Source: Eubacteriaceae bacterium ES3
GTDB lineage: Bacteria > Bacillota > Clostridia > Eubacteriales > Eubacteriaceae
Assembly (NCBI GenBank): GCA_030586155.1
Contig: CP130741.1
Span: 2,660,680 to 2,724,679 of the forward strand
Direction of reading: 5' to 3'
Length of the DNA: 64,000 bases
The position numbers and the translations under genes were made by a program. The notes beneath the pieces were generated by a model. It made no database searches, was not told the origin of the DNA, and was given only the letters and a program-made list of their open reading frames with translations. Shown here piece by piece: positions 1 to 64,000 of this stretch (positions within the stretch are counted from its first letter, which is position 1; each line of letters opens with the position of its first letter).

Positions 1-1000
1 CCGGATTGTTCTTAAACTCAATAACCTCATCTCTTTTAAGCTGTTCAAGAGGAATGGAGATTTCAATTCCAGTATCAGTTATGAATTTTTGCTTTTTATA
101 AAGCTTCTTCTCAAGGTTGGCACTCACTTTAACCTTATCTTCATAAAGACCGTTCTGTAGAACACCCTGTCTGAACTTTTCCTTGACCAGTTCATCCTGC
201 ATGAAAACAGAATCCGCAATCTGTTCAACATCAAGCTCAGAACTTGATTCGTAATTTTCAACCAGGGCTTCTTTCATTTGGTTCATTTTCTCATAACTAC
301 CAGAGTATTCGGACTCAATGACTTTTTTTGCCGTTTTTTCAACGATCTCATAAGCACTTTTTTCTGAAATGCCTTCTTCGCAGAATAGTATCTGTTTCGA
401 CCAGTAAAACTCTTTCTGATTGTTAATCAGGTATTTCTTTTCTTTCAGCAGCAAATGGCCAGTCGATAAATTGATAATCACAAATTCGTCCAGTCTTTGC
501 CTTTCGGTAGGTAAGACACAGGGCTGCACCAAAATATCATTGTAAAAGCCTTTTTCGGTATCAACATAATGGATATAGCCTTGCTTATAATTAAATTTAA
601 GGATTGCCAGGAATTTTTCAAATCCCCGTTCAAAATCAATAAAGATTAGATCCGCCGATGGTATATCCACATGTTCTACCATTACATCAAAAACCGACTG
701 AGCAATTTCTGAGCTGATTCGTATCAAGGCCTCAGACTTTTTGTATTCTTCAACCGTTTTTTGAAAACCGCTGCCCTCGAGAAAGAGGGTGTGTTTAATT
801 TCCGAATCTTTTAGCGATTTTTCCAAATGCTTTAAGAGATAATCACCTACTCCTTCGCCAATATTTAAAAACATTTCCGATAACACCGGAATTCCCGCAT
901 TAGTGTCAAGGATATGCATAACTGCCTTATTAATCCTGATATCCCTATCCGGTGCCAGGACGATCTCTTCGTTTATTTCTTCAAATATTTCTTCTTCCAA
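1..1000 (-). CDS. Nucleoid-associated protein (NdpA/YejK-like), 3' end cut off
   Basis: The reading frame is open from the left window edge to a TTG at 1000. That TTG has GGAG five bases upstream, and an in-frame stop lies a few codons further up, so it is the best start. The N-terminus carries 'INKAVMHILDTNAG' followed by 'PVLSE', the typical opening of the 37-kDa nucleoid-associated family (PF04245). About 333 residues are visible, close to the family's usual length, so only a short tail is missing. Family members bind DNA and are thought to be non-essential nucleoid components; the role in Firmicutes is not established. The protein is acidic and mostly helical. The family call rests on motif reading. 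Confidence 0.75.
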   Translation of the reverse strand, partial: MEEEIFEEINEEIVLAPDRDIRINKAVMHILDTNAGIPVLSEMFLNIGEGVGDYLLKHLEKSLKDSEIKHTLFLEGSGFQKTVEEYKKSEALIRISSEIAQSVFDVMVEHVDIPSADLIFIDFERGFEKFLAILKFNYKQGYIHYVDTEKGFYNDILVQPCVLPTERQRLDEFVIINLSTGHLLLKEKKYLINNQKEFYWSKQILFCEEGISEKSAYEIVEKTAKKVIESEYSGSYEKMNQMKEALVENYESSSELDVEQIADSVFMQDELVKEKFRQGVLQNGLYEDKVKVSANLEKKLYKKQKFITDTGIEISIPLEQLKRDEVIEFKNNP

Positions 1001-1107
1001 ATCGGACTCCAATCGACAAAAATATTAGGCTTAACTTTTAGCCCGATATATGCAGTAAAATAAATTCACAAAGAACACAGGACAGTTTTTTAACTGTTTA
1101 CCTGTAT

Positions 1108-2445
1108 TTAAGGCTGATCGTACAAGTGTTCCTCAGAATCGTTAGTCAGTTTCATCCGATCCAACACATAAAAAATCAGACTTAAAACCATTCCCACAAC
1201 TGTCGCCAATACCATACCACTTAACTGAATACTGCCAAAGGTTAGTGATACACCAGAAAGTCCGACGACAAAAACAACTGAGGTTAAGGCCAGATTTCGT
1301 GACTTCCCATAATCAACCTGCGAATCAACAAGAATACGTATCCCAGAAGCTCCGATCATTCCATAGAGCAGAAATGATATTCCACCAATTACTGCACCGG
1401 GAATGGTTGAAATCAGCATCGACAGTTTTCCCACAAAGGAACAGATAATGGAAATAATTGCTGCTCCGGCAATTACCCGCACACTGTAGACTTTTGTAAC
1501 CGCCATAACCCCAATGTTTTCACCATAGGTAGTCGTCGGTACCGAACCGATCAGGCCGGAAATCATGGTTGAAAAATTATCCGCAAACAGGGAGCGATGC
1601 AGTCCCGGATCTTTAATCAGGTCTCGGCCGATAACTTTTCCCGTGACAATCTGATGCCCAATATGTTCTGAGGTAATAACCAGCAGAACCGGAAGGATGA
1701 TGACAATTGCACTCGGATCAAACTGTGGCAGCTGAAAGTTCGGTAAAGAAAACCATGGTGCATCCGCCACAGTTGCAAAACTCTCCGCTCCGACAACACC
1801 TGTTACCAGGGCTGTTAAATAACCTGCCACAATTGCAATCAGGATTGGAATAACTGATAGGAACTTTTTAAATACCACCGAACCAAAGACAGCAAAGCCA
1901 AGTGTCACCATAAAAACAGTCACGTTATTAGGATCGATTGCCGTCACAATCTGCTCATAAAGTCCCGATGCTTCATCTAAAACATAGGAGGTCTGGGTCA
2001 CAATACCTCCTGTACTGGCAGCCGTTGAAGCAAGTTCTAACCCGATTAAAGCAACTACCGGTCCCATGGCAGCCGGTGGCAGCACGATATCGATCCAGTC
2101 TGTTCCAAACTTATAAATCACCCCTGCTAAAATACAACCGCATAGACCAACAACTACAAAGCCACCTAAAGCATAGGAATAGCCCCATGAAGCAATGACC
2201 ACACCGGCTGGCGCCAGGAAAGCAAAACTCGACCCCAGATAAGCTGGTGCTTTTCCCTTGGTAATAAACATAAATAATAGCGTCCCAACTCCGTTCATAA
2301 ACAGAACAATCGCCGGATTAATTCCAAATAGAAAAGGTACCAGTACCGATGCGCCAAACATCGCAAACATGTGCTGCAGGCTCAATGGCACCATCATGTT
2401 CAATGGCAGCTTTTCCTCCACCTGAATAATTCTCTGATTTTTCAA
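1108..2445 (-). CDS. uraA: Uracil/xanthine permease family, probable uracil:H+ symporter
   Basis: A 445-residue, very hydrophobic protein with about 12-14 membrane segments. It matches the nucleobase:cation symporter-2 family: 'LSLQHMFAMFGASVLVP' near the N-terminus, 'APAYLGSSFAF' around residues 67-77, and 'TTTYGENIGVMAVT' near residue 305, where the substrate-site Glu of UraA-type carriers sits. These features favour uracil over xanthine. It would take up uracil across the cytoplasmic membrane for pyrimidine salvage. The start is a TTG preceded by GGAGGG six bases upstream. A TATAAT-like -10 lies about 45 bases further up. No PyrR-type attenuator was recognised. It stands alone, with no pyr genes beside it. 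Confidence 0.88.
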   Translation of the reverse strand: MKNQRIIQVEEKLPLNMMVPLSLQHMFAMFGASVLVPFLFGINPAIVLFMNGVGTLLFMFITKGKAPAYLGSSFAFLAPAGVVIASWGYSYALGGFVVVGLCGCILAGVIYKFGTDWIDIVLPPAAMGPVVALIGLELASTAASTGGIVTQTSYVLDEASGLYEQIVTAIDPNNVTVFMVTLGFAVFGSVVFKKFLSVIPILIAIVAGYLTALVTGVVGAESFATVADAPWFSLPNFQLPQFDPSAIVIILPVLLVITSEHIGHQIVTGKVIGRDLIKDPGLHRSLFADNFSTMISGLIGSVPTTTYGENIGVMAVTKVYSVRVIAGAAIISIICSFVGKLSMLISTIPGAVIGGISFLLYGMIGASGIRILVDSQVDYGKSRNLALTSVVFVVGLSGVSLTFGSIQLSGMVLATVVGMVLSLIFYVLDRMKLTNDSEEHLYDQP

Positions 2446-2600
2446 TTTAATCCCTCCAATCTTTTTATTCTCAGCGATTATACCACAGGCTTTTTCTCAA
2501 ATAAAGAAAAACTCGTTTATTAAACTCTAAAGAGTTCCTGCTTTCTTTACGCAAATAAAAGATTGTGATACAATTTATTAAATTTCAGAAAGCGAGTACT

Positions 2601-3467
2601 ATGATGAATATTTCTGTCAACACCAGAATTTTTGCTGTGCTGGGAGAGCCTATCGGGCAAAGTCTTTCACCACTCTTGCACAATACTCTATTTAAAGAAC
2701 ATCAGATTGATGGCGTTTATTTTCCCATTGAAGTTTCCAGTCAGAATCTAGCCGATTTGATAAAAGGATTCCGACTAATGAATTTCGGCGGCTTCAACAT
2801 CACTAAACCCCATAAACTTCAAGTTATGGACAGTCTTGACGCCATTGATCCGTTAGCCAGAAAAATTGGCGCCGTCAATACAGTTGTATATAAAGATGGC
2901 ATAATGACCGGTTATAATACCGATGGTTTTGGTTTTATCCGTTCAATTGAAAATAAATTAGAAACAGTAGCCAAAGAAGATTTGACTGTTCTTATCCTTG
3001 GCTGCGGCGGTGCGGTTAAATCTGTTGCCATGGCCCTGGCTGATTGGGGTGTTAAGAAAATTGTAATTGCCAACCGTACACTTGAAAAAGCTCAAACGCT
3101 TTGTTCCCAAATTAATGAGGGCATTGAAGAAGTCGCTTTTGCGGTAAAAAATGATCCGGTTTCGCTTGCCGAAATCTGCACTCAGGCCAATCTCATAGTC
3201 AATGGCACCAGTTTAGGTATGTCTGACTCAATTGATCAAACGCCGCTGAACAAAGAACTGATTCGCCCGGGAATCCTGGTTTATGATATGATATACAGCC
3301 CCGAAAAAACCAGATTTCTAAAAGAAGCAGAGGAACAGGGGGCACTGATCGAAAACGGTCTCGATATGCTGCTCTTTCAAGGACTTTTAGCCTTTGAATT
3401 ATGGACCGGAATTTTTCCTGATCCCGAACTCGGTAGAAAAGTGCTGCAGGAAGGAACCCGACAATGA
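2601..3467 (+). CDS. aroE: Shikimate dehydrogenase
   Basis: Reduces 3-dehydroshikimate to shikimate with NADPH in the cytoplasmic chorismate pathway. Visible motifs are the shikimate-binding 'SLSPLLHN', the catalytic Lys in 'NITKPHK', the Asp in 'NTDGFGF', and the nucleotide-binding 'GCGGAVKS' loop. Length is 288 residues, normal for the family. An upstream GTG at 2565 would add 12 residues, but it overlaps a likely -10 (GATACAAT) and has no ribosome-binding site. The ATG at 2601 is therefore preferred; the next codon is also ATG. The stop overlaps aroK by four bases (ATGA), so the two genes are translationally coupled and together supply two consecutive pathway steps. Confidence 0.92.
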   Translation: MMNISVNTRIFAVLGEPIGQSLSPLLHNTLFKEHQIDGVYFPIEVSSQNLADLIKGFRLMNFGGFNITKPHKLQVMDSLDAIDPLARKIGAVNTVVYKDGIMTGYNTDGFGFIRSIENKLETVAKEDLTVLILGCGGAVKSVAMALADWGVKKIVIANRTLEKAQTLCSQINEGIEEVAFAVKNDPVSLAEICTQANLIVNGTSLGMSDSIDQTPLNKELIRPGILVYDMIYSPEKTRFLKEAEEQGALIENGLDMLLFQGLLAFELWTGIFPDPELGRKVLQEGTRQ

Positions 3468-3982
3468 CAAAAAAAAATAAACCTATCGCCCTGATCGGTT
3501 TTATGGGGACGGGGAAATCAAGCATCGGTCCACTGTTGGCTCAAAAACTTAACTACCAGTTTATTGATACAGATACTTATATTGAAGAAAAAGCCGGCAA
3601 AAAAATATCGGCTATCTTTGCCGACCAAGGAGAAGCAGCTTTCAGGCAGTTGGAAACATCAGCCCTTGAAGAACTATTAGAAAAAGAAAATCTGGTTATT
3701 GCTACCGGCGGCGGTATCATTCTGAAAGAGAATAACAGAGAATTGCTCCAGAACAATACTTTTCTAGTAAGTCTTAAAGCCTCAGCCGATACTATTTTTG
3801 AAAGAACCCGGACCGACAATAGCCGCCCCCTTCTTAATGACCCTGAGCCACTCCAGAAAATTAAAACCATGCTTTTAGATAGAAAAACATTCTATCAGAT
3901 TGGAGCTCTACAAATTGACACTGATTCTGATTCGATAGAAGCAATCTGCGATAAAATTTTTGCCCAATATCTAAATCAATAA
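3464..3982 (+). CDS. aroK: Shikimate kinase
   Basis: Phosphorylates shikimate at the 3-hydroxyl using ATP, the step after AroE. The 172-residue protein has the P-loop 'GFMGTGKSSIG', the substrate-binding Asp in 'FIDTDTYIE', and 'ATGGGIIL', the conserved Gly-rich shikimate-binding segment. 'RPLL' in the lid region supplies the usual Arg. The start overlaps the aroE stop in ATGA. No other aro genes are present, so the pair is a small detached operon rather than part of a full aromatic cluster. Confidence 0.93.
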   Translation: MTKKNKPIALIGFMGTGKSSIGPLLAQKLNYQFIDTDTYIEEKAGKKISAIFADQGEAAFRQLETSALEELLEKENLVIATGGGIILKENNRELLQNNTFLVSLKASADTIFERTRTDNSRPLLNDPEPLQKIKTMLLDRKTFYQIGALQIDTDSDSIEAICDKIFAQYLNQ

Positions 3983-3987
3983 TAAGC

Positions 3988-4016
3988 TTTCAGGATGCAT
4001 TTTTGCATTCCTGAAA
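3988..4016 (+). terminator. Possible terminator hairpin after aroK
   Basis: TTTCAGGA (3988-3995) pairs with TCCTGAAA (4009-4016), with extra ATGC/GCAT pairing inside. No clean U-run follows, so it may be a weak terminator or only an RNA-stabilising hairpin. Confidence 0.4.
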
Positions 4017-4138
4017 AAGGATCCTGCAAATATTGAATTATTTCTTATTTTAAAACAGAATCCAGCGGCTGTAACCAAATAACCTATAAATCCTGACTCA
4101 CTAGACCCTTATCATCAACAGGTCTTTGACCAGAAAAA

Positions 4139-4387
4139 CTATTTCATCGCCTTTAAATCACAGATATAACAATCAGTAAGACGCTGGACTGCCTCGGGAT
4201 TTTTTACCGGCCAGGAAGTCTCCAAGGCTTCACAGTGCGCTGTCATTGACTCTGCACAATAGACAAAATCGATACAACCGTTGCATTTTTTGTCTTTCGT
4301 TTTTTTAATCAATTCCAGAACTGACTCATTAACACTTTCTCTGAATTCTTTGTAAGCAACCGTATTATGGTTTTCGAACACACTCAT
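4139..4387 (-). CDS. Small Cys-containing protein of unknown function
   Basis: An 82-residue soluble protein that I do not recognise. It has GAGGTG five bases before its ATG, so translation is well supported. Five of its six cysteines form three pairs or near-pairs: 'CNGC' (about 35-38), Cys 44 with Cys 52, and 'CYIC' (about 73-76). This spacing would suit a zinc or iron-sulfur site. The gene is isolated, pointing toward the aroE-aroK transcript and away from the tRNA genes. Confidence 0.65.
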   Translation of the reverse strand: MSVFENHNTVAYKEFRESVNESVLELIKKTKDKKCNGCIDFVYCAESMTAHCEALETSWPVKNPEAVQRLTDCYICDLKAMK

Positions 4388-4485
4388 TTTAACACCTCAG
4401 TGGTTTCATTTGTTTTAAATAATAGTAACCTAAATCCAGAAAAACACAAGGTAATTTTTTGTTCATTTTATTTTTAAAAAAAGAA

Positions 4486-4514
4486 TTGCATTTCTTAATA
4501 AGATATGCTAGTAT
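4486..4514 (+). promoter_or_regulatory. Promoter of the tRNA-Leu/tRNA-Lys operon
   Basis: TTGCAT (4486-4491), a 17-bp spacer and TAGTAT (4509-4514) make a plausible vegetative promoter. A perfect 9-bp stem with a 3-base loop (4526-4546) follows in the leader, ahead of tRNA-Leu, and may be a processing signal. Confidence 0.65.
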
Positions 4515-4576
4515 ATTTAACAGTGTTCTAACAGATTCTGTTAGAAACAAACCCTGAAAAATTTCAGGTTAAATGT

Positions 4577-4663
4577 GCCGAAGTGATGGAATTGGCAGAC
4601 GTGACGGACTCAAAATCCGTTGTGAGTGATCACGTGCGGGTTCGAGTCCCGCCTTCGGCACCA
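4577..4663 (+). tRNA. tRNA-Leu(CAA)
   Basis: The acceptor stem GCCGAAG pairs with CTTCGGC. The anticodon loop CTCAAAA gives anticodon CAA, reading UUG. A long variable arm (class II) is present, and CCA is encoded at 4661-4663. Confidence 0.95.
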
Positions 4664-4671
4664 TTTTTTTC

Positions 4672-4748
4672 GCTCCCTTAGCTCAGTTGGCTAGAGCACC
4701 TGACTCTTAATCAGGGTGTCCAGGGTTCGAGTCCCTGAGGGAGCACCA
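4672..4748 (+). tRNA. tRNA-Lys(CTT)
   Basis: The acceptor stem GCTCCCT pairs with AGGGAGC. The anticodon loop CTCTTAA gives CTT, reading AAG. CCA is encoded. It lies nine bases after tRNA-Leu and is almost certainly cotranscribed with it. Confidence 0.95.
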
Positions 4749-4766
4749 TAAAATTAATTTACAGTG

Positions 4767-4787
4767 AACCGGTTGACGGTTTTTTTA
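4767..4787 (+). terminator. Terminator of the tRNA operon
   Basis: AACCG/CGGTT short stem with a 5-base loop, followed directly by a run of eight or nine T. Confidence 0.65.
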
Positions 4788-4821
4788 TTGCTTTAAAACC
4801 TACTATTTACATCGATTCTAA

Positions 4822-5160
4822 TCATTCACCACCACTTTCTTGATACTCTTTTTCATACTCGCCCTGCCTTTCCAGCGTGTACATCATATCTTCCTGGCTC
4901 AGTGTCGGGAATCTAAACTCCTCCATGTGAATCGTTTTATTTACCCAAAAATCATCAATAACATAATAGGTGTTGTCATACATTTCACTCTCAACCTTTC
5001 GGACTGTTAACTTATGGATGCTGCTAAAATGTCTGATGCAAAAGATAATGAATTGATAATAAGATGCATGGTTGAACATGATACTCTTCAGTTTATTCAC
5101 CTGATTCGGTGTAATTTTGTAATAAAACTGACGCCCTTCCATAATTAAAGTATGATACAT
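4822..5160 (-). CDS. Hypothetical protein, 112 residues
   Basis: I do not recognise this protein. AAGGAGGG lies just before the ATG, one of the strongest ribosome-binding sites in the window. The product is rich in Tyr, Phe, His and Met, has no membrane segment or signal peptide, and ends in an acidic 'YEKEYQESGGE' tail. It is transcribed alone and converges on the tRNA operon terminator. Confidence 0.7.
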   Translation of the reverse strand: MYHTLIMEGRQFYYKITPNQVNKLKSIMFNHASYYQFIIFCIRHFSSIHKLTVRKVESEMYDNTYYVIDDFWVNKTIHMEEFRFPTLSQEDMMYTLERQGEYEKEYQESGGE

Positions 5161-5655
5161 TTTTCCCTCCTTATAAGCGTGTATATCTTAAAATACTTCT
5201 AAAAATTCTTTTTAACAATTGCTATACTGGACCTAAACATAAAAACGACCGGTCTTTAAAAATAGTCTTAAACAACAAACGCAGCTATCTAAACAAAAAC
5301 ACCATTCATAGTTTTTAAGTCTCAATTATATTATACCCATTTATTAGATAAATAATTCCATCTAAGGCGTTGACACGTCAAGATAAATCACACAACTTAA
5401 TTAACACCAATATCCAAACTATCTTTTTCCTAAACGAAGCTTTAATCCTCATAATATCTGCCATCGGGTGATTAAATTAGAAAAATGCAAGTGATTGTTG
5501 CTATTATCAAAACAGCCCTCAATAACTTTAAATTTATTAAATTCCTGTACATTTGCATGGCTTTTCTCTATTGAGATCTGTTAAATAATTATGGTAAACT
5601 ACCAAGAAAAACATTTTAAACTCATTTAATGTTTTTCACTGAAAAAGGAGACAAA
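5161..5655. other. AT-rich intergenic region
   Basis: 495 bases with no supported gene on either strand. The 4822-5160 gene must be promoted from its left part, and the small gene at 5656 from its right part (TATGGTAAACT just upstream). No known riboswitch pattern was seen. Confidence 0.5.
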
Positions 5656-5802
5656 ATGACAAAAATTTATATTGCCGGAAATCTCGACCCGAAAGATAAA
5701 GGCCAGACTTTCAACGATATCGGACAGGCCATTAATTATCTGCAAGAACAGGGTTACAGTGACAAAGAAATTTGTCTTGTACGATTTATCCCAGTTAAAT
5801 AA
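5656..5802 (+). CDS. Small protein, 48 residues, unknown function
   Basis: ATG with AAAAGGAG five bases upstream, 48 codons, TAA at 5800-5802, and a good terminator 36 bases later, so this is a self-contained small gene. The product starts 'MTKIYIAGNL' and contains 'FNDIGQAINYLQEQGYSD', a segment that would fold as an amphipathic helix after a strand. It has one Cys and no membrane segment. I do not recognise the family. A small regulatory or stress protein is possible, but nothing in the sequence decides it. Confidence 0.65.
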   Translation: MTKIYIAGNLDPKDKGQTFNDIGQAINYLQEQGYSDKEICLVRFIPVK

Positions 5803-5837
5803 TCGACGGGAGATTGCTTGCTAATATATGATTCCAC

Positions 5838-5866
5838 AACCATCTTTCGGGGTGGTTTTATTTTTT
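5838..5866 (+). terminator. Terminator after the 48-residue gene
   Basis: A seven-pair stem, AACCATC with GGTGGTT (one G-U), a six-base TTTCGG loop, then TTTATTTTTT. Confidence 0.75.
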
Positions 5867-6372
5867 AATATTATTTATCTTAAAAGGGGCTTGTATCAAG
5901 CACATTTTGCTTAGCTTCCAGGGGTTTGCAGTATTCTCCTCTTATAGCTAATACTTTTAAAAAAATTTTTTTGAACAAATATTTAAAAGAAAATCATCAT
6001 TTATACATTATTGTCAATTGTACAATTCGGCCCTGAGTAAAGTTTTTTACGCAACAATATCGACCTCTCTTGCGATTTATTTTTTTATTTTCTTCATTTA
6101 CTATTAAAACAGCAGTTTTAAAGTGATGCTTTTTCCTATTTCTGATTTTTCTTCAAAAAAAATATCCAAACACAAATACAGCACACTATAGATACTAATA
6201 TCAAACATACTTTTTTTCATTTTAACCAACTTCAGTCAAATACAGATCGGCTCAAAAGCTGTTAATAACGCCATATTTTATCAAATTCCAGAAAATTTTA
6301 ATCTTGACCAAATCGATGTTTTAAAAGAAAATAAAAGTGGTACATTATAAAAAAACCTAAAAGGAGAAATTT
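5867..6372. other. Intergenic leader region of the chemoreceptor gene
   Basis: About 500 AT-rich bases without a supported ORF. AAAGGAG (6360-6366) precedes the chemoreceptor ATG. I looked for a c-di-GMP riboswitch, common before clostridial chemotaxis genes, and did not find its conserved core. No clear sigma-D promoter was seen. Confidence 0.5.
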
Positions 6373-9300
6373 ATGGAAAGTAACGAGAAAAGGCAGATTA
6401 GTCTGCTTGCCCGCATTATTCTATTTATTGGATTGCCGATTATTGCTATTTATGGTATTACTTCACTATTTACTTTATACAATGTCAATACATCCATTTC
6501 CGCAATGTCCGAACAACAACTGGAGAGTGAATCTCTGGCGGCCGCCAGTGCCATTGACGGTGCTTTAGGAAAGTACATGGAAACAACCAATCAAATGGCG
6601 CTAAACAGCCAGTATACCGCTCTTGTCGAAGAAATCACGCCGGGCATGGATCCCACTTCAGCCCCAGATTATGCAGTGGTTATTGAAACCCTGTCCAGTA
6701 TCAAAGCTGAAGACTCAAATATTTTAAATGCCTATATCGCCGACGGTGATCCCAATATGCTGATCTTAAGCGATGATGGCATTTACCAGAGCGATGACTG
6801 GGTGATGACTGCCCGACCCTGGTTCCAGGAAATGCTTGCAAATGGCGGAACCACTATCACCGAACCCTATATTGACGCAATGACCGGCAAGATGGTTGTT
6901 ACAGTGGCGACCCCTATCTATCGACCTGGGACAAGCGAAGTCTTTAGCGCTGGTGGCCTGGATTTCACCCTGGACAGTATATCAGAAATTATGAGCCAGT
7001 ACACATTAGGGGATACGGGTTTCTTTATGCTAATCAGTTCCGAAGGAACGATAATCTACCACCCGGATGAGAATTATTCTAACACGATGATCAATGACTC
7101 TGATATGTCAGATGAAATAAAGACAGCTATCATCAATCAGCAAACCGGCCCCGTAGATTACTCTTTGGCCGATGGAACACTTATTCACGGCTACGCCGAA
7201 CCAGTCGGCAGTACAGGATGGACAGTTGTGACCAGCCTGCCAGATGCTGAATACAGCCAGTCCTATAATTTCTTAAAAATGATGTCGCTATTCATCATGT
7301 TACTGGTCATTGGGATTGCCGCTCTTTTAATTTACTTTACTGCAAAAAAAATCACTGCACCAATTAACCAATTGGCTGATGTTGCCAATCGGATGGCTGA
7401 AGGTGATGTTGAAGCAGGTACTGATCATATCAATTCCATCAGCCGGGAGACCACTGACCTGACTCAGGCCTTTGAGCGAATGTCAGCCAATATCCGCGAC
7501 CACGCCATATCTGCTCAACGCATCGCCGAAGGTGATCTGACTCAGGAAGTGGCAATCAGTTCCGATAAGGATTTGTTGGGACTCAGTATGACCGATATGG
7601 TACATTCCCTGCGGGAAATGGTCAAAGAAGTACAAATGCTCTCAGAATCTACCCTTGAAGGACAACTCTCCGTCCGCGGCAACACCGGTACTCTTAAAGG
7701 GGCTTACCGGGATATTATTGCCGGTCTGAATCAATCCCTGGATGCTGTTATTGAACCATTAAAAACCAGTTCTGCCTATATTGAAAAAATTGGCAAGGGC
7801 GAAATTCCGGAAAAAATTACTGAAGAAGCAAAAGGTGAATTCGCCGAAATTACCAACAGCATCAATTCATGTATTGACGGCTTAGATGCTCTTACCCAGG
7901 GCAATCGTGTTTTATCTCATATCCAAGGCAATGACTACAGCCAGCGAATCGAAGCTGAATATGCCGGAATTTACGGCGAAATCTCCAAACACATCAACAC
8001 CATATGCGACCAGCTGTTATACATGCTTGAAGGCGTAAATGAAATGGCAAACGGAGATTTTAAAAAACTGCCGGAATTAAAAGCCATTGGCAAGTTCAGT
8101 GACAATGATCAGATGGTCCCAGCCTTTATCAATATGATGGAAAATATTGAAATGCTGGTCGAAGAAGCTGATGGTATGGCCAATGCCGCCATTAACGGCG
8201 ATCTTGCAAATCGCGGAGACGTTAGCCGCTTCCCTGGACAATATTCTAAAGTAATCGGCGGCTTCAACAATACGCTAGATGCCATCACCGAACCTATCCA
8301 GGAAGCATCGGCTGTACTTAACGAACTTTCTCAGGGACATCTCAGCACTAAAATGACCGGTAACTATCTTGGCCAGAATAACCAGATTAAGGACGACTTG
8401 AATAAAACCCTGGACTTCCTGAAATTCTATATCAATGATATTTCTGAAATTCTGAATTTAGCCAGCGATGGTGATTTAAGCAATGAAATTACCAGTGATT
8501 ACATTGGTGACTTCGATGCCATCAAAACGGCTATTAATCATATTGCTGAAAATCTATCTGCAGTTCTTGGAGAAATAACTAATGCAGCTGCCCAGGTCGA
8601 ATCAGGATCCCGCCAAATCTCTGATGGCGCCCAGGCTCTAGCCCAGGGTACCACAGAGCAGGCAAGCTCGATTGAAGAGTTATCAGCCTCGATTGAAGAA
8701 GTATCAAAAGAAACCCGCTTCAACGCTCAGAAATCTGCCGAAGCCAACGATCGAACCCTGGAAGTTCGCTTAGCTGCAGAAAAAGGCAATCGTCAGATGG
8801 CTGATATGGTCGAAGCGATGGGAGCCATCAATGAATCATCCAATAATATCTCAAAAATTATTCGGGTTATTGATGACATCGCCTTCCAGACCAATATTCT
8901 GGCCCTTAATGCTGCTGTCGAAGCTGCCCGAGCTGGTCAGCACGGAAAAGGCTTTGCCGTAGTTGCCGAAGAGGTTCGTTCTCTGGCTGCCAGAAGTGCC
9001 GAAGCTGCCAGCGAAACAACCGCTCTAATCGAAGGCTCCATCAGCAAAGTCGAAGACGGAACCAAAATTGCCAACGATACTGCGGACGGATTAAAAACTA
9101 TTTTCGATTCTATCGAAAAAGTCACCAGTCTGATTGGCGATATTTCCAAATCCTCAAATGATCAGGCTACCAGCATCGCTCAGATTACCACCGGTATTGA
9201 ACAGGTTACTCAAGTCGTTCATACCAATTCAGCAACATCTGAACAAAGCGCCGCTTCCAGCGAAGAACTCTCAAGTCAGGCGGAAATGCTTAAAAATATG

Positions 9301-9456
9301 GTTTCCGGATTTAAACTGCGCAGTTCTTCCAGCCGTCAGCCCCGAAAAAAAGAAAACCTCGACACTTCCTCTTTTAGCATGGATTCGCTAGATATTGAAG
9401 CAGTCGATGAGGATAATTTCACAATCGATCTTGATGACGAAAGTGATAAGTACTAA
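6373..9456 (+). CDS. Methyl-accepting chemotaxis protein with dCache-type sensor and repeated HAMP-like domains
   Basis: A 1027-residue transmembrane receptor. One membrane helix (about 12-35) is followed by an extracellular double-Cache-like region (about 40-305, with '[11 protein letters not shown]' and '[18 protein letters not shown]' segments), then a second helix (about 308-330). After the canonical HAMP ('[17 protein letters not shown]') come several further HAMP-like units up to about residue 720; recurring signatures are 'GxIxxxITxxxxGEF' and 'GDLSNEI'. The signalling hairpin tip '[18 protein letters not shown]' is intact, so it should couple to CheA/CheW. The C-terminus is a long acidic tail without a CheR-docking NWETF-like pentapeptide. 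AAAGGAG supports the start. The ligand is unknown. It is transcribed alone and ends at a strong terminator. Confidence 0.92.
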
Positions 9457-9470
9457 GTTATAGCAAATAA

Positions 9471-9516
9471 AAGAACCTGGAGCAGAAAATCAGATTTTCG
9501 GCTCCAGGTTCTTTTA
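9471..9516. terminator. Bidirectional terminator between the chemoreceptor and amrS
   Basis: A 13-bp perfect stem (9471-9483 with 9501-9513), with further inner pairing, is flanked by A and T runs. It can serve both convergent transcripts. Confidence 0.85.
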
Positions 9517-9539
9517 TTATAAAAACTATTAAAATTAAT

Positions 9540-10370
9540 TCAGCAATTTCCAAGATAAACTGTTTCCAGATGTTCCCTTGCAATTTCTGCCAGTTCCATC
9601 ATCTCCATAAGATCTGTCGGATCGCACTCTTCCATATGATAACGGGGAAAAAACCTTGTAATGTGATAAGGAATCTTCTTATCCACCGAGGCTAACCAGG
9701 CTGCCATCTCATTCATTTCTTTTGGCGAATCATTTTGACCAGGAACAATCAAAGTCGTCACTTCTACATGCGAAGCAGCCGCAAACAGTTTAATCGTTCT
9801 TTTTACTGAATCCAATTCTCCACCAATATGCTGATAAAAGTCCTGCGTAAAAGCCTTTAAATCAATATTCACCGCATCTATATATGGAAGGACCTCTTTA
9901 ATTACCTCTGCTTCAAAACAGCCATTTGTCACCAGAATATTTTTCATTCCCCTGCTTTTAACTTCAACCGCACAGTCTTTGACAAACTCCCAGCCGATTA
10001 AGGGTTCATTATAAGTGTAAGCAACACCAAGATTGCCTGCTTCGACAAGTCTTTGAGCGTTACGGGCGATATCGTCAGGACTCATTTTTCGAAAATGCGC
10101 TTGCTCCAGTTTAGCCATGGAAATTTCGTAGTTCTGGCAAAAAGGACACCTTAAATTACAGCCAAAACTGCCAATCGAGAGAATTTTACTGCCTGGATAA
10201 AAGTTTTTTAAGGGCTTCTTTTCAATGGGATCCAGTGCAATAGCCGTTACCATCCCGTAATTAATCGGCACAATCAGACCATCAACATTTGCCCGGCCAT
10301 TGCAAAAGCCAAGCTGATCTTGCCCCAGCATACAATGTCTAAAGCAGCCTATACACCTGATCTTTTCCAT
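9540..10370 (-). CDS. amrS: AmmeMemoRadiSam system radical SAM enzyme
   Basis: A 276-residue radical SAM protein. The N-terminus has two cysteine pairs ('CIGCFRHC', then 'GFCNGR'), as in the PFL-activase-like AmrS family. The iron-sulfur motif is C-x3-C-x2-C in 'CNLRCPFC' near residue 75, preceded by 'LSIGSFGCN'. AmrS belongs to a conserved set (AmmeMemoRadiSam) of unknown biochemical role; the partner AMMECR1 and Memo proteins are not in this window. It could also be mistaken for a pyruvate formate-lyase activase, but the N-terminal cysteine arrangement and 'AYTYNEP' favour AmrS. It sits downstream of niaR, separated by 139 bases, and may be a separate transcript. Confidence 0.85.
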   Translation of the reverse strand: MEKIRCIGCFRHCMLGQDQLGFCNGRANVDGLIVPINYGMVTAIALDPIEKKPLKNFYPGSKILSIGSFGCNLRCPFCQNYEISMAKLEQAHFRKMSPDDIARNAQRLVEAGNLGVAYTYNEPLIGWEFVKDCAVEVKSRGMKNILVTNGCFEAEVIKEVLPYIDAVNIDLKAFTQDFYQHIGGELDSVKRTIKLFAAASHVEVTTLIVPGQNDSPKEMNEMAAWLASVDKKIPYHITRFFPRYHMEECDPTDLMEMMELAEIAREHLETVYLGNC

Positions 10371-10509
10371 ACTAATACCTCATCTCTGATTTTTTAGTCA
10401 AAACACATTAAATAATCCATAAGTCTTCGATTCAAAATCAATTATGCTGACAAACGTCGCCTGTCATAACATCCTTAAATGAGATATACCCAAAATAACT
10501 TTCAGCTAT

Positions 10510-11016
10510 TCAAATCACTAAATAGTTTTTCTCCTTTAACCGCTGTTCAATCTTCGCCAAAGTAATTTCATCCTCCGCTTCCACTGTATGATAATGAAAA
10601 GCATCAGTGAGTTTCATTAATGGACTGACCTCACCGTCGCTTAAGCCCGTCACGAATGCTTCTACTCCTGCCTCTGAGCCTATATTTAAATCAGCCCTGA
10701 TCATCCCGTAAATATCATGAACGACAAATACATCCAGTATCTTTCCGCCCATAACTACAATCGTCAGCAATTCGTCATGGATCTCATCCTGCAAATGTCT
10801 CACTTTAAATACCCGTTGGGGTTTCTTGACTTCCTGCAGAAGATAACCGCGATTTGTCGAAAATATTTCATACCCCTGTCTTTTAAGTTCAGCAATATCA
10901 GATACAATAATCTGACGACTAACTTTGAAAAATCCGGCCAGGTCGGAACCGGGAATTGGCGCATCTGCTGCTTTTAGTTTTTTTATTGTTTCTTCCAAGC
11001 GTTTTTCTTTTTTCAC
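10510..11016 (-). CDS. niaR: NiaR, nicotinate-responsive repressor of NAD synthesis
   Basis: A 168-residue protein with an N-terminal HTH_11-type winged helix (about 8-60, 'IPGSDLAGFFKVSRQIIVSDI') and a C-terminal 3H domain (about 75-165). The domain has its histidine-containing segments 'FKVRHLQDEIHDEL' and 'AFHYHTVE', which bind a metal in NiaR/YrxA proteins. In other Firmicutes NiaR represses nad and niacin uptake genes when nicotinic acid is plentiful. The start is GTG after GGGGGGAG. It is the last gene of nadABC-niaR, 17 bases after nadC, so it would autoregulate through the operon promoter. Confidence 0.9.
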   Translation of the reverse strand: MKKEKRLEETIKKLKAADAPIPGSDLAGFFKVSRQIIVSDIAELKRQGYEIFSTNRGYLLQEVKKPQRVFKVRHLQDEIHDELLTIVVMGGKILDVFVVHDIYGMIRADLNIGSEAGVEAFVTGLSDGEVSPLMKLTDAFHYHTVEAEDEITLAKIEQRLKEKNYLVI

Positions 11017-11032
11017 GCCGCTCCCCCCTTTT

Positions 11033-11884
11033 TTAAAGTAGTCGAAGATTTTTCATTGAAAAATCCAAAATCTTCGCAGAATGGGTCAAAGCACCGCAGG
11101 ATACATAATTAACACCAATCTTTTTAATGGCATTAAGTTTGTCTTCCGTTACATTACCGGAACACTCGGTAAGGGCCTTATCGCCAATTAGTTTAACTGC
11201 CTCTTCCATAGTCTGATAATTCATATTATCAAGCATTATAATATCAGCACCTGCTTCTAATGCTTCTTTTACCATTTCCAGATTTTCGGTCTCAACTTCA
11301 ATTTTTCTGACAAAAGAGTTATAAGCCCGAACCCTTGCAACCGCCTGGGTAATCCCGCCTGCGGCATTAATATGATTATCTTTAATCATCACTCCGTCTG
11401 AAAGATTAAAACGATGGTTTTCACCGCCACCGACCTTTACTGCATATTTTTCAAAGATCCGCAAGTTAGGTGTCGTCTTTCTGGTATCAAGAAGTCTGGT
11501 ATTACTGTCTTCAAGAAGATCAGTCAGCTTTCTGGTCATGGTCGCAATCCCACTCATTCGCTGGAGAAAATTAAGAGCCGTTCTTTCTCCGGTAAGTAAA
11601 ACCCGCGACTCTGACATTACAGTCCCAATTTTTTGCCCCGCTAAAATTTCCTGACCATCCGAAAAATTTATTTCAACCTGTGAATTTTCATCCATTAATT
11701 GAAATACTCGAACAAAAACATCTATACCTGCAAGTACCCCGTCTTCCTTGCAAATCAGATCGACCGCCGCCTTTTGTCCTTTATCTACCACAGCATTGGT
11801 CGTTACATCCTCACTTGTAACATCTTCTTTTAAAGCCTGTAAAATCAGCGGATCTATATTAAACGCTTCGATGCTTAATGTCAT
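11033..11884 (-). CDS. nadC: Nicotinate-nucleotide pyrophosphorylase (quinolinate phosphoribosyltransferase)
   Basis: Converts quinolinate and PRPP to nicotinate mononucleotide, CO2 and PPi. The 283-residue protein has 'LKEDVTSEDVTT' at the N-terminus, 'TGERTALNFLQRMSGIAT' and 'RLLDTRKTTPNLR' (PRPP/quinolinate-binding basic residues), 'GGGENHRFNLSDGVMIKDNH' and 'IMLDNM'. The ATG at 11884 has AAAGGAG eight bases upstream. A longer frame exists, but that part is nadB read in another phase. The first 26 bases overlap the nadB 3' end, indicating translational coupling. Confidence 0.95.
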   Translation of the reverse strand: MTLSIEAFNIDPLILQALKEDVTSEDVTTNAVVDKGQKAAVDLICKEDGVLAGIDVFVRVFQLMDENSQVEINFSDGQEILAGQKIGTVMSESRVLLTGERTALNFLQRMSGIATMTRKLTDLLEDSNTRLLDTRKTTPNLRIFEKYAVKVGGGENHRFNLSDGVMIKDNHINAAGGITQAVARVRAYNSFVRKIEVETENLEMVKEALEAGADIIMLDNMNYQTMEEAVKLIGDKALTECSGNVTEDKLNAIKKIGVNYVSCGALTHSAKILDFSMKNLRLL

Positions 11885-13154
11885 TAATCCGACTCCTTTC
11901 AATTTCATGTAATATCGCTTCACGATAGTCTTTCTTAAGTCTTTCGAGATCGGTAAATCCCTGTTTTTCAAAATTGATATGATGATTTTTCACCGAGTGA
12001 TAGTGAGCCGCTATATATTTAGCCGCAATCTTGGAGAAAACCAGACTCTCGAGTAGTGAATTACTGGCCAATCGATTAGCCCCATGCACGCCATTGCAGC
12101 TGATTTCACCCACAGCAATCAGACGTTTCATAGACGTTTGAGAGTTTAAATCTACTTTTACGCCTCCCATAAAGTAATGCTGGGCCGGTGTTACAGGAAT
12201 CCATTCTTTGGTCACATCGATCCCCTTATCCAGGCAGTGAGCATAAATATTAGGGAATCGGCTTTTTATCAAGTCTTGCCCTAAATGCTTCATTGAAAGC
12301 CAAACGTGAGCCGACTGGTCCTTTTCCATTTCCTCATAAATCGCCTGAGTCAATAAGTCTCTTGGCAGAAGTTCGCTGGCAAAGCGCTCACCACTTTTAT
12401 TTAGGAGTACTGCCCCTTCTCCTCGAACAGATTCTGAAATCAGAAAGCGTCTGCCTGGCTCATTAGAATAGAGCGTTGTCGGGTGAATTTGAATATAGGA
12501 AATATTTTCCAGTTCAATCCCGTGTTTTAAGCATATCGCCAAAGAATCTCCGGTCAGATGGGGGTAATTCGTCGAATGTGCAAAAAGTCCGCCAACCCCA
12601 CCTGTTGCCAGCACAATATAGTCTCCTCCAATCTGAAAAATGTCTCCAGCCCGATTACTGGCTACGACTCCATCACACTGATTATTCTCACAATTCAGGT
12701 CAATCATCTCAGTATGCTCAAGGATTTTAATATGTTTTCGTTTTTTCACCTGCATCAGCAGTTTACTGGTAATTTCTCGACCGGTCAGATCATCATGATA
12801 TAAAATCCTGGCTGTTGAATGGGCACCTTCTCTGGTATAAACAGGTTTACCATCTTTTTTGGCAAATTCAACGCCGTATTTTTCCAGATCTTTTATTATC
12901 TCCTGTGAAGTACGTATCATCTGGTCAACAGCCCTGGGATTATTTTCGTTATGACCGGCTTTCATCGTATCATCAAAGAAGGCCTGATAATCATCTTCGT
13001 CCTTGAGTACACAGATTCCACCCTGAGCCAGGTTTGAATCACTCTCATCAAGGCCCGATTTGGAAAGCATTATAACCTTTTTATCTTCCGGCGTATTCAA
13101 AGCAAAAAACAAACCGGAAACACCCGTTCCCACAATAATGATATCTGCTTTCAT
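11859..13154 (-). CDS. nadB: L-aspartate oxidase
   Basis: Oxidises L-aspartate to iminoaspartate with FAD, feeding NadA; in an anaerobe, fumarate is the likely electron acceptor. The 431-residue protein starts 'MKADIIIVGTGVSGLFFAL' (FAD dinucleotide fold). It has 'DSNLAQGGICV', 'HSTARILYHDDLTGREI', 'QIHPTTL', 'SESVRGEGAVLLN' and 'HYFMGGVKVD', all typical of NadB and the fumarate reductase flavoprotein superfamily. It is somewhat shorter than the E. coli enzyme (about 540), which is common in clostridia. The ATG at 13154 has GAGGAT just upstream and lies 13 bases after nadA. Confidence 0.95.
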   Translation of the reverse strand: MKADIIIVGTGVSGLFFALNTPEDKKVIMLSKSGLDESDSNLAQGGICVLKDEDDYQAFFDDTMKAGHNENNPRAVDQMIRTSQEIIKDLEKYGVEFAKKDGKPVYTREGAHSTARILYHDDLTGREITSKLLMQVKKRKHIKILEHTEMIDLNCENNQCDGVVASNRAGDIFQIGGDYIVLATGGVGGLFAHSTNYPHLTGDSLAICLKHGIELENISYIQIHPTTLYSNEPGRRFLISESVRGEGAVLLNKSGERFASELLPRDLLTQAIYEEMEKDQSAHVWLSMKHLGQDLIKSRFPNIYAHCLDKGIDVTKEWIPVTPAQHYFMGGVKVDLNSQTSMKRLIAVGEISCNGVHGANRLASNSLLESLVFSKIAAKYIAAHYHSVKNHHINFEKQGFTDLERLKKDYREAILHEIERSRINDIKHRSV

Positions 13155-13167
13155 CGTATCCTCGATT

Positions 13168-14076
13168 CTACAAAGCCAGTTCAAGCATTTGATCCAGCGC
13201 TCTGACCGCTCCCGCTCGGATTTGCTCATCTACTTGAACCCCCACTTGTTCCTTTTCCAGTACGTCTTTGATTTTTTCCAAGGATATTTTTTTCATATCC
13301 GGACAGATTTGTTCGTTCTCGACCGTTAAAAACACTTTATCAGGATTCTTCTTTTCAAGCTCAGTCAGAATCCCCTCTTCAGTCAAAACAATAAATACCG
13401 AATCATCAGACTGATTCGCATAATCGATAATCCCTCCGGTGGAACCAATATAATCTGCCATTTCAAGGACTTCCATCGGTGCTTCCGGATGCACCAGCAC
13501 CTTAGCTTCCGGTTGTTGCCCTTTCTTTTTCTTTAACGAGTCAACTGTAAAGGCCTGATGGACATGACAGAAACCATCATTTAAAATAAAGTTTTTCTCA
13601 GGAATCTGGCTGGCCAGATATGCCCCAAGATTCTGATCCGGAATAAAATAAATATTTTTCTGGGGAAGTTTTGCAACAATTTTCTTCGCATTGGAGGAGG
13701 TCACGCATACATCCACATACTGTTTAATTTCACTGGTCGAATTAATATAACACACCACTGCCAAATCATCATATTTTTCCCTGGCCGCTTTTATTTTTTC
13801 CTCAGTCGCCATATGAGCCATGGGACAATCAGCAGTCAGATCCGGCATCAGTACTGTTTTTTGGGGACTTAGCATTTTAGCACTTTCCGCCATAAAGGAG
13901 ACACCGCAAAACACGATAGTCTGCTGTGGCAGGTCCTTAGCCAACCGACTCAAATAATAGGAATCTCCGACATAATCCGAAATCTCCTGCACCTCTTTAT
14001 GCGTATAAAAATGAGAAAGGATGACTGCATCTCTTTCTTCTTTAAGCACTTTTATTCTTTCTACCAAGTTTTCCAT
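13168..14076 (-). CDS. nadA: Quinolinate synthase A
   Basis: Condenses iminoaspartate with dihydroxyacetone phosphate to quinolinate using a [4Fe-4S] cluster. The 302-residue protein shows the NadA repeat layout: 'ILSHFYTHKEVQEISDYVGDS', 'VFCGVSFMAESAKML' (first cluster Cys), 'CPMAHMATEEKIKAAREKY', 'VCVTSSNAKKIV', 'PDQNLGAYLA' and 'VHPEAPMEV' with the later 'STGGII' segment. The final cluster Cys is in 'EQICPDMKKIS'. ACAGGAGGG precedes the ATG. It is the first gene of nadABC-niaR. Confidence 0.95.
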   Translation of the reverse strand: MENLVERIKVLKEERDAVILSHFYTHKEVQEISDYVGDSYYLSRLAKDLPQQTIVFCGVSFMAESAKMLSPQKTVLMPDLTADCPMAHMATEEKIKAAREKYDDLAVVCYINSTSEIKQYVDVCVTSSNAKKIVAKLPQKNIYFIPDQNLGAYLASQIPEKNFILNDGFCHVHQAFTVDSLKKKKGQQPEAKVLVHPEAPMEVLEMADYIGSTGGIIDYANQSDDSVFIVLTEEGILTELEKKNPDKVFLTVENEQICPDMKKISLEKIKDVLEKEQVGVQVDEQIRAGAVRALDQMLELAL

Positions 14077-14147
14077 TTATACCCTCCTGTTAAACCCCTT
14101 CAGCAATCTGCTTATGTCAGCTTTTAAAGGGTTTATTCCTTCAGAAA

Positions 14148-14198
14148 AGTATACCACCAAACTTTACACTTGACAACTTTTCTGTAAAGTTCGGTGGT
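14148..14198 (-). promoter_or_regulatory. nadABC-niaR promoter inside a 46-bp inverted repeat, probable NiaR operator
   Basis: Read on the minus strand, TTGTCA (14171-14176) and TATACT (14148-14153) are separated by exactly 17 bp. An imperfect inverted repeat overlaps them: 16-bp arms 14153-14168 and 14183-14198 differ at one position and are separated by 14 bp. The arms contain CTTTACA/TGTAAAG. A repressor binding both arms would cover the -35 and the spacer. Because NiaR is encoded in the operon, it is the obvious candidate, but I have not matched the sequence to a published NiaR motif. Confidence 0.7.
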
Positions 14199-14207
14199 GT
14201 TTTTAAG

Positions 14208-15056
14208 CTATTTACCCTGATATGCACCCATGATCTGCTCTGCTCTACTCATTTGCCACCCTACAACAAAAGCTATTTCCTTTTGCAGCTCAACACTTGG
14301 GTTCGGTATATTCATTAAAACATCCGCATTCACATAAGCATCATGAACTGTTCCTAAATCGTCCTGTATGGATTCAAAACCTTTAAGCTTTTTGGCTTCT
14401 GAATGATTCAACATAAACGACACCGATTCCAGAACATAACGGATTTTTTTGCTGAGAATCCGCACTTCATGTATGCTGTCAGGATCGGCGACGTTCATTC
14501 GCACGACAGCCTTTTCGGTTTTTTTTATCCACCTGCTGATTCCCCTTTTAATAAAGCTATTAGCATCTTCATTAAAGGCATTATCGAAGATTTCTTCCTT
14601 TTCAATAACACTATAAATTGCCAAAAGTCTATTGGCCACCTGGGAAACTTTCAGATTTTTCTTAAGGGTCGACCTGCTGGTATTTTTTTTATCGATAAAG
14701 ATTTTTTCAAGCTCAATAAATTTCCAATCCCGAGCAAACATTTCAATTCTCTGGAGCTCTTCCAGAAATACATCGGTTTCCCTGGCATCACCAAACTGGT
14801 TAGCCAAATCTTTTAGGTCTGACTGGACCCTGATATAAATTCCCGGCACCATCATCGGTTTAAAGAAATTTAAAACCCCACGTAATTTTCTGATTTTTAC
14901 CCGTACCTGATGGACCGCTTCCATATCATCAGGGTTTTCGTAATAGTCTTTAAAAGCCTCTTCGATGTCATCGCATCTTTTTATGGCTATTTCTTTTGCA
15001 GCTGTTTGTACCGGCATTTTTCTAAACGCTTTAGCAGTTTTTTTATTTTTTTTCAT
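14208..15056 (-). CDS. CHAD domain protein
   Basis: A 282-residue, Lys-rich helical protein. The CHAD hallmarks are 'AVHQVRVKIRKLRGVLNFF' (about 54-72) and, in the second half, 'SIHEVRILSKKIRYVLE'; the pairs of conserved His and basic residues bind polyphosphate in characterised CHAD proteins. No CYTH domain is fused to it. I infer a polyphosphate-associated role; nothing near it confirms this. ATG at 15056 is preferred because the upstream GTG frame start lies inside the ribosome-binding site GGGTG. It ends ten bases before the nad inverted repeat. Confidence 0.85.
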   Translation of the reverse strand: MKKNKKTAKAFRKMPVQTAAKEIAIKRCDDIEEAFKDYYENPDDMEAVHQVRVKIRKLRGVLNFFKPMMVPGIYIRVQSDLKDLANQFGDARETDVFLEELQRIEMFARDWKFIELEKIFIDKKNTSRSTLKKNLKVSQVANRLLAIYSVIEKEEIFDNAFNEDANSFIKRGISRWIKKTEKAVVRMNVADPDSIHEVRILSKKIRYVLESVSFMLNHSEAKKLKGFESIQDDLGTVHDAYVNADVLMNIPNPSVELQKEIAFVVGWQMSRAEQIMGAYQGK

Positions 15057-15139
15057 GTTGATCACCCTTTCATTTTCTTTATAGCCCCTATGACATTTAA
15101 ATATTCACCAAATTTCCTCTCCCTTTTCAGAAACAGAAA

Positions 15140-15186
15140 AAGACAGATGCAAAATTTATAAAAATTTTACATCTGTCTTCATTAAA
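15140..15186 (-). terminator. Terminator of the mod operon
   Basis: AAGACAGATG (15140-15149) pairs with CATCTGTCTT (15170-15179), continued by A/T pairing inside. On the minus strand it is followed by TTTTTCTGTTT. It separates modC from the CHAD gene. Confidence 0.8.
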
Positions 15187-15253
15187 TAAATTAAAATCGT
15201 GAACATTATTGATAGCGTATTTTGACGAAAATGAATTTTAAGCTATTTAAAAT

Positions 15254-16315
15254 TTATCCCTCCATAAAAAACAATACTCCAGATGGCAATTGAATATAAA
15301 ACGCTTCATTCATACTTTTTATCTTCTTTCGTTCTTCAGCCACCATAATAAGATGCAAATGATAATCCTGTTCTTTTAAAGGGACCCCATCTATCCTGAC
15401 ATAAACTGATGTTTTAAAAAATGTTTCGGCTTCATCCACCATCCAAACTTTTAAACAGTTCACACCCTTCGGCTCTTCAATAATACGGATCTGATTGGCC
15501 CGCATCCCAATAAAACCTGATTCTCCGGTCACTGCTTTAGTAAGGGTTAGATTTATACCCCATTCTTCCACAAAAACTTCATGTGCACCCGTCCTTTTGG
15601 CCTGAGAAATATTTTTACAACCGGTAATTCGCGCTGTCGAAACTGATCCCGGACTTGTAAAAAGGGCCTGCTTATTTTGAAAGGATTCAATCTCACCGCC
15701 AGAAACCACCGCAATATGATCACATAGCTGGTAAGCCTCTTCCATATTATGGGTTACAAACATTGCAATTCCATCATAATCGTGTAGAAATATCTGCATC
15801 TCATGAATCATCCGGTTTCTCAAGTGGACATCCAGAGCTGAAAAGGGCTCATCAAGAAGCATTATTTCCGGCTTTGAGGCAATGGCCCGGGCTAAGGCGA
15901 CCCTTTGCTGCTGGCCTCCGGAAATCTGGTTTGGGTAACGGTCTTTTATTTCTGTCAGATAGTATTTTTCCAACAAATGCAGCGCCTCTTCCTGTTTCTT
16001 CTGTTTATCTCCATCCACCCCAAAACAAACATTTTCAAGCACAGTCATATTGGGAAACAGGGCATAATTCTGAAATAGAAAACCTACCCGTCGTTTTCTG
16101 ATTGGCAAATGTATTTTCTTTTCTGAATCAAAGAAAACATCATCATCTACCTTAATACTCCCCCGAGCAGGATTTACCAGACCAGCTATACATTTTAGCA
16201 GCATACTTTTCCCCGATCCTGATGACCCCAAAACCCCAATCAGCTTTTTATCCGTCTCCAATTCCATATTAAGGGTGAATTCACCCAACTTTTTTTCAAT
16301 ATTAATTGATAGCAT
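15254..16315 (-). CDS. modC: Molybdate ABC transporter ATP-binding protein
   Basis: A 353-residue ABC ATPase. Walker A 'GSSGSGKS' (about 30-37), signature 'QISGGQQQRVALARAIA', Walker B 'IMLLDEPFSALD' and switch His in 'FVTHNMEEAYQ' are all intact. The C-terminal third (about 250-350) is longer than an ATPase domain and fits a TOBE/MOP-like molybdate-sensing region ('GFIGMRANQIRI'). It powers molybdate import with ModB and ModA. Its ATG overlaps the modB stop by one base (TGATG), so expression is coupled. Confidence 0.93.
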   Translation of the reverse strand: MLSINIEKKLGEFTLNMELETDKKLIGVLGSSGSGKSMLLKCIAGLVNPARGSIKVDDDVFFDSEKKIHLPIRKRRVGFLFQNYALFPNMTVLENVCFGVDGDKQKKQEEALHLLEKYYLTEIKDRYPNQISGGQQQRVALARAIASKPEIMLLDEPFSALDVHLRNRMIHEMQIFLHDYDGIAMFVTHNMEEAYQLCDHIAVVSGGEIESFQNKQALFTSPGSVSTARITGCKNISQAKRTGAHEVFVEEWGINLTLTKAVTGESGFIGMRANQIRIIEEPKGVNCLKVWMVDEAETFFKTSVYVRIDGVPLKEQDYHLHLIMVAEERKKIKSMNEAFYIQLPSGVLFFMEG

Positions 16316-16998
16316 CAGTCACTTGCTCCTTTTCGCAATTTTTTCTGATACGATTCCCAATAGTTCATCAAAATCAGTACCGATAATGAGATAACCAGAA
16401 TAATCGATACCCAAACCACTGCCACTTCCATATTATTACTCTGGGTTGCAAAATAAATAGCCAGAGGAATCGTTGTGGTTTTTCCAGGTATATTACCGGC
16501 TACCATAAGCGTTGCCCCAAATTCTCCCAGACATCTGGCAAAAGTCAGGGCCGTCGCCGCAGCAATTCCCGGACGGGCTGCCGGTACGGCAATTTTCCAA
16601 AATACGGTCCATTCATTTGCCCCCAGGGTTCTGGCTGCACTTAAAATATTGGAATCAATCTGCTCAAAAGCTCCCATCACTGTCCGATACATTAGGGGAA
16701 AGGCCACAAATACCGAGGCAATTACCGCCGCATACCAGGAAAAAATGATATTTACACCAAACATACTCATAAACTGGCCGACTGGACCGTTTTTCCCTAT
16801 CAGTACCAGTAGGATAAATCCTGCTACTGTTGGCGGCAACACCAAAGGCAAAGTTAAAATCCCATCAAAGATCAATTTGAATCGACCTTTATAATTTGTC
16901 ATCCACCAGGCAATTCCCAGCCCGAGAAAGAAAATTATCGCCGTTGCTGTTAATGTTACTTTTAAAGATATCCAGGCTGGACTTAAATCAAAATCCAC
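16315..16998 (-). CDS. modB: Molybdate ABC transporter permease
   Basis: A 227-residue inner-membrane protein with five to six helices. The EAA loop that contacts ModC is seen as 'AARTLGANEWTVFWKIAVPAARPG' (about 130-155), and 'LPPTVAGFILLVLIGKNGPVG' is typical of ModB. I place the start at GTG 16998, with AGGAAG seven bases upstream. The longer frame to 17055 reads through the terminator-like hairpin between modA and modB and is unlikely. Confidence 0.93.
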   Translation of the reverse strand: MDFDLSPAWISLKVTLTATAIIFFLGLGIAWWMTNYKGRFKLIFDGILTLPLVLPPTVAGFILLVLIGKNGPVGQFMSMFGVNIIFSWYAAVIASVFVAFPLMYRTVMGAFEQIDSNILSAARTLGANEWTVFWKIAVPAARPGIAAATALTFARCLGEFGATLMVAGNIPGKTTTIPLAIYFATQSNNMEVAVVWVSIILVISLSVLILMNYWESYQKKLRKGASD

Positions 16999-17020
16999 GG
17001 GATCACTTCCTTTCAAAAAT

Positions 17021-17061
17021 AAAAACGCGGTTATGACCGATTTCGAGTCGACCAAACCGCG
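17021..17061 (-). terminator. Intra-operon terminator-like hairpin between modA and modB
   Basis: On the minus strand CGCGGTT (17055-17061) pairs with AACCGCG (17026-17032), with further pairing in the loop, followed by TTTTTATTTTT. Its place between modA and modB suggests partial termination giving more ModA than ModBC. Confidence 0.7.
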
Positions 17062-17081
17062 ATCACTATAATCATAAACTT

Positions 17082-17876
17082 TTATTCGTTGACTGTAAAG
17101 CCATAGCCTTCAAAAATTCCTATTGCTGTATCAGACTGTAAAAATTCGATAAACGCCATTGAGGCATCGGCATTTTGGCTGCTTTTAATCATCGCTACCG
17201 GATATATAATCGGATCATGGGTATCCGCATCAGCTGTTGCTACCACTTTAACTGAATCAGATACTTTGGCATCTGTAGAATACACAACGCCGGCATCCAC
17301 GTTACCTGTTTCAACCCAGGTCAGAACTTCCTTAACATCTTTGCCAAATACTGCTTTAGCTGTTACCTGATCCAGGATACCAAGACTTGTAAAAACCTGT
17401 TTAGCATAACGACCCGCCGGTACACTTTCCATTTCACCAATTCCTATACTTGTAATTGACTCATCGGTTACACCTTCAAAACTATCAATGCTTGCCTCTG
17501 AATCTGCCGGCACGATTAAAACCACTTCATTTTGCAATAAATCAACCCAGCTTGCATCATCAAGTTCTCCAGCATCTTTTAAACCTGTCATTTCTTTCTT
17601 GGAAGCAGATAGAAAGACGTCTACTTGAGCCCCTTCAGAAATCTGTTGAGCCAACGTTCCTGATGAACCAAAATTGATAACCAGTGTTGTGTCTGGCGAT
17701 TCTTCTGCATAAGCCTCCTGAATATCTCCCATTGCTTCAGTTAAGCTGGCGGCTGCTGAAACAGTCAATGTTACTGAATCGCCACTTGTTTCGTTTGACT
17801 CCGTTGCACACGCTGTTAGGGCAATCGTCATTGCCAAAACCAATAAAACAATTAAAACCTTCTTCATACTTTTCAT
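17082..17876 (-). CDS. modA: Molybdate-binding lipoprotein
   Basis: The extracytoplasmic receptor that captures molybdate (or tungstate) for ModBC. The 264-residue protein has a lipoprotein signal: basic 'MKSMKK', a hydrophobic stretch and the lipobox 'LTAC' near residue 22. The mature part begins with a Ser/Thr-rich linker and has 'TVSAAASLTEAMGDI', the ModA opening whose Ser binds the oxyanion, then 'NFGSSGTLAQQIS' and 'DAGVVYSTDA'. The ATG at 17876 follows GGAGGG. A TTGACA/TATAAT promoter with 18-bp spacing lies at 17946-17975 on the minus strand. Confidence 0.93.
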   Translation of the reverse strand: MKSMKKVLIVLLVLAMTIALTACATESNETSGDSVTLTVSAAASLTEAMGDIQEAYAEESPDTTLVINFGSSGTLAQQISEGAQVDVFLSASKKEMTGLKDAGELDDASWVDLLQNEVVLIVPADSEASIDSFEGVTDESITSIGIGEMESVPAGRYAKQVFTSLGILDQVTAKAVFGKDVKEVLTWVETGNVDAGVVYSTDAKVSDSVKVVATADADTHDPIIYPVAMIKSSQNADASMAFIEFLQSDTAIGIFEGYGFTVNE

Positions 17877-17945
17877 TTTAATCCCTCCAAACAAAGTATA
17901 ACAAAATGAAGTGGTGTGTATCTTTGATTTCATTCTGTTTCACCC

Positions 17946-18022
17946 ATTATAGACTTTTTTTGTTCATCCTGTCAAGCGAAACGTTATTTAAAATTGCAAA
18001 ACAAAACGAATCATGATATAAT
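17946..18022. promoter_or_regulatory. Back-to-back promoters of modABC and its regulator
   Basis: Minus strand: TTGACA (17970-17975), 18 bp, TATAAT (17946-17951), for modA. Plus strand: TTGCAA (17994-17999), 17 bp, TATAAT (18017-18022), for the regulator. The two -35 boxes are only 18 bp apart, so one bound protein could act on both. AACGTT lies in the gap. No classical ModE palindrome is evident. Confidence 0.7.
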
Positions 18023-18050
18023 TATGAAAAATCATTGTTGGAGAATACTT

Positions 18051-19007
18051 ATGGAAAATAACCAGGCTTTAACTGCACAAGACGTCGCTGATATTTTAAA
18101 AATTGCCAAAAACACCGTCTATGAATTGATCAAAAGGGGCGAACTCAACTCCTATAAAGTTGGAAGAAAGGTCCGTTTTACCCAAGAAGATGTGGATGAG
18201 TACATTAAGCGCTCAAAAACCATTCAACCCTCTCCACAAGTAGCCGAGCCCATCAAAAGCATTCAGCAGGACACTGCCGATATCGCAATTTCTCCCTCTC
18301 AATCAGGAGATTTCATTATTTGCGGTCAGGATCTGATGCTGGATGTACTCAGCAGTCAGGTTGAACATTTTCAGGGAATCCGAACCCTGCGTTCCTATAT
18401 TGGCAGCTACAATGCTCTGGTTAACTTATATCAGGGAAATATTCAGGTCGCTACTGCCCATCTCTGGGACGGTGATTCCGACACCTACAATATCCCTTAC
18501 GTCAGGCGACTGCTCCCCGGTATTCCAACTGTAATAATCAATCTGGCTTATCGAACTCAGGGCTTATACATTAGAAAAGGAAATCCTAAAAAAATTTCCG
18601 GCTGGAAGGATTTTGGCCGCGATGACCTGGTGATGATCAACCGTGAAAAAGGTGCCGGCTCCCGAATACTTCTGGACGAACACCTGCGCCAAATGGGAAT
18701 AGATGCTCAGACTATCAATGGCTATAACCGCGAGAGCCAATCCCATTTTGCCGTTGCCAGCATCGTCAGCCGCGGTGGTGCCGACCTGGCTGTTGGTCAG
18801 GAAAAAGTCGCCCTGCAGATGAAAAACATCGATTTTATTCCACTGCAAAAGGAGCGCTATGACCTGGTAATTAAAAAATCAGATCTTAACGCTCCTGCCA
18901 TTAAAGCAATCCTGGAGATTATCCGTTCTGACGAATATCGGATGGAGTTTGAGGGAATTACCGGCTACGACATTTCTGAAATGGGCAATGTGATCGCCGA
19001 ACTATAA
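18051..19007 (+). CDS. HTH (excisionase-type) plus periplasmic-binding-like regulator, probable molybdate regulator
   Basis: A 318-residue two-domain protein. Residues 1-55 are an excisionase/MerR-like winged helix ('LTAQDVADILKIAKNTVYELIKRGEL', then 'YKVGRKVRFTQEDVDEYI'). Residues about 85-318 form a ModA-like ligand-binding fold of the PBP_like/PF12727 kind ('ICGQDLMLDVLSSQ', 'GSYNALVNLYQG', 'VMINREKGAGSRILLDEHLRQ'), but with no signal peptide, so it is cytoplasmic. Proteins of this build commonly sit beside mod or tungstate uptake genes and are thought to sense the oxyanion. The ATG at 18051 follows GGAG by seven bases and lies 29 bp after the -10. Its stop directly abuts the stop of the convergent NTP-transferase gene. 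Confidence 0.8.
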   Translation: MENNQALTAQDVADILKIAKNTVYELIKRGELNSYKVGRKVRFTQEDVDEYIKRSKTIQPSPQVAEPIKSIQQDTADIAISPSQSGDFIICGQDLMLDVLSSQVEHFQGIRTLRSYIGSYNALVNLYQGNIQVATAHLWDGDSDTYNIPYVRRLLPGIPTVIINLAYRTQGLYIRKGNPKKISGWKDFGRDDLVMINREKGAGSRILLDEHLRQMGIDAQTINGYNRESQSHFAVASIVSRGGADLAVGQEKVALQMKNIDFIPLQKERYDLVIKKSDLNAPAIKAILEIIRSDEYRMEFEGITGYDISEMGNVIAEL

Positions 19008-20753
19008 CTACCAGCCCGGCCATTGGATATCCGACTTAGCTTTGACCATCATCACCTGGCCATATCCGCACTTTTCTTTAACTGTATTCTCTAAGGGAAG
19101 CCCTTCAAAAAAAGACCTGATTACAGCCATAACACCTGCATGAGTCACTATTATCAGGGGTTCTTGCGACTCATTATCAAGCAATTCAAATAATGCCTTA
19201 TTGACACGGTAGGAAAGATCATAGTAGTTTTCACCACCGCTTATTTTATAAGACAGCCGATTTTTTCCCCGTTCTTCATATGCTCGGGGAAATTCTTTTT
19301 TTATGTCTTGAATCAATCTCCCGTCCCATTTACCTAAACTCATTTCCGCAAAAGCAGGAATTTCAAGTATCTCAATCCGCTTTCCAGTTCTTTCTGATAA
19401 ATTGCGACAAATTATTTCAGCTGTCTGTCTGGTCCGTTTCAAAGGACTGCTGTAAATCACTTTAATCGATTGATGCTGCAAGCCTTCAATAGCCGCCAGA
19501 CTATCTTTTCGCCCCTGTACATCCAGTTCTATATCCGTCTGCCCCAAAAATATTTTATCCTGATGTTGAACCGGCCGGCCATGACGAATCAGGATAATCT
19601 TTTTGTCAATTTCTTTGCGCGGTGGATTTTTTGCTTCTTTATATATTTCTTTTAGCGATCGACTCGCTTTTAACTCAATATATTTTTTAAGCTCCTCTGC
19701 TTTTGCAAATCTGTGTTCTATTGCCTGAACCGCTTCCAAATCATTTTCAAAGCGACTCAGCACTCTTTCCTTACGTTCGGCAAAATCGACAAATTCATGG
19801 CCAATAAAACATTTATCCGCTAAACAGAGTACATCCTGCTCCGTCACCGGTTCATTATTATCTTCTTTGGTATAAAACAAGTGGTTAGCCGTTAACCAGG
19901 CCAACCGATCCCAACCATAGCTTTCAAGAATTTCCGCACCTTTTTGATCGTGCTTTGCTTGTTTTCTGGCCACATCATGGAGAAGGCCAGCTGCAAAAAG
20001 CAGATTTTCATTCAAACCTTCACCCACCTGATTCAATACTACAGCCAAAGCATAAGCCAATTTAGCCACCGCCCGGGAATGTTCAACCACCTCATCTGGT
20101 GTGTTATTTTCTTTTAAAACAGCCTGACATTTTTTTTCATCAGGAATCTGTTTATTCTTATAAATCTCAAGCGCCTGATAAAAATCTTCGGGATGATCCA
20201 TATCAAAGACTGCGCCTTCAAAGACTGTCGGCGTTTTAATCATTCGTGCCTGATGTTTTTGGGTTATCGCTTTCAATCCCCCGGGCGCTCCACTGTCTAA
20301 TATTTCCTGGCGCAAATCCATTGGCAGTAGGGGTGGGTGTCCTTTCTTTCCCATAAAAATCGGAACAACCAGTGGCCTGGGATGGGCTTCAAAAACTTCA
20401 ATCATATCACTTAGAAGTTTTCCGGTAACCAATGCGTAATCTACCGGCAAAATGAAGAAACCCATATTCTTGGGGTTTATCGCTTGCACTCCTTTCTTGA
20501 CCGAAGTAAACATTCCATCCTTATAGCCTTCATTATATATACACTTAATCTTCTCTGTATTTATTGCATCTTCAATTACTTCAGCCTGATAACCTGTGAC
20601 CACCACAGTCTCTGAAAGGCCTGCCAATTCAGCTGCCCGAATCAGGCGGGTGATGGTTTTGACACCGCCAATCTCCAACAAGGCCTTTAGCTGACCCATG
20701 CGGGAAGAATAACCGGCTGCCAGAATAATCAGAGAGTAGGATTTAGTTTTCAT
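19008..20753 (-). CDS. NTP transferase (MobA-like) fused to HD and histidine-phosphatase domains, DVU_1551-like
   Basis: A 581-residue fusion. Residues 1-190 are a MobA/MocA-type nucleotidyltransferase ('IILAAGYSSRMGQLKALLEIGG' spans the NTP site; 'PVDYALVTG' is the metal-binding region). Residues about 210-330 are an HD domain ('HSRAVAKLAYALA', 'GLLHDVARKQ'). Residues about 370-581 are a phosphoglycerate-mutase-like histidine phosphatase ('ILIRHGRP', 'SSPLKRTRQTAE', 'VTHAGVM'). The set resembles the DVU_1551 family linked to molybdenum-cofactor nucleotide modification; the substrate is unknown. ATG at 20753 overlaps the xdhC 3' end by 11 bases, with no strong ribosome-binding site, so coupling is likely. 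It is the last gene of the operon. Confidence 0.8.
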   Translation of the reverse strand: MKTKSYSLIILAAGYSSRMGQLKALLEIGGVKTITRLIRAAELAGLSETVVVTGYQAEVIEDAINTEKIKCIYNEGYKDGMFTSVKKGVQAINPKNMGFFILPVDYALVTGKLLSDMIEVFEAHPRPLVVPIFMGKKGHPPLLPMDLRQEILDSGAPGGLKAITQKHQARMIKTPTVFEGAVFDMDHPEDFYQALEIYKNKQIPDEKKCQAVLKENNTPDEVVEHSRAVAKLAYALAVVLNQVGEGLNENLLFAAGLLHDVARKQAKHDQKGAEILESYGWDRLAWLTANHLFYTKEDNNEPVTEQDVLCLADKCFIGHEFVDFAERKERVLSRFENDLEAVQAIEHRFAKAEELKKYIELKASRSLKEIYKEAKNPPRKEIDKKIILIRHGRPVQHQDKIFLGQTDIELDVQGRKDSLAAIEGLQHQSIKVIYSSPLKRTRQTAEIICRNLSERTGKRIEILEIPAFAEMSLGKWDGRLIQDIKKEFPRAYEERGKNRLSYKISGGENYYDLSYRVNKALFELLDNESQEPLIIVTHAGVMAVIRSFFEGLPLENTVKEKCGYGQVMMVKAKSDIQWPGW

Positions 20754-21561
20754 TCGCAGCTTTAACCTGAATAATTTCAGCGGCAATACTGACTGCAATT
20801 TCTTCCGGTGTTTCAGCACCAATCGATAAACCAATTGGGGCATGAACCTGTTTTAACATATCCTCTGTCACACCTTCCTCACGCAGACGATCAAAAATGG
20901 TTTTGTTTTTTCGTTTGCTGCCAATCATGCCAATATAAGCGACTTTTTCCTGCAACGCCCTTTTTAAAACCTCATAATCCCAGCTGTGGCCTCTGGTGAC
21001 AATCACCAAATAGGTATTTTCATCACAGTCCAGTCCATCAAAAGCCGAACTAAAGTCTTTTACCAGCTTTACATCGCCAGCTTTTGGGAAACGCTGTCGA
21101 TTAACAAATTCTTTCCGATCATCGATCACCGTGGTTTTGAAACCAATATAGGCCAGCATTTTCTCAACTTCCAGACCAACATGGCCGCCGCCAAAGATAT
21201 AAACCTTATTAAAGGAAAGCCACTCCTGTCCAAAGTCCGGAGTATTATGAGCATCAATATATGCTATTCTGACCTTGGCATCACCACCGCACTGCATATC
21301 AATTCCCTGCTGATCTGCCGGAGTCAGGCTAAAATCAAAATCCTGTGTTTTTTTATCTTCCATTACCAGAGGACATCTTGCCTGTACCTCTGCTTCCAGT
21401 TTTCCTCCGCCTACAGTCCCATAAAAATTCTGTTCCTTATCCATGATCATGTAGGCCCCACGTTTTCTGGGCGTTGAGCCTACCGTTTCCAGCACTTCAG
21501 CCAGGACAAAATCCTCACCTTTTTCAATTAGATCTCTGCCAACTCTAACAATTTTTTGCAT
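20743..21561 (-). CDS. XdhC/CoxI family protein, molybdenum-hydroxylase maturation
   Basis: A 272-residue protein with an N-terminal XdhC_CoxI domain ('AEVLETVGSTPRKRGAYMIM', 'GTVGGGKLEAEV', 'QCGGDAKVRI') and a C-terminal Rossmann-like XdhC_C domain ('VYIFGGGHVGLEVEKML', 'VIDDRKEFVNRQRFP', 'IGMIGSKRKNKTIFDRL', 'HAPIGLSIGAETPEEIAVSI'). XdhC proteins carry molybdenum cofactor and support insertion of the sulfurated form into xanthine dehydrogenase-type enzymes. ATG at 21561 follows GAGGTG. The start overlaps the end of the radical SAM gene by 17 bases. Confidence 0.88.
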   Translation of the reverse strand: MQKIVRVGRDLIEKGEDFVLAEVLETVGSTPRKRGAYMIMDKEQNFYGTVGGGKLEAEVQARCPLVMEDKKTQDFDFSLTPADQQGIDMQCGGDAKVRIAYIDAHNTPDFGQEWLSFNKVYIFGGGHVGLEVEKMLAYIGFKTTVIDDRKEFVNRQRFPKAGDVKLVKDFSSAFDGLDCDENTYLVIVTRGHSWDYEVLKRALQEKVAYIGMIGSKRKNKTIFDRLREEGVTEDMLKQVHAPIGLSIGAETPEEIAVSIAAEIIQVKAANEN

Positions 21562-22843
21562 TCTTCTCACCTCTATATATAATATTATAAGCACAAAAGG
21601 GAATCATTGTCTTATCTTTCGTGGCAATCATCACCCGACATTTTTTAAGCCGTTCCAGATCCAGATTACCCTGGTCCTGAAATCCCATGGCGGTTATGGC
21701 AAAACTTTCTTCTCGAACTTTTTTTAAGATAATATCCCAATCGTCCTCCAGCTGAGTTACTTCTTTAAACGACCATTTAGTCTCAATAAAATCTCTGGCC
21801 TTTTCAATATTCGTATCCGAACAGGAACATTTTTTCTTATGAGTCGTTGGTTCCAGTTTCTTACCTACCCGTTTAAAATCTCCATGAAATGAACACCGGG
21901 GATGTCCAGATTCCAGGGGAACAAAATTTTCAGCTGTAAATTGCCCCTGAGACTGGTCTACCAGTTTTTTTATAAATTCCGGCGTGGTCAAGCGCCTGGC
22001 ATTTTCAATCTCCCCTGGGAAGCGACCAAAATAGCTTATCGGCTGATAGTGAATCCCTCTAACAATCGGACTATTATCAATGGCAAATTCAAGAATTTCT
22101 CCTAAATGATCATCATTAATACCAGGAACCACAGTTACAACCAGCACCACACCCAAACCGGCCTTTTTACATTGTTCAATCGCCTTTTGTTTTGACCGAA
22201 TCAGCTTCTGACCACGAATTTTCTGATAAATCTTATCATCAATCCCATCAAACTGCAAAAAAACTGATGATAGACCAGCTGCTTTCAGTTTTTCTGCCAG
22301 CTGAACGTCTTCCCCCAGCAAAAGCCCGTTAGTATTGAGCTGGATATAGGGGAAGCCCTTGTCTTTGCCCATTTCGATCACTCTTTCCAAATCTTTATAT
22401 AGGCTTGGTTCACCACCAGAAAGCTGAATATTATAAGGGCGTCCACTGGTCTTATTAAGCAAATTGTCATAAATCGCTTCTACTTGTAAAAGACTCAAAT
22501 CCTGTCCTTCCCCCTCTTCACTGGTGGCAAAACAGAATGAACAACGCTGATTACACCGACTGGTCAGTTCTATCAGGACACAGCATGCCTGTTGCTGGTG
22601 GTCCTGACAGGTTTCACAATAGTGGGGACAGATATTATCCGGGTCTTCAGTTTGAATATAATTGTCAGGTGACCATTTCTCCCATTGCAAAGCATCGTCC
22701 TGACATTCTTTCCAGACCAGTGTTTCAAATTCTCCATGTTCTGGACAAGTCCTTTTCAGATAGATCCCACCAGCCTTTAAAATTCGCTGTGCCGGTAACG
22801 TTTTTAAACAAACCGGACAGATACTTGCCGTTTTCTCATTCAT
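21545..22843 (-). CDS. trsS: Radical SAM protein, TrsS-like
   Basis: A 432-residue radical SAM protein with the cluster motif C-x3-C-x2-C in 'CNQRCSFC' (about 96-103), 'NIQLSGGEPSLYKDL' and 'NTNGLLL', as in the MoaA/PqqE branch. An N-terminal zinc-ribbon-like 'CPVC' with later 'CPEHG', and 'HYCETC', are extra Cys sites. The layout matches the TrsS family, which is often a selenoprotein and lies beside TrsM and DVU_155x genes; this copy has Cys throughout and no in-frame UGA. The reaction is unknown. It overlaps the CoA-ligase-like gene by eight bases. The family name is from memory of the gene neighbourhood. Confidence 0.72.
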   Translation of the reverse strand: MNEKTASICPVCLKTLPAQRILKAGGIYLKRTCPEHGEFETLVWKECQDDALQWEKWSPDNYIQTEDPDNICPHYCETCQDHQQQACCVLIELTSRCNQRCSFCFATSEEGEGQDLSLLQVEAIYDNLLNKTSGRPYNIQLSGGEPSLYKDLERVIEMGKDKGFPYIQLNTNGLLLGEDVQLAEKLKAAGLSSVFLQFDGIDDKIYQKIRGQKLIRSKQKAIEQCKKAGLGVVLVVTVVPGINDDHLGEILEFAIDNSPIVRGIHYQPISYFGRFPGEIENARRLTTPEFIKKLVDQSQGQFTAENFVPLESGHPRCSFHGDFKRVGKKLEPTTHKKKCSCSDTNIEKARDFIETKWSFKEVTQLEDDWDIILKKVREESFAITAMGFQDQGNLDLERLKKCRVMIATKDKTMIPFCAYNIIYRGEKNAKNC

Positions 22844-24143
22844 TTCTGCTGTCTAGAATCCTCTCTTTTCGCATCGCCTTTTGATCGATTTCTTTTATGC
22901 TTCCTCGAAAAATTTTAATACGACCTTTAAAAGCCGTTAAATCTTTGATCTTTTTTTTCAGCTTTCGTTTTAGCTTTGCGAAGTCATCCTCACTGCCTGA
23001 AAATATCAGTCCCAATTCCACTACAACACCATCTTTTTCAGTTTGCTTAATAGCAACTGTGAAATCCAATACTGCCTTGTATCCAAACAGTACATCTTCC
23101 AACTGCGAAAGACTTAAAATCTGACCCGCACCCAATTTAACGATATTCTCCCGACGACCTGATATTCGTTCCATCGTTTTTAAATTTGTTTTGCAAGGGC
23201 AATTATCTCTGAGAAAACGGCCATAATCGCCAGTACGATAACGAATCAGTGGCATCGCCTCTCTGCTTAGAGTTGTAAAGACAACTTCACCCCACTGCCC
23301 GTCAGGAACAACAAATCCAGTCTCCGGGTCGATTATTTCAAAATAAAGATCTGCTTCCCGCAAATGATAACCAGTTTTTGCCGGACAAAAAACACCGCCA
23401 CCGTAGCCCATTTCAGTACTGCCATAATGTTCAAAAACCTCTACACCCCATTTTAAAGCCAGGCGTCTGCTTAAAGCGGGTGACACATAATCGGTACTCA
23501 AAAGTACTGACCGCAAATATCCGGCCGCTTGAATAGCCTCTGCTTCAGCTTGCTGCGAAACCTCCAACAACTGTCTGGGAATCCCAACAATGCCAGTTAT
23601 CTTTTCTTCAAGAATCAGCTTCGAAACTGCATTAGCATCCTTAACCACACCATAAATATAAGCCTGGGCTCCTAACTTTTCCAGCGCAGTTTTTAAAAGA
23701 TCGCCAATGGAACCCGGCACCTCCCCGGGTAAGAGGACTAAAACCCGATCTCCACTTTTTGTAAAGATACCCATGCCATTTTTAAAAAAATCAACCGTCA
23801 GTGACAAATCGCTTGCGGAGAAGAATATTCGTTTGGCCAAACCAGTCGTTCCCGAAGTCTTAAGCGTAACAATTTTTTTAACCTTCTTGGGACTAATTGC
23901 CAGAAAATCCATTGGCTCCAATCTCAAATCATTTTCATCAGTAAATGGTAACTTCTTTATATCTTCTAATTCAAACATCATGTCCACTGGGTTAACTTTA
24001 AATTTTTCACGATAGTAACGACTTGATACAAACGCCCGATTAAGACTTTCTTTTAAACACTTTAACTGATAAGTCTTTAGTTCCTTCTCACTAAAATCAG
24101 GCTTGAAAATTTTTTGGGATATCCAATTATCGAGATTCTTCAC
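22836..24143 (-). CDS. PaaK-like AMP-forming ligase, DVU_1553-like
   Basis: A 435-residue adenylate-forming enzyme related to phenylacetate-CoA ligase. Visible signatures are 'LKTSGTTGLAKRIFFS' (P-loop, about 95-110), 'EHYGSTEMGYGGGV' (motif with the catalytic Glu), 'PLIRYRTGDYGRFLRD' and 'ISGRRENIVKLG'. It would activate a carboxylate as an acyl-AMP. The fixed place between the C_GCAxxG_C_C gene and the TrsS-like gene suggests the substrate belongs to cofactor chemistry rather than aromatic degradation, but that is inference. It lies three bases after the upstream gene in the operon. Confidence 0.78.
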   Translation of the reverse strand: MKNLDNWISQKIFKPDFSEKELKTYQLKCLKESLNRAFVSSRYYREKFKVNPVDMMFELEDIKKLPFTDENDLRLEPMDFLAISPKKVKKIVTLKTSGTTGLAKRIFFSASDLSLTVDFFKNGMGIFTKSGDRVLVLLPGEVPGSIGDLLKTALEKLGAQAYIYGVVKDANAVSKLILEEKITGIVGIPRQLLEVSQQAEAEAIQAAGYLRSVLLSTDYVSPALSRRLALKWGVEVFEHYGSTEMGYGGGVFCPAKTGYHLREADLYFEIIDPETGFVVPDGQWGEVVFTTLSREAMPLIRYRTGDYGRFLRDNCPCKTNLKTMERISGRRENIVKLGAGQILSLSQLEDVLFGYKAVLDFTVAIKQTEKDGVVVELGLIFSGSEDDFAKLKRKLKKKIKDLTAFKGRIKIFRGSIKEIDQKAMRKERILDSRNE

Positions 24144-24145
24144 GC

Positions 24146-24592
24146 TTATTCCCGTTCTCCTGGTTCATAACCATTTTCCTCAAGCAGTTCAAGCATTTTC
24201 ACATAACCTTCTTTAATCAATTCCCCACACTTAACCGGATAAGTCGCTCCAGCCGACTCAAATTGAGTGAGGCCAATCAAATCGATACACTCTGTACTAC
24301 CATTTTCTGCTTCAAACCACTCCATAAACTCCTGTACCATTCGATTATAACCAGGCTTCTCATACTCGCCATCAGCCCCTTTACCAGCATAAAGACCAAA
24401 CACTGCAATCGCACCGGTTAAGACGCCGCAGGTTTTCTGAGAGCCGCCTATTCCATTACACAAACCACCCATTGCCCGTATCAGATCCTGATTTTCCAGG
24501 CCTTCCAGATCCAGGGCCATTTTCATTATAATCTGGCTACAGCAATAGCCTTTTGATGCAAGCCTAAATAAATCGAATTCAAGTTCATCCAT
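24146..24592 (-). CDS. C_GCAxxG_C_C family redox protein
   Basis: A 148-residue protein with 'GYCCSQIIMKMA' (about 18-29), 'GGLCNGIGGSQKTCGVLTGA' (about 49-68) and a later conserved Cys, matching the C_GCAxxG_C_C cysteine-rich family (a DVU_1555-like member here). These proteins often carry an N-terminal TAT signal, absent here, and are presumed redox or metal-binding. The ATG at 24592 has GGGAG ten bases upstream. The longer upstream frame overlaps the methyltransferase gene and is not preferred. Confidence 0.75.
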   Translation of the reverse strand: MDELEFDLFRLASKGYCCSQIIMKMALDLEGLENQDLIRAMGGLCNGIGGSQKTCGVLTGAIAVFGLYAGKGADGEYEKPGYNRMVQEFMEWFEAENGSTECIDLIGLTQFESAGATYPVKCGELIKEGYVKMLELLEENGYEPGERE

Positions 24593-24611
24593 CCCTATTC
24601 TCCCTTCATTT

Positions 24612-25319
24612 TTATTTTTTTTGAACAATCATCATAAAATAACCAGGTTTACAGGATTTAAGTCCCTTCTGAAAATCCGACTGGCACTGCTTTCCGTCAC
24701 CCATATACTCAGACCAGAAATTATTCATGCTGCCGTATTCAAAAATAAGCTTAATGGTCAAATCTTTTAACAAGGATGATACTTCATTCAAACAGATAAT
24801 TTTAAAACCGGCTTTTTCCAGTGTCTGAACTAAACTTTCCAGGTCATGAAGTTTACTGATGCAGGTATTTAATCCCTTATTTTCTAGGCTTCTTAATTGC
24901 CCTGGTCTCTTTGCATAGAGATCAGCAATCCCCCAATACCCATCATTTTGCAGTACTCTGTGAACTTCGTTCACAACCAGAGGCGCCTCCATCAGAGACA
25001 GGCTGCATTCCGACAGTACGCAATTAAAGGAATCTGCTTTAAAAGGCAATGCTTCTCCTTTTCCATTGACACAAGAAAGACCTGACTCACGGCATTCCTG
25101 CAACAGAATTTTAGAGCAGTCCAATCCAGTTCCCATGGTTCCCAATCGGTCTTTTAAATAGTTGAGGGTAGCACCGCGGCCACAACCGATATCCAGTAGT
25201 TGATTGTCAGCATTCAGACAGTTTTCTTCAATCATCAACTTGGCCAGTGCATGACCACCAGGTCTTAATGTCAATCCCAGACTTTTTTTCAAGCCCTCCT
25301 CTTCGTATAAATTTTTCAC
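24612..25319 (-). CDS. trsM: SAM-dependent methyltransferase, TrsM-like
   Basis: A 235-residue class I methyltransferase. Motif I is 'LLDIGCGRGATLNYL' (about 41-55), followed by 'GTGLDCSKILLQECRE', then 'FNCVLSECSLSLMEAP' as motif II and 'DGYWGIADLY'. Several Cys cluster near the active-site side, as in TrsM proteins, which can have Sec in the motif I region; here it is Cys. GTG at 25319 is the start, with GGAGG 11 bases upstream. It lies three bases after the zinc-ribbon gene. Substrate unknown; its constant company with the TrsS-like enzyme suggests a shared modification. Confidence 0.72.
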   Translation of the reverse strand: MKNLYEEEGLKKSLGLTLRPGGHALAKLMIEENCLNADNQLLDIGCGRGATLNYLKDRLGTMGTGLDCSKILLQECRESGLSCVNGKGEALPFKADSFNCVLSECSLSLMEAPLVVNEVHRVLQNDGYWGIADLYAKRPGQLRSLENKGLNTCISKLHDLESLVQTLEKAGFKIICLNEVSSLLKDLTIKLIFEYGSMNNFWSEYMGDGKQCQSDFQKGLKSCKPGYFMMIVQKK

Positions 25320-25322
25320 GCC

Positions 25323-25529
25323 TTACTTATCCTCCAGACTTTTCTCCACTTCCAGCATTTTACCCATTGCCAGTGCTTCATCAATTAAAACCATCTTGCA
25401 TTTCGGGCATTTTAACAGTTCCACTTCGAAAGAGCCCTCCAGGTAATTCACTTTTGTTTTTTCCATCACCAGAGTTTCCTTACATTTTCCACATTTCCAG
25501 TTTCCGGCACTATTAATCTCGCTGTTCAT
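25323..25529 (-). CDS. Small zinc-ribbon redox protein, DVU_1557-like
   Basis: A 68-residue protein with two C-x2-C pairs, 'CGKC' (about 13-16) and 'CPKC' (about 41-44), in a short beta-rich frame ending in a charged helix. This fits a rubredoxin-like or zinc-ribbon fold. In related clusters this small gene sits between the TrsM-like and dicluster oxidoreductase genes, as here. It abuts the next upstream gene with no gap (25529/25530). An electron-transfer role is inferred. Confidence 0.68.
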   Translation of the reverse strand: MNSEINSAGNWKCGKCKETLVMEKTKVNYLEGSFEVELLKCPKCKMVLIDEALAMGKMLEVEKSLEDK

Positions 25530-27881
25530 TTAATCCTCCACCACTTCCATTCGGTGACTGTATGTATTGACAAGTTCAATTAGCTGATCTGCTATTTTAT
25601 ACTGCGCCCAAAACGTAACCTCGTCAAGTCTCAAACGGGAAAGGTATTCATCCTTTTCATCATCATAAAAATATTCATTATTCTCGATGGCATTAAGAAT
25701 AACCGATTCCAGATCTTCTCTAAGAATGTAGCGTTTTTCCATTATATCCGAAACACTTTCTTCGATCTTCAAGTTTTCCATTCGTGATTCTCCCTCCAGA
25801 GTTTCACTCCAGATGTTTTTGCACAGGTTTATTTTAAGACTTGCACGATTTTCATGACGAGCTGACAAGGTGGGATTTTTTCTCAATGCCAGAACTTCCG
25901 GATCCCCGCCATATATGAGATCTAGTATATGAAAGGTTCTCTGCCCCTCGGATACCATCTGATCCTTACACATGGCGCAGTAGACCAATAGAGCCCCTTG
26001 TGATTCCAACATTCGATCTTTGATAAAATCTTTTGCCTGGTCAGAATTAGCATAAGATACCAGACCACCATAGCCACAGCATTTAGTATTTTCTTTATGA
26101 TACGGAAGTTCCTTAACTGCATACCCCAGTTTATTAGCGATATTTCTAATGTTCTGATGAATATTTGCCTGATTTCTGGTTGCACAGGCATCATGAACAA
26201 AAATTTCCGGACGACCAGGACGAACCTTTGGCTGTGGAAGTCCATATTGGTCATATATTTCCCAGAGTGAGACAGTTTTAATTTGCGGCAGATATTTTTC
26301 AAAGACTGCCATACAACTTGAACAGGCCAAAATAAAGGTTGGTTCACCCATTTCCTCCCAGACCGTCCGTATCCTTTCTATATTTTCATCAGCCAGAACC
26401 TTTCTCCCTGCCCAATCAGCCGGAGCACCGCAACAGCCAAGAAAGAGTCCAACATCATCCTGAGTCCCCTTATCCTTAATGCTGGCAACCAGATAACGAT
26501 AAATGTCTTCGATATACTGATGATGAGAAGCCGACAGTTGACAACCGGGATAAAACAGAAAGCCGGTTTTTCCAGTCCCCTTATAAAGTCCTCTGATATA
26601 AGGATCAAAATTAACCTGGGGATAAAAAAACAAGTCTTTATTGCTCTCCTTATCAGGTTGCTTTTTGACCAGCCAGAAACGGTCACTGTTGGAAAATTTC
26701 ATATCTTTCAGGGCGAAGTCGTGGGCTGACAAAGGCATTTTTTTACGTGCAACCATACTTTCGCGAGTTTCATGAATAATATCTTTCATACTGATATCAA
26801 GAAAACAGGCTTCTTTGCACAAACCGCATTCAGTACAGGAGTTAATCATCTGATTGGCATAGTGGGTACCGAGGATAATACGCTCATTCTGGTTAATCTG
26901 ACGAATATAAGCATCAGGCGTCATCTCAAATCGCTGCATGTGAACACAAGCTTTAATACAGGCATCACACTGACATTTTAAACAGCGTCCAGCCTCTTGT
27001 GTTGCCTCTTCCTCTGTGAATGCTGAACCCACGGGCTCAACAGCCTCAATTACAGAGAAATCTTTGGTTTCATATTTTAGCGGTGTTTCAAATACCCCCT
27101 CACGCTCTCTTGACGCCATCATCGATACATTACCGATAAAACGATCCAGCGAGACTGCAGCACGACGGCCAGTGCTGATTCTCTGAATGACTGAATCTTT
27201 TTCTAAAATAAGCATTCCTCCAGCAAAAATCCTGGAGTCACCGACCTGAAAAGTCTGCTGATTGATATCCAGTGATTCGTGCCACTCACCCGTCCCCAGA
27301 TAAACTCCGTCGTATTCACTGAGCAGCTCAGTCAAATCTTTAATCTGAGTATTCAGTTTAACTTTAAATTTAGTGGTATCAAAGATTTTCAAACTTTCTG
27401 CAATCTCTTCAAAACACAGCTGGTTTCCTTCAAATTGCCAGAAGCCACCTCCCAAGCGATCGCTTTTCTCACAAATTGTCACCTGGTACCCTTTGCTTGA
27501 TAAATCCAAGGCGGCGACCAGGCCAGATATTCCACCGCCAATTACCGCAACCTTCCCTTTTACTCGGGTAACAGGGAGCTTTTTTTTCTTAGGTGCCGTG
27601 CCATAAGTCAGAACAGCTTTCTCAATCTCACCAATCTGCAAAGCCCCCCCCTTTTCATTTCGAACACAGGACTTTTCACAGGGATGATCGCAAATTTTTC
27701 CAACCAGCTTTATTAAAGGCATTTTTTTTTCAAGCAGTCCGTAAGCTGCGTTGTAATCCCCTTTTTCTACTGCTTTCATCATCCCAATTACATCCACGTG
27801 AATAGGACAGGCTGCAAAACATGCTGGTGGTTCACTCCTAATACACTTTTCTCCAATTGACAGCAAATGTTCCAGATCCAT
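25530..27881 (-). CDS. FAD-dependent oxidoreductase / ferredoxin-dicluster / CCG-domain protein
   Basis: A 783-residue multidomain electron-transfer protein. Residues 1-75 hold the glutamate-synthase-like cluster region ('CFAACPIH', 'CDHPCEKSC'). Residues about 105-300 carry an FAD site ('KVAVIGGGISGLVAALDL'). Two [4Fe-4S] motifs follow ('CLKCQCDACIKAC' and 'CTECGLCKEAC', about 300-360). The C-terminal half has two heterodisulfide-reductase-type CCG motifs ('YPGCQLS...GCCGAPADW' and 'CGYGGLVSY...CAMCKDQ'). It resembles the pyridine nucleotide-disulfide oxidoreductase/dicluster-binding protein found in this neighbourhood. It probably feeds electrons to, or takes them from, the island's molybdenum pathway; NAD(P) specificity is not visible. 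Confidence 0.8.
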   Translation of the reverse strand: MDLEHLLSIGEKCIRSEPPACFAACPIHVDVIGMMKAVEKGDYNAAYGLLEKKMPLIKLVGKICDHPCEKSCVRNEKGGALQIGEIEKAVLTYGTAPKKKKLPVTRVKGKVAVIGGGISGLVAALDLSSKGYQVTICEKSDRLGGGFWQFEGNQLCFEEIAESLKIFDTTKFKVKLNTQIKDLTELLSEYDGVYLGTGEWHESLDINQQTFQVGDSRIFAGGMLILEKDSVIQRISTGRRAAVSLDRFIGNVSMMASREREGVFETPLKYETKDFSVIEAVEPVGSAFTEEEATQEAGRCLKCQCDACIKACVHMQRFEMTPDAYIRQINQNERIILGTHYANQMINSCTECGLCKEACFLDISMKDIIHETRESMVARKKMPLSAHDFALKDMKFSNSDRFWLVKKQPDKESNKDLFFYPQVNFDPYIRGLYKGTGKTGFLFYPGCQLSASHHQYIEDIYRYLVASIKDKGTQDDVGLFLGCCGAPADWAGRKVLADENIERIRTVWEEMGEPTFILACSSCMAVFEKYLPQIKTVSLWEIYDQYGLPQPKVRPGRPEIFVHDACATRNQANIHQNIRNIANKLGYAVKELPYHKENTKCCGYGGLVSYANSDQAKDFIKDRMLESQGALLVYCAMCKDQMVSEGQRTFHILDLIYGGDPEVLALRKNPTLSARHENRASLKINLCKNIWSETLEGESRMENLKIEESVSDIMEKRYILREDLESVILNAIENNEYFYDDEKDEYLSRLRLDEVTFWAQYKIADQLIELVNTYSHRMEVVED

Positions 27882-27895
27882 TGCATCACCCTCGA

Positions 27896-28936
27896 TTATC
27901 GACCGAACCCGCAGTTCGGGAATACACAGGTTTCACATTCCAGACATACTCCACCATGTCCCAGTCTTATAATATCCATTCTTGAAACTGGATCGTTAGC
28001 CAATAAACGGGGTATGATCAAATCAAAAATTGTCCTTCTGGCATACATAACACATCCCGGTAACCCGACGATTGGAATCTGTTCAAGAGATCCCGGCAGC
28101 TGATCCAGATAACCTAACATAAACATAGCACCAGGTAGTGTAGGAGCCCCATAAGTAATAATTTTAGCCCCAGTATTTCTAATCCCAACCGGCGTTACAT
28201 CATCAGGATCCACCGACATCCCGCCGGTGCAGGTAATCAATGTCGCTCCCATATCGATTAGTTTGAAAATAGCTTCAGTAATCATATCAGCATTATCATT
28301 GGCAAAAATCTGACCGACCACTTCACAACCCAGTTCGTCAAATTTACTGCGAATTACCGGCCCAAATTTGTCTTCAATGCGTTTGTAAAATACCTCACTG
28401 CCCGTCGTCACAATCCCAATTTTAAACGGCTGAAGGGGCATTACTTTAATAACTGGCCCCTTTTCGCGACACAGCAATTCCATTTTTTCAATATTTTTCA
28501 CATTGGTAATTAGGGGAATAATCCGTGTTCCGCCAATCACCATCCCTGCTTCAACCAGGCGGTTTCCGTGAATGGTTGATGCCATCAAATCTTCAATACC
28601 ATTTATTTGATCCAGTAAGTCAACATCGATTTTTAATAATCCCGCCTCTTTGGCAATCAATTTGACCTTTCCTTCAGCTGGTTCAGTAAGTTTAATCCCT
28701 TCACCTATTAAAGCTTTCGCCATTCTCTCAGCAGCATCATTTTCATGAATATCATCTTCCGAATATTCAATAATACCAATATGTTCTTTTCCCATATTGA
28801 GTAATTGAGGCACATCTTCACTGCTAATCATATGACCTTTCTTAAACCGGGGCCCCTTAAATTCTCCTGGTAAAATCTGGGTCATATCATGAGCCAGCAA
28901 CATTCCGATCGCATCCTGAACAGGTACAATTTTCAT
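27896..28936 (-). CDS. MoeA-like molybdopterin-binding protein
   Basis: A 346-residue protein whose central part has the MoCF/MogA-like fold: 'KIGIVTTGSEVF' (about 170-181), 'TCTGGMSVDPDDVTP' (about 245-260, the molybdopterin-binding loop) and 'PGAMFMLGYL'. The C-terminus adds a short Cys cluster, 'CLECETCVFPNC', not found in MoeA itself. It belongs to the molybdopterin-binding proteins linked to selenium-dependent molybdenum hydroxylases. ATG at 28936 has AAAGGAG six bases upstream. It is the first gene of the minus-strand operon that runs to 19008, with all internal gaps at or below 20 bases. Confidence 0.82.
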   Translation of the reverse strand: MKIVPVQDAIGMLLAHDMTQILPGEFKGPRFKKGHMISSEDVPQLLNMGKEHIGIIEYSEDDIHENDAAERMAKALIGEGIKLTEPAEGKVKLIAKEAGLLKIDVDLLDQINGIEDLMASTIHGNRLVEAGMVIGGTRIIPLITNVKNIEKMELLCREKGPVIKVMPLQPFKIGIVTTGSEVFYKRIEDKFGPVIRSKFDELGCEVVGQIFANDNADMITEAIFKLIDMGATLITCTGGMSVDPDDVTPVGIRNTGAKIITYGAPTLPGAMFMLGYLDQLPGSLEQIPIVGLPGCVMYARRTIFDLIIPRLLANDPVSRMDIIRLGHGGVCLECETCVFPNCGFGR

Positions 28937-29278
28937 AGTTGTCTCCTTTTGATTCATCATTTAGCAAGCGTAAAGGATTTCATTTCTCTTAATCGTAGCC
29001 TAACAGGCAGGCGATTTAACCGCTCATTTATTACACTTTATTTCATTATAAACTTTACTATTTTAAAAGTCGAATTGTTCACGCCATATTTTTGTTGCTT
29101 AAATATATTATGCGTCTATTTAATATTGATTTAAATTATATTAAATAACTTTTATTTAATTTTATTCATTTATATGGATTAGTCGTTCATTTAACGAACA
29201 CAAGTGAGAATCCAGCACATAAATCGCACTAGTATAAAAGCTGTATTTGCTTAAATTTGCAGATTAACAATAAAAAAA
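28937..29278 (-). promoter_or_regulatory. Leader and promoter region of the molybdenum island operon
   Basis: About 340 bases with no gene. On the minus strand a hairpin lies near 28990-29025: GCCT pairs with AGGC, and TTAA-ATC with GAT-TAA. It sits roughly 60 bases before the first gene. The conserved molybdenum-cofactor riboswitch core was not found. The rest is AT-rich with no recognised sites. Confidence 0.4.
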
Positions 29279-29321
29279 CGAGAGCTGAAAATTCAAATAC
29301 TTGAATCATCATTGCTCTCGC
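29279..29321 (-). terminator. Terminator of folT
   Basis: GCGAGAGC pairs with GCTCTCG(T), with inner ATTCAA/TTGAAT pairing; on the minus strand it is followed by TTTTTTTATT. Confidence 0.8.
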
Positions 29322-29343
29322 ATATTTATTTGCCTACCTAAAC

Positions 29344-30096
29344 TTATCGCATAAATTTAGGCAACATTTTTAATAAACTAACCAAAATTACCGTGTACAC
29401 AGGAATCAAAAAGAAATTAGTTACAATTCTCGCGGGCAGAATTACCGCAACTGCCTGTCCATACAACACACTCAAGAAAATTGTGTTCAACATAATTGAG
29501 GTGATCAGTTGTGTCACACTAACCATAAATAGAATATGATCGACACGATATTCGCCTCCAAGATTCATTTTCTTGACGACGACAACCGGGAAAATCGCGA
29601 ATGCCAGCATCAGTAAAGCGAACAGGATAACAAAGACCAGATTAACTGGCTCCCCAGCATACATGACTTGTCCTCCAGCAAAACTGAAACTCCCCGAAAC
29701 CGCCAGCAGAATCATTGCAAACGCTACAAAACCAAGGTTAAACCACTCTAGAAATTTCACATCTTTTTTCTTTAGAAGCAGATAGAGAAAGCCAGGAATA
29801 AATCCAGTCAAGGCGCTTGCCAGCGTAAAACCAATAAAAAATGGTCCACCTGGTTTAATAATAAAACATAGAATATCAGAAATAAAACCAACAGCGAATC
29901 CGGCAACCGGTCCAAGTAATATTCCACTCAACATAATCGGCAAAGCAGTTAAGTTAAGTCTCAATGATGGAAAACCACCAAGCGGAATATAAACCTCAAA
30001 CAGAATCTTCAGTACAATACTGAGGGCAATAAACAGGCCACAGTTGACAACTACCCGCGTTCTCGTGGCACTACCGACAAAAGCATTACTTTTCAT
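29344..30096 (-). CDS. folT: Folate-type ECF transporter substrate-binding (S) component
   Basis: A 250-residue membrane protein with six or seven helices. The N-terminus 'RVVVNCGLFIALSIVLKILFEVYIPLGGFPSLRLNLTALPIMLSGILLGP' region shows the Ala-x3-Ala-like surface and the long loop typical of ECF S components. 'GPVAGFAVGFISDIL' and 'GPFFIGFTLASALTGFIPGF' match the folate subgroup. It would bind folate and dock on a shared EcfAAT module encoded elsewhere. Assignment to folate rests mostly on the tetrahydrofolate riboswitch in its leader. GGAGG precedes the ATG. Confidence 0.85.
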   Translation of the reverse strand: MKSNAFVGSATRTRVVVNCGLFIALSIVLKILFEVYIPLGGFPSLRLNLTALPIMLSGILLGPVAGFAVGFISDILCFIIKPGGPFFIGFTLASALTGFIPGFLYLLLKKKDVKFLEWFNLGFVAFAMILLAVSGSFSFAGGQVMYAGEPVNLVFVILFALLMLAFAIFPVVVVKKMNLGGEYRVDHILFMVSVTQLITSIMLNTIFLSVLYGQAVAVILPARIVTNFFLIPVYTVILVSLLKMLPKFMR

Positions 30097-30144
30097 TTTT
30101 CCTCCTTAAAGTAATGCTTCCGCAACCTACAATCTTCATTGTAA

Positions 30145-30233
30145 CAGCGGAAGCGACAAGGTACCGCATTTGAGATATTTCGTTTAAAGGCAACTTCCCA
30201 TCCTTTAACACTTCACGCACCTTGTCTACTCTG
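30145..30233 (-). ncRNA. Tetrahydrofolate (THF-I) riboswitch
   Basis: Read on the minus strand the leader contains, in order, AGAGTAG, GCGTGAAGTG, GGATGGGAAGTTGCC, AACGAAA, TGCGGTACCTTG and CGCTTCCGCT. These are the conserved segments of the THF-I aptamer, including ACAAGGT with ACCTTGT closing the long helix. Downstream, GCTTCCGC at the aptamer's 3' end can instead pair with GCGGAAGC at 30116-30123, ahead of the GGAGG of folT. This gives two exclusive folds. Ligand binding would be expected to lower folT expression. Confidence 0.88.
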
Positions 30234-30390
30234 AATTAAATTTTCGATTCATTCTACCATGTATCGAAAACGCTAACAAGGATAAAATATTAACAGAATA
30301 TTAGCCAAACAATGATAATTTTAAAAAATATGGGTAAATAAAATACCATAATGTAAATTTAATCTATGGAACAAACAGGAGGAGAAAATC

Positions 30391-30726
30391 ATGAAAAAAT
30401 TGTGGCGTTGTAATGTATGCGGTTATAAGATGGAAGGTGCCGAAGCACCTGAGAAATGTCCAAAATGTGGAGCCCCTCACGACCAGTTTACAGCTTTATC
30501 TGATGAAGAGGCTAAAAAAGTATATGATTCCTATGTATCCAATGATATTCACATGGAAATTATTACCTTAGCTGAAAAAATTATTCATCTTGCCCGTGAA
30601 GGCGAAGAAATCAATCTTGACCCGGGATGTTTGCATATTTTTAAGAAAGCGCAAGAAGATTCTTATGTTCTAAAAGAAATGTGCAAAGCCGAAATTGCTG
30701 GACATATTTCTAAAGGAAAGTGGTAA
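30391..30726 (+). CDS. Rubredoxin-like domain protein
   Basis: A 111-residue protein. Residues 5-35 are a rubredoxin/rubrerythrin-type metal site: 'WRCNVCGYKMEG' followed by 'CPKCGAPHDQF', giving two C-x2-C pairs for one iron or zinc. The remaining 75 residues are helical with an isolated Cys pair ('DPGCLHIF', 'KEMCKAEIAG'). The N-terminal part resembles the C-terminal rubredoxin module of rubrerythrin, but there is no di-iron four-helix bundle. A role in electron transfer or peroxide defence is inferred. AGGAGG precedes the ATG. It is transcribed alone toward tRNA-Thr. Confidence 0.8.
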   Translation: MKKLWRCNVCGYKMEGAEAPEKCPKCGAPHDQFTALSDEEAKKVYDSYVSNDIHMEIITLAEKIIHLAREGEEINLDPGCLHIFKKAQEDSYVLKEMCKAEIAGHISKGKW

Positions 30727-30780
30727 AAAAAGATTGAACTGAACTAATCGTTTGTGTTATCATATGTCAGTAAGTTTTCT

Positions 30781-30856
30781 GCTGACGTGGCACAGTTGGT
30801 AGCGCAACTGATTCGTAATCAGTAGGTCGGGGGTTCGATTCCCCCCGTTAGCTCCA
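30781..30856 (+). tRNA. tRNA-Thr(CGT), integration target
   Basis: The acceptor stem GCTGACG pairs with CGTTAGC. The anticodon loop TTCGTAA gives CGT, reading ACG. CCA is encoded at 30854-30856. Its 3' part, from the anticodon stem on, is repeated at 43282, marking it as the attachment site of the adjoining element; the gene stays intact. Confidence 0.95.
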
Positions 30857-30948
30857 GAAGAAAACGCATAAGACCGCCTTTTATGGGTTGTCTTTTTTAT
30901 TTGGCTGGTTGTGGGAGAGGGTGAAAAACCCGTAGTTGGGGACAGTTT
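30811..30948. repeat. Left attachment-site repeat
   Basis: 138 bp, identical to 43282-43419 apart from one base (CCGCC versus CAGCC in AGAC-GCC context). It begins at ATTCGTAATC within tRNA-Thr and ends at GGGGACAGTTT. Confidence 0.92.
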
Positions 30949-30986
30949 GGGGACACTTTTCGAAAAAGTTAAAGCCCCGTAGTAAA

Positions 30987-32372
30987 TTACAAGGCTTTTG
31001 ATGGGTTCTTTATTAAGATGTTTTCTAGCGCATCACTGGCCTTTGCATCGGCTGCATTAATGGCATGGGTGTAAATATTTCCGGTCGTTGACAAGTCAGC
31101 GTGTCCCAGTCTAGACGATACTGTTTTTAAGTCCACACCATTAGCAATTAATAAAGTTGCATTGGTGTGTCTGAGCGAGTGCATATGTACCGGCTTCAAA
31201 TTATGCTTATTGGTGAATTTCTTCAAATATCCCCCGATAGTGTCCAGGTTCATGGGTTCCCCGTTCCATTTGGTAAAGATGTAATCATGATCGTTCCACC
31301 GGTCCCCGACCTTGATCCGTTCTTCCAGTTGCCACACCTTATAGGCTTTCAGTAACTCAAAGATGAAATCTGGAAGCTTAATAGACCTGATTGATTTAAA
31401 AGTTTTGGGGTCGCCCTCAAAGATGCCTTTACCGGGTACATACTTTAAAGCCCGTCTGACAGAAATGATTTTACCCTGATCGTCAATATCCGACCATTTC
31501 AAGCCCACAATCTCACCCCGTCTTAAACCACTGAATATCAAGAGATTAACGGCCAGCTTATACTTTATTGGTTCCTCTTCCAGAAGCTCCAGAAACTTTA
31601 AGGCCTCTTTGTCATCCATGTAAACCGGTTCCTTGCGTTGTGTCTTAGGAAGCTCCACCCGCTTTTCTATTGGGTTAAAAGGGATCACACCCCATCTGAC
31701 AGCGGTATTCATGATGTTATTGAGTAACCTGTGGTAATGAAGCACTGTGTCATTGGTTACTTCCCTTTGTGGACTGACAGACTCGAAGAGGATTTCAAAA
31801 TCTTCCCCAATGGCCACCGCTATTTTACTAGCCACTGCATAGGTGGTATTGCTACCCTTTTTAATCCGTCTGAGCGTATCATCATTAATCCCGGCTTTAC
31901 CTGATATATCCTTTTGCTTCAGATCCTTAACGATAGCCAGATATTCCGGGGTAGCCTTGAATTTCTCCCCACCCTTGTGGCTGATACTGCTTTTAATGGT
32001 AGCGTAAAAGTCTTGCACCATCTTAGGGGTGATCTTTCCTATTTTCTGGTGACCCAACACCTCCACAATCTTTATTGATAGATCCTGATAACCCTTGATC
32101 GTTACCGGGGAGAGGTCTTTATTCCCCACGTAATCCCGGAACCAGATCTCAATAAAATCAATCAGTTTAATATTGCTGTCCATGACGTAACCCAGGTTAC
32201 ATTGTTGCTCAAACTCCACCGCTACCCTGTCCAGTTCTTTCTTTAATTTGGTAGGGCTTAATCCCTCTGGAGGCTTATAGGTCATATATTGCTTGATTCT
32301 TTTGCCGTTTACATCAAACCCACCGGAAACAACGATTCTGTAAGAGTTGCCTCTTTTTTCTATGTTTGCCAT
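30987..32372 (-). CDS. int: Tyrosine site-specific recombinase (integrase)
   Basis: A 461-residue phage-type integrase pointing at the tRNA attachment site. An N-terminal arm-binding domain ('NIEKRGNSYRIVVSGGFD') is followed by a SAM-like core-binding region (about 65-225) and a catalytic domain (about 235-450). Catalytic residues are visible: Arg in 'SGLRRGEIVGL', His-x2-Arg in 'HMHSLRHTNATLL', His in 'SSRLGHADLSTT' and the nucleophile Tyr in 'NIYTHAI'. Residues about 145-195 read like an inserted Cro/C1-type helix-turn-helix ('KDISGKAGINDDTLRRIKKG'), an unusual addition inside the core-binding region. The stop lies 38 bp inside the left repeat. Confidence 0.93.
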   Translation of the reverse strand: MANIEKRGNSYRIVVSGGFDVNGKRIKQYMTYKPPEGLSPTKLKKELDRVAVEFEQQCNLGYVMDSNIKLIDFIEIWFRDYVGNKDLSPVTIKGYQDLSIKIVEVLGHQKIGKITPKMVQDFYATIKSSISHKGGEKFKATPEYLAIVKDLKQKDISGKAGINDDTLRRIKKGSNTTYAVASKIAVAIGEDFEILFESVSPQREVTNDTVLHYHRLLNNIMNTAVRWGVIPFNPIEKRVELPKTQRKEPVYMDDKEALKFLELLEEEPIKYKLAVNLLIFSGLRRGEIVGLKWSDIDDQGKIISVRRALKYVPGKGIFEGDPKTFKSIRSIKLPDFIFELLKAYKVWQLEERIKVGDRWNDHDYIFTKWNGEPMNLDTIGGYLKKFTNKHNLKPVHMHSLRHTNATLLIANGVDLKTVSSRLGHADLSTTGNIYTHAINAADAKASDALENILIKNPSKAL

Positions 32373-32384
32373 GGTTATTCCTCC

Positions 32385-33158
32385 TTATTCAAAATTAATT
32401 GAATATATCCGAGGTTTGGTTTCTATAAATCTTTTTTTCAATTCTTTTAATGCATCCCCAACCTCTGATATAAAAACTTGCTCTACCAGTTTATAAGCTT
32501 CAACTTCCCTTTTTGCAGTCACATTTTTTTGCACTGTGCTTTTAAACTCACCTTCTTTTTTTATCGTTTCCCCAGTAATATATAACTTTTCGTCTGATAT
32601 TGAAGCCGAAAAATAATCCTCAATAATCTTTAATAATGGTGTATGGTTGTTTTTCCACTCTAAATATTCATTATCCAGTTTTCCCCGTCTTGCCTCAAGT
32701 TCTTCATATTCATCTTCATCTGCGGAAACATCATCTAATTGGCATTCTACACCACAAAGATAGTTTTCTTCAGCTTCAAAATACAATGGTTTTTCCTGTT
32801 CAATCAGATAATCAACGACCGGTATAAGTGATTCACTAAGAGTAAATTCGTTATAGGTTATTAACATATCAACTGAATAATCACTTAACCCCGTTTTCTC
32901 ACTAATTGCCTTAACATCCAGATCAAAACTTTGAACCTCACTTAAACCTAATAGGTAATCAGCTGACACCTGAAAATAATCACAGATCCTATAAAGTGAA
33001 TTCATGTCCGGTGTCCTCTTCCCAGTTGCGTACAGGCTTATAGCCTGCCTTGTCACGCCAATACCATCGGATGCTTCAGCCTGTGTTATTCCTCTTTCCT
33101 TCATCAAATTACTAAACCGTTCTTGAAAAACACTGTCTACCGTTGTTGTATTATCCAT
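32385..33158 (-). CDS. C1-type XRE repressor of the element
   Basis: A 257-residue protein. The N-terminal XRE helix-turn-helix (about 10-75, 'RGITQAEASDGIGVTRQAISLYATGKRTP') is followed by 'ADYLLGLSEV', typical of phage repressors. The C-terminal 170 residues are acidic and helical, without a LexA/S24 peptidase signature, so release is probably not by RecA-type autocleavage; this resembles Stl-like PICI repressors that are relieved by helper proteins. ATG 33158 follows GGGGTGG; the upstream GTG is inside that site. It is divergent from the Cro-like gene across a repeat-rich operator. Confidence 0.82.
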   Translation of the reverse strand: MDNTTTVDSVFQERFSNLMKERGITQAEASDGIGVTRQAISLYATGKRTPDMNSLYRICDYFQVSADYLLGLSEVQSFDLDVKAISEKTGLSDYSVDMLITYNEFTLSESLIPVVDYLIEQEKPLYFEAEENYLCGVECQLDDVSADEDEYEELEARRGKLDNEYLEWKNNHTPLLKIIEDYFSASISDEKLYITGETIKKEGEFKSTVQKNVTAKREVEAYKLVEQVFISEVGDALKELKKRFIETKPRIYSINFE

Positions 33159-33180
33159 GTTTACCACCCCTTCAATTATC

Positions 33181-33290
33181 TATTTGTTGCTTTTTAAGTT
33201 ATTCGTTGCTTATTTGTTGTTTATTGCACTATTTGTTGCTATAATTATATCAAGGTATCGAATTGTTTGCAAGCGCAACAACAAATTTAA
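33181..33290. promoter_or_regulatory. Repressor operator region with TATTTGTTGC repeats
   Basis: TATTTGTTGC at 33181-33190 and 33230-33239, TATTCGTTGC at 33200-33209 and TATTTGTTGT at 33211-33220 form a direct array at 19, 11 and 19-bp steps. An inverted relative, GCAACAACAAAT, lies near 33276-33287. The array fills the divergent gap and is the natural binding site of the C1/Cro pair. Confidence 0.7.
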
Positions 33291-33306
33291 ATAGGAGGAA
33301 AAACTC

Positions 33307-33486
33307 ATGAAAAACAAAGAAATCAAAGAAACACTGAAAAAGGCTAAAATCTTCCAATGGCAGGTTGCCGAATCCTTGGGGATTGGAGAAACCGCCCTTT
33401 CCCGGATGATGCGCCATGAACTGCCAGAAGAGGATAAGAAGCAGATCATTGAAGCCATTGAGGAACTTAAAAAGGAGGCGGTATAG
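33307..33486 (+). CDS. Cro-like small HTH protein
   Basis: A 59-residue protein starting at an ATG that follows AGGAGG. The sequence 'KAKIFQWQVAESLGIGETALSRMMRHEL' is a helix-turn-helix of the XRE type with little else. It is the first rightward gene, opposite the repressor, and its stop is one base before the next start (TAGTATG). It most likely acts as the lytic or excision-side antirepressor (Cro/Str-like). Confidence 0.75.
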   Translation: MKNKEIKETLKKAKIFQWQVAESLGIGETALSRMMRHELPEEDKKQIIEAIEELKKEAV

Positions 33487-33487
33487 T

Positions 33488-33775
33488 ATGACAATTCCCA
33501 GAATGCGCACAGTCCCCGAATCAGCAGCATTATTAAAAGAAATGGATGAAAACACATCTTTAACACAATGTGCCATTAGGCGGTTAGTTGTGGAAGGAAA
33601 AATAAAGAGCGTAAAAGCCGGCAGAAAGCATCTAATTAATTTTGATGATTTAATCAGCTATTTAGCTAATCCTACCCCTGTGGAAGTCCCAGAAGAGGCG
33701 GTACACGAGAGCGTTAATACTATCGGTGTAGATCGTATGGACGAGTATAAAAAAAGAATTGGGCTGACTAAATGA
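33488..33775 (+). CDS. AlpA/excisionase-like DNA-binding protein
   Basis: A 95-residue protein. 'RTVPESAALLKEMDENTSLTQCAIRRLVVEGKIKSVKAGRKHLINFDDLISYL' is the excisionase/AlpA winged-helix pattern (a recognition helix, then a basic wing 'GRKHLI'). The C-terminal 35 residues are acidic. In the satellite context it is the candidate directionality factor for the integrase. An upstream in-frame extension to 33416 is rejected because it runs through the Cro-like gene; ATG 33488 has AAGGAGG about 11 bases before it. Confidence 0.75.
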   Translation: MTIPRMRTVPESAALLKEMDENTSLTQCAIRRLVVEGKIKSVKAGRKHLINFDDLISYLANPTPVEVPEEAVHESVNTIGVDRMDEYKKRIGLTK

Positions 33776-33816
33776 CAGTGATAAAAGGACATAATGGAAG
33801 AGGTGAAAAAGACTGA

Positions 33817-36267
33817 ATGACAATACAGTTTGAGAATATACCAAAAGACTTAACGGCATTGCATCAATGGGTGTTAAGACGGGGCAAAGTCCCAGTTAAT
33901 CCCCACAATGGGTATAATGCCAAAGCTGGCGATCCATCGACATGGGGGACTTTTAACCAGTGTGGAGCTGCTTTAATGCAGGCAGACTGCAAGTATGACG
34001 GAATCGGCTTTCAATTCAATGACAATGGTATTGTGGGCATAGACATTGACCATTGCATTGATGAACAAGGGATTGTATCAGAAGAGGCTTTAAAAATCGT
34101 CAATAAGCTGGACAGTTATACAGAAATAAGCCCCTCTGGGACTGGACTCCATCTATTCGTATACGGGGACATTCCCAAAAACAGTAAAAAAGGCATTGAG
34201 CTTTACAAAAACGGTAGGTATTTTACCGTAACCGGTAATGTGTTTGGAGAATTAAAGCCAATCCAACACCGGGAAAAAGAAATAAAGGCCTTGTATGACA
34301 AAGAAAATCCGCCTGATGAAAAAACACCCATAAAACAGAACGTGGATAAGCCCATAAAACCCGACTTATCAGCTGACAAAATTATTGATTTAATCAGAGC
34401 ATCCAAACAGGCTGATAAATTTAATAAATTATACGCTGGTGATCTCAGCGACTATATAAATCCTGACACCGGGGAAACTGACCACAGCAGTGGTGATTTT
34501 GCTTTATGCAGTATCCTTGCTTTCTGGTGTGGCGGTGATACTGGCATGATGGATCAAATTTTTAGAACGTCTGGCCTGATGCGTGATAAATGGGACAGGA
34601 AAGAAAGCACTTTTGGGACTTATGGCAATCGTACTATTAATGAAGCGGTGAGTACAACCACATCATTTTATAGCCCGCCTGATGAATACAGCATCACCTT
34701 TGCAGAAACCGAAAATAATGAAGATCTTTTCACTCAAGACAGCTATTTTATTGCTTCCCAGAAAAGCGGTCGCCGTCAATATAATTTAGACCGGATTTAT
34801 AAATTGGATATGATTAAGCCTGAAATATACTATACCTGGGATGATAAGGGTTTTGGTGGTTTATTTGCCTATTTCTACAAAGATAACCTCCGGTACAACA
34901 CCACCGCTAAAAGCTGGATGTATTATGACGGCAAGGTCTGGAAAGAGGATACCGGGGGAATGTTTGCTGCCAGATGTGGTAAAGATTTAGCAACTCACCT
35001 AAACCGCTATGCGTGGAAAATTCAAGACAATGACACCAAAGAAGCCTATGTAAAAGAAACGGCTAAACTTGGAAAGAAATCAAACAGAGAATCAATGATT
35101 TCAGATGCCAGAGATTTTTATTTCATCACTAATGAGGATTTAGACAAAGACATTTTTACCTTTAATTGTCTAAACGGAACCCTTAATTTAAAAACATTTG
35201 AATTCAAAGACCACAGCCCTGATGATTTATTATCTAAAATCAGTAATGTAATATATAACCCGGATGCCAAAAGCCCGGAATTCGAACAATTTCTCGATGA
35301 TGTCATGATGGGTGATACTGAAAAAATAAGATTCCTGCAAAAGCTTTTAGGGCATTCCCTAACCGGTGAGGTAAAACTTGAAACTTGTTTCATGTTGTAT
35401 GGAGCAACAACCAGAAACGGCAAAAGTACCCTCGTAGAAACATTTGCTTATATGCTGGGGAGTTCAAACGGTTATTCCCGCAATATGAAGCCTGAAACAC
35501 TGGCTCTTAAGAAAAACAATGATTCAAGACAGGCCAGCGGTGACATTGCCAGACTAAACGGATGTCGTTTCCTAAATGTGGCAGAACCACCTAAACGGAT
35601 GGTGTTTGATGTGGCTCTATTAAAAACACTATTGGGGCGTGACACCATTACAGCCAGACATTTATATCAGGCTGAATTTGAGTTTGTCCCGATATTCAAA
35701 TTATTTATAAACACAAACTTTTTACCACTGGTCACTGATGACACACTATTTTCAAGTGGAAGGATCAACGTCATTACATTTGATCGTCATTTTGAGCCAG
35801 AAGAACAGGATAAAGGCCTAAAAGACCGTTTAATACAACAATCAAATATCAGCGGTTTATTAAACTGGTGCATTGAAGGGCTAAAGCTTTTCTATGAAGA
35901 GGGCGCCGAACCACCTGAAACCGTACAAAATGCCACTGGAGAATATCGATCTAACAGCGATAAGATCGGGTCTTTTCTGTGTGAATGTATGGTCATTTCC
36001 ACAGAAAACTCTAAGGCCAAAGATGTTTATGATTTATATCAGATCTGGTGTAATAACAATGGCTATGGGACAGAAAATAAAAGTAATTTTTTCTCTGAAC
36101 TAAAAGCCAAAGGACTTTTTGCCAATAGCGGAACTGTTGAAGGAAAAACAGTCAGAAATGTTGTAGTCGGTATGGTCGCAGGTGATGAAGAAACCCTCGC
36201 AACAGTTGGACTTTCCCCGGTCATCTCCACACCAGCACAGTATGATTTTAGAGCCAGTTCATTCTAA
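33817..36267 (+). CDS. Primase-polymerase fused to SF3 (D5-like) helicase
   Basis: An 816-residue replication protein. The N-terminal prim-pol domain shows 'GIGFQFNDNGIVGIDIDHC' with the metal-binding Asp 76 and Asp 78, 'SPSGTGLHLFV' (105-115) and 'GRYFTVTGN'. A D5_N-type linker follows (about 330-500). The SF3 helicase carries Walker A 'GATTRNGKST' (about 528-538), a 'LNVAEPPKRM' B-region and motif C 'FINTNFLP' (about 630). It could prime and unwind the element's own replication after excision, as in PICI Pri-Rep proteins. GAGGTG precedes the ATG. Confidence 0.9.
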   Translation: MTIQFENIPKDLTALHQWVLRRGKVPVNPHNGYNAKAGDPSTWGTFNQCGAALMQADCKYDGIGFQFNDNGIVGIDIDHCIDEQGIVSEEALKIVNKLDSYTEISPSGTGLHLFVYGDIPKNSKKGIELYKNGRYFTVTGNVFGELKPIQHREKEIKALYDKENPPDEKTPIKQNVDKPIKPDLSADKIIDLIRASKQADKFNKLYAGDLSDYINPDTGETDHSSGDFALCSILAFWCGGDTGMMDQIFRTSGLMRDKWDRKESTFGTYGNRTINEAVSTTTSFYSPPDEYSITFAETENNEDLFTQDSYFIASQKSGRRQYNLDRIYKLDMIKPEIYYTWDDKGFGGLFAYFYKDNLRYNTTAKSWMYYDGKVWKEDTGGMFAARCGKDLATHLNRYAWKIQDNDTKEAYVKETAKLGKKSNRESMISDARDFYFITNEDLDKDIFTFNCLNGTLNLKTFEFKDHSPDDLLSKISNVIYNPDAKSPEFEQFLDDVMMGDTEKIRFLQKLLGHSLTGEVKLETCFMLYGATTRNGKSTLVETFAYMLGSSNGYSRNMKPETLALKKNNDSRQASGDIARLNGCRFLNVAEPPKRMVFDVALLKTLLGRDTITARHLYQAEFEFVPIFKLFINTNFLPLVTDDTLFSSGRINVITFDRHFEPEEQDKGLKDRLIQQSNISGLLNWCIEGLKLFYEEGAEPPETVQNATGEYRSNSDKIGSFLCECMVISTENSKAKDVYDLYQIWCNNNGYGTENKSNFFSELKAKGLFANSGTVEGKTVRNVVVGMVAGDEETLATVGLSPVISTPAQYDFRASSF

Positions 36268-36495
36268 ATGTGCAAAATATGCAAAAAATATGTTAACTTT
36301 CTAGAATAATATATAAAGAGAAATACATTTTCTGGAAAAGTCTCATAAAAAATACACATTTTGCACAATGGCTTATTAAAGGGTTTTGCAGGTGTGGTAA
36401 TTTATTAAACACGACTAAATTTAGAGAGTTTTCTTAAAAAACCTTAAATAAGTTCTTAAGGAAAATTAAGAAAAGTCAGAAAAGAGGTATTGAAA
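36268..36495. other. AT-rich region with inverted repeat, candidate replication origin
   Basis: TGTGCAAAAT (36269-36278) and ATTTTGCACA (36358-36367) are perfect inverted copies about 80 bp apart. A related TTTTGCAGGTGTGG follows. CTTAA motifs repeat between 36430 and 36475. Placement directly after the replication gene suits an origin. Only weak evidence. Confidence 0.4.
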
Positions 36496-36666
36496 ATGAC
36501 GTATACAATAAAGTTTAGAATTGAGGAATTCATTGAACTAAGAGAACATTTAAAAGGTATTTTAGACTATCCGGCAGATGCTGAAATGATAGCAGTTGAG
36601 ATTTTGAAAGCTGATTATCTTAGCCGCTTGCAAGATAAATTCTTAAAACAGGAACGGGAATATTAA
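36496..36666 (+). CDS. Small hypothetical protein, 56 residues
   Basis: A short, charged, mainly helical protein ('MTYTIKFRIEEFIELREHL') ending in 'KFLKQEREY'. AAAGAGGT lies about eight bases before the ATG. It is followed 19 bases later by another small gene, so it begins a small-gene run of the element. No family recognised. Confidence 0.6.
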   Translation: MTYTIKFRIEEFIELREHLKGILDYPADAEMIAVEILKADYLSRLQDKFLKQEREY

Positions 36667-36685
36667 AACTTAGGAGGAAAATAAA

Positions 36686-36922
36686 ATGCTATTAAACAAT
36701 CCAGAACTACAGGCAAAAGCCAGGAAGATATCAGAACAAAAAAGAGTCGATGCAATGAAGGAAACTGTGGAGGACTATTACTTAATGGACATCGTCATTA
36801 AAGAGGCTGGAGGCCTACCCTATGTAGGCTTTGAATATTCGCAGATGATCGCTGATTTGCTGAAAGTCGCACAGTTGAAGCAGATCAACGAAACCATAGC
36901 CGGGTTGGAGTCATTAACATGA
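36686..36922 (+). CDS. Hypothetical protein, 78 residues
   Basis: Preceded by AGGAGG. A highly helical, charged protein with no membrane segment; 'NNPELQAKARKISEQKRVDAMKE' at the N-terminus may form a coiled coil. Its stop overlaps the next start in ATGA. Function unknown. Confidence 0.65.
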   Translation: MLLNNPELQAKARKISEQKRVDAMKETVEDYYLMDIVIKEAGGLPYVGFEYSQMIADLLKVAQLKQINETIAGLESLT

Positions 36923-37554
36923 GACTACTTGAAACCCACCAAAACCCACCAAAACCAGATTATGACCGGATTTATATAAATGCTTTTGCCCGGTGTGCCC
37001 TTGAATTAGAGAATAACCCAGATGATCGGGACAGCCTGAAGAGGTCAATCTATTATCTGGTGAAATACCTTAATTGCATCCCTAAAGCCGCTAATTACAA
37101 TGAACTTCAATCACAGAACGTTTTTATTCAGACGGTAAATTATATGATTGGCAAGCTATCACCGGCTGAATTTATGACCATATTCCCTATTACTAAAACC
37201 TATGGCGGTGAACGGTATGAAATGAAAGATTATTTTTACACCATGGAGAAGATTAAAGAGCATGGTCTTAATAAGCCTATCGGGGATGAAGAGGCAGTAA
37301 CATCTTTCCTGTGGGATTATGTGAATATAGAGGTTAGGCTTTTCATGGTGCGATATATGGAGATTATCAGCCGGTTTAGTGAATTCCACACTGGTAAAAG
37401 CACATTAGAGCGGTTCATAGAGAATGAGGGGCTTGATTTACCTATATACCGGCAATATGAAGACGAAAACGGCAATTCTTATCTGGTGGATGGTAATGGG
37501 CGATCGGTACCGGTTGTAAAGAAGTTCCCGGATTATATTAAATTACTCCACTAA
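36919..37554 (+). CDS. Hypothetical protein, 211 residues
   Basis: Coupled to the preceding gene by a four-base overlap. It opens with 'RLLETHQNPPKPDYDRIYINAFARCALE', is Tyr-rich and helical, and ends 'DGNGRSVPVVKKFPDYIKLLH'. No catalytic motif, zinc site or membrane segment was seen. Its place between the replication gene and the terminase-like gene is where satellites often carry helper-interference genes, but no such role can be read from the sequence. Confidence 0.65.
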   Translation: MRLLETHQNPPKPDYDRIYINAFARCALELENNPDDRDSLKRSIYYLVKYLNCIPKAANYNELQSQNVFIQTVNYMIGKLSPAEFMTIFPITKTYGGERYEMKDYFYTMEKIKEHGLNKPIGDEEAVTSFLWDYVNIEVRLFMVRYMEIISRFSEFHTGKSTLERFIENEGLDLPIYRQYEDENGNSYLVDGNGRSVPVVKKFPDYIKLLH

Positions 37555-37583
37555 AAACAAACAAACAATTTACGAGGTAAAAC

Positions 37584-37994
37584 ATGAAAAATCGAAGAGG
37601 TGCACCCAAAGGAAATAAGAACGCTGCTGGCCATGGTGCACCTTGTGGGAATAAAAATGCTAAAGGTTACGGTGCTCCTGTTGGCAATAGTAATGCGCTA
37701 AAAACGGGCATACATGAGCATATAGACCCGGCAACACTTCCATATGATGAACGATGCCTCTTCTATAATTTGGTCAAACTATACCGGAATCAGGAAACAG
37801 CGGAAACCGTTTTTAAGTATATCCGGGCAATGTCCACAAAGCAAATAACCAGGATCAACCCGGACGGTACGGAAACAGTGAAGCCCATCCCTTACAAAAC
37901 CATGGGTTATTATTGTTTTAATAGTCCTCTGGCTTATGCTCATATCATGCTGTGGAAGTATCATCAATGGGTGTTTATGGAGCCAGATGATTAA
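37584..37994 (+). CDS. Protein with small-terminase-like N-terminus
   Basis: A 136-residue protein. The first 40 residues repeat a Gly-Ala-Pro-x-Gly-Asn-x-Asn motif three times ('RGAPKGNKNA', 'HGAPCGNKNA', 'YGAPVGNSNA'). This basic stretch is characteristic of the N-terminus of many phage small terminase subunits. The rest (about 50-136) is helical and contains 'YRNQETAETVFKYIRAM'. It is shorter than typical TerS (about 150-220), so the packaging role is a hypothesis; PICIs use such a gene to redirect packaging. Confidence 0.55.
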   Translation: MKNRRGAPKGNKNAAGHGAPCGNKNAKGYGAPVGNSNALKTGIHEHIDPATLPYDERCLFYNLVKLYRNQETAETVFKYIRAMSTKQITRINPDGTETVKPIPYKTMGYYCFNSPLAYAHIMLWKYHQWVFMEPDD

Positions 37995-38467
37995 AAGAAG
38001 TATCCTGACGCCCTAAAAAAGGGCTATTGCGAGAAATGCGAGTCCCTAAAGGGAGAACATCGCATTATAAACGTTAGTCCCTAAAAGGGAAATACTAACA
38101 TTTTATCGGTCTGTTAAAGTACACCCTGCAATGTTGGCAAATGTAGGCGGATGCTTTTAGAAAATAGTACAAATGATACACTATAAAAAAAGAGACACTG
38201 CAAATTATTAAATCCTCTTCAGATGCTAACAAATGCTAATGTCAAGGTTGAAACGCTATTACTCGAAGAGGTTAACATTTGTAAACAATTTGCGATTAAT
38301 ATCAGTTTTTCGACACTATAAAAGAACCTGAAAAAACCTGACATTCAAAACAATTATGACCATAAAAAAATACCGCCCAACACCTGAATATTAAGCGGTT
38401 TTGACTATTGAACCTTAAAGAATACTGTTAATCAAATTATACCATAATCTTTAAGGGGGTTCAATTG
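37995..38467. other. Non-coding region with nested hairpins and CAAATG repeats
   Basis: 473 bases without a gene. Three consecutive hairpins with CCCTAAA-GGG cores lie at 38010-38024, 38035-38066 (outer AATGCGA/TCGCATT around TCCCTAAAGGGA) and 38073-38099 (outer GTTAGT/ACTAAC around the same core). CAAATG occurs at about 38138, 38170 and 38230, with an inverted CATTTG near 38276. A weak ACCGC/GCGGT stem lies at 38372-38400. GGGGG before 38468 serves the sigma-factor gene. Confidence 0.6.
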
Positions 38468-39256
38468 ATGACTAATGAAGAGCTTGTAAAATCCTATCAG
38501 AACGGCGATAAGCAGGCAATGGATAGGATTGTGGAGAATAACAAGGGGTTAGTATTCATGGTGGTTAATCGCTACATGGATAACCTTGACAAGTCCTACC
38601 TTGAACGTGACGATCTGGAACAGCTGGGAATTATCGGTCTGATGGAAGCAGTAAAAGGGTTCGATCATTCCAAAGGGTTTAAGTTCTCGTCTTATGCCAG
38701 TACCGCCATTATGGGATATATCACCAGAGGCTTAAGGGTTTCCACACCATGGGAGAAGCGCAGCGATTCCAGCAGTAGAATGTGTAATCTTATCAGTGCC
38801 AATGAAATGATACCGGGTACAGAGGATCTAACCTATTTGGATTCCATTGACGATCCAGAAGCTGAATGTGCTTTTGAAGATATGCTAAACCAGGTGGACA
38901 ATGACATACTGGCCAGAGAGATCAACGCCACCATGGACCGGGTATTTAGTGTAGGCGAGAGAGAAAGAAAAGCCCTAGAATTGCGTTATGGACTGAATGA
39001 CTATCCAGTGCATACACTAAAAGAAATCGGGGCAGTATTCAATGTTACCATTGAGCGATCCCGGGGGCTGGTGAACAAGGGCTTATTGCGCATACGAAAC
39101 TCTAGGGCGGGTCTTGAACTAAAACGCAAGTATATTGTAGAATTTGGTCTTGCACCTCGCATTGAGCGTTTAACTAGATTGGAATACAAAGACCCAGCTA
39201 CCTACACCGAAAGTGTTGAAGAATTGCGACAAAGATTATACACACTATTGAAGTAG
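38468..39256 (+). CDS. Sigma-70 family RNA polymerase sigma factor
   Basis: A 262-residue protein with recognisable region 2 ('LEQLGIIGLMEAVKGFDHSKGFKFSSYASTAIMGYITRGL', about 55-95, the core-binding and -10 recognition part) and region 4 ('ERERKALELRYGLNDY', 'TLKEIGAVFNVTIERSRGLVNKGLLRIRN', about 160-215, the -35 helix-turn-helix). It most resembles truncated sporulation/SigK-like or phage late sigma factors. ATG 38468 is preferred over the TTG one codon earlier. On this element it could drive satellite genes or alter host or helper transcription. Confidence 0.88.
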   Translation: MTNEELVKSYQNGDKQAMDRIVENNKGLVFMVVNRYMDNLDKSYLERDDLEQLGIIGLMEAVKGFDHSKGFKFSSYASTAIMGYITRGLRVSTPWEKRSDSSSRMCNLISANEMIPGTEDLTYLDSIDDPEAECAFEDMLNQVDNDILAREINATMDRVFSVGERERKALELRYGLNDYPVHTLKEIGAVFNVTIERSRGLVNKGLLRIRNSRAGLELKRKYIVEFGLAPRIERLTRLEYKDPATYTESVEELRQRLYTLLK

Positions 39257-39667
39257 TTCCCCCCGGTGTGGAAAAAATCAGCATTCAAAATTAATTTTTG
39301 TCATTCGGCAGGGTGCAAGACATTTTATATTTTCCTCGCGCGCATGAGGGGTTTAGTCGTTCCCCCCTGAAATCAGAACGAATAATTACCACAGAACACC
39401 GGCGGTCAACCTCCAATTGGTGCACAGGCTCACGTGTAACCCCCCCCACCCTTGAAATGATAATTCTTACCTTAAAAACATTGGGTGGGGCTTCCTCTTC
39501 CAACTATACGATTGTGGAAAATATTTTTTTTGACGGGTTATTTAAGCCATTCGTATTCTAAAGGGTATAAGTATAGAGTTTTAAAATAAAAACGGTTTAC
39601 GGGGCTGTCAGGCGGTCAAAATGATATAGTAACTGCCATACGTCCAATAGTCCTATGATTGTGGGCG
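39257..39667. other. Intergenic region without a supported gene
   Basis: About 410 bases with C- and G-runs (CCCCCC near 39262, 39363 and 39442) between the sigma-factor gene and the convergent toxin-antitoxin pair. Short open frames exist on both strands but lack ribosome-binding sites and recognisable content. Confidence 0.45.
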
Positions 39668-39696
39668 TAAAAAAAGCCCTAGCATGAGCCAGAGCT
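39668..39696 (-). terminator. Terminator of the toxin-antitoxin operon
   Basis: On the minus strand a nine-pair stem (39688-39696 with 39675-39683, two G-U pairs) and a four-base loop are followed by TTTTTTT. Confidence 0.75.
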
Positions 39697-39709
39697 TCAA
39701 TAATTCAGA

Positions 39710-40078
39710 TTATTTCCCATTTACTTGATGATTACCTAAGGTATGGACACCAGACAGCCCTTTAAGTCTCATTCGTTTTACAGGCTTTTTATTGATCGGG
39801 ACAACCTCTAAAGTCATTCCCAGCGATTCAAGCACTTTCATAATGGTTGTTAATTTGGGGTCACTCGTTCCCTTTTCCATTCTGGCAATAACCGGCTGTT
39901 TTACACCGCTCAATTCTTCGAGTTTTTTCTGACTTAACCCCTTTTCATGCCGGGCGTTGATAATTTCACCCATTAGGGCAACCCTTAAATCTGATTCAGC
40001 TATTTCTTCAGGTGTGAAAATCTCTTTTCGCACATCTGCCCAACTGCTGCCAATTGCTTTATTATTCATTCGATTCAC
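39710..40078 (-). CDS. XRE-family antitoxin (HigA-like)
   Basis: A 122-residue protein with a central XRE helix-turn-helix ('HEKGLSQKKLEELSGVKQPVIARMEKGTSDPKLTTIMKVLESLG', about 48-90). This is the build of HigA antitoxins that lie downstream of HigB/RelE-like toxins. Its first 17 bases overlap the toxin gene, giving the toxin-first order of higBA loci. It would neutralise the toxin and repress the operon through the AATAACT palindrome. Confidence 0.82.
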   Translation of the reverse strand: MNRMNNKAIGSSWADVRKEIFTPEEIAESDLRVALMGEIINARHEKGLSQKKLEELSGVKQPVIARMEKGTSDPKLTTIMKVLESLGMTLEVVPINKKPVKRMRLKGLSGVHTLGNHQVNGK

Positions 40079-40424
40079 CTCTTCCCATTAAAACCGATAA
40101 CTCACGTTTTGCCTGTTCAAGTTCTCGTTTCGGAGTCTTTTGAGATTTCTTGATAAAATGGTGCAGTAATACATAACTGCCATCCACCCAGGCAACAAAG
40201 AAAATCCTGTTTCTTAATGGCCTTAGTTCCCAGATTTCCCCCTTTAAGTGCTTGATATAAGGCTCTCCTATACTTGTGCCGTATTTACTGAGCATCTGAA
40301 TGTAATCATTGATTTTATTTAGGTTAATCCGGCTGTTTTTATCATTTTTACGACTTAATTCCCTGATGAAATCTAATACCGGTTCATTCCCTTGTTGATC
40401 TTTATAAAAATGGATCTCGTGCAA
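40062..40424 (-). CDS. RelE/HigB-like toxin (Gp49 family)
   Basis: A 120-residue protein starting at TTG 40424, which has GGGGG six bases upstream; a frame extending to 40478 runs into the promoter and is rejected. Motifs are 'HEIHFYKDQQGNEPVLDFI' and 'GEIWELRPLRNRIFFVAWVDGSYVLLHHFIKKSQKTPKRELEQA', the Gp49/HigB pattern with basic residues of the ribosome-dependent mRNA interferase. On a mobile element such a pair stabilises the integrated state or acts in phage defence. Confidence 0.82.
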   Translation of the reverse strand: MHEIHFYKDQQGNEPVLDFIRELSRKNDKNSRINLNKINDYIQMLSKYGTSIGEPYIKHLKGEIWELRPLRNRIFFVAWVDGSYVLLHHFIKKSQKTPKRELEQAKRELSVLMGRGESNE

Positions 40425-40451
40425 ACTATCGCCCCCTATATCTATCATTAT

Positions 40452-40478
40452 AATAACTCGCAAGTTATTAAATGTCAA
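40452..40478 (-). promoter_or_regulatory. Promoter and palindromic operator of the toxin-antitoxin operon
   Basis: Minus-strand TTGACA (40473-40478), followed after 17 bp by TATTAT and an overlapping TATAAT. A perfect inverted repeat AATAACT-N4-AGTTATT (40452-40469) sits between them, as expected for autorepression by the antitoxin. Confidence 0.75.
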
Positions 40479-40619
40479 TTGATATTATTTGCTGGTTGGT
40501 TGCAAAACCGGTTAAGGTGGGTGATGTATTGCCAGATAGCGGGTATGTCACGAAAATGCTACACACCTAAAGGGGTTTCCACACTAGACAGACCTTGTGG
40601 GTATCCGTAAGTTGCCTAT

Positions 40620-41216
40620 ACCCTCAAAGCGGAATTTTAGGCTATGATCTGGTTCCCTGTTTTTCGGGTGCGAACATTGGCGCAATTTTCGCATATCTCG
40701 CAGCTGAATTTTCCGTTATGACATTGGCTGATATTTAAGCCGATTTGGCAGCTGAATTTTCGGCCGCCAAACTATCAGAATCCAATTGTGGGTTTTGACC
40801 CCTGAATTTTCAGGAGTCGGATAATTTACGGTGTGCTCAAAAGTGGGTACACCCAGTACGGCCGATTTTTCGGCTCTATTGGTTTCCGCTTTATCGGACA
40901 GCAGTTTAACCCCCGACTTTTCAAGGGTTAAACTAGTCGCACCGTTGCGAATAATTTTACGTCTAAACATTGTGGACTTAAAATCACTTAGTAGCACCGA
41001 TGATACGAGGTTAAGAAACTATATCCACAAATGAATACACCTCCCTTCACCAGTGGTTAGAGGTTTCACCTCGTCCCCATAGTGGGACAAAGTTAATTAT
41101 TCCCCACAGTGGGGAGAATTAATTAGTAACACCGATGTTACGAGTTTTTCTTGTTTCCACATGGGGATACCGTCAACCCTATACAACCTGTGGACATCGA
41201 TGACGTGAGGTTATTT
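40620..41216. other. ORF-free, hairpin-rich region of the element
   Basis: Roughly 600 bases with no credible gene but dense short hairpins. At least eight variants of a small palindrome around ATTTTC lie at about 40634, 40685, 40708, 40756, 40806, 40866, 40890 and 40917 (e.g. CCTGAATTTTCAGG, GCCGATTTTTCGGC); two copies share GCAGCTGAATTTTC exactly. Next come GTCCC/GGGAC (41073-41088) and TCCCC/GGGGA (41101-41115) stems, and two close copies of TTAGTARCACCGATGWTACGAG (about 40989 and 41123), with a diverged third near 41190. A plus-strand terminator follows. The likeliest readings are a structured RNA or a DNA site for packaging or replication. Confidence 0.6.
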
Positions 41217-41250
41217 AAAGCCCCTGACAGCTTAAATCAAGGGCTTTTTT
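41217..41250 (+). terminator. Terminator closing the hairpin-rich region
   Basis: AAAGCCC (41217-41223) pairs with GGGCTTT (41241-41247) and is followed by T residues on the plus strand, although no plus-strand CDS lies upstream within the preceding 1.9 kb. Confidence 0.7.
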
Positions 41251-41344
41251 CTTTACAGGCTATTTGGTTATGGGTGGGCGGTTTTGCCCTGGCTTAAATG
41301 TGCCAGCGTTGGCAGGTTTGGGCTTATTCCTCTTCCTGATCCTC

Positions 41345-41557
41345 TTAAATCTTTTCTCCAGTATCATTCATAACCATTTCAATATTAATAGTGCAATCCA
41401 AAGCCCCGGCAATCTCTTTTAATTCCTCTTCTTTGAAGTTATCACGCTTTAATTTACCACTTATGTTCTGTGGTGACTGATCCAGCTTTTCAGCCAGATC
41501 CTTAAGGGACATATTTCTTTTTAACATAGCAATTTTAATCTTTTCTGTCATACTCAA
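41345..41557 (-). CDS. Small XRE-family regulator
   Basis: About 70 residues. 'MTEKIKIAMLKRNMSLKDLAEKLDQSPQNISGKLKRDNFKEEELKEIAGALDC' is a complete XRE helix-turn-helix. Start choice is unsettled: TTG 41557 is eight bases after GGAGG, ATG 41551 is 14 bases after it. It is divergent from the HIRAN-like gene and probably controls that transcript; repeats of TTTTATAGTTWATA occur between the two genes. Confidence 0.75.
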   Translation of the reverse strand: MSMTEKIKIAMLKRNMSLKDLAEKLDQSPQNISGKLKRDNFKEEELKEIAGALDCTINIEMVMNDTGEKI

Positions 41558-41647
41558 ATAAAACACCTCCTTTTATTCAATGATAAACTAAATAATGAAT
41601 TTAATCAACAATTATTTTATTAAATTAATTTTATAGTTAATAAATGC

Positions 41648-41676
41648 TTGACATAATTAATTTTATAGTTTATAAT
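41648..41676 (+). promoter_or_regulatory. Consensus promoter of the second rightward transcript
   Basis: TTGACA (41648-41653), 17 bp, TATAAT (41671-41676): an exact consensus. It is overlapped by TTTTATAGTTTATA, with a sister copy TTTTATAGTTAATA just upstream and ATAAAGTTTATA just downstream, likely operator half-sites. Confidence 0.8.
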
Positions 41677-41717
41677 TTAATTATAAAGTTTATAAAACAT
41701 TGAAAGGAGCAAACACC

Positions 41718-42131
41718 ATGTATAACCGTTCAGAGATTGTAAGAACCGCCAATAAACTGGCCACTACCGGATTAACCAAAAGCCAGGCATTTAAAAGAGC
41801 CTGGGCACTGGCTAAAGGTCAAACCCTTTACGTAAAAGGTGTGACCAAAGGCAACCGACAAACAGCAATCGACCACATGAAGAACTACCAACTTGAAGAT
41901 GTGGACATTACACTGGTCCAGAATTCAGCCGATTATTTTGAAGATGATACCCTTGAAGTGATCGCCACTATTAACGGAAAATCCTATTGTGTGGGTTATT
42001 TACCCCCTTCCACCTCTGGACTGTTATCAAAGGTCATGAATTACGGAACAGCTCTAAAAGGAGCATTGAAGCAGATTGTCGGCGGTAATCGCTTGTATTA
42101 TGGGTTGCGGATCAATGCGCAGATGGTTTAA
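41718..42131 (+). CDS. HIRAN-domain-like protein
   Basis: A 137-residue protein. The N-terminal 40 residues contain 'TANKLATTGLTKSQAFKRAWALAKG', a segment common in mobile-element proteins. Residues about 40-125 read like a stand-alone HIRAN domain: 'VKGVTKGNRQTAIDHMKN', 'VDITLVQNSADYFEDDTLEVIATINGKSYCVGYLPPSTSGLL', the last part matching the usual Asp-x2-Ala-Ile ... Gly-Tyr-Leu/Ile-Pro pattern. HIRAN domains bind damaged or stalled DNA ends and are fused to SNF2 helicases. AAAGGAG precedes the ATG at 41718; an earlier in-frame start is inside that region. Confidence 0.65.
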   Translation: MYNRSEIVRTANKLATTGLTKSQAFKRAWALAKGQTLYVKGVTKGNRQTAIDHMKNYQLEDVDITLVQNSADYFEDDTLEVIATINGKSYCVGYLPPSTSGLLSKVMNYGTALKGALKQIVGGNRLYYGLRINAQMV

Positions 42132-42174
42132 ACATCTCCCCAAAATTAGGGAGACCCCCGGAAAGGAGTAAATA

Positions 42175-42357
42175 ATGGATGATGATTTTATGATCAATAT
42201 TGACCTCGAAGACCTGATAGACTTTTCAGGCTTGGAGGAGTTCAAGAAAAGCCTTGAACCACTTAGCGACTTACTGGCTAGCCTGGTTGTTGACGATGAC
42301 CTTAAGCAGCGTTTAGATTTATCGGCTGACCTCGAAGAGGTTTTAAAGCCACAATAA
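42175..42357 (+). CDS. Small acidic protein, 60 residues
   Basis: Preceded by GAAAGGAG. Very acidic and Leu-rich ('DLEDLIDFSGLEEFKKSLEPLSDLLASL'), pI clearly low, no Cys. Small acidic proteins of mobile elements sometimes mimic DNA, but this is only a possibility. Confidence 0.6.
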   Translation: MDDDFMINIDLEDLIDFSGLEEFKKSLEPLSDLLASLVVDDDLKQRLDLSADLEEVLKPQ

Positions 42358-42380
42358 AACAATATAAGGAGTGTACGCAC

Positions 42381-42653
42381 ATGAACAATTATGATGAAAT
42401 TTGCAAGAGAATCGGAAATGAGTATTTGGAGAACCTGTTAGATAGCATTATTGGACGTGATAATTATAAGGATATGCCGGAATACATGGAAGTTCTGGGA
42501 CAGCTTAACAGCCTTTTGAATCAGATCCCAGACAATGACTTGAAATATGAAATTGACACCACCTTTGATAATTGCACTTCAGCAGCATTATTTCAGGGTT
42601 TTGTCCTTGGCTTCAATGAAGCGGTTGGACTGCTGACAGGCGGTGTAAAATGA
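42381..42653 (+). CDS. Hypothetical protein, 90 residues
   Basis: AAGGAG lies 11 bases before the ATG. A helical, acidic protein with 'YLENLLDSIIGRDNY' and a C-terminal 'ALFQGFVLGFNEAVGLLTGG'. The stop overlaps the next start in ATGA. This arrangement and the size resemble the small helical phage proteins found near accessory genes. Function unknown. Confidence 0.62.
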   Translation: MNNYDEICKRIGNEYLENLLDSIIGRDNYKDMPEYMEVLGQLNSLLNQIPDNDLKYEIDTTFDNCTSAALFQGFVLGFNEAVGLLTGGVK

Positions 42654-42913
42654 AAACAGTATCTATCACCCACGATCAATATTGCGACCTTGAAGCAAAA
42701 TTAGCAGACCTATCCTGTTTAGTTGAACGTGCAGCCTGTGTATTGCAGGACGTAACAGAAGAATATTTCGGCGGTACGCTTGATGTAAAAGACCTGTGGA
42801 AGTTAAAAGCAGGTTTTAAAGAACATGGTGTAAAAGCTGAAATCGCCTTTGATTATATCTACCAGTCCCAGAAACTCATTGATGAAGCTGAAAAACTTGT
42901 GAATTCATTGTAA
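42650..42913 (+). CDS. Hypothetical protein, 87 residues
   Basis: Coupled to the preceding gene by a four-base overlap. Predicted mostly helical, with 'QYCDLEAKLADLSCLVERAACVLQDVTEEYF' forming a possible coiled coil containing three Cys. It is the last gene before a terminator and the right attachment site. Confidence 0.62.
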   Translation: MKTVSITHDQYCDLEAKLADLSCLVERAACVLQDVTEEYFGGTLDVKDLWKLKAGFKEHGVKAEIAFDYIYQSQKLIDEAEKLVNSL

Positions 42914-42921
42914 TCACCCGG

Positions 42922-42945
42922 CCACCTCTTCAGGTGGTCTTTTTT
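42922..42945 (+). terminator. Terminator at the right end of the element
   Basis: CCACCT/AGGTGG stem with a CTTC loop, then TCTTTTTT. Confidence 0.85.
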
Positions 42946-43281
42946 GATGCCTCTGAGAGCCGATTTAAAGGGCTAACAGATGTTTTACTTATAAGATTAC
43001 CCCTTGTGGGTAAAGGCAGTCACAATAAGCCCCACCTGCTTAGAACCATAAACCCCGCACCGCAGAACAAGCTAAAATATTTTTGGCGACTATACTTTAA
43101 ACAAATGTCTTTTTAATGCGATATACAAACCCCTGACTCGGGGACACTTTGGGGACAGTCGTCAAATTTTTTGATGTTTTTGGTGTTTATTCATTACATT
43201 TCATAAAAAGATAAAACCAAAGAATGGCTTATTAATAGGAAATATTAACACTATGAAAATTTGTTAAATTTCATTTACTCT

Positions 43282-43419
43282 ATTCGTAATCAGTAGGTCG
43301 GGGGTTCGATTCCCCCCGTTAGCTCCAGAAGAAAACGCATAAGACAGCCTTTTATGGGTTGTCTTTTTTATTTGGCTGGTTGTGGGAGAGGGTGAAAAAC
43401 CCGTAGTTGGGGACAGTTT
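43282..43419. repeat. Right attachment-site repeat
   Basis: Matches 30811-30948 over 138 bp with one mismatch. It contains the 3' half of tRNA-Thr from the anticodon stem to CCA, but not its 5' half, so it is not a functional tRNA gene. Internal to it, at 43140-43157, is a GGGGACA pair 11 bp apart, as also found at the left end. Confidence 0.92.
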
Positions 43420-43488
43420 TCAAAAATGTTGAAGCCCCGGAAAAAATTATAGAGCTTTCGAATCTATAAAAGTGAGAGAGGATTTCAT
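43420..43488 (-). pseudogene. Probable remnant of a second integrase 3' end
   Basis: Beyond the 138-bp repeat the sequence stays related to the left end of the element. On the minus strand both have Ser-Lys-Ala-Leu-stop (here the stop is 43447-43449), then TAATTT, CGGGGCTT, AAC and TTTT-GAAAA. The right copy lacks one 11-bp GGGGACA unit. Only about 13 codons remain readable. This suggests the left edge of another, now eroded, related element in tandem. Confidence 0.5.
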
Positions 43489-43532
43489 TAGGTTATCACC
43501 ATCTCCAATTCACAAAACATCAATATTAAAAA

Positions 43533-43759
43533 TTATTTTTTCGCTTTCAGAATCATATCGACAACCGAAAAAATTATTGCCGCCGCGAATAGGATATAGC
43601 TAATAACATGGTTTTCCCTAAATACAAACCCTGCAATCAGAATGCCAAAAGCAATCCCTGCTAAACGACTAAGTTTTTAGGTTTTGTTCGTAAATTCAAA
43701 ATCATTAATACTGCTAAAACTAAAATGACCACAGCAATATAAATCTGTGAAGACATCAT
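43533..43759 (-). pseudogene. Frameshifted small membrane protein
   Basis: AGGAG precedes two ATG codons at 43759. The first part codes a membrane helix ('IYIAVVILVLAVLMILNL'), then the frame stops shortly after a run of five A. Restoring one base joins it to 'RLAGIAFGILIAGFVFRENHV' and a third hydrophobic segment, ending 'MILKAKK' at TAA 43533-43535. The intact protein would have about 75 residues and three helices. Family not recognised. Confidence 0.6.
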
Positions 43760-43910
43760 GTGCTATTCTCCTTATTTATTTTTTCAGACTTCTCTAATCT
43801 ACAATCCTTTGTTTTACAATAACATCCAATGATATTATCAAACTTTTAGACAAAGCCATTCTTCTCAAATTTATTATACCACTATTCAAGTATGAACAAT
43901 CTTTTGTTTT

Positions 43911-45264
43911 AGTCAAGTCCAAAATAGTGTGTAAAAACCTCGGTGGGTTTAACTAGGCTGCTGATGAAACAGCAGCCGTCTGTTCTTTTAAAAATTCATA
44001 GTAATCCTGCATATCCAGATATTTTCTGCCGGAAGACCATTTTTCATCCTGTTCCATAAGCAGCGCACCCAGTAAACGGATAACCGATTTTTCGTTGGGA
44101 TAAATGCGGATCACGCGATCACGACGCCTGATTTCCTCGTTGAGTCGTTCGATACTGTTGGTTGTGCGCAGTCTTTTCCGGTATTTCTCAGGAAGACTCA
44201 TTACAGCCATCACATCATCAAAACCTTCTTCGAGTATTTCAATCGCTTTTGGTGCTTTGGATTCAAAATGTCTCAGTGTGTCTTTCAGCAGGTTGCGGGC
44301 ATCTTCAATATTTACTGCATTGTAGATGCGTTTCAGATAGGATTTCAATTCGGACTGCTGATTTTTGGGCGTTTTATCCAGTACATTTCTTGAGAAATGT
44401 GTCTGGCATCTCTGCCAGGTGGATCCCTGAAAATGTTTTTTAATCGCATTTACAAGTCCTTTGTGATTATCGGATACTATCAGATCAACGGCTGTCAGAC
44501 CACGCTCTTTGAGATTTTGAAAAAAATCTCCCCAGCTTGATTCTGTTTCGGTATCATTCAGCTGAAAACCAATTACTTCACGATTGCCATTTTCGTTGAC
44601 TGCGGTTGCTACCAATAGACCTTTTGACCGGACTCTGCTGTCTTCGCGAACTTTGAGATATAAAGCATCCACAATTATAAATGGATAATGCTTTTCAAGC
44701 GTTCGGTTACGAAAACCGTTTACTACCGGATCCAGATTTTCACACAGCTTTGAAACTGTTGATTTTGAAAAGCTCTGGCCACAAAGTTCTTCTGTAATGT
44801 TTTCGATTTTGCGGGTTGAAACCCCATTAATGACCATTTCGATCATTGCCAGCATCAGAGCCTGCTCGCTCCGCTGGTAGCGCTGAAACATCGTCGTGCT
44901 GAATTCGCCGTTACGATGACGAGGGATCCGCAGGGTGATACCACCGATTCGCGTTGTTAATTCACGATCCCTAAAACCGTTACGGTAAGCTGTCCGATCC
45001 TCGCATCGCTCATAGCGTTCAGCACCAAGTTGCTCAGCCGATTGCGCTACAAGCACCTGGTTAAGAATTGTTTCCAGAAGCTTTGAAAAAGCCTCATCCC
45101 GGGAATCTTTTGTAAAAAGTCCGTGCAAAAGTTCTGTGTCCAGTGTAATATTTAATTGAGCCATTTGTTCATCTCCTCGATTAGGTATTGGGTGGTACTT
45201 TTATTTTAACCGAGGTTTGAGCTCTTGGCTCATTTTCTTTTTACACCATTATACGGACTTTATC
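43911..45264. mobile_element. IS256-family insertion sequence
   Basis: About 1354 bp. The right end, read inward, is GATAAAGTCCGTATAATGG, very close to the ends I associate with IS256. The left end AGTCAAGTCCAAAATAGTG is an imperfect inverted copy sharing AAGTCC and, further in, GTGTAAAAA. Flanking TTTGTTTT at 43903-43910 and 45265-45272 is an 8-bp target duplication, the usual size for the family. The single transposase gene is intact. Confidence 0.85.
43953..45164 (-). CDS. IS256-family transposase
   Basis: A 403-residue mutator-type DDE transposase. The Asp in 'FIIVDALYLKVRED', the Asp in 'DLIVSDNHKGL' and the Glu in 'TTNSIERLNEEIRRR' form the catalytic triad, with the 'WQRCQTHFSRN' C/H segment between the second and third. 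Length is normal for the family. The copy is full length with no stop, so the element may still be active. Confidence 0.95.
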   Translation of the reverse strand: MAQLNITLDTELLHGLFTKDSRDEAFSKLLETILNQVLVAQSAEQLGAERYERCEDRTAYRNGFRDRELTTRIGGITLRIPRHRNGEFSTTMFQRYQRSEQALMLAMIEMVINGVSTRKIENITEELCGQSFSKSTVSKLCENLDPVVNGFRNRTLEKHYPFIIVDALYLKVREDSRVRSKGLLVATAVNENGNREVIGFQLNDTETESSWGDFFQNLKERGLTAVDLIVSDNHKGLVNAIKKHFQGSTWQRCQTHFSRNVLDKTPKNQQSELKSYLKRIYNAVNIEDARNLLKDTLRHFESKAPKAIEILEEGFDDVMAVMSLPEKYRKRLRTTNSIERLNEEIRRRDRVIRIYPNEKSVIRLLGALLMEQDEKWSSGRKYLDMQDYYEFLKEQTAAVSSAA

Positions 45265-45439
45265 TTTGTTTTAGTTTTTTATATAACCTAAATAGCTTTT
45301 ACTATAGCTTACAGAGTGTAGAAACAAATCCTTTTAACCATAACATATTTCGTTTTTTAAACGTTTCTATTTTTGTGAATAACAGCCATTTATTGGTGTA
45401 TAATATAAATATAGTAAACTTAGGAAAGGAGGCAGAAGA

Positions 45440-46447
45440 ATGAATAATCAGGAGACAAATAATGTCGAAAACGACCAAACTTCAAAAAATTCTTTTAACA
45501 AAGAGCCTAAAAGCAATAAAAAGCTCATTCTCATCATATCCATTATTTGCGGCTTACTGCTAGTGGCGTTGGCAGGCTTTTTTATTACTAATCAGCTAGG
45601 CCTCTTTAAGCAAAGCCAAAACACATCAGACTCTGAAGATTTAAAAACACTCTATAATGACTTAATCAGTTCATATGTCGCTTCCGAAAAGTCTGACGCT
45701 GAAATCATCGAATTACTTGAAAAAGCAGCCTCTGAAACTGGTGACCAGAATTACATCAACAATCAGGACAGTTATCTGGTTAAAAAACCCAGCTTCAGTC
45801 TGATTCCGGGCACCTATGAAGGTTCACAAACCTTGACGATCAATCAAAACAATGCCAATGCTACCGTCACTTATACGCTTGATGGAAGTGAACCAACCAG
45901 CAGTTCAAATACTTACTCAGGTCCAATTACGCTTCCTATCGGAACCACCACCATTAAAGCAGTCGCCATTAGTGATATTGGCATTCTAAGCGCTGTGGCC
46001 GAAGGAACTTATATCCTGACTTCCACTACAAATGACACAATAACGGGAACTACGACTACAAATCCGTCCGCCCTGACCGATGACCAGTTTATCAATAGCC
46101 TATATGGTGTCTGGTATGAAGAAAGCAGCGGAAATGTGCTGATGATATCTCAAACCAATTTCTACGATTATATACCTGAACCTCTATCCGTTGCTTCTGG
46201 GTCATTTGAGGTTATTTCCACTACCAATAGCGGCGGCACTATTAATGTAAAGGATCTGACGGTGGATGGCTATAATAGTGGTGACACTCTGGTTAACTTT
46301 GATTTCGGCACCCCAGGTGACAACATAATGCGCTGGCAATATGATGGTAAAATCTGGCATGAAGATAGTGCTGCTGAAAGCCTCGGTGGCGATCAGTATC
46401 GTATTCCATTTACCTTTGCAGGAAGCGATATCTTCACCATGAATTAG
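45440..46447 (+). CDS. Membrane-anchored protein with chitobiase-C-terminal-like domain
   Basis: A 335-residue protein. A charged cytoplasmic N-terminus (1-28) precedes one membrane helix ('LILIISIICGLLLVALAGFFI', about 29-49); the rest is outside. Residues about 115-195 match a CHB_HEX_C_1-type beta domain ('KPSFSLIPGTYEGSQTLTI', 'VTYTLDGSEPTSSSNTYSGPI', 'IKAVAISDIGILSAVAEGTY'). A Thr-rich linker leads to a C-terminal beta-rich region (about 215-335). No catalytic domain is present, so it is probably a surface sensor or binding protein. AAAGGAGG precedes the ATG. Confidence 0.75.
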   Translation: MNNQETNNVENDQTSKNSFNKEPKSNKKLILIISIICGLLLVALAGFFITNQLGLFKQSQNTSDSEDLKTLYNDLISSYVASEKSDAEIIELLEKAASETGDQNYINNQDSYLVKKPSFSLIPGTYEGSQTLTINQNNANATVTYTLDGSEPTSSSNTYSGPITLPIGTTTIKAVAISDIGILSAVAEGTYILTSTTNDTITGTTTTNPSALTDDQFINSLYGVWYEESSGNVLMISQTNFYDYIPEPLSVASGSFEVISTTNSGGTINVKDLTVDGYNSGDTLVNFDFGTPGDNIMRWQYDGKIWHEDSAAESLGGDQYRIPFTFAGSDIFTMN

Positions 46448-46510
46448 CGGTGTTCTCCTCTGCTTGTAGTCAGTAAGCCGGAATTTATTAACCTTCAAGT
46501 TTTATAAAAA

Positions 46511-46549
46511 AATCAATAGAGAGCCCGTAAGGCTCTCTATTGATTTTTA
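46511..46549. terminator. Strong bidirectional terminator
   Basis: A perfect 15-bp stem (46511-46525 with 46531-46545) with a CGTAA loop, flanked by A and T runs. Confidence 0.9.
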
Positions 46550-46614
46550 ACCATTGAATGTTTTTATATTTGAAATTCAGCTTTTATATTTACAACACGA
46601 ATAATCATAAACTT

Positions 46615-47361
46615 TTATCTTATACTTGAGATGTCCATAAAATCGTCGTTCGAATCATTTGATGAATCATCATCCGAGTCATCTGACGAATCATCGTTCG
46701 AGTCATCTGACGAATCATCGTTCGAGTCATCTGACGAATCGTCGTTCGAGTCATCTGACGAATCGTCGTTCGAGTCATCTGACGAATCGTCGTTCGAGTC
46801 ATCCTTATCTATGTAATAATTATCTGTGCTACCGGGAGCGCTAGAACCTGCTGGTACTATTATAATGTAAATCCCTTCAAGACGGTAACCATATCCAGCA
46901 GTACCTGATGACTCACCATTTTTAGCCCAACCCATCCAACCAATATTCTGCGAATGAACTCTGTAGTAAATATCAAACTGATCTGCATCTGAACCAATGA
47001 GTTTAATTTGAATTGCTTCTAATCGATAACTTAGACCCTCAGTACCCGAAAACTCATCGGACTCTCTCCAGCTTTTACCTGCATCCACTTCCCAGCCTAT
47101 ATTCTGAATATGCGCTTGATATTCCAGACCAAGATCATAACCACCATTATTTAGCGCAATTCGGATTCCTTCAAGTCTGAAACCCATGCCAGTTGTCCCA
47201 GATAATTCACCCTGAGATGAGTAATCCTGCCATCCAAAGTTCTCGACGTGAGCACAATAGGAAACGCTTGGATTTTCAGACGCTTGAATAATAACTGGCT
47301 CAAAACCTATTAATAACATAACAGCCGATAGAATAGCTAAATATTGAATTTTAGACTTCAT
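46615..47361 (-). CDS. Secreted ChW-repeat protein with Asp/Ser repeat tail
   Basis: A 248-residue exported protein. A signal peptide (about 1-28, ending near 'IIQASENP') precedes three clostridial hydrophobic repeats (ChW), each centred on 'NFGW' or 'NIGW' and 'GYRLEGI'-like segments (about 35-75, 82-128, 130-172). Residues about 190-240 are a Ser-Asp-Asp-Ser-Asn-Asp-type tail encoded by a 24-bp tandem repeat. No sortase LPxTG motif follows. ChW repeats occur in cell-surface proteins of solventogenic and acetogenic clostridia, with suspected adhesive roles. Confidence 0.85.
   Translation of the reverse strand: MKSKIQYLAILSAVMLLIGFEPVIIQASENPSVSYCAHVENFGWQDYSSQGELSGTTGMGFRLEGIRIALNNGGYDLGLEYQAHIQNIGWEVDAGKSWRESDEFSGTEGLSYRLEAIQIKLIGSDADQFDIYYRVHSQNIGWMGWAKNGESSGTAGYGYRLEGIYIIIVPAGSSAPGSTDNYYIDKDDSNDDSSDDSNDDSSDDSNDDSSDDSNDDSSDDSNDDSSDDSDDDSSNDSNDDFMDISSIR
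46640..46804. repeat. 24-bp tandem repeat (about 6.9 copies)
   Basis: Unit GAATCRTCGTTCGAGTCATC plus TGAC, repeated from about 46640 to 46804; the first copy is diverged and the last partial. In the sense strand of the ChW gene it codes Asp-Ser-Ser-Asp-Asp-Ser-Asn-Asp. Copy number is expected to vary between strains. Confidence 0.9.
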
Positions 47362-47503
47362 TGTACGATCCTCCTTAGAATATACTTTTCAATATAATTA
47401 TACGACAGTATGTAAAGGATTGCAACAATGGTAAAGCTCATTTCATTAAGCTTTTATTTCAACAAATTTCATATATTCAGAAGGTATTTGTAAACTATAC
47501 AAA

Positions 47504-47926
47504 TTATTTTACATTAGCGATCAGCTGATCAAAAACTCGATAAAAAGTCTGCAAATCAGTTTCGCTAATATCCTTTGTAATTTGATTGCTGAATTCTTGC
47601 CCTAATGGCAAACATTGATTTCTTATTTCCTGACCTTTAGGCGTCAGCAGTAAAATCATTTCTCGGCGGTCGTTGAGATTTAGTTGTCGCATAATCCAAC
47701 CGTCACGTTCCATTCGATCCAGAAGGCGCGTGGTCGATGATGGCTTTGTCTTCAAAAAAGCAACCAGTTCTTTTTGATTATTGCTTTCAGTTTTACCAAG
47801 AAAATAAAGAACCGACCATTGAGCCCGGGTAATTCCAACTTCTTTTAATATATTCTCAAATGCTTCTGCCAGTATTTTAGCCGCATTAGTGGCAATAAAG
47901 GCTGCACAATTTTCGAGTTCAAACAT
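47504..47926 (-). CDS. MarR-family transcriptional regulator
   Basis: A 140-residue winged-helix protein. 'GITRAQWSVLYFLGKTESNNQKELVAFLKTKPSSTTRLLDRMERDGWIMRQLNLNDRREMILLLTPKG' is the complete MarR DNA-binding domain, flanked by dimerisation helices. It is divergent from the OsmC-like gene and likely represses it and itself. Only one Cys lies near the N-terminus (Cys 8) and one near 'NQCLPLG', so thiol sensing as in OhrR is possible but not shown. Confidence 0.9.
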   Translation of the reverse strand: MFELENCAAFIATNAAKILAEAFENILKEVGITRAQWSVLYFLGKTESNNQKELVAFLKTKPSSTTRLLDRMERDGWIMRQLNLNDRREMILLLTPKGQEIRNQCLPLGQEFSNQITKDISETDLQTFYRVFDQLIANVK

Positions 47927-48084
47927 GTTATCCCCCTGTTTTGGTTCGTTTTAAAGCTGACTATTTCTAGTGTGATTTAATTATAACATATTTTATATCT
48001 GTAAATCACTTGAAATTGGCGTTGACAATATTTTATTTGCTATGCTAATATATTGTTATATTAATCTTTAGGATGCTAATTATT

Positions 48085-48519
48085 ATGCCAAGTGCAAAGT
48101 TCTGTGTTCGCGCCAACAGCGAAAATCCTACTAAAACTACGGTAAAAGCAAGAGGTTTTAATTTCATTGTCGATGAACCCGACACTCTTGGTGGCACAAA
48201 CGAAGGCTTGAGTCCAGTAGAATATCTACTGGGAGCATTTGCCGGTTGTTTAAATGTTGTCGGCCATCTGGTTGCAAAAGAAATGAATTTTGAGCTTAGG
48301 GGTCTTAAACTTGAAATGCGCGGTGAAATCAACACGGATAACCTAATGGGTGTTTCCAATGCTGAAAGACCAGGTTTCCAGAGTATTGACGTAGTTCTCA
48401 TACCCGATTGTGATATCGATTCTGAAGCAATCGAAAAATGGGCAAAAGAAGTGAAAGCTCGCTGTCCAATCAGCGATAATCTGAGTAACCCTACCCCGGT
48501 TGCTCTAGCACTTAAATAG
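48085..48519 (+). CDS. OsmC/Ohr-family peroxidase-like protein
   Basis: A 144-residue protein of the OsmC fold. 'GGTNEGLSPVEYLLGAFAGCLNVVGHLVAKEM' contains the first reactive Cys, and 'VKARCPISDNLSNPTPV' the second, the arrangement of YhfA/OsmC-like thiol peroxidases. It would reduce organic hydroperoxides with a dithiol donor. The ATG at 48085 has AGGATG upstream; an earlier ATG at 48073 is possible. TTGACA with TAATAT 18 bp later lies just upstream, between it and the marR-type gene. Confidence 0.87.
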   Translation: MPSAKFCVRANSENPTKTTVKARGFNFIVDEPDTLGGTNEGLSPVEYLLGAFAGCLNVVGHLVAKEMNFELRGLKLEMRGEINTDNLMGVSNAERPGFQSIDVVLIPDCDIDSEAIEKWAKEVKARCPISDNLSNPTPVALALK

Positions 48520-48553
48520 TTAAGTCCTACATTCATGTCATTTTTATCTTCAT

Positions 48554-48606
48554 AAAGCACCCTAAAAGAAGATGTTTCTTTCATCTTCTTTTAGGGTGCT
48601 TTTATT
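48554..48606 (+). terminator. Terminator after the OsmC-family gene
   Basis: A stem of about 20 bp (AAAGCACCC... with ...GGGTGCTTT) around a TTTCTTT loop, followed by TTATTTT. Confidence 0.88.
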
Positions 48607-48954
48607 TTCATTTAATTTTAATCACTTCTTTTTATAGAACACAATTAATCGCATATGAAAATTGTTCCTAAAATGATTGTTTGAAATCCATAGAATATAG
48701 AATCGTAAATACCGTCTTTGTTTTTTATTTAACCAATTTGACCATTGGTCTTTAACAAGCAACAACGCTAACTCCAATTTAGACATTTTTTTGAAGTGCT
48801 ATAATTCGAGGAATGTAAAGGATTATCATTTTAATTTTATATGCATTTTATTTATTATCTACATCTCCTTATATAACCCATCTATTATGCTATTTGTAAA
48901 ATATTAAATATATTTAAATTAATTATTGACGTTCCTTTACAATAATGCTAAACT
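48607..48954 (+). promoter_or_regulatory. Upstream region and promoter of the corrinoid methyltransferase operon
   Basis: About 420 bases lie between the previous terminator and the first methyltransferase gene. A promoter is visible as TTGACG (48926-48931), 17 bp, TAAACT (48949-48954), leaving a leader of about 65 bases. No cobalamin riboswitch core was seen. The rest is AT-rich without recognised sites. Confidence 0.6.
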
Positions 48955-49025
48955 AAACCTGTGCACAACAGCTATTTTTAAGTATACATGAAACGAATTT
49001 GTAAATTGATTATCTGGAGGCTAAC

Positions 49026-49823
49026 ATGATTATTATTGGCGAAAAAATTAACGGTGCGATCCCGTCTACTGCCAAAGCTATTGCTGCTAAAGATGCAGAA
49101 TTCATTAAGAACCTGGCCATTAAACAGGCCGAAGCAGGCGCAGACTATATCGACGTCTGTGCATCAGTGGATGATGACATTGAGATGGAAACCATGAAAT
49201 GGTTAATTGATATCGTACAGGAAGCGGTAGATACCCCTATTGCTGTGGACAGCCCTAATGTTTTCACTTGTATTGAATCCATGAAACTTTGCAAAAAACC
49301 GGGATTATTCAATTCAGTTTCCATGGAAGGGGACAAAATTGACGCGGCTTTTAAAGCGCTGGCTGATACCGAATGGGAATGTGTTGCTCTGTTAAACAGC
49401 GATAAAGGAATTCCTAAAACAGCTAAAGACCGTTTGGATGTATTCCACGACATTATGGCTAAATGTAAAGAATATGGCATTGATCCATCCCGTATGCACA
49501 TCGATCCATTGATTGAAATGCTGTGTACCTCTGAAGATGGCATTAATATGGTTACTGAAGTTATCCGTGAAATTAAAAAAGCCTACCCGACTATTCATGT
49601 CACCGGTGCGGTTTCAAATATTTCCTTCAACCTGCCAGCTCGTCGAATTGCCAACCAGGCTTTTGCCGTGCTAGCAATGAACGCTGGCATGGACTCCTTC
49701 ATCCTGGATCCACTAAACAAGGACATGATGGGAATGCTTTTTGCCACTGAAGCCATGATGGGTGAAGATGAGTACTGTATGGAATATATTGGCGCTTTCC
49801 GCGAAGGTATTTTTGTAAAATAA
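49026..49823 (+). CDS. Methyltetrahydrofolate:corrinoid methyltransferase (pterin-binding)
   Basis: A 265-residue TIM-barrel protein of the dihydropteroate-synthase/AcsE-like type. 'IIGEKINGAIPSTAKAI' at the N-terminus, 'QAEAGADYIDVCAS', 'TPIAVDSPN' and 'HVTGAVSNISFNLPARR' are the pterin-binding signatures of MtrH/MtvA/AcsE-type enzymes. It would move a methyl group between the corrinoid protein and tetrahydrofolate, linking methyl substrates to the Wood-Ljungdahl pathway. GGAGG precedes the ATG. It is the first of three genes whose products form a complete methyl-transfer chain. Confidence 0.88.
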   Translation: MIIIGEKINGAIPSTAKAIAAKDAEFIKNLAIKQAEAGADYIDVCASVDDDIEMETMKWLIDIVQEAVDTPIAVDSPNVFTCIESMKLCKKPGLFNSVSMEGDKIDAAFKALADTEWECVALLNSDKGIPKTAKDRLDVFHDIMAKCKEYGIDPSRMHIDPLIEMLCTSEDGINMVTEVIREIKKAYPTIHVTGAVSNISFNLPARRIANQAFAVLAMNAGMDSFILDPLNKDMMGMLFATEAMMGEDEYCMEYIGAFREGIFVK

Positions 49824-50028
49824 TAACTTTCACCGTCCCGACCAATGACCAGGGTTCAGACCCTTGAATCTCGCAGGCTGCTGCGGCCTTGTACACTTGC
49901 GATTTTAACAGCAATTCAGAATTGAAAGCAGCATCAGCTTAAATTATATGTTCTAATAGAAGTTTGTTAAGAAAAGTCTTTGCACACACAAAGATAAAAA
50001 ATAAAATTAAATTCTAAGGAGAAAGAAT

Positions 50029-50658
50029 ATGTCAACAATTGCAGAAGTAAAAACACTGGTAGAAACTGGAAAATCTAAAAAAGTAGGAGCTGCTGTACAG
50101 GCTGCTTTGGACGCAGGCGTAGCTGCCCAGGAAATCCTGGATGGCATGATTGAATCCATGGGCGTTGTCGGAGAAAAATTCTCAGCTGGTGAAATTTTCG
50201 TTCCAGAAATGCTGATTGCTGCTAAAGCAATGTCAAAAGGCGTAGATATTTTAAAACCGGTTATGGCTGGTGAAAATTCTACTTCTTTAGGAACCTGTAT
50301 TATGGGAACAGTTGCCGGAGACCTGCATGATATCGGTAAAAACCTGGTTGTTATGATGCTTGAAAGCTCAGGATTTGATATGGTAGATTTGGGTGTTGAT
50401 GTTCCAGCTGAAAAATTCGTTGAAGCGGTTAAAGAAAACGATAATGTAGTTTTAGTTGCCTGCTCAGGTCTGTTGACTACTACAATGCCAGCTTTAAAAG
50501 AAGCAGTTCAGACTGTAAAAGCTGCTTATCCTGATATGAAAGTAATCGTTGGTGGCGCTCCTGTAACACCAGAATATGCTGCAGAAATTGGCGCAGATGG
50601 ATACGCTCCAGATGCTGGTAGCTCTGCTGCTAAAGCTAAAGAACTGATTGGTGCATAA
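50029..50658 (+). CDS. Corrinoid (cobalamin-binding) methyl carrier protein
   Basis: A 209-residue protein with an N-terminal helical cap domain (about 1-85, 'AAQEILDGMIESMGVVGEKFSAGEIFVPEMLIAAKAM') and a Rossmann-type B12 domain (about 90-209). 'GDLHDIGKNLV' contains the Asp-x-His-x2-Gly lower-ligand motif. 'VACSGLLTTTMPALKE' and 'VIVGGAPVTPEYA' complete the base-off/His-on cobalamin site, as in MtaC/MtbC/MttC. It shuttles the methyl group between the two methyltransferases in this operon. Confidence 0.93.
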   Translation: MSTIAEVKTLVETGKSKKVGAAVQAALDAGVAAQEILDGMIESMGVVGEKFSAGEIFVPEMLIAAKAMSKGVDILKPVMAGENSTSLGTCIMGTVAGDLHDIGKNLVVMMLESSGFDMVDLGVDVPAEKFVEAVKENDNVVLVACSGLLTTTMPALKEAVQTVKAAYPDMKVIVGGAPVTPEYAAEIGADGYAPDAGSSAAKAKELIGA

Positions 50659-50679
50659 AAAAACAGCTACACTTTAAGG

Positions 50680-50728
50680 AAAGATCGTCGGCATATCTGA
50701 TGTTTTTTAAAGGTATGCCATCTTTTAT
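50680..50728 (+). terminator. Possible attenuator between corrinoid protein and methyltransferase genes
   Basis: Outer AAAGAT/ATCTTT and inner GGCATA/TATGCC (50690-50695 with 50714-50719) form a hairpin followed by TTATTA. It sits between cotranscribed genes and could give excess corrinoid protein. Confidence 0.5.
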
Positions 50729-50751
50729 TACTAAAACATAAGGAGAACAAA

Positions 50752-51735
50752 ATGTTAACAAAAAGAGAAAATATGATGGAAACGCTTAAAGGTGGGAATC
50801 CTGATCGTTTCGTTAAACAATATGAAGCATTTGAGATTATTATGGCAGCACCAATGGCAGGTCCTATGCCAATGCCTGGTGAGACTGTTAAAAATGCCTG
50901 GGGCATCACTTTTAGCTGGCCCGAAGGCCAATTAGGTTCCTTCCCCGTACACGATGATGAGCATCGCGTGTTAAAAGATATCACAAAATGGAAAGAAGTT
51001 GTTATCGCGCCTCCAATTGAAACTTCAGATGAAGCTTGGGCAGCTGCTGTAGCTCATGCAGAATCAATTGATCGAAAAGACAAATTTGTTACTGCTTTTA
51101 TAGCACCAGGTTTATTTGAAATGACTCATCATCTGATGGGTGTTGAAGATGCTTTAATGTCTTTTTATGAAGAACCAGAAGCAATGGAAGAATTAATTGA
51201 ATACTTAACAGATTATGAACTCCGCTATGCTGAAGAATACCTGAAACATATAAAGGTGGACGCAATTCTTCATCACGATGATTGGGGTAGCCAGATATCT
51301 ACTTTTATGTCACCAGCCATGTTTGAAGACTTCCTACTGCCGTCGTATAAAAAGATTTACAAATTCTGGAAAGATAACGGTGTCGAAGTCATTATGCATC
51401 ATAGTGATTCTTATGCTGCTACCCTTATTCCTTATATGATCGAAATGGGTATTGATGTATGGCAGGGCGTTATGAACACAAATGACATTCCTGCTGTTAT
51501 TGAAAAACACGGAAAAGACATCACATTCATGGGCGGGCTGCACAGTGGTCTGGTAGATTTCCCAACATGGACACCTGAATTGATTGCAAAACAAGTTGAA
51601 GAATCATGTAAAGCAAACGGATATAAATATTTCATTCCTTGCCAGACATCAGGACTGCCAATCGAATCATTCCCTGGCGTTAACGCTGCAATTGATGAGG
51701 CAATCGACAAAATGAGCCAGGAGCTCATTAAATAG
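50752..51735 (+). CDS. UroD/MtaA-family methyltransferase (substrate or MTI component)
   Basis: A 327-residue protein of the uroporphyrinogen-decarboxylase-like methyltransferase family. Visible segments are 'MLTKRENMMETLKGGNPDR', 'DEAWAAAVAHAESI', 'ILHHDDWGSQISTFMSPAMFEDFLLPSYKKI', 'MHHSDSYAATLIPYMIEMGIDVWQGVMNTN' and 'YFIPCQTSGLPIESFPGV'. In MtaA/MtbA the zinc site is His-x-Cys plus a later Cys; here the first motif reads His-His-Ser-Asp, with only the later Cys present. This suggests a different metal site or substrate, as in the acetogen O-demethylase type. The methyl donor (methoxylated aromatic, betaine or other) cannot be read from the sequence. Confidence 0.85.
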   Translation: MLTKRENMMETLKGGNPDRFVKQYEAFEIIMAAPMAGPMPMPGETVKNAWGITFSWPEGQLGSFPVHDDEHRVLKDITKWKEVVIAPPIETSDEAWAAAVAHAESIDRKDKFVTAFIAPGLFEMTHHLMGVEDALMSFYEEPEAMEELIEYLTDYELRYAEEYLKHIKVDAILHHDDWGSQISTFMSPAMFEDFLLPSYKKIYKFWKDNGVEVIMHHSDSYAATLIPYMIEMGIDVWQGVMNTNDIPAVIEKHGKDITFMGGLHSGLVDFPTWTPELIAKQVEESCKANGYKYFIPCQTSGLPIESFPGVNAAIDEAIDKMSQELIK

Positions 51736-51784
51736 TAACCTGTTCAGCTTCCGTAAAATGGAACTGTAAGGATAACCCCCTTTT

Positions 51785-51823
51785 AAATCAGTATAATTCT
51801 TTTGAATTATACTGATTTTTTTT
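51785..51823 (+). terminator. Terminator of the corrinoid methyltransferase operon
   Basis: A 15-bp stem AAATCAGTATAATTC/GAATTATACTGATTT with a TTTT loop and a T-run. Confidence 0.88.
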
Positions 51824-52056
51824 ATATGAGGGTATTGCTATTATCTTTATATAAGCTATCAAACCTTACCTTGCACTTTTATTGTATCATTAAATTAAAT
51901 TTAATTAAAGACTGTTGTATAGCCCTGTTTTATGCTAAAGTAATCATTATACTTTTGATTAACTGCAGTGCAAACCAAAGTAAGTTTCTAAAACAATTCT
52001 CATGCTTATGGACAGGCATTTTAAACAAAAGTTACAACACTGAAAGTGAATATAAT

Positions 52057-54213
52057 ATGAAAAACAATCAAAGTCAATTAAGCTTAGAAGTCGAACAATT
52101 TAATACAACTACAAACCTGGCTAAAGAACAGCTTTTACAAGCACGAAAACAGAATGAAGAAAATATGGCTGCTATTAAAGAGGCGCAACAGGAAGTCCGA
52201 GAAAACACCGCCCATAATATTGGGAATCTGTGGAACTCTGACAGTTATGAGGCCCTGATTGAACTCAGCCAGACGATCAATCCCATCAACCAAAAGCTTG
52301 CCGATTTTGAAGCCGGCGAAAAGAATATCAAACGACTGGAAAAAATTATTCAAAATCCATATTTTGCCAGAATCGACTTTCGCTTCAGCGATCAGGATAC
52401 AGCTAATTCTTTTTACATCGGCCAATCCTCCTTAAAAGATGAAGACACCTATAAAATGTATATCTTTGACTGGAGATCTCCCATCGCCAGTGTCTTCTAC
52501 CGTTTCTCAACCGGTCCAGCTCATTACGAAGCACCTATTGGCACAATCGAAGGCGTGCTTTCCCTAAAACGCCAATACGAAATAAAAGACGGAGAATTTG
52601 AGTATTACTTCGATTCAGATGTACAGGTTCTTGATGAATTCCTGAGAAACCTCTTGGCACAAAATACCGCGGCTAAAATGAAAACCATCATTCGCTCCAT
52701 ACAAAAAGAACAGGATGTGGCTATTCGTGATTTAAACAGCCAGGTCTTGATTATTCAAGGGGTAGCCGGCAGCGGCAAAACTTCTATTGCTCTGCACCGG
52801 GCAGCCTATTTGATGTATCAGGGCCTTACCCACAAACTTCATGCCCGAAATATTTTAATTATTTCTCCAAACAAGGTTTTCGAGCACTATATTTCCAGTG
52901 TTATTCCCGATTTGGATGAGGAAAATGTGGTCACCTCCGTTTTTGATGAAATTCTTTCGCTTATTTTGGATGAAAAAACCATCGAGCCCAAATTCGCATA
53001 TCTGGAAAACCTTCTGGCCGATCATCAGCATCGGGATTTAATGCGAACAAGCCTAAGTTTTAAAAGCTCACATATTTTTATGGAAATTCTCGATCGACTG
53101 ATTCTTCAAATCCCCGAAAAATGGATGAAAATCAGAGAAATTCGTTTTAAAAAAGATTGCATCGTCTCCAAGCAGGAGGTACAGCGTCGTTTATTTGAAA
53201 ATACTGATACTCCATTAAAAACCAGACTTAAGTATCTTGAAGAATTTATTGATGAGAGCATCTTTGATAGACGTAATTTTCACCCCAATGAACAGCTGAT
53301 GAAAACCCTGATGTCTTTTGCGGAGTTTAATATATTAAGTATTTATCAAAACCTTTTTAAAGATAAGAAAAACTTCTATGCTTTATCGGAAGGACTGAAT
53401 TTACCAGAGAATATAAATGCCATTATAGCTAGAACCCGTGACCATTTTTATGATCGTGTCATCACTTATGATGATGCCGCCCCCCTTGCCTATCTTTATC
53501 TTAAAATTAATGGCAGCAATGACTATCAGGCAATCCGTCAGGTTATCATCGATGAAGCCCAGGACTATTATCCTCTTCACTTTGAAATCATGAATCTGCT
53601 TTTTAAAAAATCAAAACTGACCATTCTGGGGGATATCAGTCAAACCATCGAAAAAGACGAAGGACTGGACTTTTATCATCAAATCGAGAAAATCTTTAAC
53701 CGAAATAACACCACCCTGGCTACAATGAATAAAAGCTATCGGTGTACCACTGAGATTTTAAATTTCAGTTCAAAATTTTTAAACCAGCAAATTCAAATCG
53801 AAAGCTTTAATCGAAGTGGTGACCAGCCTCAAGTTACTCTCGCACCCAATCGTGAAACGCTTGAAAAATTACTTCTTGCAGAAATTAAACGCTGTCTGGA
53901 AAAGGACTATCATTCCATCGGACTCATTTGTAAGACTCAGAAAAATGCCCTGACTCTCTATGAAATATTAAACAGAGACCTCGATCTGCAGCTGATTAGA
54001 GACGAGATCGAAACCGAACTCAAGGGAATCTTTATCATGCCAATCTATTTATCAAAAGGTTTGGAATTTGATGCGGTTATCCTTTGTGATGCCAGCGTTC
54101 AAAACTATAACGACCCGGAAGATAAGAGCCTTTTATATATTGCCTGTACAAGAGCTCTACATCAGCTTCATATTTTTTCCGAAGGGTCTTTAAGTAACTA
54201 TTTTGAAAATTAA
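52057..54213 (+). CDS. HelD-like UvrD-family helicase (RNA polymerase recycling factor)
   Basis: A 718-residue superfamily 1 ATPase. The N-terminal 1-80 is a long coiled coil ('QLLQARKQNEENMAAIKEAQQEV') typical of HelD rather than UvrD/Rep. Walker A is 'IQGVAGSGKTSIALHRAAYLMY' (about 230-250), with 'ILIISPNKVF', Walker B 'VIIDEAQDYYPLHF' (about 500-515), 'ILGDISQTI', 'LNKSYRCTTEIL'-type motif IV and 'YLSKGLEFDAVILCD' motif V. HelD releases stalled RNA polymerase in Firmicutes. The ATG at 52057 is chosen because a longer frame reads through the preceding terminator. Confidence 0.85.
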   Translation: MKNNQSQLSLEVEQFNTTTNLAKEQLLQARKQNEENMAAIKEAQQEVRENTAHNIGNLWNSDSYEALIELSQTINPINQKLADFEAGEKNIKRLEKIIQNPYFARIDFRFSDQDTANSFYIGQSSLKDEDTYKMYIFDWRSPIASVFYRFSTGPAHYEAPIGTIEGVLSLKRQYEIKDGEFEYYFDSDVQVLDEFLRNLLAQNTAAKMKTIIRSIQKEQDVAIRDLNSQVLIIQGVAGSGKTSIALHRAAYLMYQGLTHKLHARNILIISPNKVFEHYISSVIPDLDEENVVTSVFDEILSLILDEKTIEPKFAYLENLLADHQHRDLMRTSLSFKSSHIFMEILDRLILQIPEKWMKIREIRFKKDCIVSKQEVQRRLFENTDTPLKTRLKYLEEFIDESIFDRRNFHPNEQLMKTLMSFAEFNILSIYQNLFKDKKNFYALSEGLNLPENINAIIARTRDHFYDRVITYDDAAPLAYLYLKINGSNDYQAIRQVIIDEAQDYYPLHFEIMNLLFKKSKLTILGDISQTIEKDEGLDFYHQIEKIFNRNNTTLATMNKSYRCTTEILNFSSKFLNQQIQIESFNRSGDQPQVTLAPNRETLEKLLLAEIKRCLEKDYHSIGLICKTQKNALTLYEILNRDLDLQLIRDEIETELKGIFIMPIYLSKGLEFDAVILCDASVQNYNDPEDKSLLYIACTRALHQLHIFSEGSLSNYFEN

Positions 54214-54242
54214 TTCCTATTCCGAAGTAATAAGCACCTACT

Positions 54243-54270
54243 AAAAAAGCGGTAATTCTACCGCTTTTTT
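54243..54270. terminator. Bidirectional terminator
   Basis: AAAAAAGCGGTA/TACCGCTTTTTT perfect stem with an ATTC loop, shared by the convergent HelD-like and GGDEF/HD-GYP genes. Confidence 0.92.
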
Positions 54271-54298
54271 AAAATTGAATCATACTTCAAATTAAAAC

Positions 54299-56695
54299 TT
54301 AATCATTGATTTCGGGCAAAACTTTACTGATAAATATTTCCGCAACGCCTGGATCAAACTGGCTTCCTGAGCCATTTTCAATTTCCAGAACCGCTTCTGC
54401 CCGCGATAAGCCAGTCCGGTAGGATCGATCACACGTCATGGCATCATAAGCATCGGCTACCCCGATAATTCTGGCCTCCAGTGAAATCTCACTACCCTTT
54501 ATTCCGCGAGGATAACCACTGCCATCCCATTTTTCGTGGTGTTCCAGAACAAAATTGGCTATTCTTTCAAATTCTTCTGTCGAACTCAGAATTCGACAAC
54601 CAATCTCCGGATGCTTTTTAATCGCATCATATTCCAAATTATTAAGGCTTCCCTTTTTATTGAGAATCCATTCCTCGATCCCCATTTTACCGATATCATG
54701 CATCAGGCCCGCAACACCAAGCTGTGAAACCCGATCCTGATTCAAACCCATGGCAATTCCAATTAGGATAGACAGTTCACTGACCCGCTCAGAATGGCGC
54801 ATCTCTCGATTGCTTTTTTCAAACAGCATGTTCATCACCAGATGAATTGTTTTATTCTTTACACTGCTACTTTCATAAAGTTTTTGCTGATACATATCAT
54901 TTTCAGCCAGTCTGTAAACCGATAGAATTTCTTCATCAGCTGAATTCTTTGTTCCGCTGCCAAAAGAAATGGATACCTGGCAATTTTCAACATTTTTTGA
55001 ACTGCTCAAGGTTCTTAACTCTTCAATGATTTCTTCTGCTTCAAAAACATCGGTATGTGGCAGTACCAGCATAAATTCATCCCCACCAAGCCGGGCAATA
55101 AAACCTTCTTCGGAACATACAGTATTAAGAATTTCTGCCGCCATTTCAAGCAACCTATCACCCATCCGATGACCAAGCGAATCATTAATCAGCTTCAGCC
55201 CATTAACATCAGCCATAATGAGCGAAATAGGAAGTGATTCCGGGATATCCAGACGCTTTATTTCCTCTTCAAAGTAATGCCGATTATATAGCCCTGTTAA
55301 ATAATCGTGATATGAAATATAACGTATTGCCTGTTCATCGCTCTTTCGCTCACTGATATCTGTCGCCACCACTGCACATTCATTTTTTCGCGGTGAGTAA
55401 AAGAACAAATCAAAATATTTTTGGAGTTTTTCCGAGTAGTATTCTGCTTTTACCTGCTCGCCCAATAATGCAACATTATATATGATTTCTCGAAGTGATG
55501 GATAATCCATCTCAATATTTTTAAGAATTGATCGGCCAACCAGTTCCTTTTTCTGGTATCCAGTCACCAGTTCAAAACGGGGATTAATATCAAGGCAGAT
55601 CAAATCATAACCCAGAGCAGTTTTAAACGGCCTGGTTTCCATCACTAATAATCCCTGAGTCATTTGGGTAACCAGCAATCGATGCATTTCTTCACTTTCT
55701 TTGAGCGCCATTTCTGCTTGTAACTGCTTTGTATGATCTTCCAAAATAAAATAAGCAAATTCTCTCTTATCACTAAAAGCAGAACGTCTGATTGACAGAT
55801 GACGCTTTTCACGGCCGATAATCAGATCTAGATTTCCTTGGCTGCTTTGCAGCATCCTAATCAACTTTTCCTGATTAGGATATTTTTTCATCAGCACTTC
55901 GGCGCGCTGATTATGAGCTACAATTTCTGAACCGTCTTCGATCAATAATGCCATTTCTTCAATACTTGCAACTGTTTTTTTCCAACGGCTCACCGAAAGG
56001 TCTAACAGATCATTTCTTACCTCATTAAGCCCTATCAATCCAGAAATGATTATAATAATCACTGCCGCAGGATCAAAATAGGTGTCAAGACCCATTAGAA
56101 TGATAAATACGCCCACCCAACTCAATTGTATCACCCAAAAGAGAAAACGATAGTTTTTAGCTTCTCTGATCGATTTGGCTGAGCGCAACTTCTTAAATAG
56201 TACAACTATCGAAAAAATAATAAAGACCAGGAAATATAAAAAAATCAGATAGAAACCAATATACTTCTGTGTTGAAGCAATGGAAAAACCATCAATCGCC
56301 ACCATCTCAAGGCGTTTATAGACAAAATGATGGTAGGGATTTGTCAGATAGATAAGCCAAACGATTAGCGACACCCCTGGACAAATAAAATCCATGCCTT
56401 TAGATTTTTTCAACTCGGTAAAAGCAGATACAAATAGAATACCGTAAGCTGGAACAAAAATCGCACCCAGATAGGCCAAACTTCGAAAAGCCAAAAACCA
56501 GTTTTCATCATTGGCATTTAAAGCAAAAAAATACCCCATTGCATAGCAGGCCGCTGAAAACATCAAACCGGAAAAATAACGATACCGTTCTTCAGGATGT
56601 TCTTTATAAAGTTTGATCCCAGTCACTACATAGATAATTGCAATTGTCGGGAGCATAAAAACACAAAATTTAAGCAGTACATTTAAAAAATCCAT
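54299..56695 (-). CDS. Membrane GGDEF plus HD-GYP cyclic-di-GMP protein
   Basis: A 798-residue signalling protein. Residues 1-230 form seven or eight membrane helices (a 7TM sensor type), then a PAS-like part (about 235-450), a GGDEF domain (about 455-610, 'YLTGLYNRHYFEE', 'ADVNGLKLINDSLGHRMGD', intact 'RLGGDEFM') and an HD-GYP domain (about 620-798, 'HSERVSELSI', 'LMHDIGKMGIEEWIL', 'KHPEIGCRIL', 'HHEKWDGSGYPRGIKG'). Both active-site motifs are complete, so it could make and hydrolyse c-di-GMP. ATG 56695 is preceded by AAGGAAG. Confidence 0.92.
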   Translation of the reverse strand: MDFLNVLLKFCVFMLPTIAIIYVVTGIKLYKEHPEERYRYFSGLMFSAACYAMGYFFALNANDENWFLAFRSLAYLGAIFVPAYGILFVSAFTELKKSKGMDFICPGVSLIVWLIYLTNPYHHFVYKRLEMVAIDGFSIASTQKYIGFYLIFLYFLVFIIFSIVVLFKKLRSAKSIREAKNYRFLFWVIQLSWVGVFIILMGLDTYFDPAAVIIIIISGLIGLNEVRNDLLDLSVSRWKKTVASIEEMALLIEDGSEIVAHNQRAEVLMKKYPNQEKLIRMLQSSQGNLDLIIGREKRHLSIRRSAFSDKREFAYFILEDHTKQLQAEMALKESEEMHRLLVTQMTQGLLVMETRPFKTALGYDLICLDINPRFELVTGYQKKELVGRSILKNIEMDYPSLREIIYNVALLGEQVKAEYYSEKLQKYFDLFFYSPRKNECAVVATDISERKSDEQAIRYISYHDYLTGLYNRHYFEEEIKRLDIPESLPISLIMADVNGLKLINDSLGHRMGDRLLEMAAEILNTVCSEEGFIARLGGDEFMLVLPHTDVFEAEEIIEELRTLSSSKNVENCQVSISFGSGTKNSADEEILSVYRLAENDMYQQKLYESSSVKNKTIHLVMNMLFEKSNREMRHSERVSELSILIGIAMGLNQDRVSQLGVAGLMHDIGKMGIEEWILNKKGSLNNLEYDAIKKHPEIGCRILSSTEEFERIANFVLEHHEKWDGSGYPRGIKGSEISLEARIIGVADAYDAMTCDRSYRTGLSRAEAVLEIENGSGSQFDPGVAEIFISKVLPEIND

Positions 56696-56913
56696 TTTCT
56701 TCCTTTTTTGAAAAAATAGTATGAAATTTATTATAGCACATCCAATCACAATCAACCAGTCAATCTGTTCTTAATTAATATCTATTATATGAAAATGAAT
56801 ACTTTCCATTTCTTTACAAACTCCTAACCTTCACTTAACACAAGCACCTTTGAGCTTGGCTGTTTTTAGGGTATAATTTGTTTCGTATATTTATGAATAA
56901 AAGAGGACTAACA

Positions 56914-59841
56914 ATGACAACAAAAACACTTTCACAAAAAAAGCCATCATTAAAAAAACTTAAAAAACCAGGTCTGATAATGGAAATCTCTTTTTTCAAT
57001 ATCCTGATTTTATTGATTTCCCTGTCCCTAATCGGGTTAATTTCCTTTTATATATGTTCTGAAGCAATCATCTCCTTTACAAACGAAGATCTGCAGAAAT
57101 TTGCTGATGAGAGCGCAGCCCACGTCAGTGAAAAAATAGACGGTAACCTGTCAGCTTTGGAAACGCTGGCGACTCAGTCGGAAATGATTTCAATGGATTG
57201 GACTCAACAGCAGCCAATTCTTTCCGAGCAAACGCTCAAACTTAACTATACCGATATGGCCGTAATGGATTTAAATGGTCTGGCCACTTATGCTTCGTCC
57301 GGTGAGAGTTTTTCTTCCAATCTGGAGTCCTATTATCAAAGTGCTTTTTCAGGAATCAGCAATATGTCTGATGTTAGCTCCGATTACAGCGATCAGCTGG
57401 CTGTTTTTGAAGTCGTTCCGATTAAAGAAAAAGGGACTGTTGTCGGACTTTTAATTGGCCAACGTGATCCTTTTTTCCTGATAGACCTCATTGAAAATTT
57501 AAACGACGGCGGCCGTCAGTACGGCTTTATTCTAACGCAATCCGGTCAGTTTATCGCCCATCCCAGCAAAGAATATATCAATGACCAAGTGTCTGTTATG
57601 GACGATGACGCCTGGACCAGTTTTTCACAAAACTGGTCCACCCTGGAAGCTGGTGAGGAGGGCCTTATCACTTACACTCAGCATGACCGCGTCCGCTATG
57701 CTGCTGTCAGTCCGATTATGAATACCAGTTGGATGCTGGTAGTTGCCAAATATGAAGATTATATCCTTGCACCCATATTTAAGCTTCGCAACATTACAAT
57801 CATTGCCGCAGTCGGAATTATTTTGTTTTCTTCCCTACTATCAGCTCTTATCGGTCGTCGAATGACTAAACCGATCCTGCAAGTGAAAGAAGCGGCCGAT
57901 GCGCTAGCGACAGGGGATGTCAATATTACCCTTAAAACCAAAAGAAAAGATGAAATCCGCGACCTGGTTGAATCGTTCCAGAAAATGGTTGATAGCCGAA
58001 AAGAACAAAATCTTATTTTAACCCGCCTTTCAGTGGGAGATTTATCGAGCAAAATTGTCCCTTTATCTGAAAAAGACATCGTTTCCTACGCTATGATAGA
58101 TTTGACCAATACCATTTATAAACTGCTGGCTGAACTTAATGAAATGCACCAGGCTGCCGCTTCTGGCAAGCTTAGTTATCGCGGTAACGGAGAAACTTTT
58201 TCCGGGGAATTTAAGAGCTGTATAACCGGCATGAACGAAATTATTGATCTGCTGGTCAATCCACTTTACGAAAACGCCCAGATGATCAAAAAAATCGGTC
58301 AGGGCGAAATCCCTCCCAAAATGACGGTAACCTATCAGGGTGACTTTGAGCAGATGAAAGAAAATATCAATAACTGTATCGACGGTCTGGCCGCTCTAAA
58401 AGAAGGAGATCGGATTCTGAATCAGATGAGTGTAAATCAGTTCACTGATCATCTTTCAGAAAACTACAATGGCATCTTCGGATCCATCGCCACCTCAATC
58501 AATCAGGTTCAGGATAAACTGCTGCAGGTGGTTGAAATTTCCGGTTATCTGTCAAAAGGACAGATCAGGGATATCCCTCTGCTTGATGACCTTAGAGAAA
58601 CCGGTTCTTTGTCAGATTCAGACCATCTCAATCCCAACCTGATCGCCATGATAGAAACTATCGATAATCTTTCCTGCGAAATCCATGCACTGACTCAGAA
58701 TGCTAAAAATGGCCAACTAGCCTATCGGGGAAAAGTCGACCATTTTGAAGGTGAATACGCGCAAATTATCTCTGGTATCAATGAAACCATGGATGCCATC
58801 GTAACCCCAATAGAAGCCGCTTCTGTGACACTCCACCAGTTGGCTAAAGGTAATCTCAACGTCCAGATGGAGGGGGACTTTCCCGGAGATTATTCGATTA
58901 TTAAACGCGATCTCAACCGCACAATCAGCCAGCTTAGAAGCTATATTATTAACATATCCACCTTGCTTAATGATATCGGAAATGGAAACCTTGATTTAAC
59001 AGTTTCGGGGATTGATGAAGGCGATTTTGTTGCCATTAAAACATCTATTGAAGCGATTACTACATCACTAAGTCAGATACTTGGGGAAATTGATACTGCA
59101 GCCGGCCAGGTTAATCAGGGTAGTCTGCAGATTTCAAAAGAAGCCCAATCTTTATCAACCGGGGCCCATCAACAGGCAACTGCCATTGAGTCCCTGTCAA
59201 CTTTTATGGCTGAAATCAAGCAGGAAACCATTGAAAATGCCGCTAATGCCAAACAGGCCAATGTAGTAATTACTTCTGTTAAAGAAGCCAGTATTTCCGG
59301 TGATGTCTTAATTAATAAGCTGATTGATTCGATGCATGAAATTAACAGCACCTCACAGAACATCTCTGAGATCATGTCACTGATTAATGTTATTGCCTTC
59401 CAGACCAAAATTTTATCGCTCAATGCTGCCATCGAGGCTGCCCGAGCCGGAGAACACGGCAAAGGATTTGCCGTTGTTGCTGAAGAGGTGAGAAGCCTTG
59501 CCAATAGGACGACAAAAGCGTCTGAAAAAATTGAAAGCCTGATCGCTGAATCGATTGAAAAAGTTGATACCGGAAACCTCATCGTTGATGAAACTAGCCA
59601 GCATCTCAAAAACATCCATGATCATATTGAAGAAGCGTCGCAGCAAATCGATCTGATTTCTCAGGCTTCAGATCTACGGGCACGGGAAATGCAAAACATC
59701 AATGAGCAAATCGATGATATCAAATCGATCACTTTAAGTAACGCAGCTACATCTGAGGAAAGTGCATCGGCCAGCGAAGAACTTTCTTCTCAGGCTGAGT
59801 TTCTAAAAGAAATGATCCAGCAGTTCACACTAAAAGCATAA
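56914..59841 (+). CDS. Methyl-accepting chemotaxis protein with repeated HAMP-like domains
   Basis: A 975-residue receptor with the same plan as the one at 6373. A basic Lys-rich cytoplasmic start is followed by helix 1 (about 24-48), a Cache-like extracellular region (about 50-290), helix 2 (about 295-315), HAMP ('[21 protein letters not shown]') and several more HAMP-like units to about 690. The signalling tip reads '[18 protein letters not shown]': the otherwise near-invariant Asn of '[10 protein letters not shown]' is Lys, and Ala is Ser. These changes lie in the trimer/CheA contact region. GAGG before ATG 56914 fixes the start. No CheR pentapeptide is present. Confidence 0.9.
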
Positions 59842-59957
59842 TCAAGACAGCCTTCCAATCATAAGTTAAAAATGGTATTTGAGTCTGAATACTTGAGCTT
59901 CTTTTAAAAAAAGCGTATACTTAGCTTGAGAAATAGAATTAACAGGAGGTCTCAATT

Positions 59958-60887
59958 ATGGGATTAGTCACATCGACTGAAATGTTTAAGAAAGCCTATG
60001 AAGGCGGCTATGCCGTTGGTGCTTTTAACGTCAATAATATGGAAATCATTCAGGGTATCGTAGAAGCAGCAGAGGAACAACAGGCGCCTCTTATTCTTCA
60101 AGTTTCTGCCGGTGCCAGAAAATATGCCAATCCAGTCTACCTGAGAAAACTGGTTGAGGCCGCTGTCGAAACAACCGGTCTTGATATTTGTTTACACCTG
60201 GATCACGGCGCCAACTTTGACATCTGTAAAGCCTGCGTGGATTCCGGTTTTACCTCTGTCATGATAGACGGATCTAAATATTCTTTTGAAGAAAATCTTG
60301 CCTTGACCAAGCAGGTTGTCGAATATGCGCATGATCATGGTGTAGTGGTAGAAGCTGAACTGGGAAAACTGGCCGGTATTGAAGATGCCGTAAATGTCAG
60401 CGAACGGGATGCCGCCTTCACCGATCCAGATGAAGCGGTTGAGTTTGTTGAACGCTCAGGCTGTGATTCCCTTGCTATTACCATTGGTACCAGCCATGGG
60501 GCTTTTAAATTTAAGGGTGAACCACAACTGGATTTTGAAAGACTTTATAAAATCAGTGATCTGCTGCCGGATTTCCCCTTAGTCCTTCACGGTGCTTCTT
60601 CAGTTCCTAAAGAGTTTGTCGATCTTTGTAATCAATACGGCGGTAAAATCCCCGGTGCTAAAGGAGTCCCTGAGGATATGCTGAGAAAAGCTGCTAAATC
60701 AGGCGTTTGTAAAATCAATATCGATACGGATTTAAGGCTGGCAATGACTGCTTCAATCCGTCAGGTTTTGATCGAAAATCCCGACTATTTTGATCCCCGT
60801 CAATATCTGGGTCCTGGCCGAAACGCAATTAAGGCTATGGTTGCACATAAGATTAAAAACGTACTGGACTGCAGCAATAAGCGATAG
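59958..60887 (+). CDS. fba: Class II fructose-1,6-bisphosphate aldolase
   Basis: Cleaves fructose 1,6-bisphosphate to dihydroxyacetone phosphate and glyceraldehyde 3-phosphate in glycolysis and gluconeogenesis, using zinc. The 309-residue protein has 'GAFNVNNMEIIQGI', the metal-binding 'CLHLDHGANFDICKACVDSGFTSVMIDGS', 'VEAELGKLAGIED', 'IGTSHGAFKF' and 'VLHGASSVP' (the Zn His), and 'KINIDTDLRLAMTASIR'. AGGAGG precedes the ATG. Tagatose-bisphosphate aldolase is a near relative and cannot be excluded. It is a single-gene transcript ended by a hairpin. Confidence 0.92.
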   Translation: MGLVTSTEMFKKAYEGGYAVGAFNVNNMEIIQGIVEAAEEQQAPLILQVSAGARKYANPVYLRKLVEAAVETTGLDICLHLDHGANFDICKACVDSGFTSVMIDGSKYSFEENLALTKQVVEYAHDHGVVVEAELGKLAGIEDAVNVSERDAAFTDPDEAVEFVERSGCDSLAITIGTSHGAFKFKGEPQLDFERLYKISDLLPDFPLVLHGASSVPKEFVDLCNQYGGKIPGAKGVPEDMLRKAAKSGVCKINIDTDLRLAMTASIRQVLIENPDYFDPRQYLGPGRNAIKAMVAHKIKNVLDCSNKR

Positions 60888-60899
60888 ACTTTACTTTTT

Positions 60900-60933
60900 A
60901 AAAACAATAATCACTTCGATTATTGTTTTTTTT
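60900..60933 (+). terminator. Terminator after fba
   Basis: AAAACAATAATC/GATTATTGTTTT stem with a short loop, then a T-run. Confidence 0.9.
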
Positions 60934-60984
60934 ATGGTTTACATGGTATACTTTTATCATTCCACTCAAAATATCAGGAGTTTC

Positions 60985-61983
60985 ATGAAAGAATTAACCA
61001 TAACCGAAAACGAAAGCAGGCAGCGGCTGGACCGCTTTCTTCAAAAGTTGCTGCCAAATGCATCAAAAGGATTTATCCAGAAAATGCTGCGCAAAAAAAA
61101 TATCAAGCTAAACCACTCTAAAGCTGAGGCTTCAACTTTATTAAAAGTGGATGACTGTGTCACCTTGTATTTTTCAGACGAAACCTTTTTAAAATTCTCC
61201 GAATCGCCCAAGGATAATCAAAGTTTACAGGATCCCACTTTGACTGCTTCCCTTGATCGTGTATATGAATCTGAACACCTGCTGGTCGTCAATAAACCCG
61301 CCGGTTTACTGACACAACCGGATAAAAGCGGTGAAAGCTCCTTAATCGATCAGGCTCTGGCCTATTTAATCAGCACTAAAGCCTATAATCCCGCAAACGA
61401 AATTACCTTTGTCCCAGCCTGTTCCAACCGCCTGGATCGCAACACCAGCGGAATCGTGCTGATCCCAAAAGATTTTAAAACATTGCAGCAGGTTAACCAG
61501 TCTATCAGAGAGCGTCAAACCAGGAAAAATTATCTGGCTTTGGTTAGCGGACTAACCCCTGACAGTGGGTCCTGTTCCCATTATTTTGAAAAATCAGCTG
61601 CACAAAATCGTTCCTCCGTTGCATCGACTCCGATTAACGACAAAGCACAAACCGTTTTGCTTCATTATAGACGCCTGGCTGCCTATAATAATACTTCCCT
61701 GCTGGAAATTGATCTTAAAACTGGTCGTTCCCACCAGATCCGGGTCCAACTATCCCATATTGGCCACCCTATTGTGGGCGATCCTAAATATGGCGATGCC
61801 GAAGTCAATCAGTTATTTAAAAAAAACTATCAGCTTAAATCTCAGCTTTTGCACAGCCACACCTATTGCCTTTTGGATCAGTGCTTTACTGCCCCTATCC
61901 CAGCTTTATTTCTAAGGGTCCTTAACGCTCTTCATTATGATCCAGACTTATTAAAGGAGCTTTCCCATGGCATACTGGAATAG
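60985..61983 (+). CDS. RluA-family 23S rRNA/tRNA pseudouridine synthase
   Basis: A 332-residue enzyme. An N-terminal S4 RNA-binding domain ('RLDRFLQKLLPNASKGFIQKMLRKKNIKLN', about 10-45) is joined to an RluA catalytic domain with 'SEHLLVVNKPAGLLTQPD', the catalytic Asp in 'NRLDRNTSGIVLIPKD' and 'LKTGRSHQIRVQLSHIGHPIVGDPKYG'. It is of the RluC/D type; the exact uridine is unknown. CAGGAG precedes ATG 60985; a frame extending back to 60790 runs through fba and its terminator and is rejected. The last 17 bases overlap recU. Confidence 0.9.
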   Translation: MKELTITENESRQRLDRFLQKLLPNASKGFIQKMLRKKNIKLNHSKAEASTLLKVDDCVTLYFSDETFLKFSESPKDNQSLQDPTLTASLDRVYESEHLLVVNKPAGLLTQPDKSGESSLIDQALAYLISTKAYNPANEITFVPACSNRLDRNTSGIVLIPKDFKTLQQVNQSIRERQTRKNYLALVSGLTPDSGSCSHYFEKSAAQNRSSVASTPINDKAQTVLLHYRRLAAYNNTSLLEIDLKTGRSHQIRVQLSHIGHPIVGDPKYGDAEVNQLFKKNYQLKSQLLHSHTYCLLDQCFTAPIPALFLRVLNALHYDPDLLKELSHGILE

Positions 61984-62500
61984 CCGCGGACTGCGTGGCA
62001 GTCAATTAGAAGAAAATATCAATATCAGTAACAAGATTTATCTGGAACAGGGACTGGCTGTGGTTCAAAAAATCCCGACTTCAATCAAGCCGGTGGAACT
62101 GGATCCCGGCAAAGGGACCATCAAACTCGCCTATTTTGAAGAAAAAAGCACCGTCGACTATCTTGGTAATGTCCAGGGGATTCCAATTTGTTTTGACGCC
62201 AAAGAAACTGGTCAGAAAAGCCTTCCCATCGCCAATATCCATGAACATCAGATAGAATTTATGGAGGCTTTTCAGAAACAGGATGGCCTTTCATTTCTGA
62301 TTGTTCATTTTAAATTTTGCGACGAAGTCTTCCTGCTGCCATTTAATCAGCTAAGACGTTACTGGCGTGACGCCAAGGGTGGCGGTCGCAAATCTATTCC
62401 CTATAAAGATTTCAACCAGGACTATAGAATTTATCCCTGTCACAATATTCTTGTGCACTATCTGGACGCAATCAACAACTATTTAACACGAAAGGACTAA
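61967..62500 (+). CDS. recU: Holliday junction resolvase RecU
   Basis: A 177-residue nuclease of the Firmicute RecU family: 'SRGLRGSQLEENINISNKIYLEQGLAVVQKIPT', 'KAYFEEKSTVDYLGNVQGIPICFDAKET' (the Asp and Glu-Lys of the PD-(D/E)xK active site), 'LPIANIHEHQIEFMEAF' and 'GGGRKSIPYKDF'. It resolves four-way junctions in recombination. AAAGGAG precedes the ATG, which lies inside the end of the pseudouridine synthase gene. It is not followed by the usual penicillin-binding protein gene but by luxS after three bases. Confidence 0.9.
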   Translation: MAYWNSRGLRGSQLEENINISNKIYLEQGLAVVQKIPTSIKPVELDPGKGTIKLAYFEEKSTVDYLGNVQGIPICFDAKETGQKSLPIANIHEHQIEFMEAFQKQDGLSFLIVHFKFCDEVFLLPFNQLRRYWRDAKGGGRKSIPYKDFNQDYRIYPCHNILVHYLDAINNYLTRKD

Positions 62501-62503
62501 AAA

Positions 62504-62983
62504 ATGAAAAAAATTGCCAGTTTTACCGTCAACCACCTCGATCTGCTCAGAGGTATTTACGTATCCCGAATAGATGTCTGTGGAGAAGACAGCATTACCA
62601 CTTTTGATATTCGGATGAAGGAACCCAATCGTGAACCAGTTATTAACAATGCGGAACTCCATGCCATGGAACACCTTGGTGCAACCTATCTTCGAAACGA
62701 TGAAACCCTTAGTGATTCCGTTGTCTACTTTGGACCAATGGGCTGTCGAACCGGATTTTATCTGTTGATGAAAGGCGACCTAAGCCCTTTAGATGTCCTG
62801 CCCCTGATTAAAAACCTGTATCAGTTTATGGCCGATTTTGAGGATGAAATCCCAGGTGCTTCACCCCGTGACTGCGGCAACTATCTGGATATGAACCTGC
62901 CAATGGCTCGTTATGAATCAAAAAAATTTCTGACTGAAGTACTTGAAATCATAAAAGCTGAAAATATGACTTACCCAGAATAA
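62504..62983 (+). CDS. luxS: S-ribosylhomocysteine lyase
   Basis: Cleaves S-ribosylhomocysteine to homocysteine and the autoinducer-2 precursor DPD in the activated methyl cycle. The 159-residue protein has the metal site His-x3-Glu-His in 'NAELHAMEHLGATYLRN' (with the later Cys in 'PRDCGNYLDMN'), 'GPMGCRTGFYLL' with the catalytic Cys, and the N-terminal 'DLLRGIYVSR' start. It begins three bases after recU, so the two share a transcript. Given the many methyltransferases around, recycling SAM by-products is a sensible main role. Confidence 0.95.
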   Translation: MKKIASFTVNHLDLLRGIYVSRIDVCGEDSITTFDIRMKEPNREPVINNAELHAMEHLGATYLRNDETLSDSVVYFGPMGCRTGFYLLMKGDLSPLDVLPLIKNLYQFMADFEDEIPGASPRDCGNYLDMNLPMARYESKKFLTEVLEIIKAENMTYPE

Positions 62984-63000
62984 TGAGTCTTCCAACTAAA

Positions 63001-63048
63001 AAGCGACCAGACACCCGGGAAAAACCCGGCTGCCTGGTCGCTTCTTTA
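63001..63048. terminator. Bidirectional terminator after luxS
   Basis: AAGCGACCAG/CTGGTCGCTT outer stem and CCCGGG/CCCGG inner pairing. T-rich on both sides: TTCTTT on plus, TTTTT on minus. Confidence 0.85.
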
Positions 63049-63053
63049 TGCCT

Positions 63054-63866
63054 TTAACTTTTTTTCTTTAATTTATCAAACTGTCTCTCCCACCAGCCCT
63101 TTTTATCCTTCAACTCATTTTCATAATCAGCTGAAGCTTTATTAATCCGGTTAACCCAACGCTTTGCCTCAGATAACATTTCCGGGTTTTTCGGATCAGG
63201 GATAACGGCTGTCCACTCCTGAAACATTTTACCATTTCGCGTCCAGGCCTCATAATTAATGGCCAGTACTTTATAAATCTGACTGCCATTATCATAATTT
63301 TTAATCGCTGCTTTGGCTTTAGTCCATTTATGGAAACGCCCCATAATATAAGCTTCATCGTAACTGATAATAGTCACATAAGGTTTAACCATTGCCTTAT
63401 ATTTAAAGCTTTCGGGGAAAACAATGGTAAATAAAAGTGAACTGACCATAAAAAAGCCAAAGAATATGAAACTTAACCATTTCATATCATCTGATAAAAG
63501 AAAAAAGAGTAGAACGGAAACAGCCACAATAATGAGCAGTAAAATCCAGACTCTTTTTTTATTGGCTGCCCGCTGCATCGCATTTAGCTCACCGATAAAA
63601 CCAGTATACTGATCATCATCATATTCCCAGTTTAACAGATCATCTCTTTGCTCTAAAAATTTCTTAAATTGTTGTGAGCGTTTCTGATAAAAGATAAAAA
63701 ATCCAATTGCAAAAATAATAATGATAATGCCAAAATACGCAAAATAAAACTGATAAATTCTGAAAACCTCAATAATCATTGGGGCCACTATTAGACAAAC
63801 TCCTGCTAAAGCGCCAATTATTGCCGCAATAATATTGGTCCTTAGGGGATTTTTTATTTCTTCCAT
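63054..63866 (-). CDS. Membrane protein of unknown function, 270 residues
   Basis: Four hydrophobic segments: two near the N-terminus (about 11-31 and 37-57) and two near the middle (about 105-125 and 130-150). They are separated by a charged, Gln- and Arg-rich cytoplasmic stretch. The C-terminal 110 residues are soluble, with 'YIMGRFHKWTKAKAAIKNYDNGSQIYKV' and a Lys-rich end. No family recognised. AGGAGGTAAA lies before the ATG, ten bases after the partial gene at the window edge, which suggests an operon. Confidence 0.75.
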   Translation of the reverse strand: MEEIKNPLRTNIIAAIIGALAGVCLIVAPMIIEVFRIYQFYFAYFGIIIIIFAIGFFIFYQKRSQQFKKFLEQRDDLLNWEYDDDQYTGFIGELNAMQRAANKKRVWILLLIIVAVSVLLFFLLSDDMKWLSFIFFGFFMVSSLLFTIVFPESFKYKAMVKPYVTIISYDEAYIMGRFHKWTKAKAAIKNYDNGSQIYKVLAINYEAWTRNGKMFQEWTAVIPDPKNPEMLSEAKRWVNRINKASADYENELKDKKGWWERQFDKLKKKS

Positions 63867-63875
63867 TTTACCTCC

Positions 63876-64000
63876 CTAATACTCCTGAAATTGTTTTCTG
63901 ACTGCTTCAATCTTTCCACAGGTCATAGCACCTTCGGGACATGAAGCAAATAAGCATCTTGGACCAGCTTTCTTGAATAAAAGCGGTGCCACATTACGAC
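63876..64000 (-). CDS. 3' end of a Cys-containing protein, truncated by the window edge
   Basis: Only the last 41 residues are visible, ending at TAG 63876-63878. They contain three Cys in 'RCLFASCPEGAMTCGK', a spacing (C-x4-C-x7-C) compatible with an iron-sulfur or zinc site. The family cannot be identified from this piece. Confidence 0.6.
   Translation of the reverse strand, partial: RNVAPLLFKKAGPRCLFASCPEGAMTCGKIEAVRKQFQEY

Follow-up and report, generated by a model that had tools for sequence, protein, structure and literature searches.

A compact nine-gene operon with a TrsS radical SAM enzyme that tracks the Mop-type aldehyde oxidoreductase

Introduction

Several described systems resemble parts of the operon analyzed here. 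LysW, an amino-group carrier, is a small zinc ribbon whose conserved acidic C-terminal tail (EDWGE) is the site of substrate attachment. The tetraether lipid synthase Tes (GDGT-MAS; structures 7tol and 7tom) is a radical SAM enzyme with a rubredoxin-like site, an N-terminal cluster with a His ligand, the radical SAM cluster and a labile C-terminal Met. This Met is non-essential, as the M439A variant remains active. Tyr459 is fully conserved among 1000 Tes homologues. The aldehyde oxidoreductase Mop of Desulfovibrio gigas, the first member of the xanthine oxidase family with a crystal structure, contains molybdopterin cytosine dinucleotide (MCD), resolved to 1.28 A, and two Fe/S centres, but no flavin; the part of that account devoted to the Desulfovibrio enzyme names no further organic cofactor or modification (PMC10223205). 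The genes in the usual neighbourhood of mop are covered by a set of NCBIfam models (NF045663-NF045669, NF045645 and NF045646), several of which carry locus names of the type DVU_155x.

Results

The window, that is, the whole stretch of 64,000 nucleotides that was analyzed, harbors on its minus strand a compact run of nine genes, transcribed from 28960 to 19008 (Table 1). All nine genes that had been proposed are present, and neighbours overlap or are at most 14 bases apart. The order of transcription is MoeA-like, dicluster, DVU_1557, methyltransferase, C_GCAxxG_C_C, ligase, TrsS, XdhC and MocA-like fusion. For the MoeA-like protein, which passes no NCBIfam cut-off and was placed by PF00994, all 20 aligned sequences have Met at residue 9, in agreement with a start at this codon (28936), as drawn originally, and for the DVU_1551 fusion a start near 20753 is probable.

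Models of the Mop neighbourhood were the best for eight of the nine genes, seven of them over the cut-off, and the gene types are shared and their order is largely alike. The operon differs from the usual neighbourhood in that mop is about 19 kb away, a MoeA-like gene stands at the head, the ligase precedes trsS, the NTP transferase is fused to a phosphatase, and XdhC scores under its model cut-off. A cross-phylum scan found the gene set again, whole or in part, at 80 loci in several phyla, a recurrence that exceeds chance.

The position of the operon beside modABC was also confirmed, in so far as modA and modB (16315-17933) pass their model cut-offs. The ATPase at 15254-16315 scored under the cut-off of the ModC model. 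The regulator gene is convergent with the operon and divergent from mod and, because it sits between them on the plus strand, mod is a separate transcription unit that merely adjoins the operon.

Table 1. Features of the operon and its neighbours (positions in the window; scores in bits)
Feature	Position	Strand	Support
MoeA-like molybdopterin-binding protein	27896..28960, likely start 28936	-	PF00994 77.7
FAD + dicluster + double CCG oxidoreductase, DVU_1558-type	25530..27881	-	NF045663 947 (cut-off 530)
C-terminal domain (about residues 690-783) of the dicluster protein	25530..25814	-	matches separate small ORFs elsewhere
DVU_1557 zinc ribbon, 68 aa, proposed carrier	25323..25529	-	NF045645 96.7 (cut-off 60)
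C-terminal Leu-Glu-Asp-Lys codons of DVU_1557, GGAGG within	25326..25337	-	tail conservation
DVU_1556 methyltransferase (TrsM of the original prediction)	24612..25319	-	NF045667 198.5 (cut-off 155)
DVU_1555 C_GCAxxG_C_C redox-type protein	24146..24628	-	NF045669 163.2 (cut-off 103)
DVU_1553 PaaK-like adenylating ligase	22836..24143	-	NF045666 423.6 (cut-off 300)
TrsS radical SAM enzyme, Tes-like	21545..22843	-	NF045646 510.8 (cut-off 490)
XdhC-family sulfuration/insertion factor	20743..21594	-	PF13478 157.6; PF02625 62.2; best-scoring model NF045664 (AOR-linked type) 324.8 (cut-off 350)
DVU_1551 MocA-like NTP transferase + HD + histidine phosphatase fusion	19008..20843	-	NF045665 356.2 (cut-off 315), residues 38-390; PF00300 136.2, residues 416-602
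HTH + PBP-like regulator	17994..19007	+	PF12727 241.3; PF12728 60.7
modABC-type transporter	15254..17933	-	modA 194.4 and modB 249.3, both over cut-off; ModC model TIGR02142 193.8 (cut-off 285.05)

Inspection of the window genes showed that mop is not part of the operon. In the source genome it lies apart from the cassette, at G000:C1:2657528-2660236 (NF045668, 1612 bits), about 0.4 kb past the left edge of the window and about 19 kb from the end of the operon, and its product matches 1dgj and 1sij across the full length. A survey of 291 genomes from the same class found TrsS and Mop over their cut-offs in one and the same set of 11 and neither of them in the other 280 (Fisher 4e-20, with the genomes taken as independent despite their relatedness), whereas some molybdenum hydroxylase occurred in 55 of the 291. 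In a second class of 199 genomes, both proteins were found in 139, neither in 54 and one alone in 6. Viewed from the side of Mop, a Tes-type radical SAM enzyme accompanies it in 11 of 11 Mop-bearing genomes of the first class and in 139 of 143 of the second.

In the cross-phylum scan, a Mop match, partial ones included, was present at 55 of the 80 TrsS loci (with a score above 800 at 48), and Mop was over the cut-off elsewhere in 16 of 26 genomes that were checked further, namely the 25 with no Mop match at the locus plus the genome of locus L050. The A. bakii operon, which contains the closest relatives of the dicluster, ligase, XdhC and NTP transferase genes, has Mop immediately upstream of the dicluster gene. 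In one genome (G536), a 270-kb contig carries Mop over the cut-off but TrsS and DVU_1557 are absent, and no cassette match lies in the surrounding 19 kb that were read; in another (G680) the cassette is broken and a TrsS match is absent. The best reading is that the partner of the operon is the D. gigas-type Mop. The proposed link to molybdenum-hydroxylase maturation is thereby narrowed to Mop and does not extend to molybdenum hydroxylases at large, and a xanthine or nicotinate hydroxylase, which had been put forward as the enzyme to assay, is not supported.

TrsS is 31% identical to Tes and has the same fold; the match to 7tol reached 4.1e-82 by sequence and 2.1e-41 by fold (TM 0.82, rmsd 6.2). 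All four sites of Tes listed above have their aligned counterparts in TrsS, and the residues corresponding to C9/C12/C33/H36, C73/C77/C80/His, CX3CX2C and Met439 are retained in 49 of 49 TrsS sequences, Met439 being represented by Met386 (codon 21686-21688). In a wider alignment of 101 rows five depart from the Tes ligands, three of which are under the TrsS cut-off, while two resemble second copies of tandem pairs. The retention of the aligned metal ligands makes C-C or C-S bond formation the probable reaction of TrsS. It differs from Tes in its genomic context, which is that of a molybdenum enzyme, and at the position of Tyr459, where V (38), I (6), E (4) or T (1) but never Tyr was found in the 49 sequences; Tyr was likewise absent there from all 101 rows.

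In DVU_1557, C13, C16, C41 and C44 are kept in 81 of 81 sequences. The terminal residue is the same Lys in all 81 and the tail reads LEDK in 75, whereas a modal end is common to 15-45% of the sequences in eight other cassette families; two divergent homologues end in LEGK. This fixed C-terminus suggests that DVU_1557 may be a carrier. Like LysW it is a small zinc ribbon; its conserved tail (LEDK) differs from that of LysW, and no LysW model was among its NCBIfam matches to E 1. Part of the LEDK conservation may have another explanation, as the GGAGG within the tail codons, present at 55 of the 81 loci, may double as the ribosome-binding site of the next gene; of the 26 loci that lack GGAGG, 24 keep LEDK. 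An AF2 model predicts the ribbon and a C-terminal helix (residues 51-66) with a pLDDT of 74.9, the C-terminal blocks being low (67 and 55), and a fold search yielded no match better than E 0.001.

The DVU_1553 ligase matches the phenylacetate-CoA ligase PaaK (4r1l and 2y27) over its whole length (3.6e-41 for 4r1l) and shares with it the Cys/His site and the C-terminal Lys: C253, H260 and C317 are kept in 87 of 87 sequences, C315 in 86 (one gap) and K426 in 79 of the 81 with a residue at this position. However, it has an NCBIfam family of its own and reaches only 141.9 bits with the PaaK model (cut-off 646.3). Conserved cysteines are also found in the methyltransferase (Cys105, codon 25005-25007, 66 of 67) and in DVU_1555 (Cys 30, 67, 114 and 134, 83 of 83).

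The original prediction held that occurrence of the operon in genomes without any molybdenum hydroxylase would speak against it, and this was found in part. In G660, a divergent trs core, consisting of two TrsS-type proteins, a ligase, a methyltransferase, a zinc ribbon and a stand-alone dicluster C-terminal domain, is distributed over two contigs, and the assembly has no PF02738 match. Therefore, the trs genes are not simply maturation factors of molybdenum hydroxylases. A related core of this type adjoins genes for an HGD-D/BadF-type reductase, and Mop-less trs clusters carry BcrAD_BadFG and HGD-D proteins. That a related core stands next to another redox system, in a genome where no molybdenum hydroxylase was detected, suggests that the trs product is not part of the molybdenum cofactor. 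PF02738 matches were also absent from G609 and from three MAGs (G296, G300 and G301) that have the cassette; in these cases, assembly gaps are the likelier cause because the cassette sits on short contigs or at contig ends.

Discussion

Some of the nine genes resemble a small pathway with a radical enzyme at its centre, in line with the small-molecule or cofactor chemistry proposed originally. For the operon as a whole, we lean, by a small degree, toward the reading that it supplies the accessory and electron-transfer functions of a Mop-type aldehyde oxidoreductase system, in three layers. Judging from their families, the MoeA-like protein (with a C-terminal C339-x2-C342-x2-C345-x4-C350 motif kept in 20 of 20 aligned sequences), the MocA-like cytidylyltransferase and XdhC would make, process and insert the MCD of Mop, and the dicluster protein would form the second layer, discussed below. 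In the third and least certain layer, the substrate of the trs core would be a small molecule attached to DVU_1557 via its invariant C-terminal Lys. The DVU_1553 ligase would adenylate and load an acid. TrsS, proceeding like Tes through an intermediate bound to a cluster sulfur, would use radical chemistry to form the C-C or C-S bond, after which the carrier-bound molecule would be finished or reduced by the methyltransferase and the C_GCAxxG protein. The product would serve the adjoining redox enzyme. Several observations count against this reading: the cited account of Desulfovibrio Mop gives MCD and two Fe/S centres and, in the part concerned, no other organic cofactor; G536 has Mop with no cassette match in the 19 kb read, and the cassette of G680 is broken; mop and the cassette are apart in the source genome; and Tes stays active when its labile Met is replaced (M439A).

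A more tentative possibility is that the trs core (DVU_1557, DVU_1553, TrsS, the methyltransferase, the C_GCAxxG protein and the dicluster C-terminal domain) is a portable pathway that makes a carrier-bound molecule by Tes-type radical C-C (or C-S) coupling, and that this molecule serves two unrelated redox systems, Mop and a molybdenum-free BadF/HGD-D reductase. If so, an enzyme familiar from textbooks after 40 years of study would have an unrecognised organic partner. Rather doubtful is the maturation reading proposed originally, in which the target of the trs genes is the molybdenum cofactor or the polypeptide of Mop, and adenylation, methyl transfer and radical chemistry provide a special pterin or residue needed for activity. 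The near-exclusive co-occurrence with Mop, the loci shared with XdhC and the MocA-like gene, and the retention of both mop and the cassette in the source genome, though apart, would all fit, but the account of D. gigas Mop cited above mentions no such modification in the part concerned, and the divergent core of G660 occurs with no PF02738 match in the assembly. We consider unlikely a catabolic role, in which Mop oxidises an aldehyde and the ligase converts the acid to its CoA thioester. A particular substrate, perhaps an aromatic one, would then be processed by TrsS, the methyltransferase and the Hdr-like protein, and in the variant system the acyl-CoA would go to the BadF/HGD-D reductase. 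The likeness of the ligase to PaaK speaks for such a role, as do a sigma-54 activator match at 11 of the 80 loci and the reductase proteins of the Mop-less clusters, whose families act on acyl-CoAs in known pathways. On the other hand, the search of all loci, which used the cassette profiles only, revealed no further conserved CoA enzymes, catabolism would not call for a carrier-like protein whose C-terminus is fixed, and the hosts of the gene set are very diverse.

It is very unlikely that the operon alters membranes, with TrsS acting as a bacterial synthase of tetraether or membrane-spanning lipids. Although no solved structure is closer to TrsS in sequence or fold than Tes and the ligands are retained, TrsS scores 332 bits with the NCBIfam Tes model (cut-off 450), Tyr459 is replaced throughout, and co-occurrence is with Mop; in the first class, the three genomes whose matches reach only 341-365 bits lack Mop. 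Least credible of all is that the operon serves a selenium-dependent molybdenum hydroxylase. It had been asked whether genomes with the operon always encode such an enzyme, and by its marker, yqeB, they do not: only 4 of the 11 genomes in which TrsS passes the cut-off carry yqeB (as do 29 of the 280 others of the same sample), by which this candidate is largely refuted. The source genome itself does have a selenium-dependent xanthine dehydrogenase and yqeB, and TrsS is, in the relevant part of one report, a named selenoprotein in some organisms (PMC13188914).

Within the favoured reading of a Mop accessory and electron-transfer operon, the dicluster protein would accept electrons from the [2Fe-2S] clusters of Mop, as the missing flavin partner. 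This proposal is drawn from its anatomy and from its adjacency to Mop: in 57 of 60 cases, the dicluster gene is the first cassette gene to follow mop. A flavodoxin is the putative partner of D. gigas Mop and, in vitro, electrons flow via flavodoxin and cytochrome c3 to hydrogenase, according to the part of the account that treats this enzyme (PMC10223205); therefore, the electrons of Mop may go to a partner other than the dicluster protein. With the physiological partner only putative, the operon supplies this FAD protein as a candidate. Like heterodisulfide-reductase-type CCG proteins, it has a dicluster and two complete CCG motifs (Cys 447/483/484/520/523 and 566/601/602/635/638, kept in 69 of 69 sequences), but differs from them by a GltD-like N-terminus with an FAD fingerprint and by an extra C-terminal domain. 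In Mop-less trs clusters this domain occurs alone, as separate small ORFs that match the family profile with 56.6 bits (L048) and 35.1 bits (L153).

Organization of the operon

The operon (see the table for all coordinates) consists of nine minus-strand genes, of which adjoining ones overlap or lie at most 14 bases apart. The original prediction placed the start of the first gene at 28936, which may be an alternative to the more upstream start used here. Seven of the encoded proteins exceed curated NCBIfam cut-offs: the radical SAM enzyme TrsS, the NTP transferase DVU_1551, the PaaK-like ligase DVU_1553, the C_GCAxxG_C_C protein DVU_1555, the methyltransferase DVU_1556, the zinc ribbon DVU_1557, and the "pyridine nucleotide-disulfide oxidoreductase/dicluster-binding protein" (the dicluster protein). 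For XdhC, the best NCBIfam model is the aldehyde-oxidoreductase-linked XdhC, with a score below its cut-off, and the MoeA-like protein was placed in its family via Pfam. In the neighboring transporter genes, modA and modB exceed the model cut-offs and the ATPase matches ModC below the cut-off; a plus-strand HTH/PBP-like regulator lies between the mod genes and the operon. No RNA family was detected inside the operon by the Rfam scan, and the scans for promoters (37 promoter-like sites vs. 28.4 expected) and terminators (9 terminator-like sites vs. 10.2 expected) were uninformative. Elsewhere in the window, a THF riboswitch precedes the gene of a folate-family ECF transporter, another radical SAM enzyme belongs to an AmmeMemoRadiSam system, and a group of phage-like ORFs looks, judged from sequence, like an element integrated next to a tRNA gene.

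Locations of the operon, of Mop and of associated features
Feature	Location	Remark
Nine-gene operon	window 28960-19008 (-)	
THF riboswitch	window 30143-30235 (-)	71.5 bits
Folate-family ECF transporter gene	window 29344-30096	
tRNA gene, then integrase-like, repressor-like and phage-primase-like ORFs	window 30781-36267	labels are a reading of the sequence
AmmeMemoRadiSam-system radical SAM enzyme	window 9540-10370 (-)	above NCBIfam cut-off
Mop of ES3	genome 2657528-2660236	just outside the window; NF045668 1612 bits, cut-off 1100
Mop locus of ES3	L011:5931-12243	Mop, then second XdhC, sigma-54 activator, another C_GCAxxG protein
Mop without cassette (G536)	L151, G536:C4:24000-43000	
HGD-D-like proteins near tandem TrsS	L038, L152	
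BadF-type ATPase near tandem TrsS	L153	
Dihydrolipoyl-dehydrogenase-type flavoprotein	L048, L153	L048 above model cut-off; L153 same Pfam domains
DUF5714 near tandem TrsS	L038, L152	
Methyltransferase of tandem-TrsS clusters	L048, L153	
C_GCAxxG protein of tandem-TrsS clusters	L048	in-frame TGA at a conserved Cys, upstream of 3641-4063 (+)
TrsS fused to C-terminal DUF5714 domain	L055:3013-5163	Peptococcaceae MAG
TrsS fused to C-terminal DUF5714 domain	L056:9968-12145	Desulfosporosinus MAG

Co-occurrence of TrsS and Mop

The 291 genomes sampled from the class of ES3 include 11 in which TrsS and 11 in which Mop, the D. gigas-type molybdenum aldehyde oxidoreductase, exceeds its cut-off, and the two sets are identical; a protein with PF02738, the domain used to detect molybdenum hydroxylases, is present in 55 of the 291. 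Below the cut-offs, three genomes (G004, G132, and G205) have TrsS-like matches of 341–365 bits and no Mop, and one (G101) has a piece of Mop and no TrsS. In a second class, reached via genome G304 and represented by 199 genomes, Mop was found in 143 (142 above the cut-off, with G680 below it) and TrsS matches in 145 (139 above the cut-off). Four of the latter (G644, G652, G665, and G709; 334–346 bits) were set aside as similar to Tes, the tetraether lipid synthase, leaving 141 genomes that include the sub-cut-off G666 and G696. Altogether, 139 genomes of this class have both proteins, 4 have only Mop, 2 have only TrsS (6 if the four Tes-like genomes are counted), and 54 have neither. Fisher tests, in which the relatedness of the genomes is ignored, gave 4e-20 for the first class and 3e-41 for the second. 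It is unusual that a molybdenum enzyme studied so much should, across the two sampled classes, rarely occur without a radical enzyme of the Tes type.

The few discordant genomes of the second class were inspected individually. In two of the four Mop-only genomes (G674 and G706), the contig ends at Mop, on the side expected to hold the cassette, and a third (G680) has a broken cassette, with no TrsS match and no ligase match within the 18 kb read. The fourth, G536, is real and the one clear exception, with zero cassette matches in the 19 kb read around Mop on a 270-kb contig. In the TrsS-only genome G609, the cassette begins at a contig end; the other TrsS-only genome is G660, described with the tandem-TrsS clusters. 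In the Chloroflexota-type group, the phylum of the Anaerolineae MAG G314, only one of the 201 genomes has Mop above the cut-off, too few for a co-occurrence test.

Public genomes of several phyla were also scanned once with a TrsS alignment. With partial matches included and many loci cut at contig ends, the best 80 of at least 562 loci hold the ligase (73), the C_GCAxxG protein (73), the methyltransferase (68), the zinc ribbon (67), the dicluster protein (66), Mop (55; 48 with matches above 800 bits), the NTP transferase (41), XdhC (39), and the MoeA-like protein (16). Mop was searched genome-wide in 26 cases, namely the 25 without a Mop match at the TrsS locus and L050: it exceeded the cut-off in 16 genomes, remained below it in 6, where several matches are partial, and was not matched in 4, of which three had no PF02738 match and one had another PF02738 protein.

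A link to selenium-dependent hydroxylases, raised in the original prediction, did not hold up, as the marker yqeB is present in only 4 of the 11 TrsS genomes (33 of 291 overall). When TGA was read through in loci L017, L033–L129, and L130–L139, 72 in-frame TGAs fell within profile matches, nearly all at gene ends or in poor alignments, with no internal TrsS position affected, so that selenocysteine gives no clue to catalytic residues. The TGA in the C_GCAxxG_C_C gene of L048, aligned with a conserved cysteine, possibly encodes selenocysteine.

The dicluster protein and previous knowledge

The dicluster protein combines a GltD-like N-terminal Fe-S region, a FAD fingerprint, a dicluster, and two complete CCG motifs, the cysteines of which are kept in 69/69 aligned sequences. 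Its gene is the next cassette gene after Mop in 57 of 60 cases (Mop ORFs above 800 in the 98 loci L017 and L033–L129). In excerpts of PMC10223205, the D. gigas enzyme is described as having MCD and two Fe/S centers and no flavin; flavodoxin, which functions in an in vitro chain, was proposed and docked there as the "missing" flavin domain. We infer that the dicluster protein is a dedicated partner of Mop.

In the literature searched, no paper was found that gives TrsS or the DVU_155x genes a function. An excerpt of PMC13188914 cites Haft and Tolstoy 2025 (PMC12013261) for TrsS, and the link to Mop may already be described there; neighboring accession numbers suggest that the NCBIfam curators were aware of it. 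Family by family, the set has already been curated, and known families account for the likely functions in cofactor supply and as electron partner of Mop; in this respect, the cassette is ordinary. What is unusual is that the cassette of a radical enzyme includes a carrier-like protein, the product of which is unnamed in the literature searched.

Separate locations of Mop and the cassette in ES3

The ES3 genome is a single contig of 3.39 Mb, of which the window covers bases 2660680-2724679. It encodes four PF02738 proteins, three in a purine-type cluster near 2.38–2.40 Mb and the fourth being Mop, which can be matched over its full length to crystal structures 1dgj and 1sij. In Acetobacterium fimetarium (L069), the gene order is Mop - dicluster - zinc ribbon - methyltransferase - C_GCAxxG - TrsS - ligase - XdhC - NTP transferase - phosphatase - sigma-54 - C_GCAxxG. 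The Mop locus of ES3 is similar but lacks the block from dicluster to ligase, the NTP transferase, and the phosphatase, which suggests that its original cassette was lost or replaced. By identity, the window operon is nearest to that of A. bakii (dicluster protein 58%, ligase 46%, XdhC 58%, NTP-HD-phosphatase 47%); A. bakii TrsS (49%) is among the best relatives of the window TrsS (46–50%), and the MoeA-like gene has its nearest relatives in other loci. In the A. bakii locus L051, which begins within the Mop gene, Mop lies immediately upstream of the dicluster gene and is 81% identical to ES3 Mop over 587 residues. We infer that either the cassette and mop split apart or the cassette was replaced, and that both were retained.

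Clusters with tandem TrsS genes

In G111 (L048), G226 (L038), and G660 (L152 and L153), TrsS genes stand in tandem, with a ligase gene after them and no Mop there. In G111 and G226, Mop is present elsewhere in the genome. These clusters also encode a small protein of 93–104 aa that is a homologue of the dicluster protein's C-terminal domain (56.6 and 35.1 bits), and G111 and G660 each have a zinc ribbon with an LEGK end. Small protein, zinc ribbon, and methyltransferase follow one another as in the Mop cassette. We read the trs core (zinc ribbon, ligase, TrsS, methyltransferase, C_GCAxxG protein, and the C-terminal domain of the dicluster protein) as portable and joined to a replaceable redox enzyme, which speaks against the core as a molybdenum-cofactor factor. 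The original prediction had assigned the operon to the maturation of molybdenum hydroxylases. This assignment is qualified by G660, in which a related core occurs and the assembly, searched with PF02738 up to E 1e-10, gave no match; the absence of a molybdenum hydroxylase beside the core rests on this one genome, with its trs pieces on two contigs.

The zinc ribbon and the methyltransferase

All 81 zinc ribbons, including that of the window and excluding one L048 match below 60 bits that ends in LEGK, have the same final residue, Lys, and the tails are LEDK (75), LEEK (3), MEDK (2), or LEGK (1). As a control, the commonest end in eight other cassette families is common to 15–45% of the rows, with rows cut by locus ends dropped and short or low-scoring ORFs excluded from these other alignments. 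As a caveat, the tail codons contain GGAGG in 55/81 loci, likely as the ribosome-binding site of the next gene. Even so, 24 of the 26 loci lacking GGAGG have the LEDK tail, as do 16 of the 18 that lack every four-base piece of AGGAGG; the Asp and Lys codons of the tail differ at the third base, AAG being final in 32/81.

The structural model, a ribbon plus a C-terminal helix, is of moderate confidence and had no significant fold matches. Carrier proteins of the LysW type act through such C-terminal tails, and by analogy the zinc ribbon resembles a carrier; homology to LysW found no support in models or fold search, and LysW is retained as an analogy only. For the methyltransferase, ArsM-like arsenic chemistry was considered and rejected: arsenic methyltransferases match at about 1e-19, and phosphoethanolamine and natural-product methyltransferases match better.

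Comparison of TrsS with Tes

The closest solved relative of TrsS by sequence is Tes (7tol, 4.1e-82), and the AlphaFold2 model of TrsS (pLDDT 88.1, pTM 0.90) superimposes on 7tol with a TM-score of 0.82 and an rmsd of 6.2. According to excerpts of PMC9433317, Tes joins two sp3 carbons via an intermediate that is attached to a sulfur of a cluster. In Tes, C9/C12/C33/H36 hold a rubredoxin-like iron and C73/C77/C80/His an N-terminal cluster; besides the radical SAM cluster, there is a C-terminal cluster with a labile Met439, which is not essential, the M439A variant remaining active; Tyr459 is fully conserved across 1000 Tes homologues. The Tes-aligned residues C9, C12, C33, H36, C72, C76, C79, H82, C97, C101, C104, M386, C317, C402, and C417 are kept in 49/49 TrsS proteins, with C317, C402, and C417 being candidate ligands of the C-terminal cluster. 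In an alignment of 101 rows, five depart from this ligand set: three proteins below the TrsS cut-off (L037, L039, and L043) have Ser at 386 and no C-terminal cysteines, leaving Met386 in 98/101, and two without C72, C76, C79, and H82 resemble second copies of tandem pairs (L038 and L048). Because Met439 is dispensable in Tes, the retention of Met386 argues for a common architecture more than for a common catalytic step. Where Tes has Tyr459, Tyr occurs in 0/49 and 0/101 of the aligned sequences, and from this comparison we conclude that TrsS is not a Tes. As far as sequence and model indicate, its chemistry is probably bond-forming and similar to that of Tes. In two MAGs, TrsS is fused to a C-terminal DUF5714 domain.
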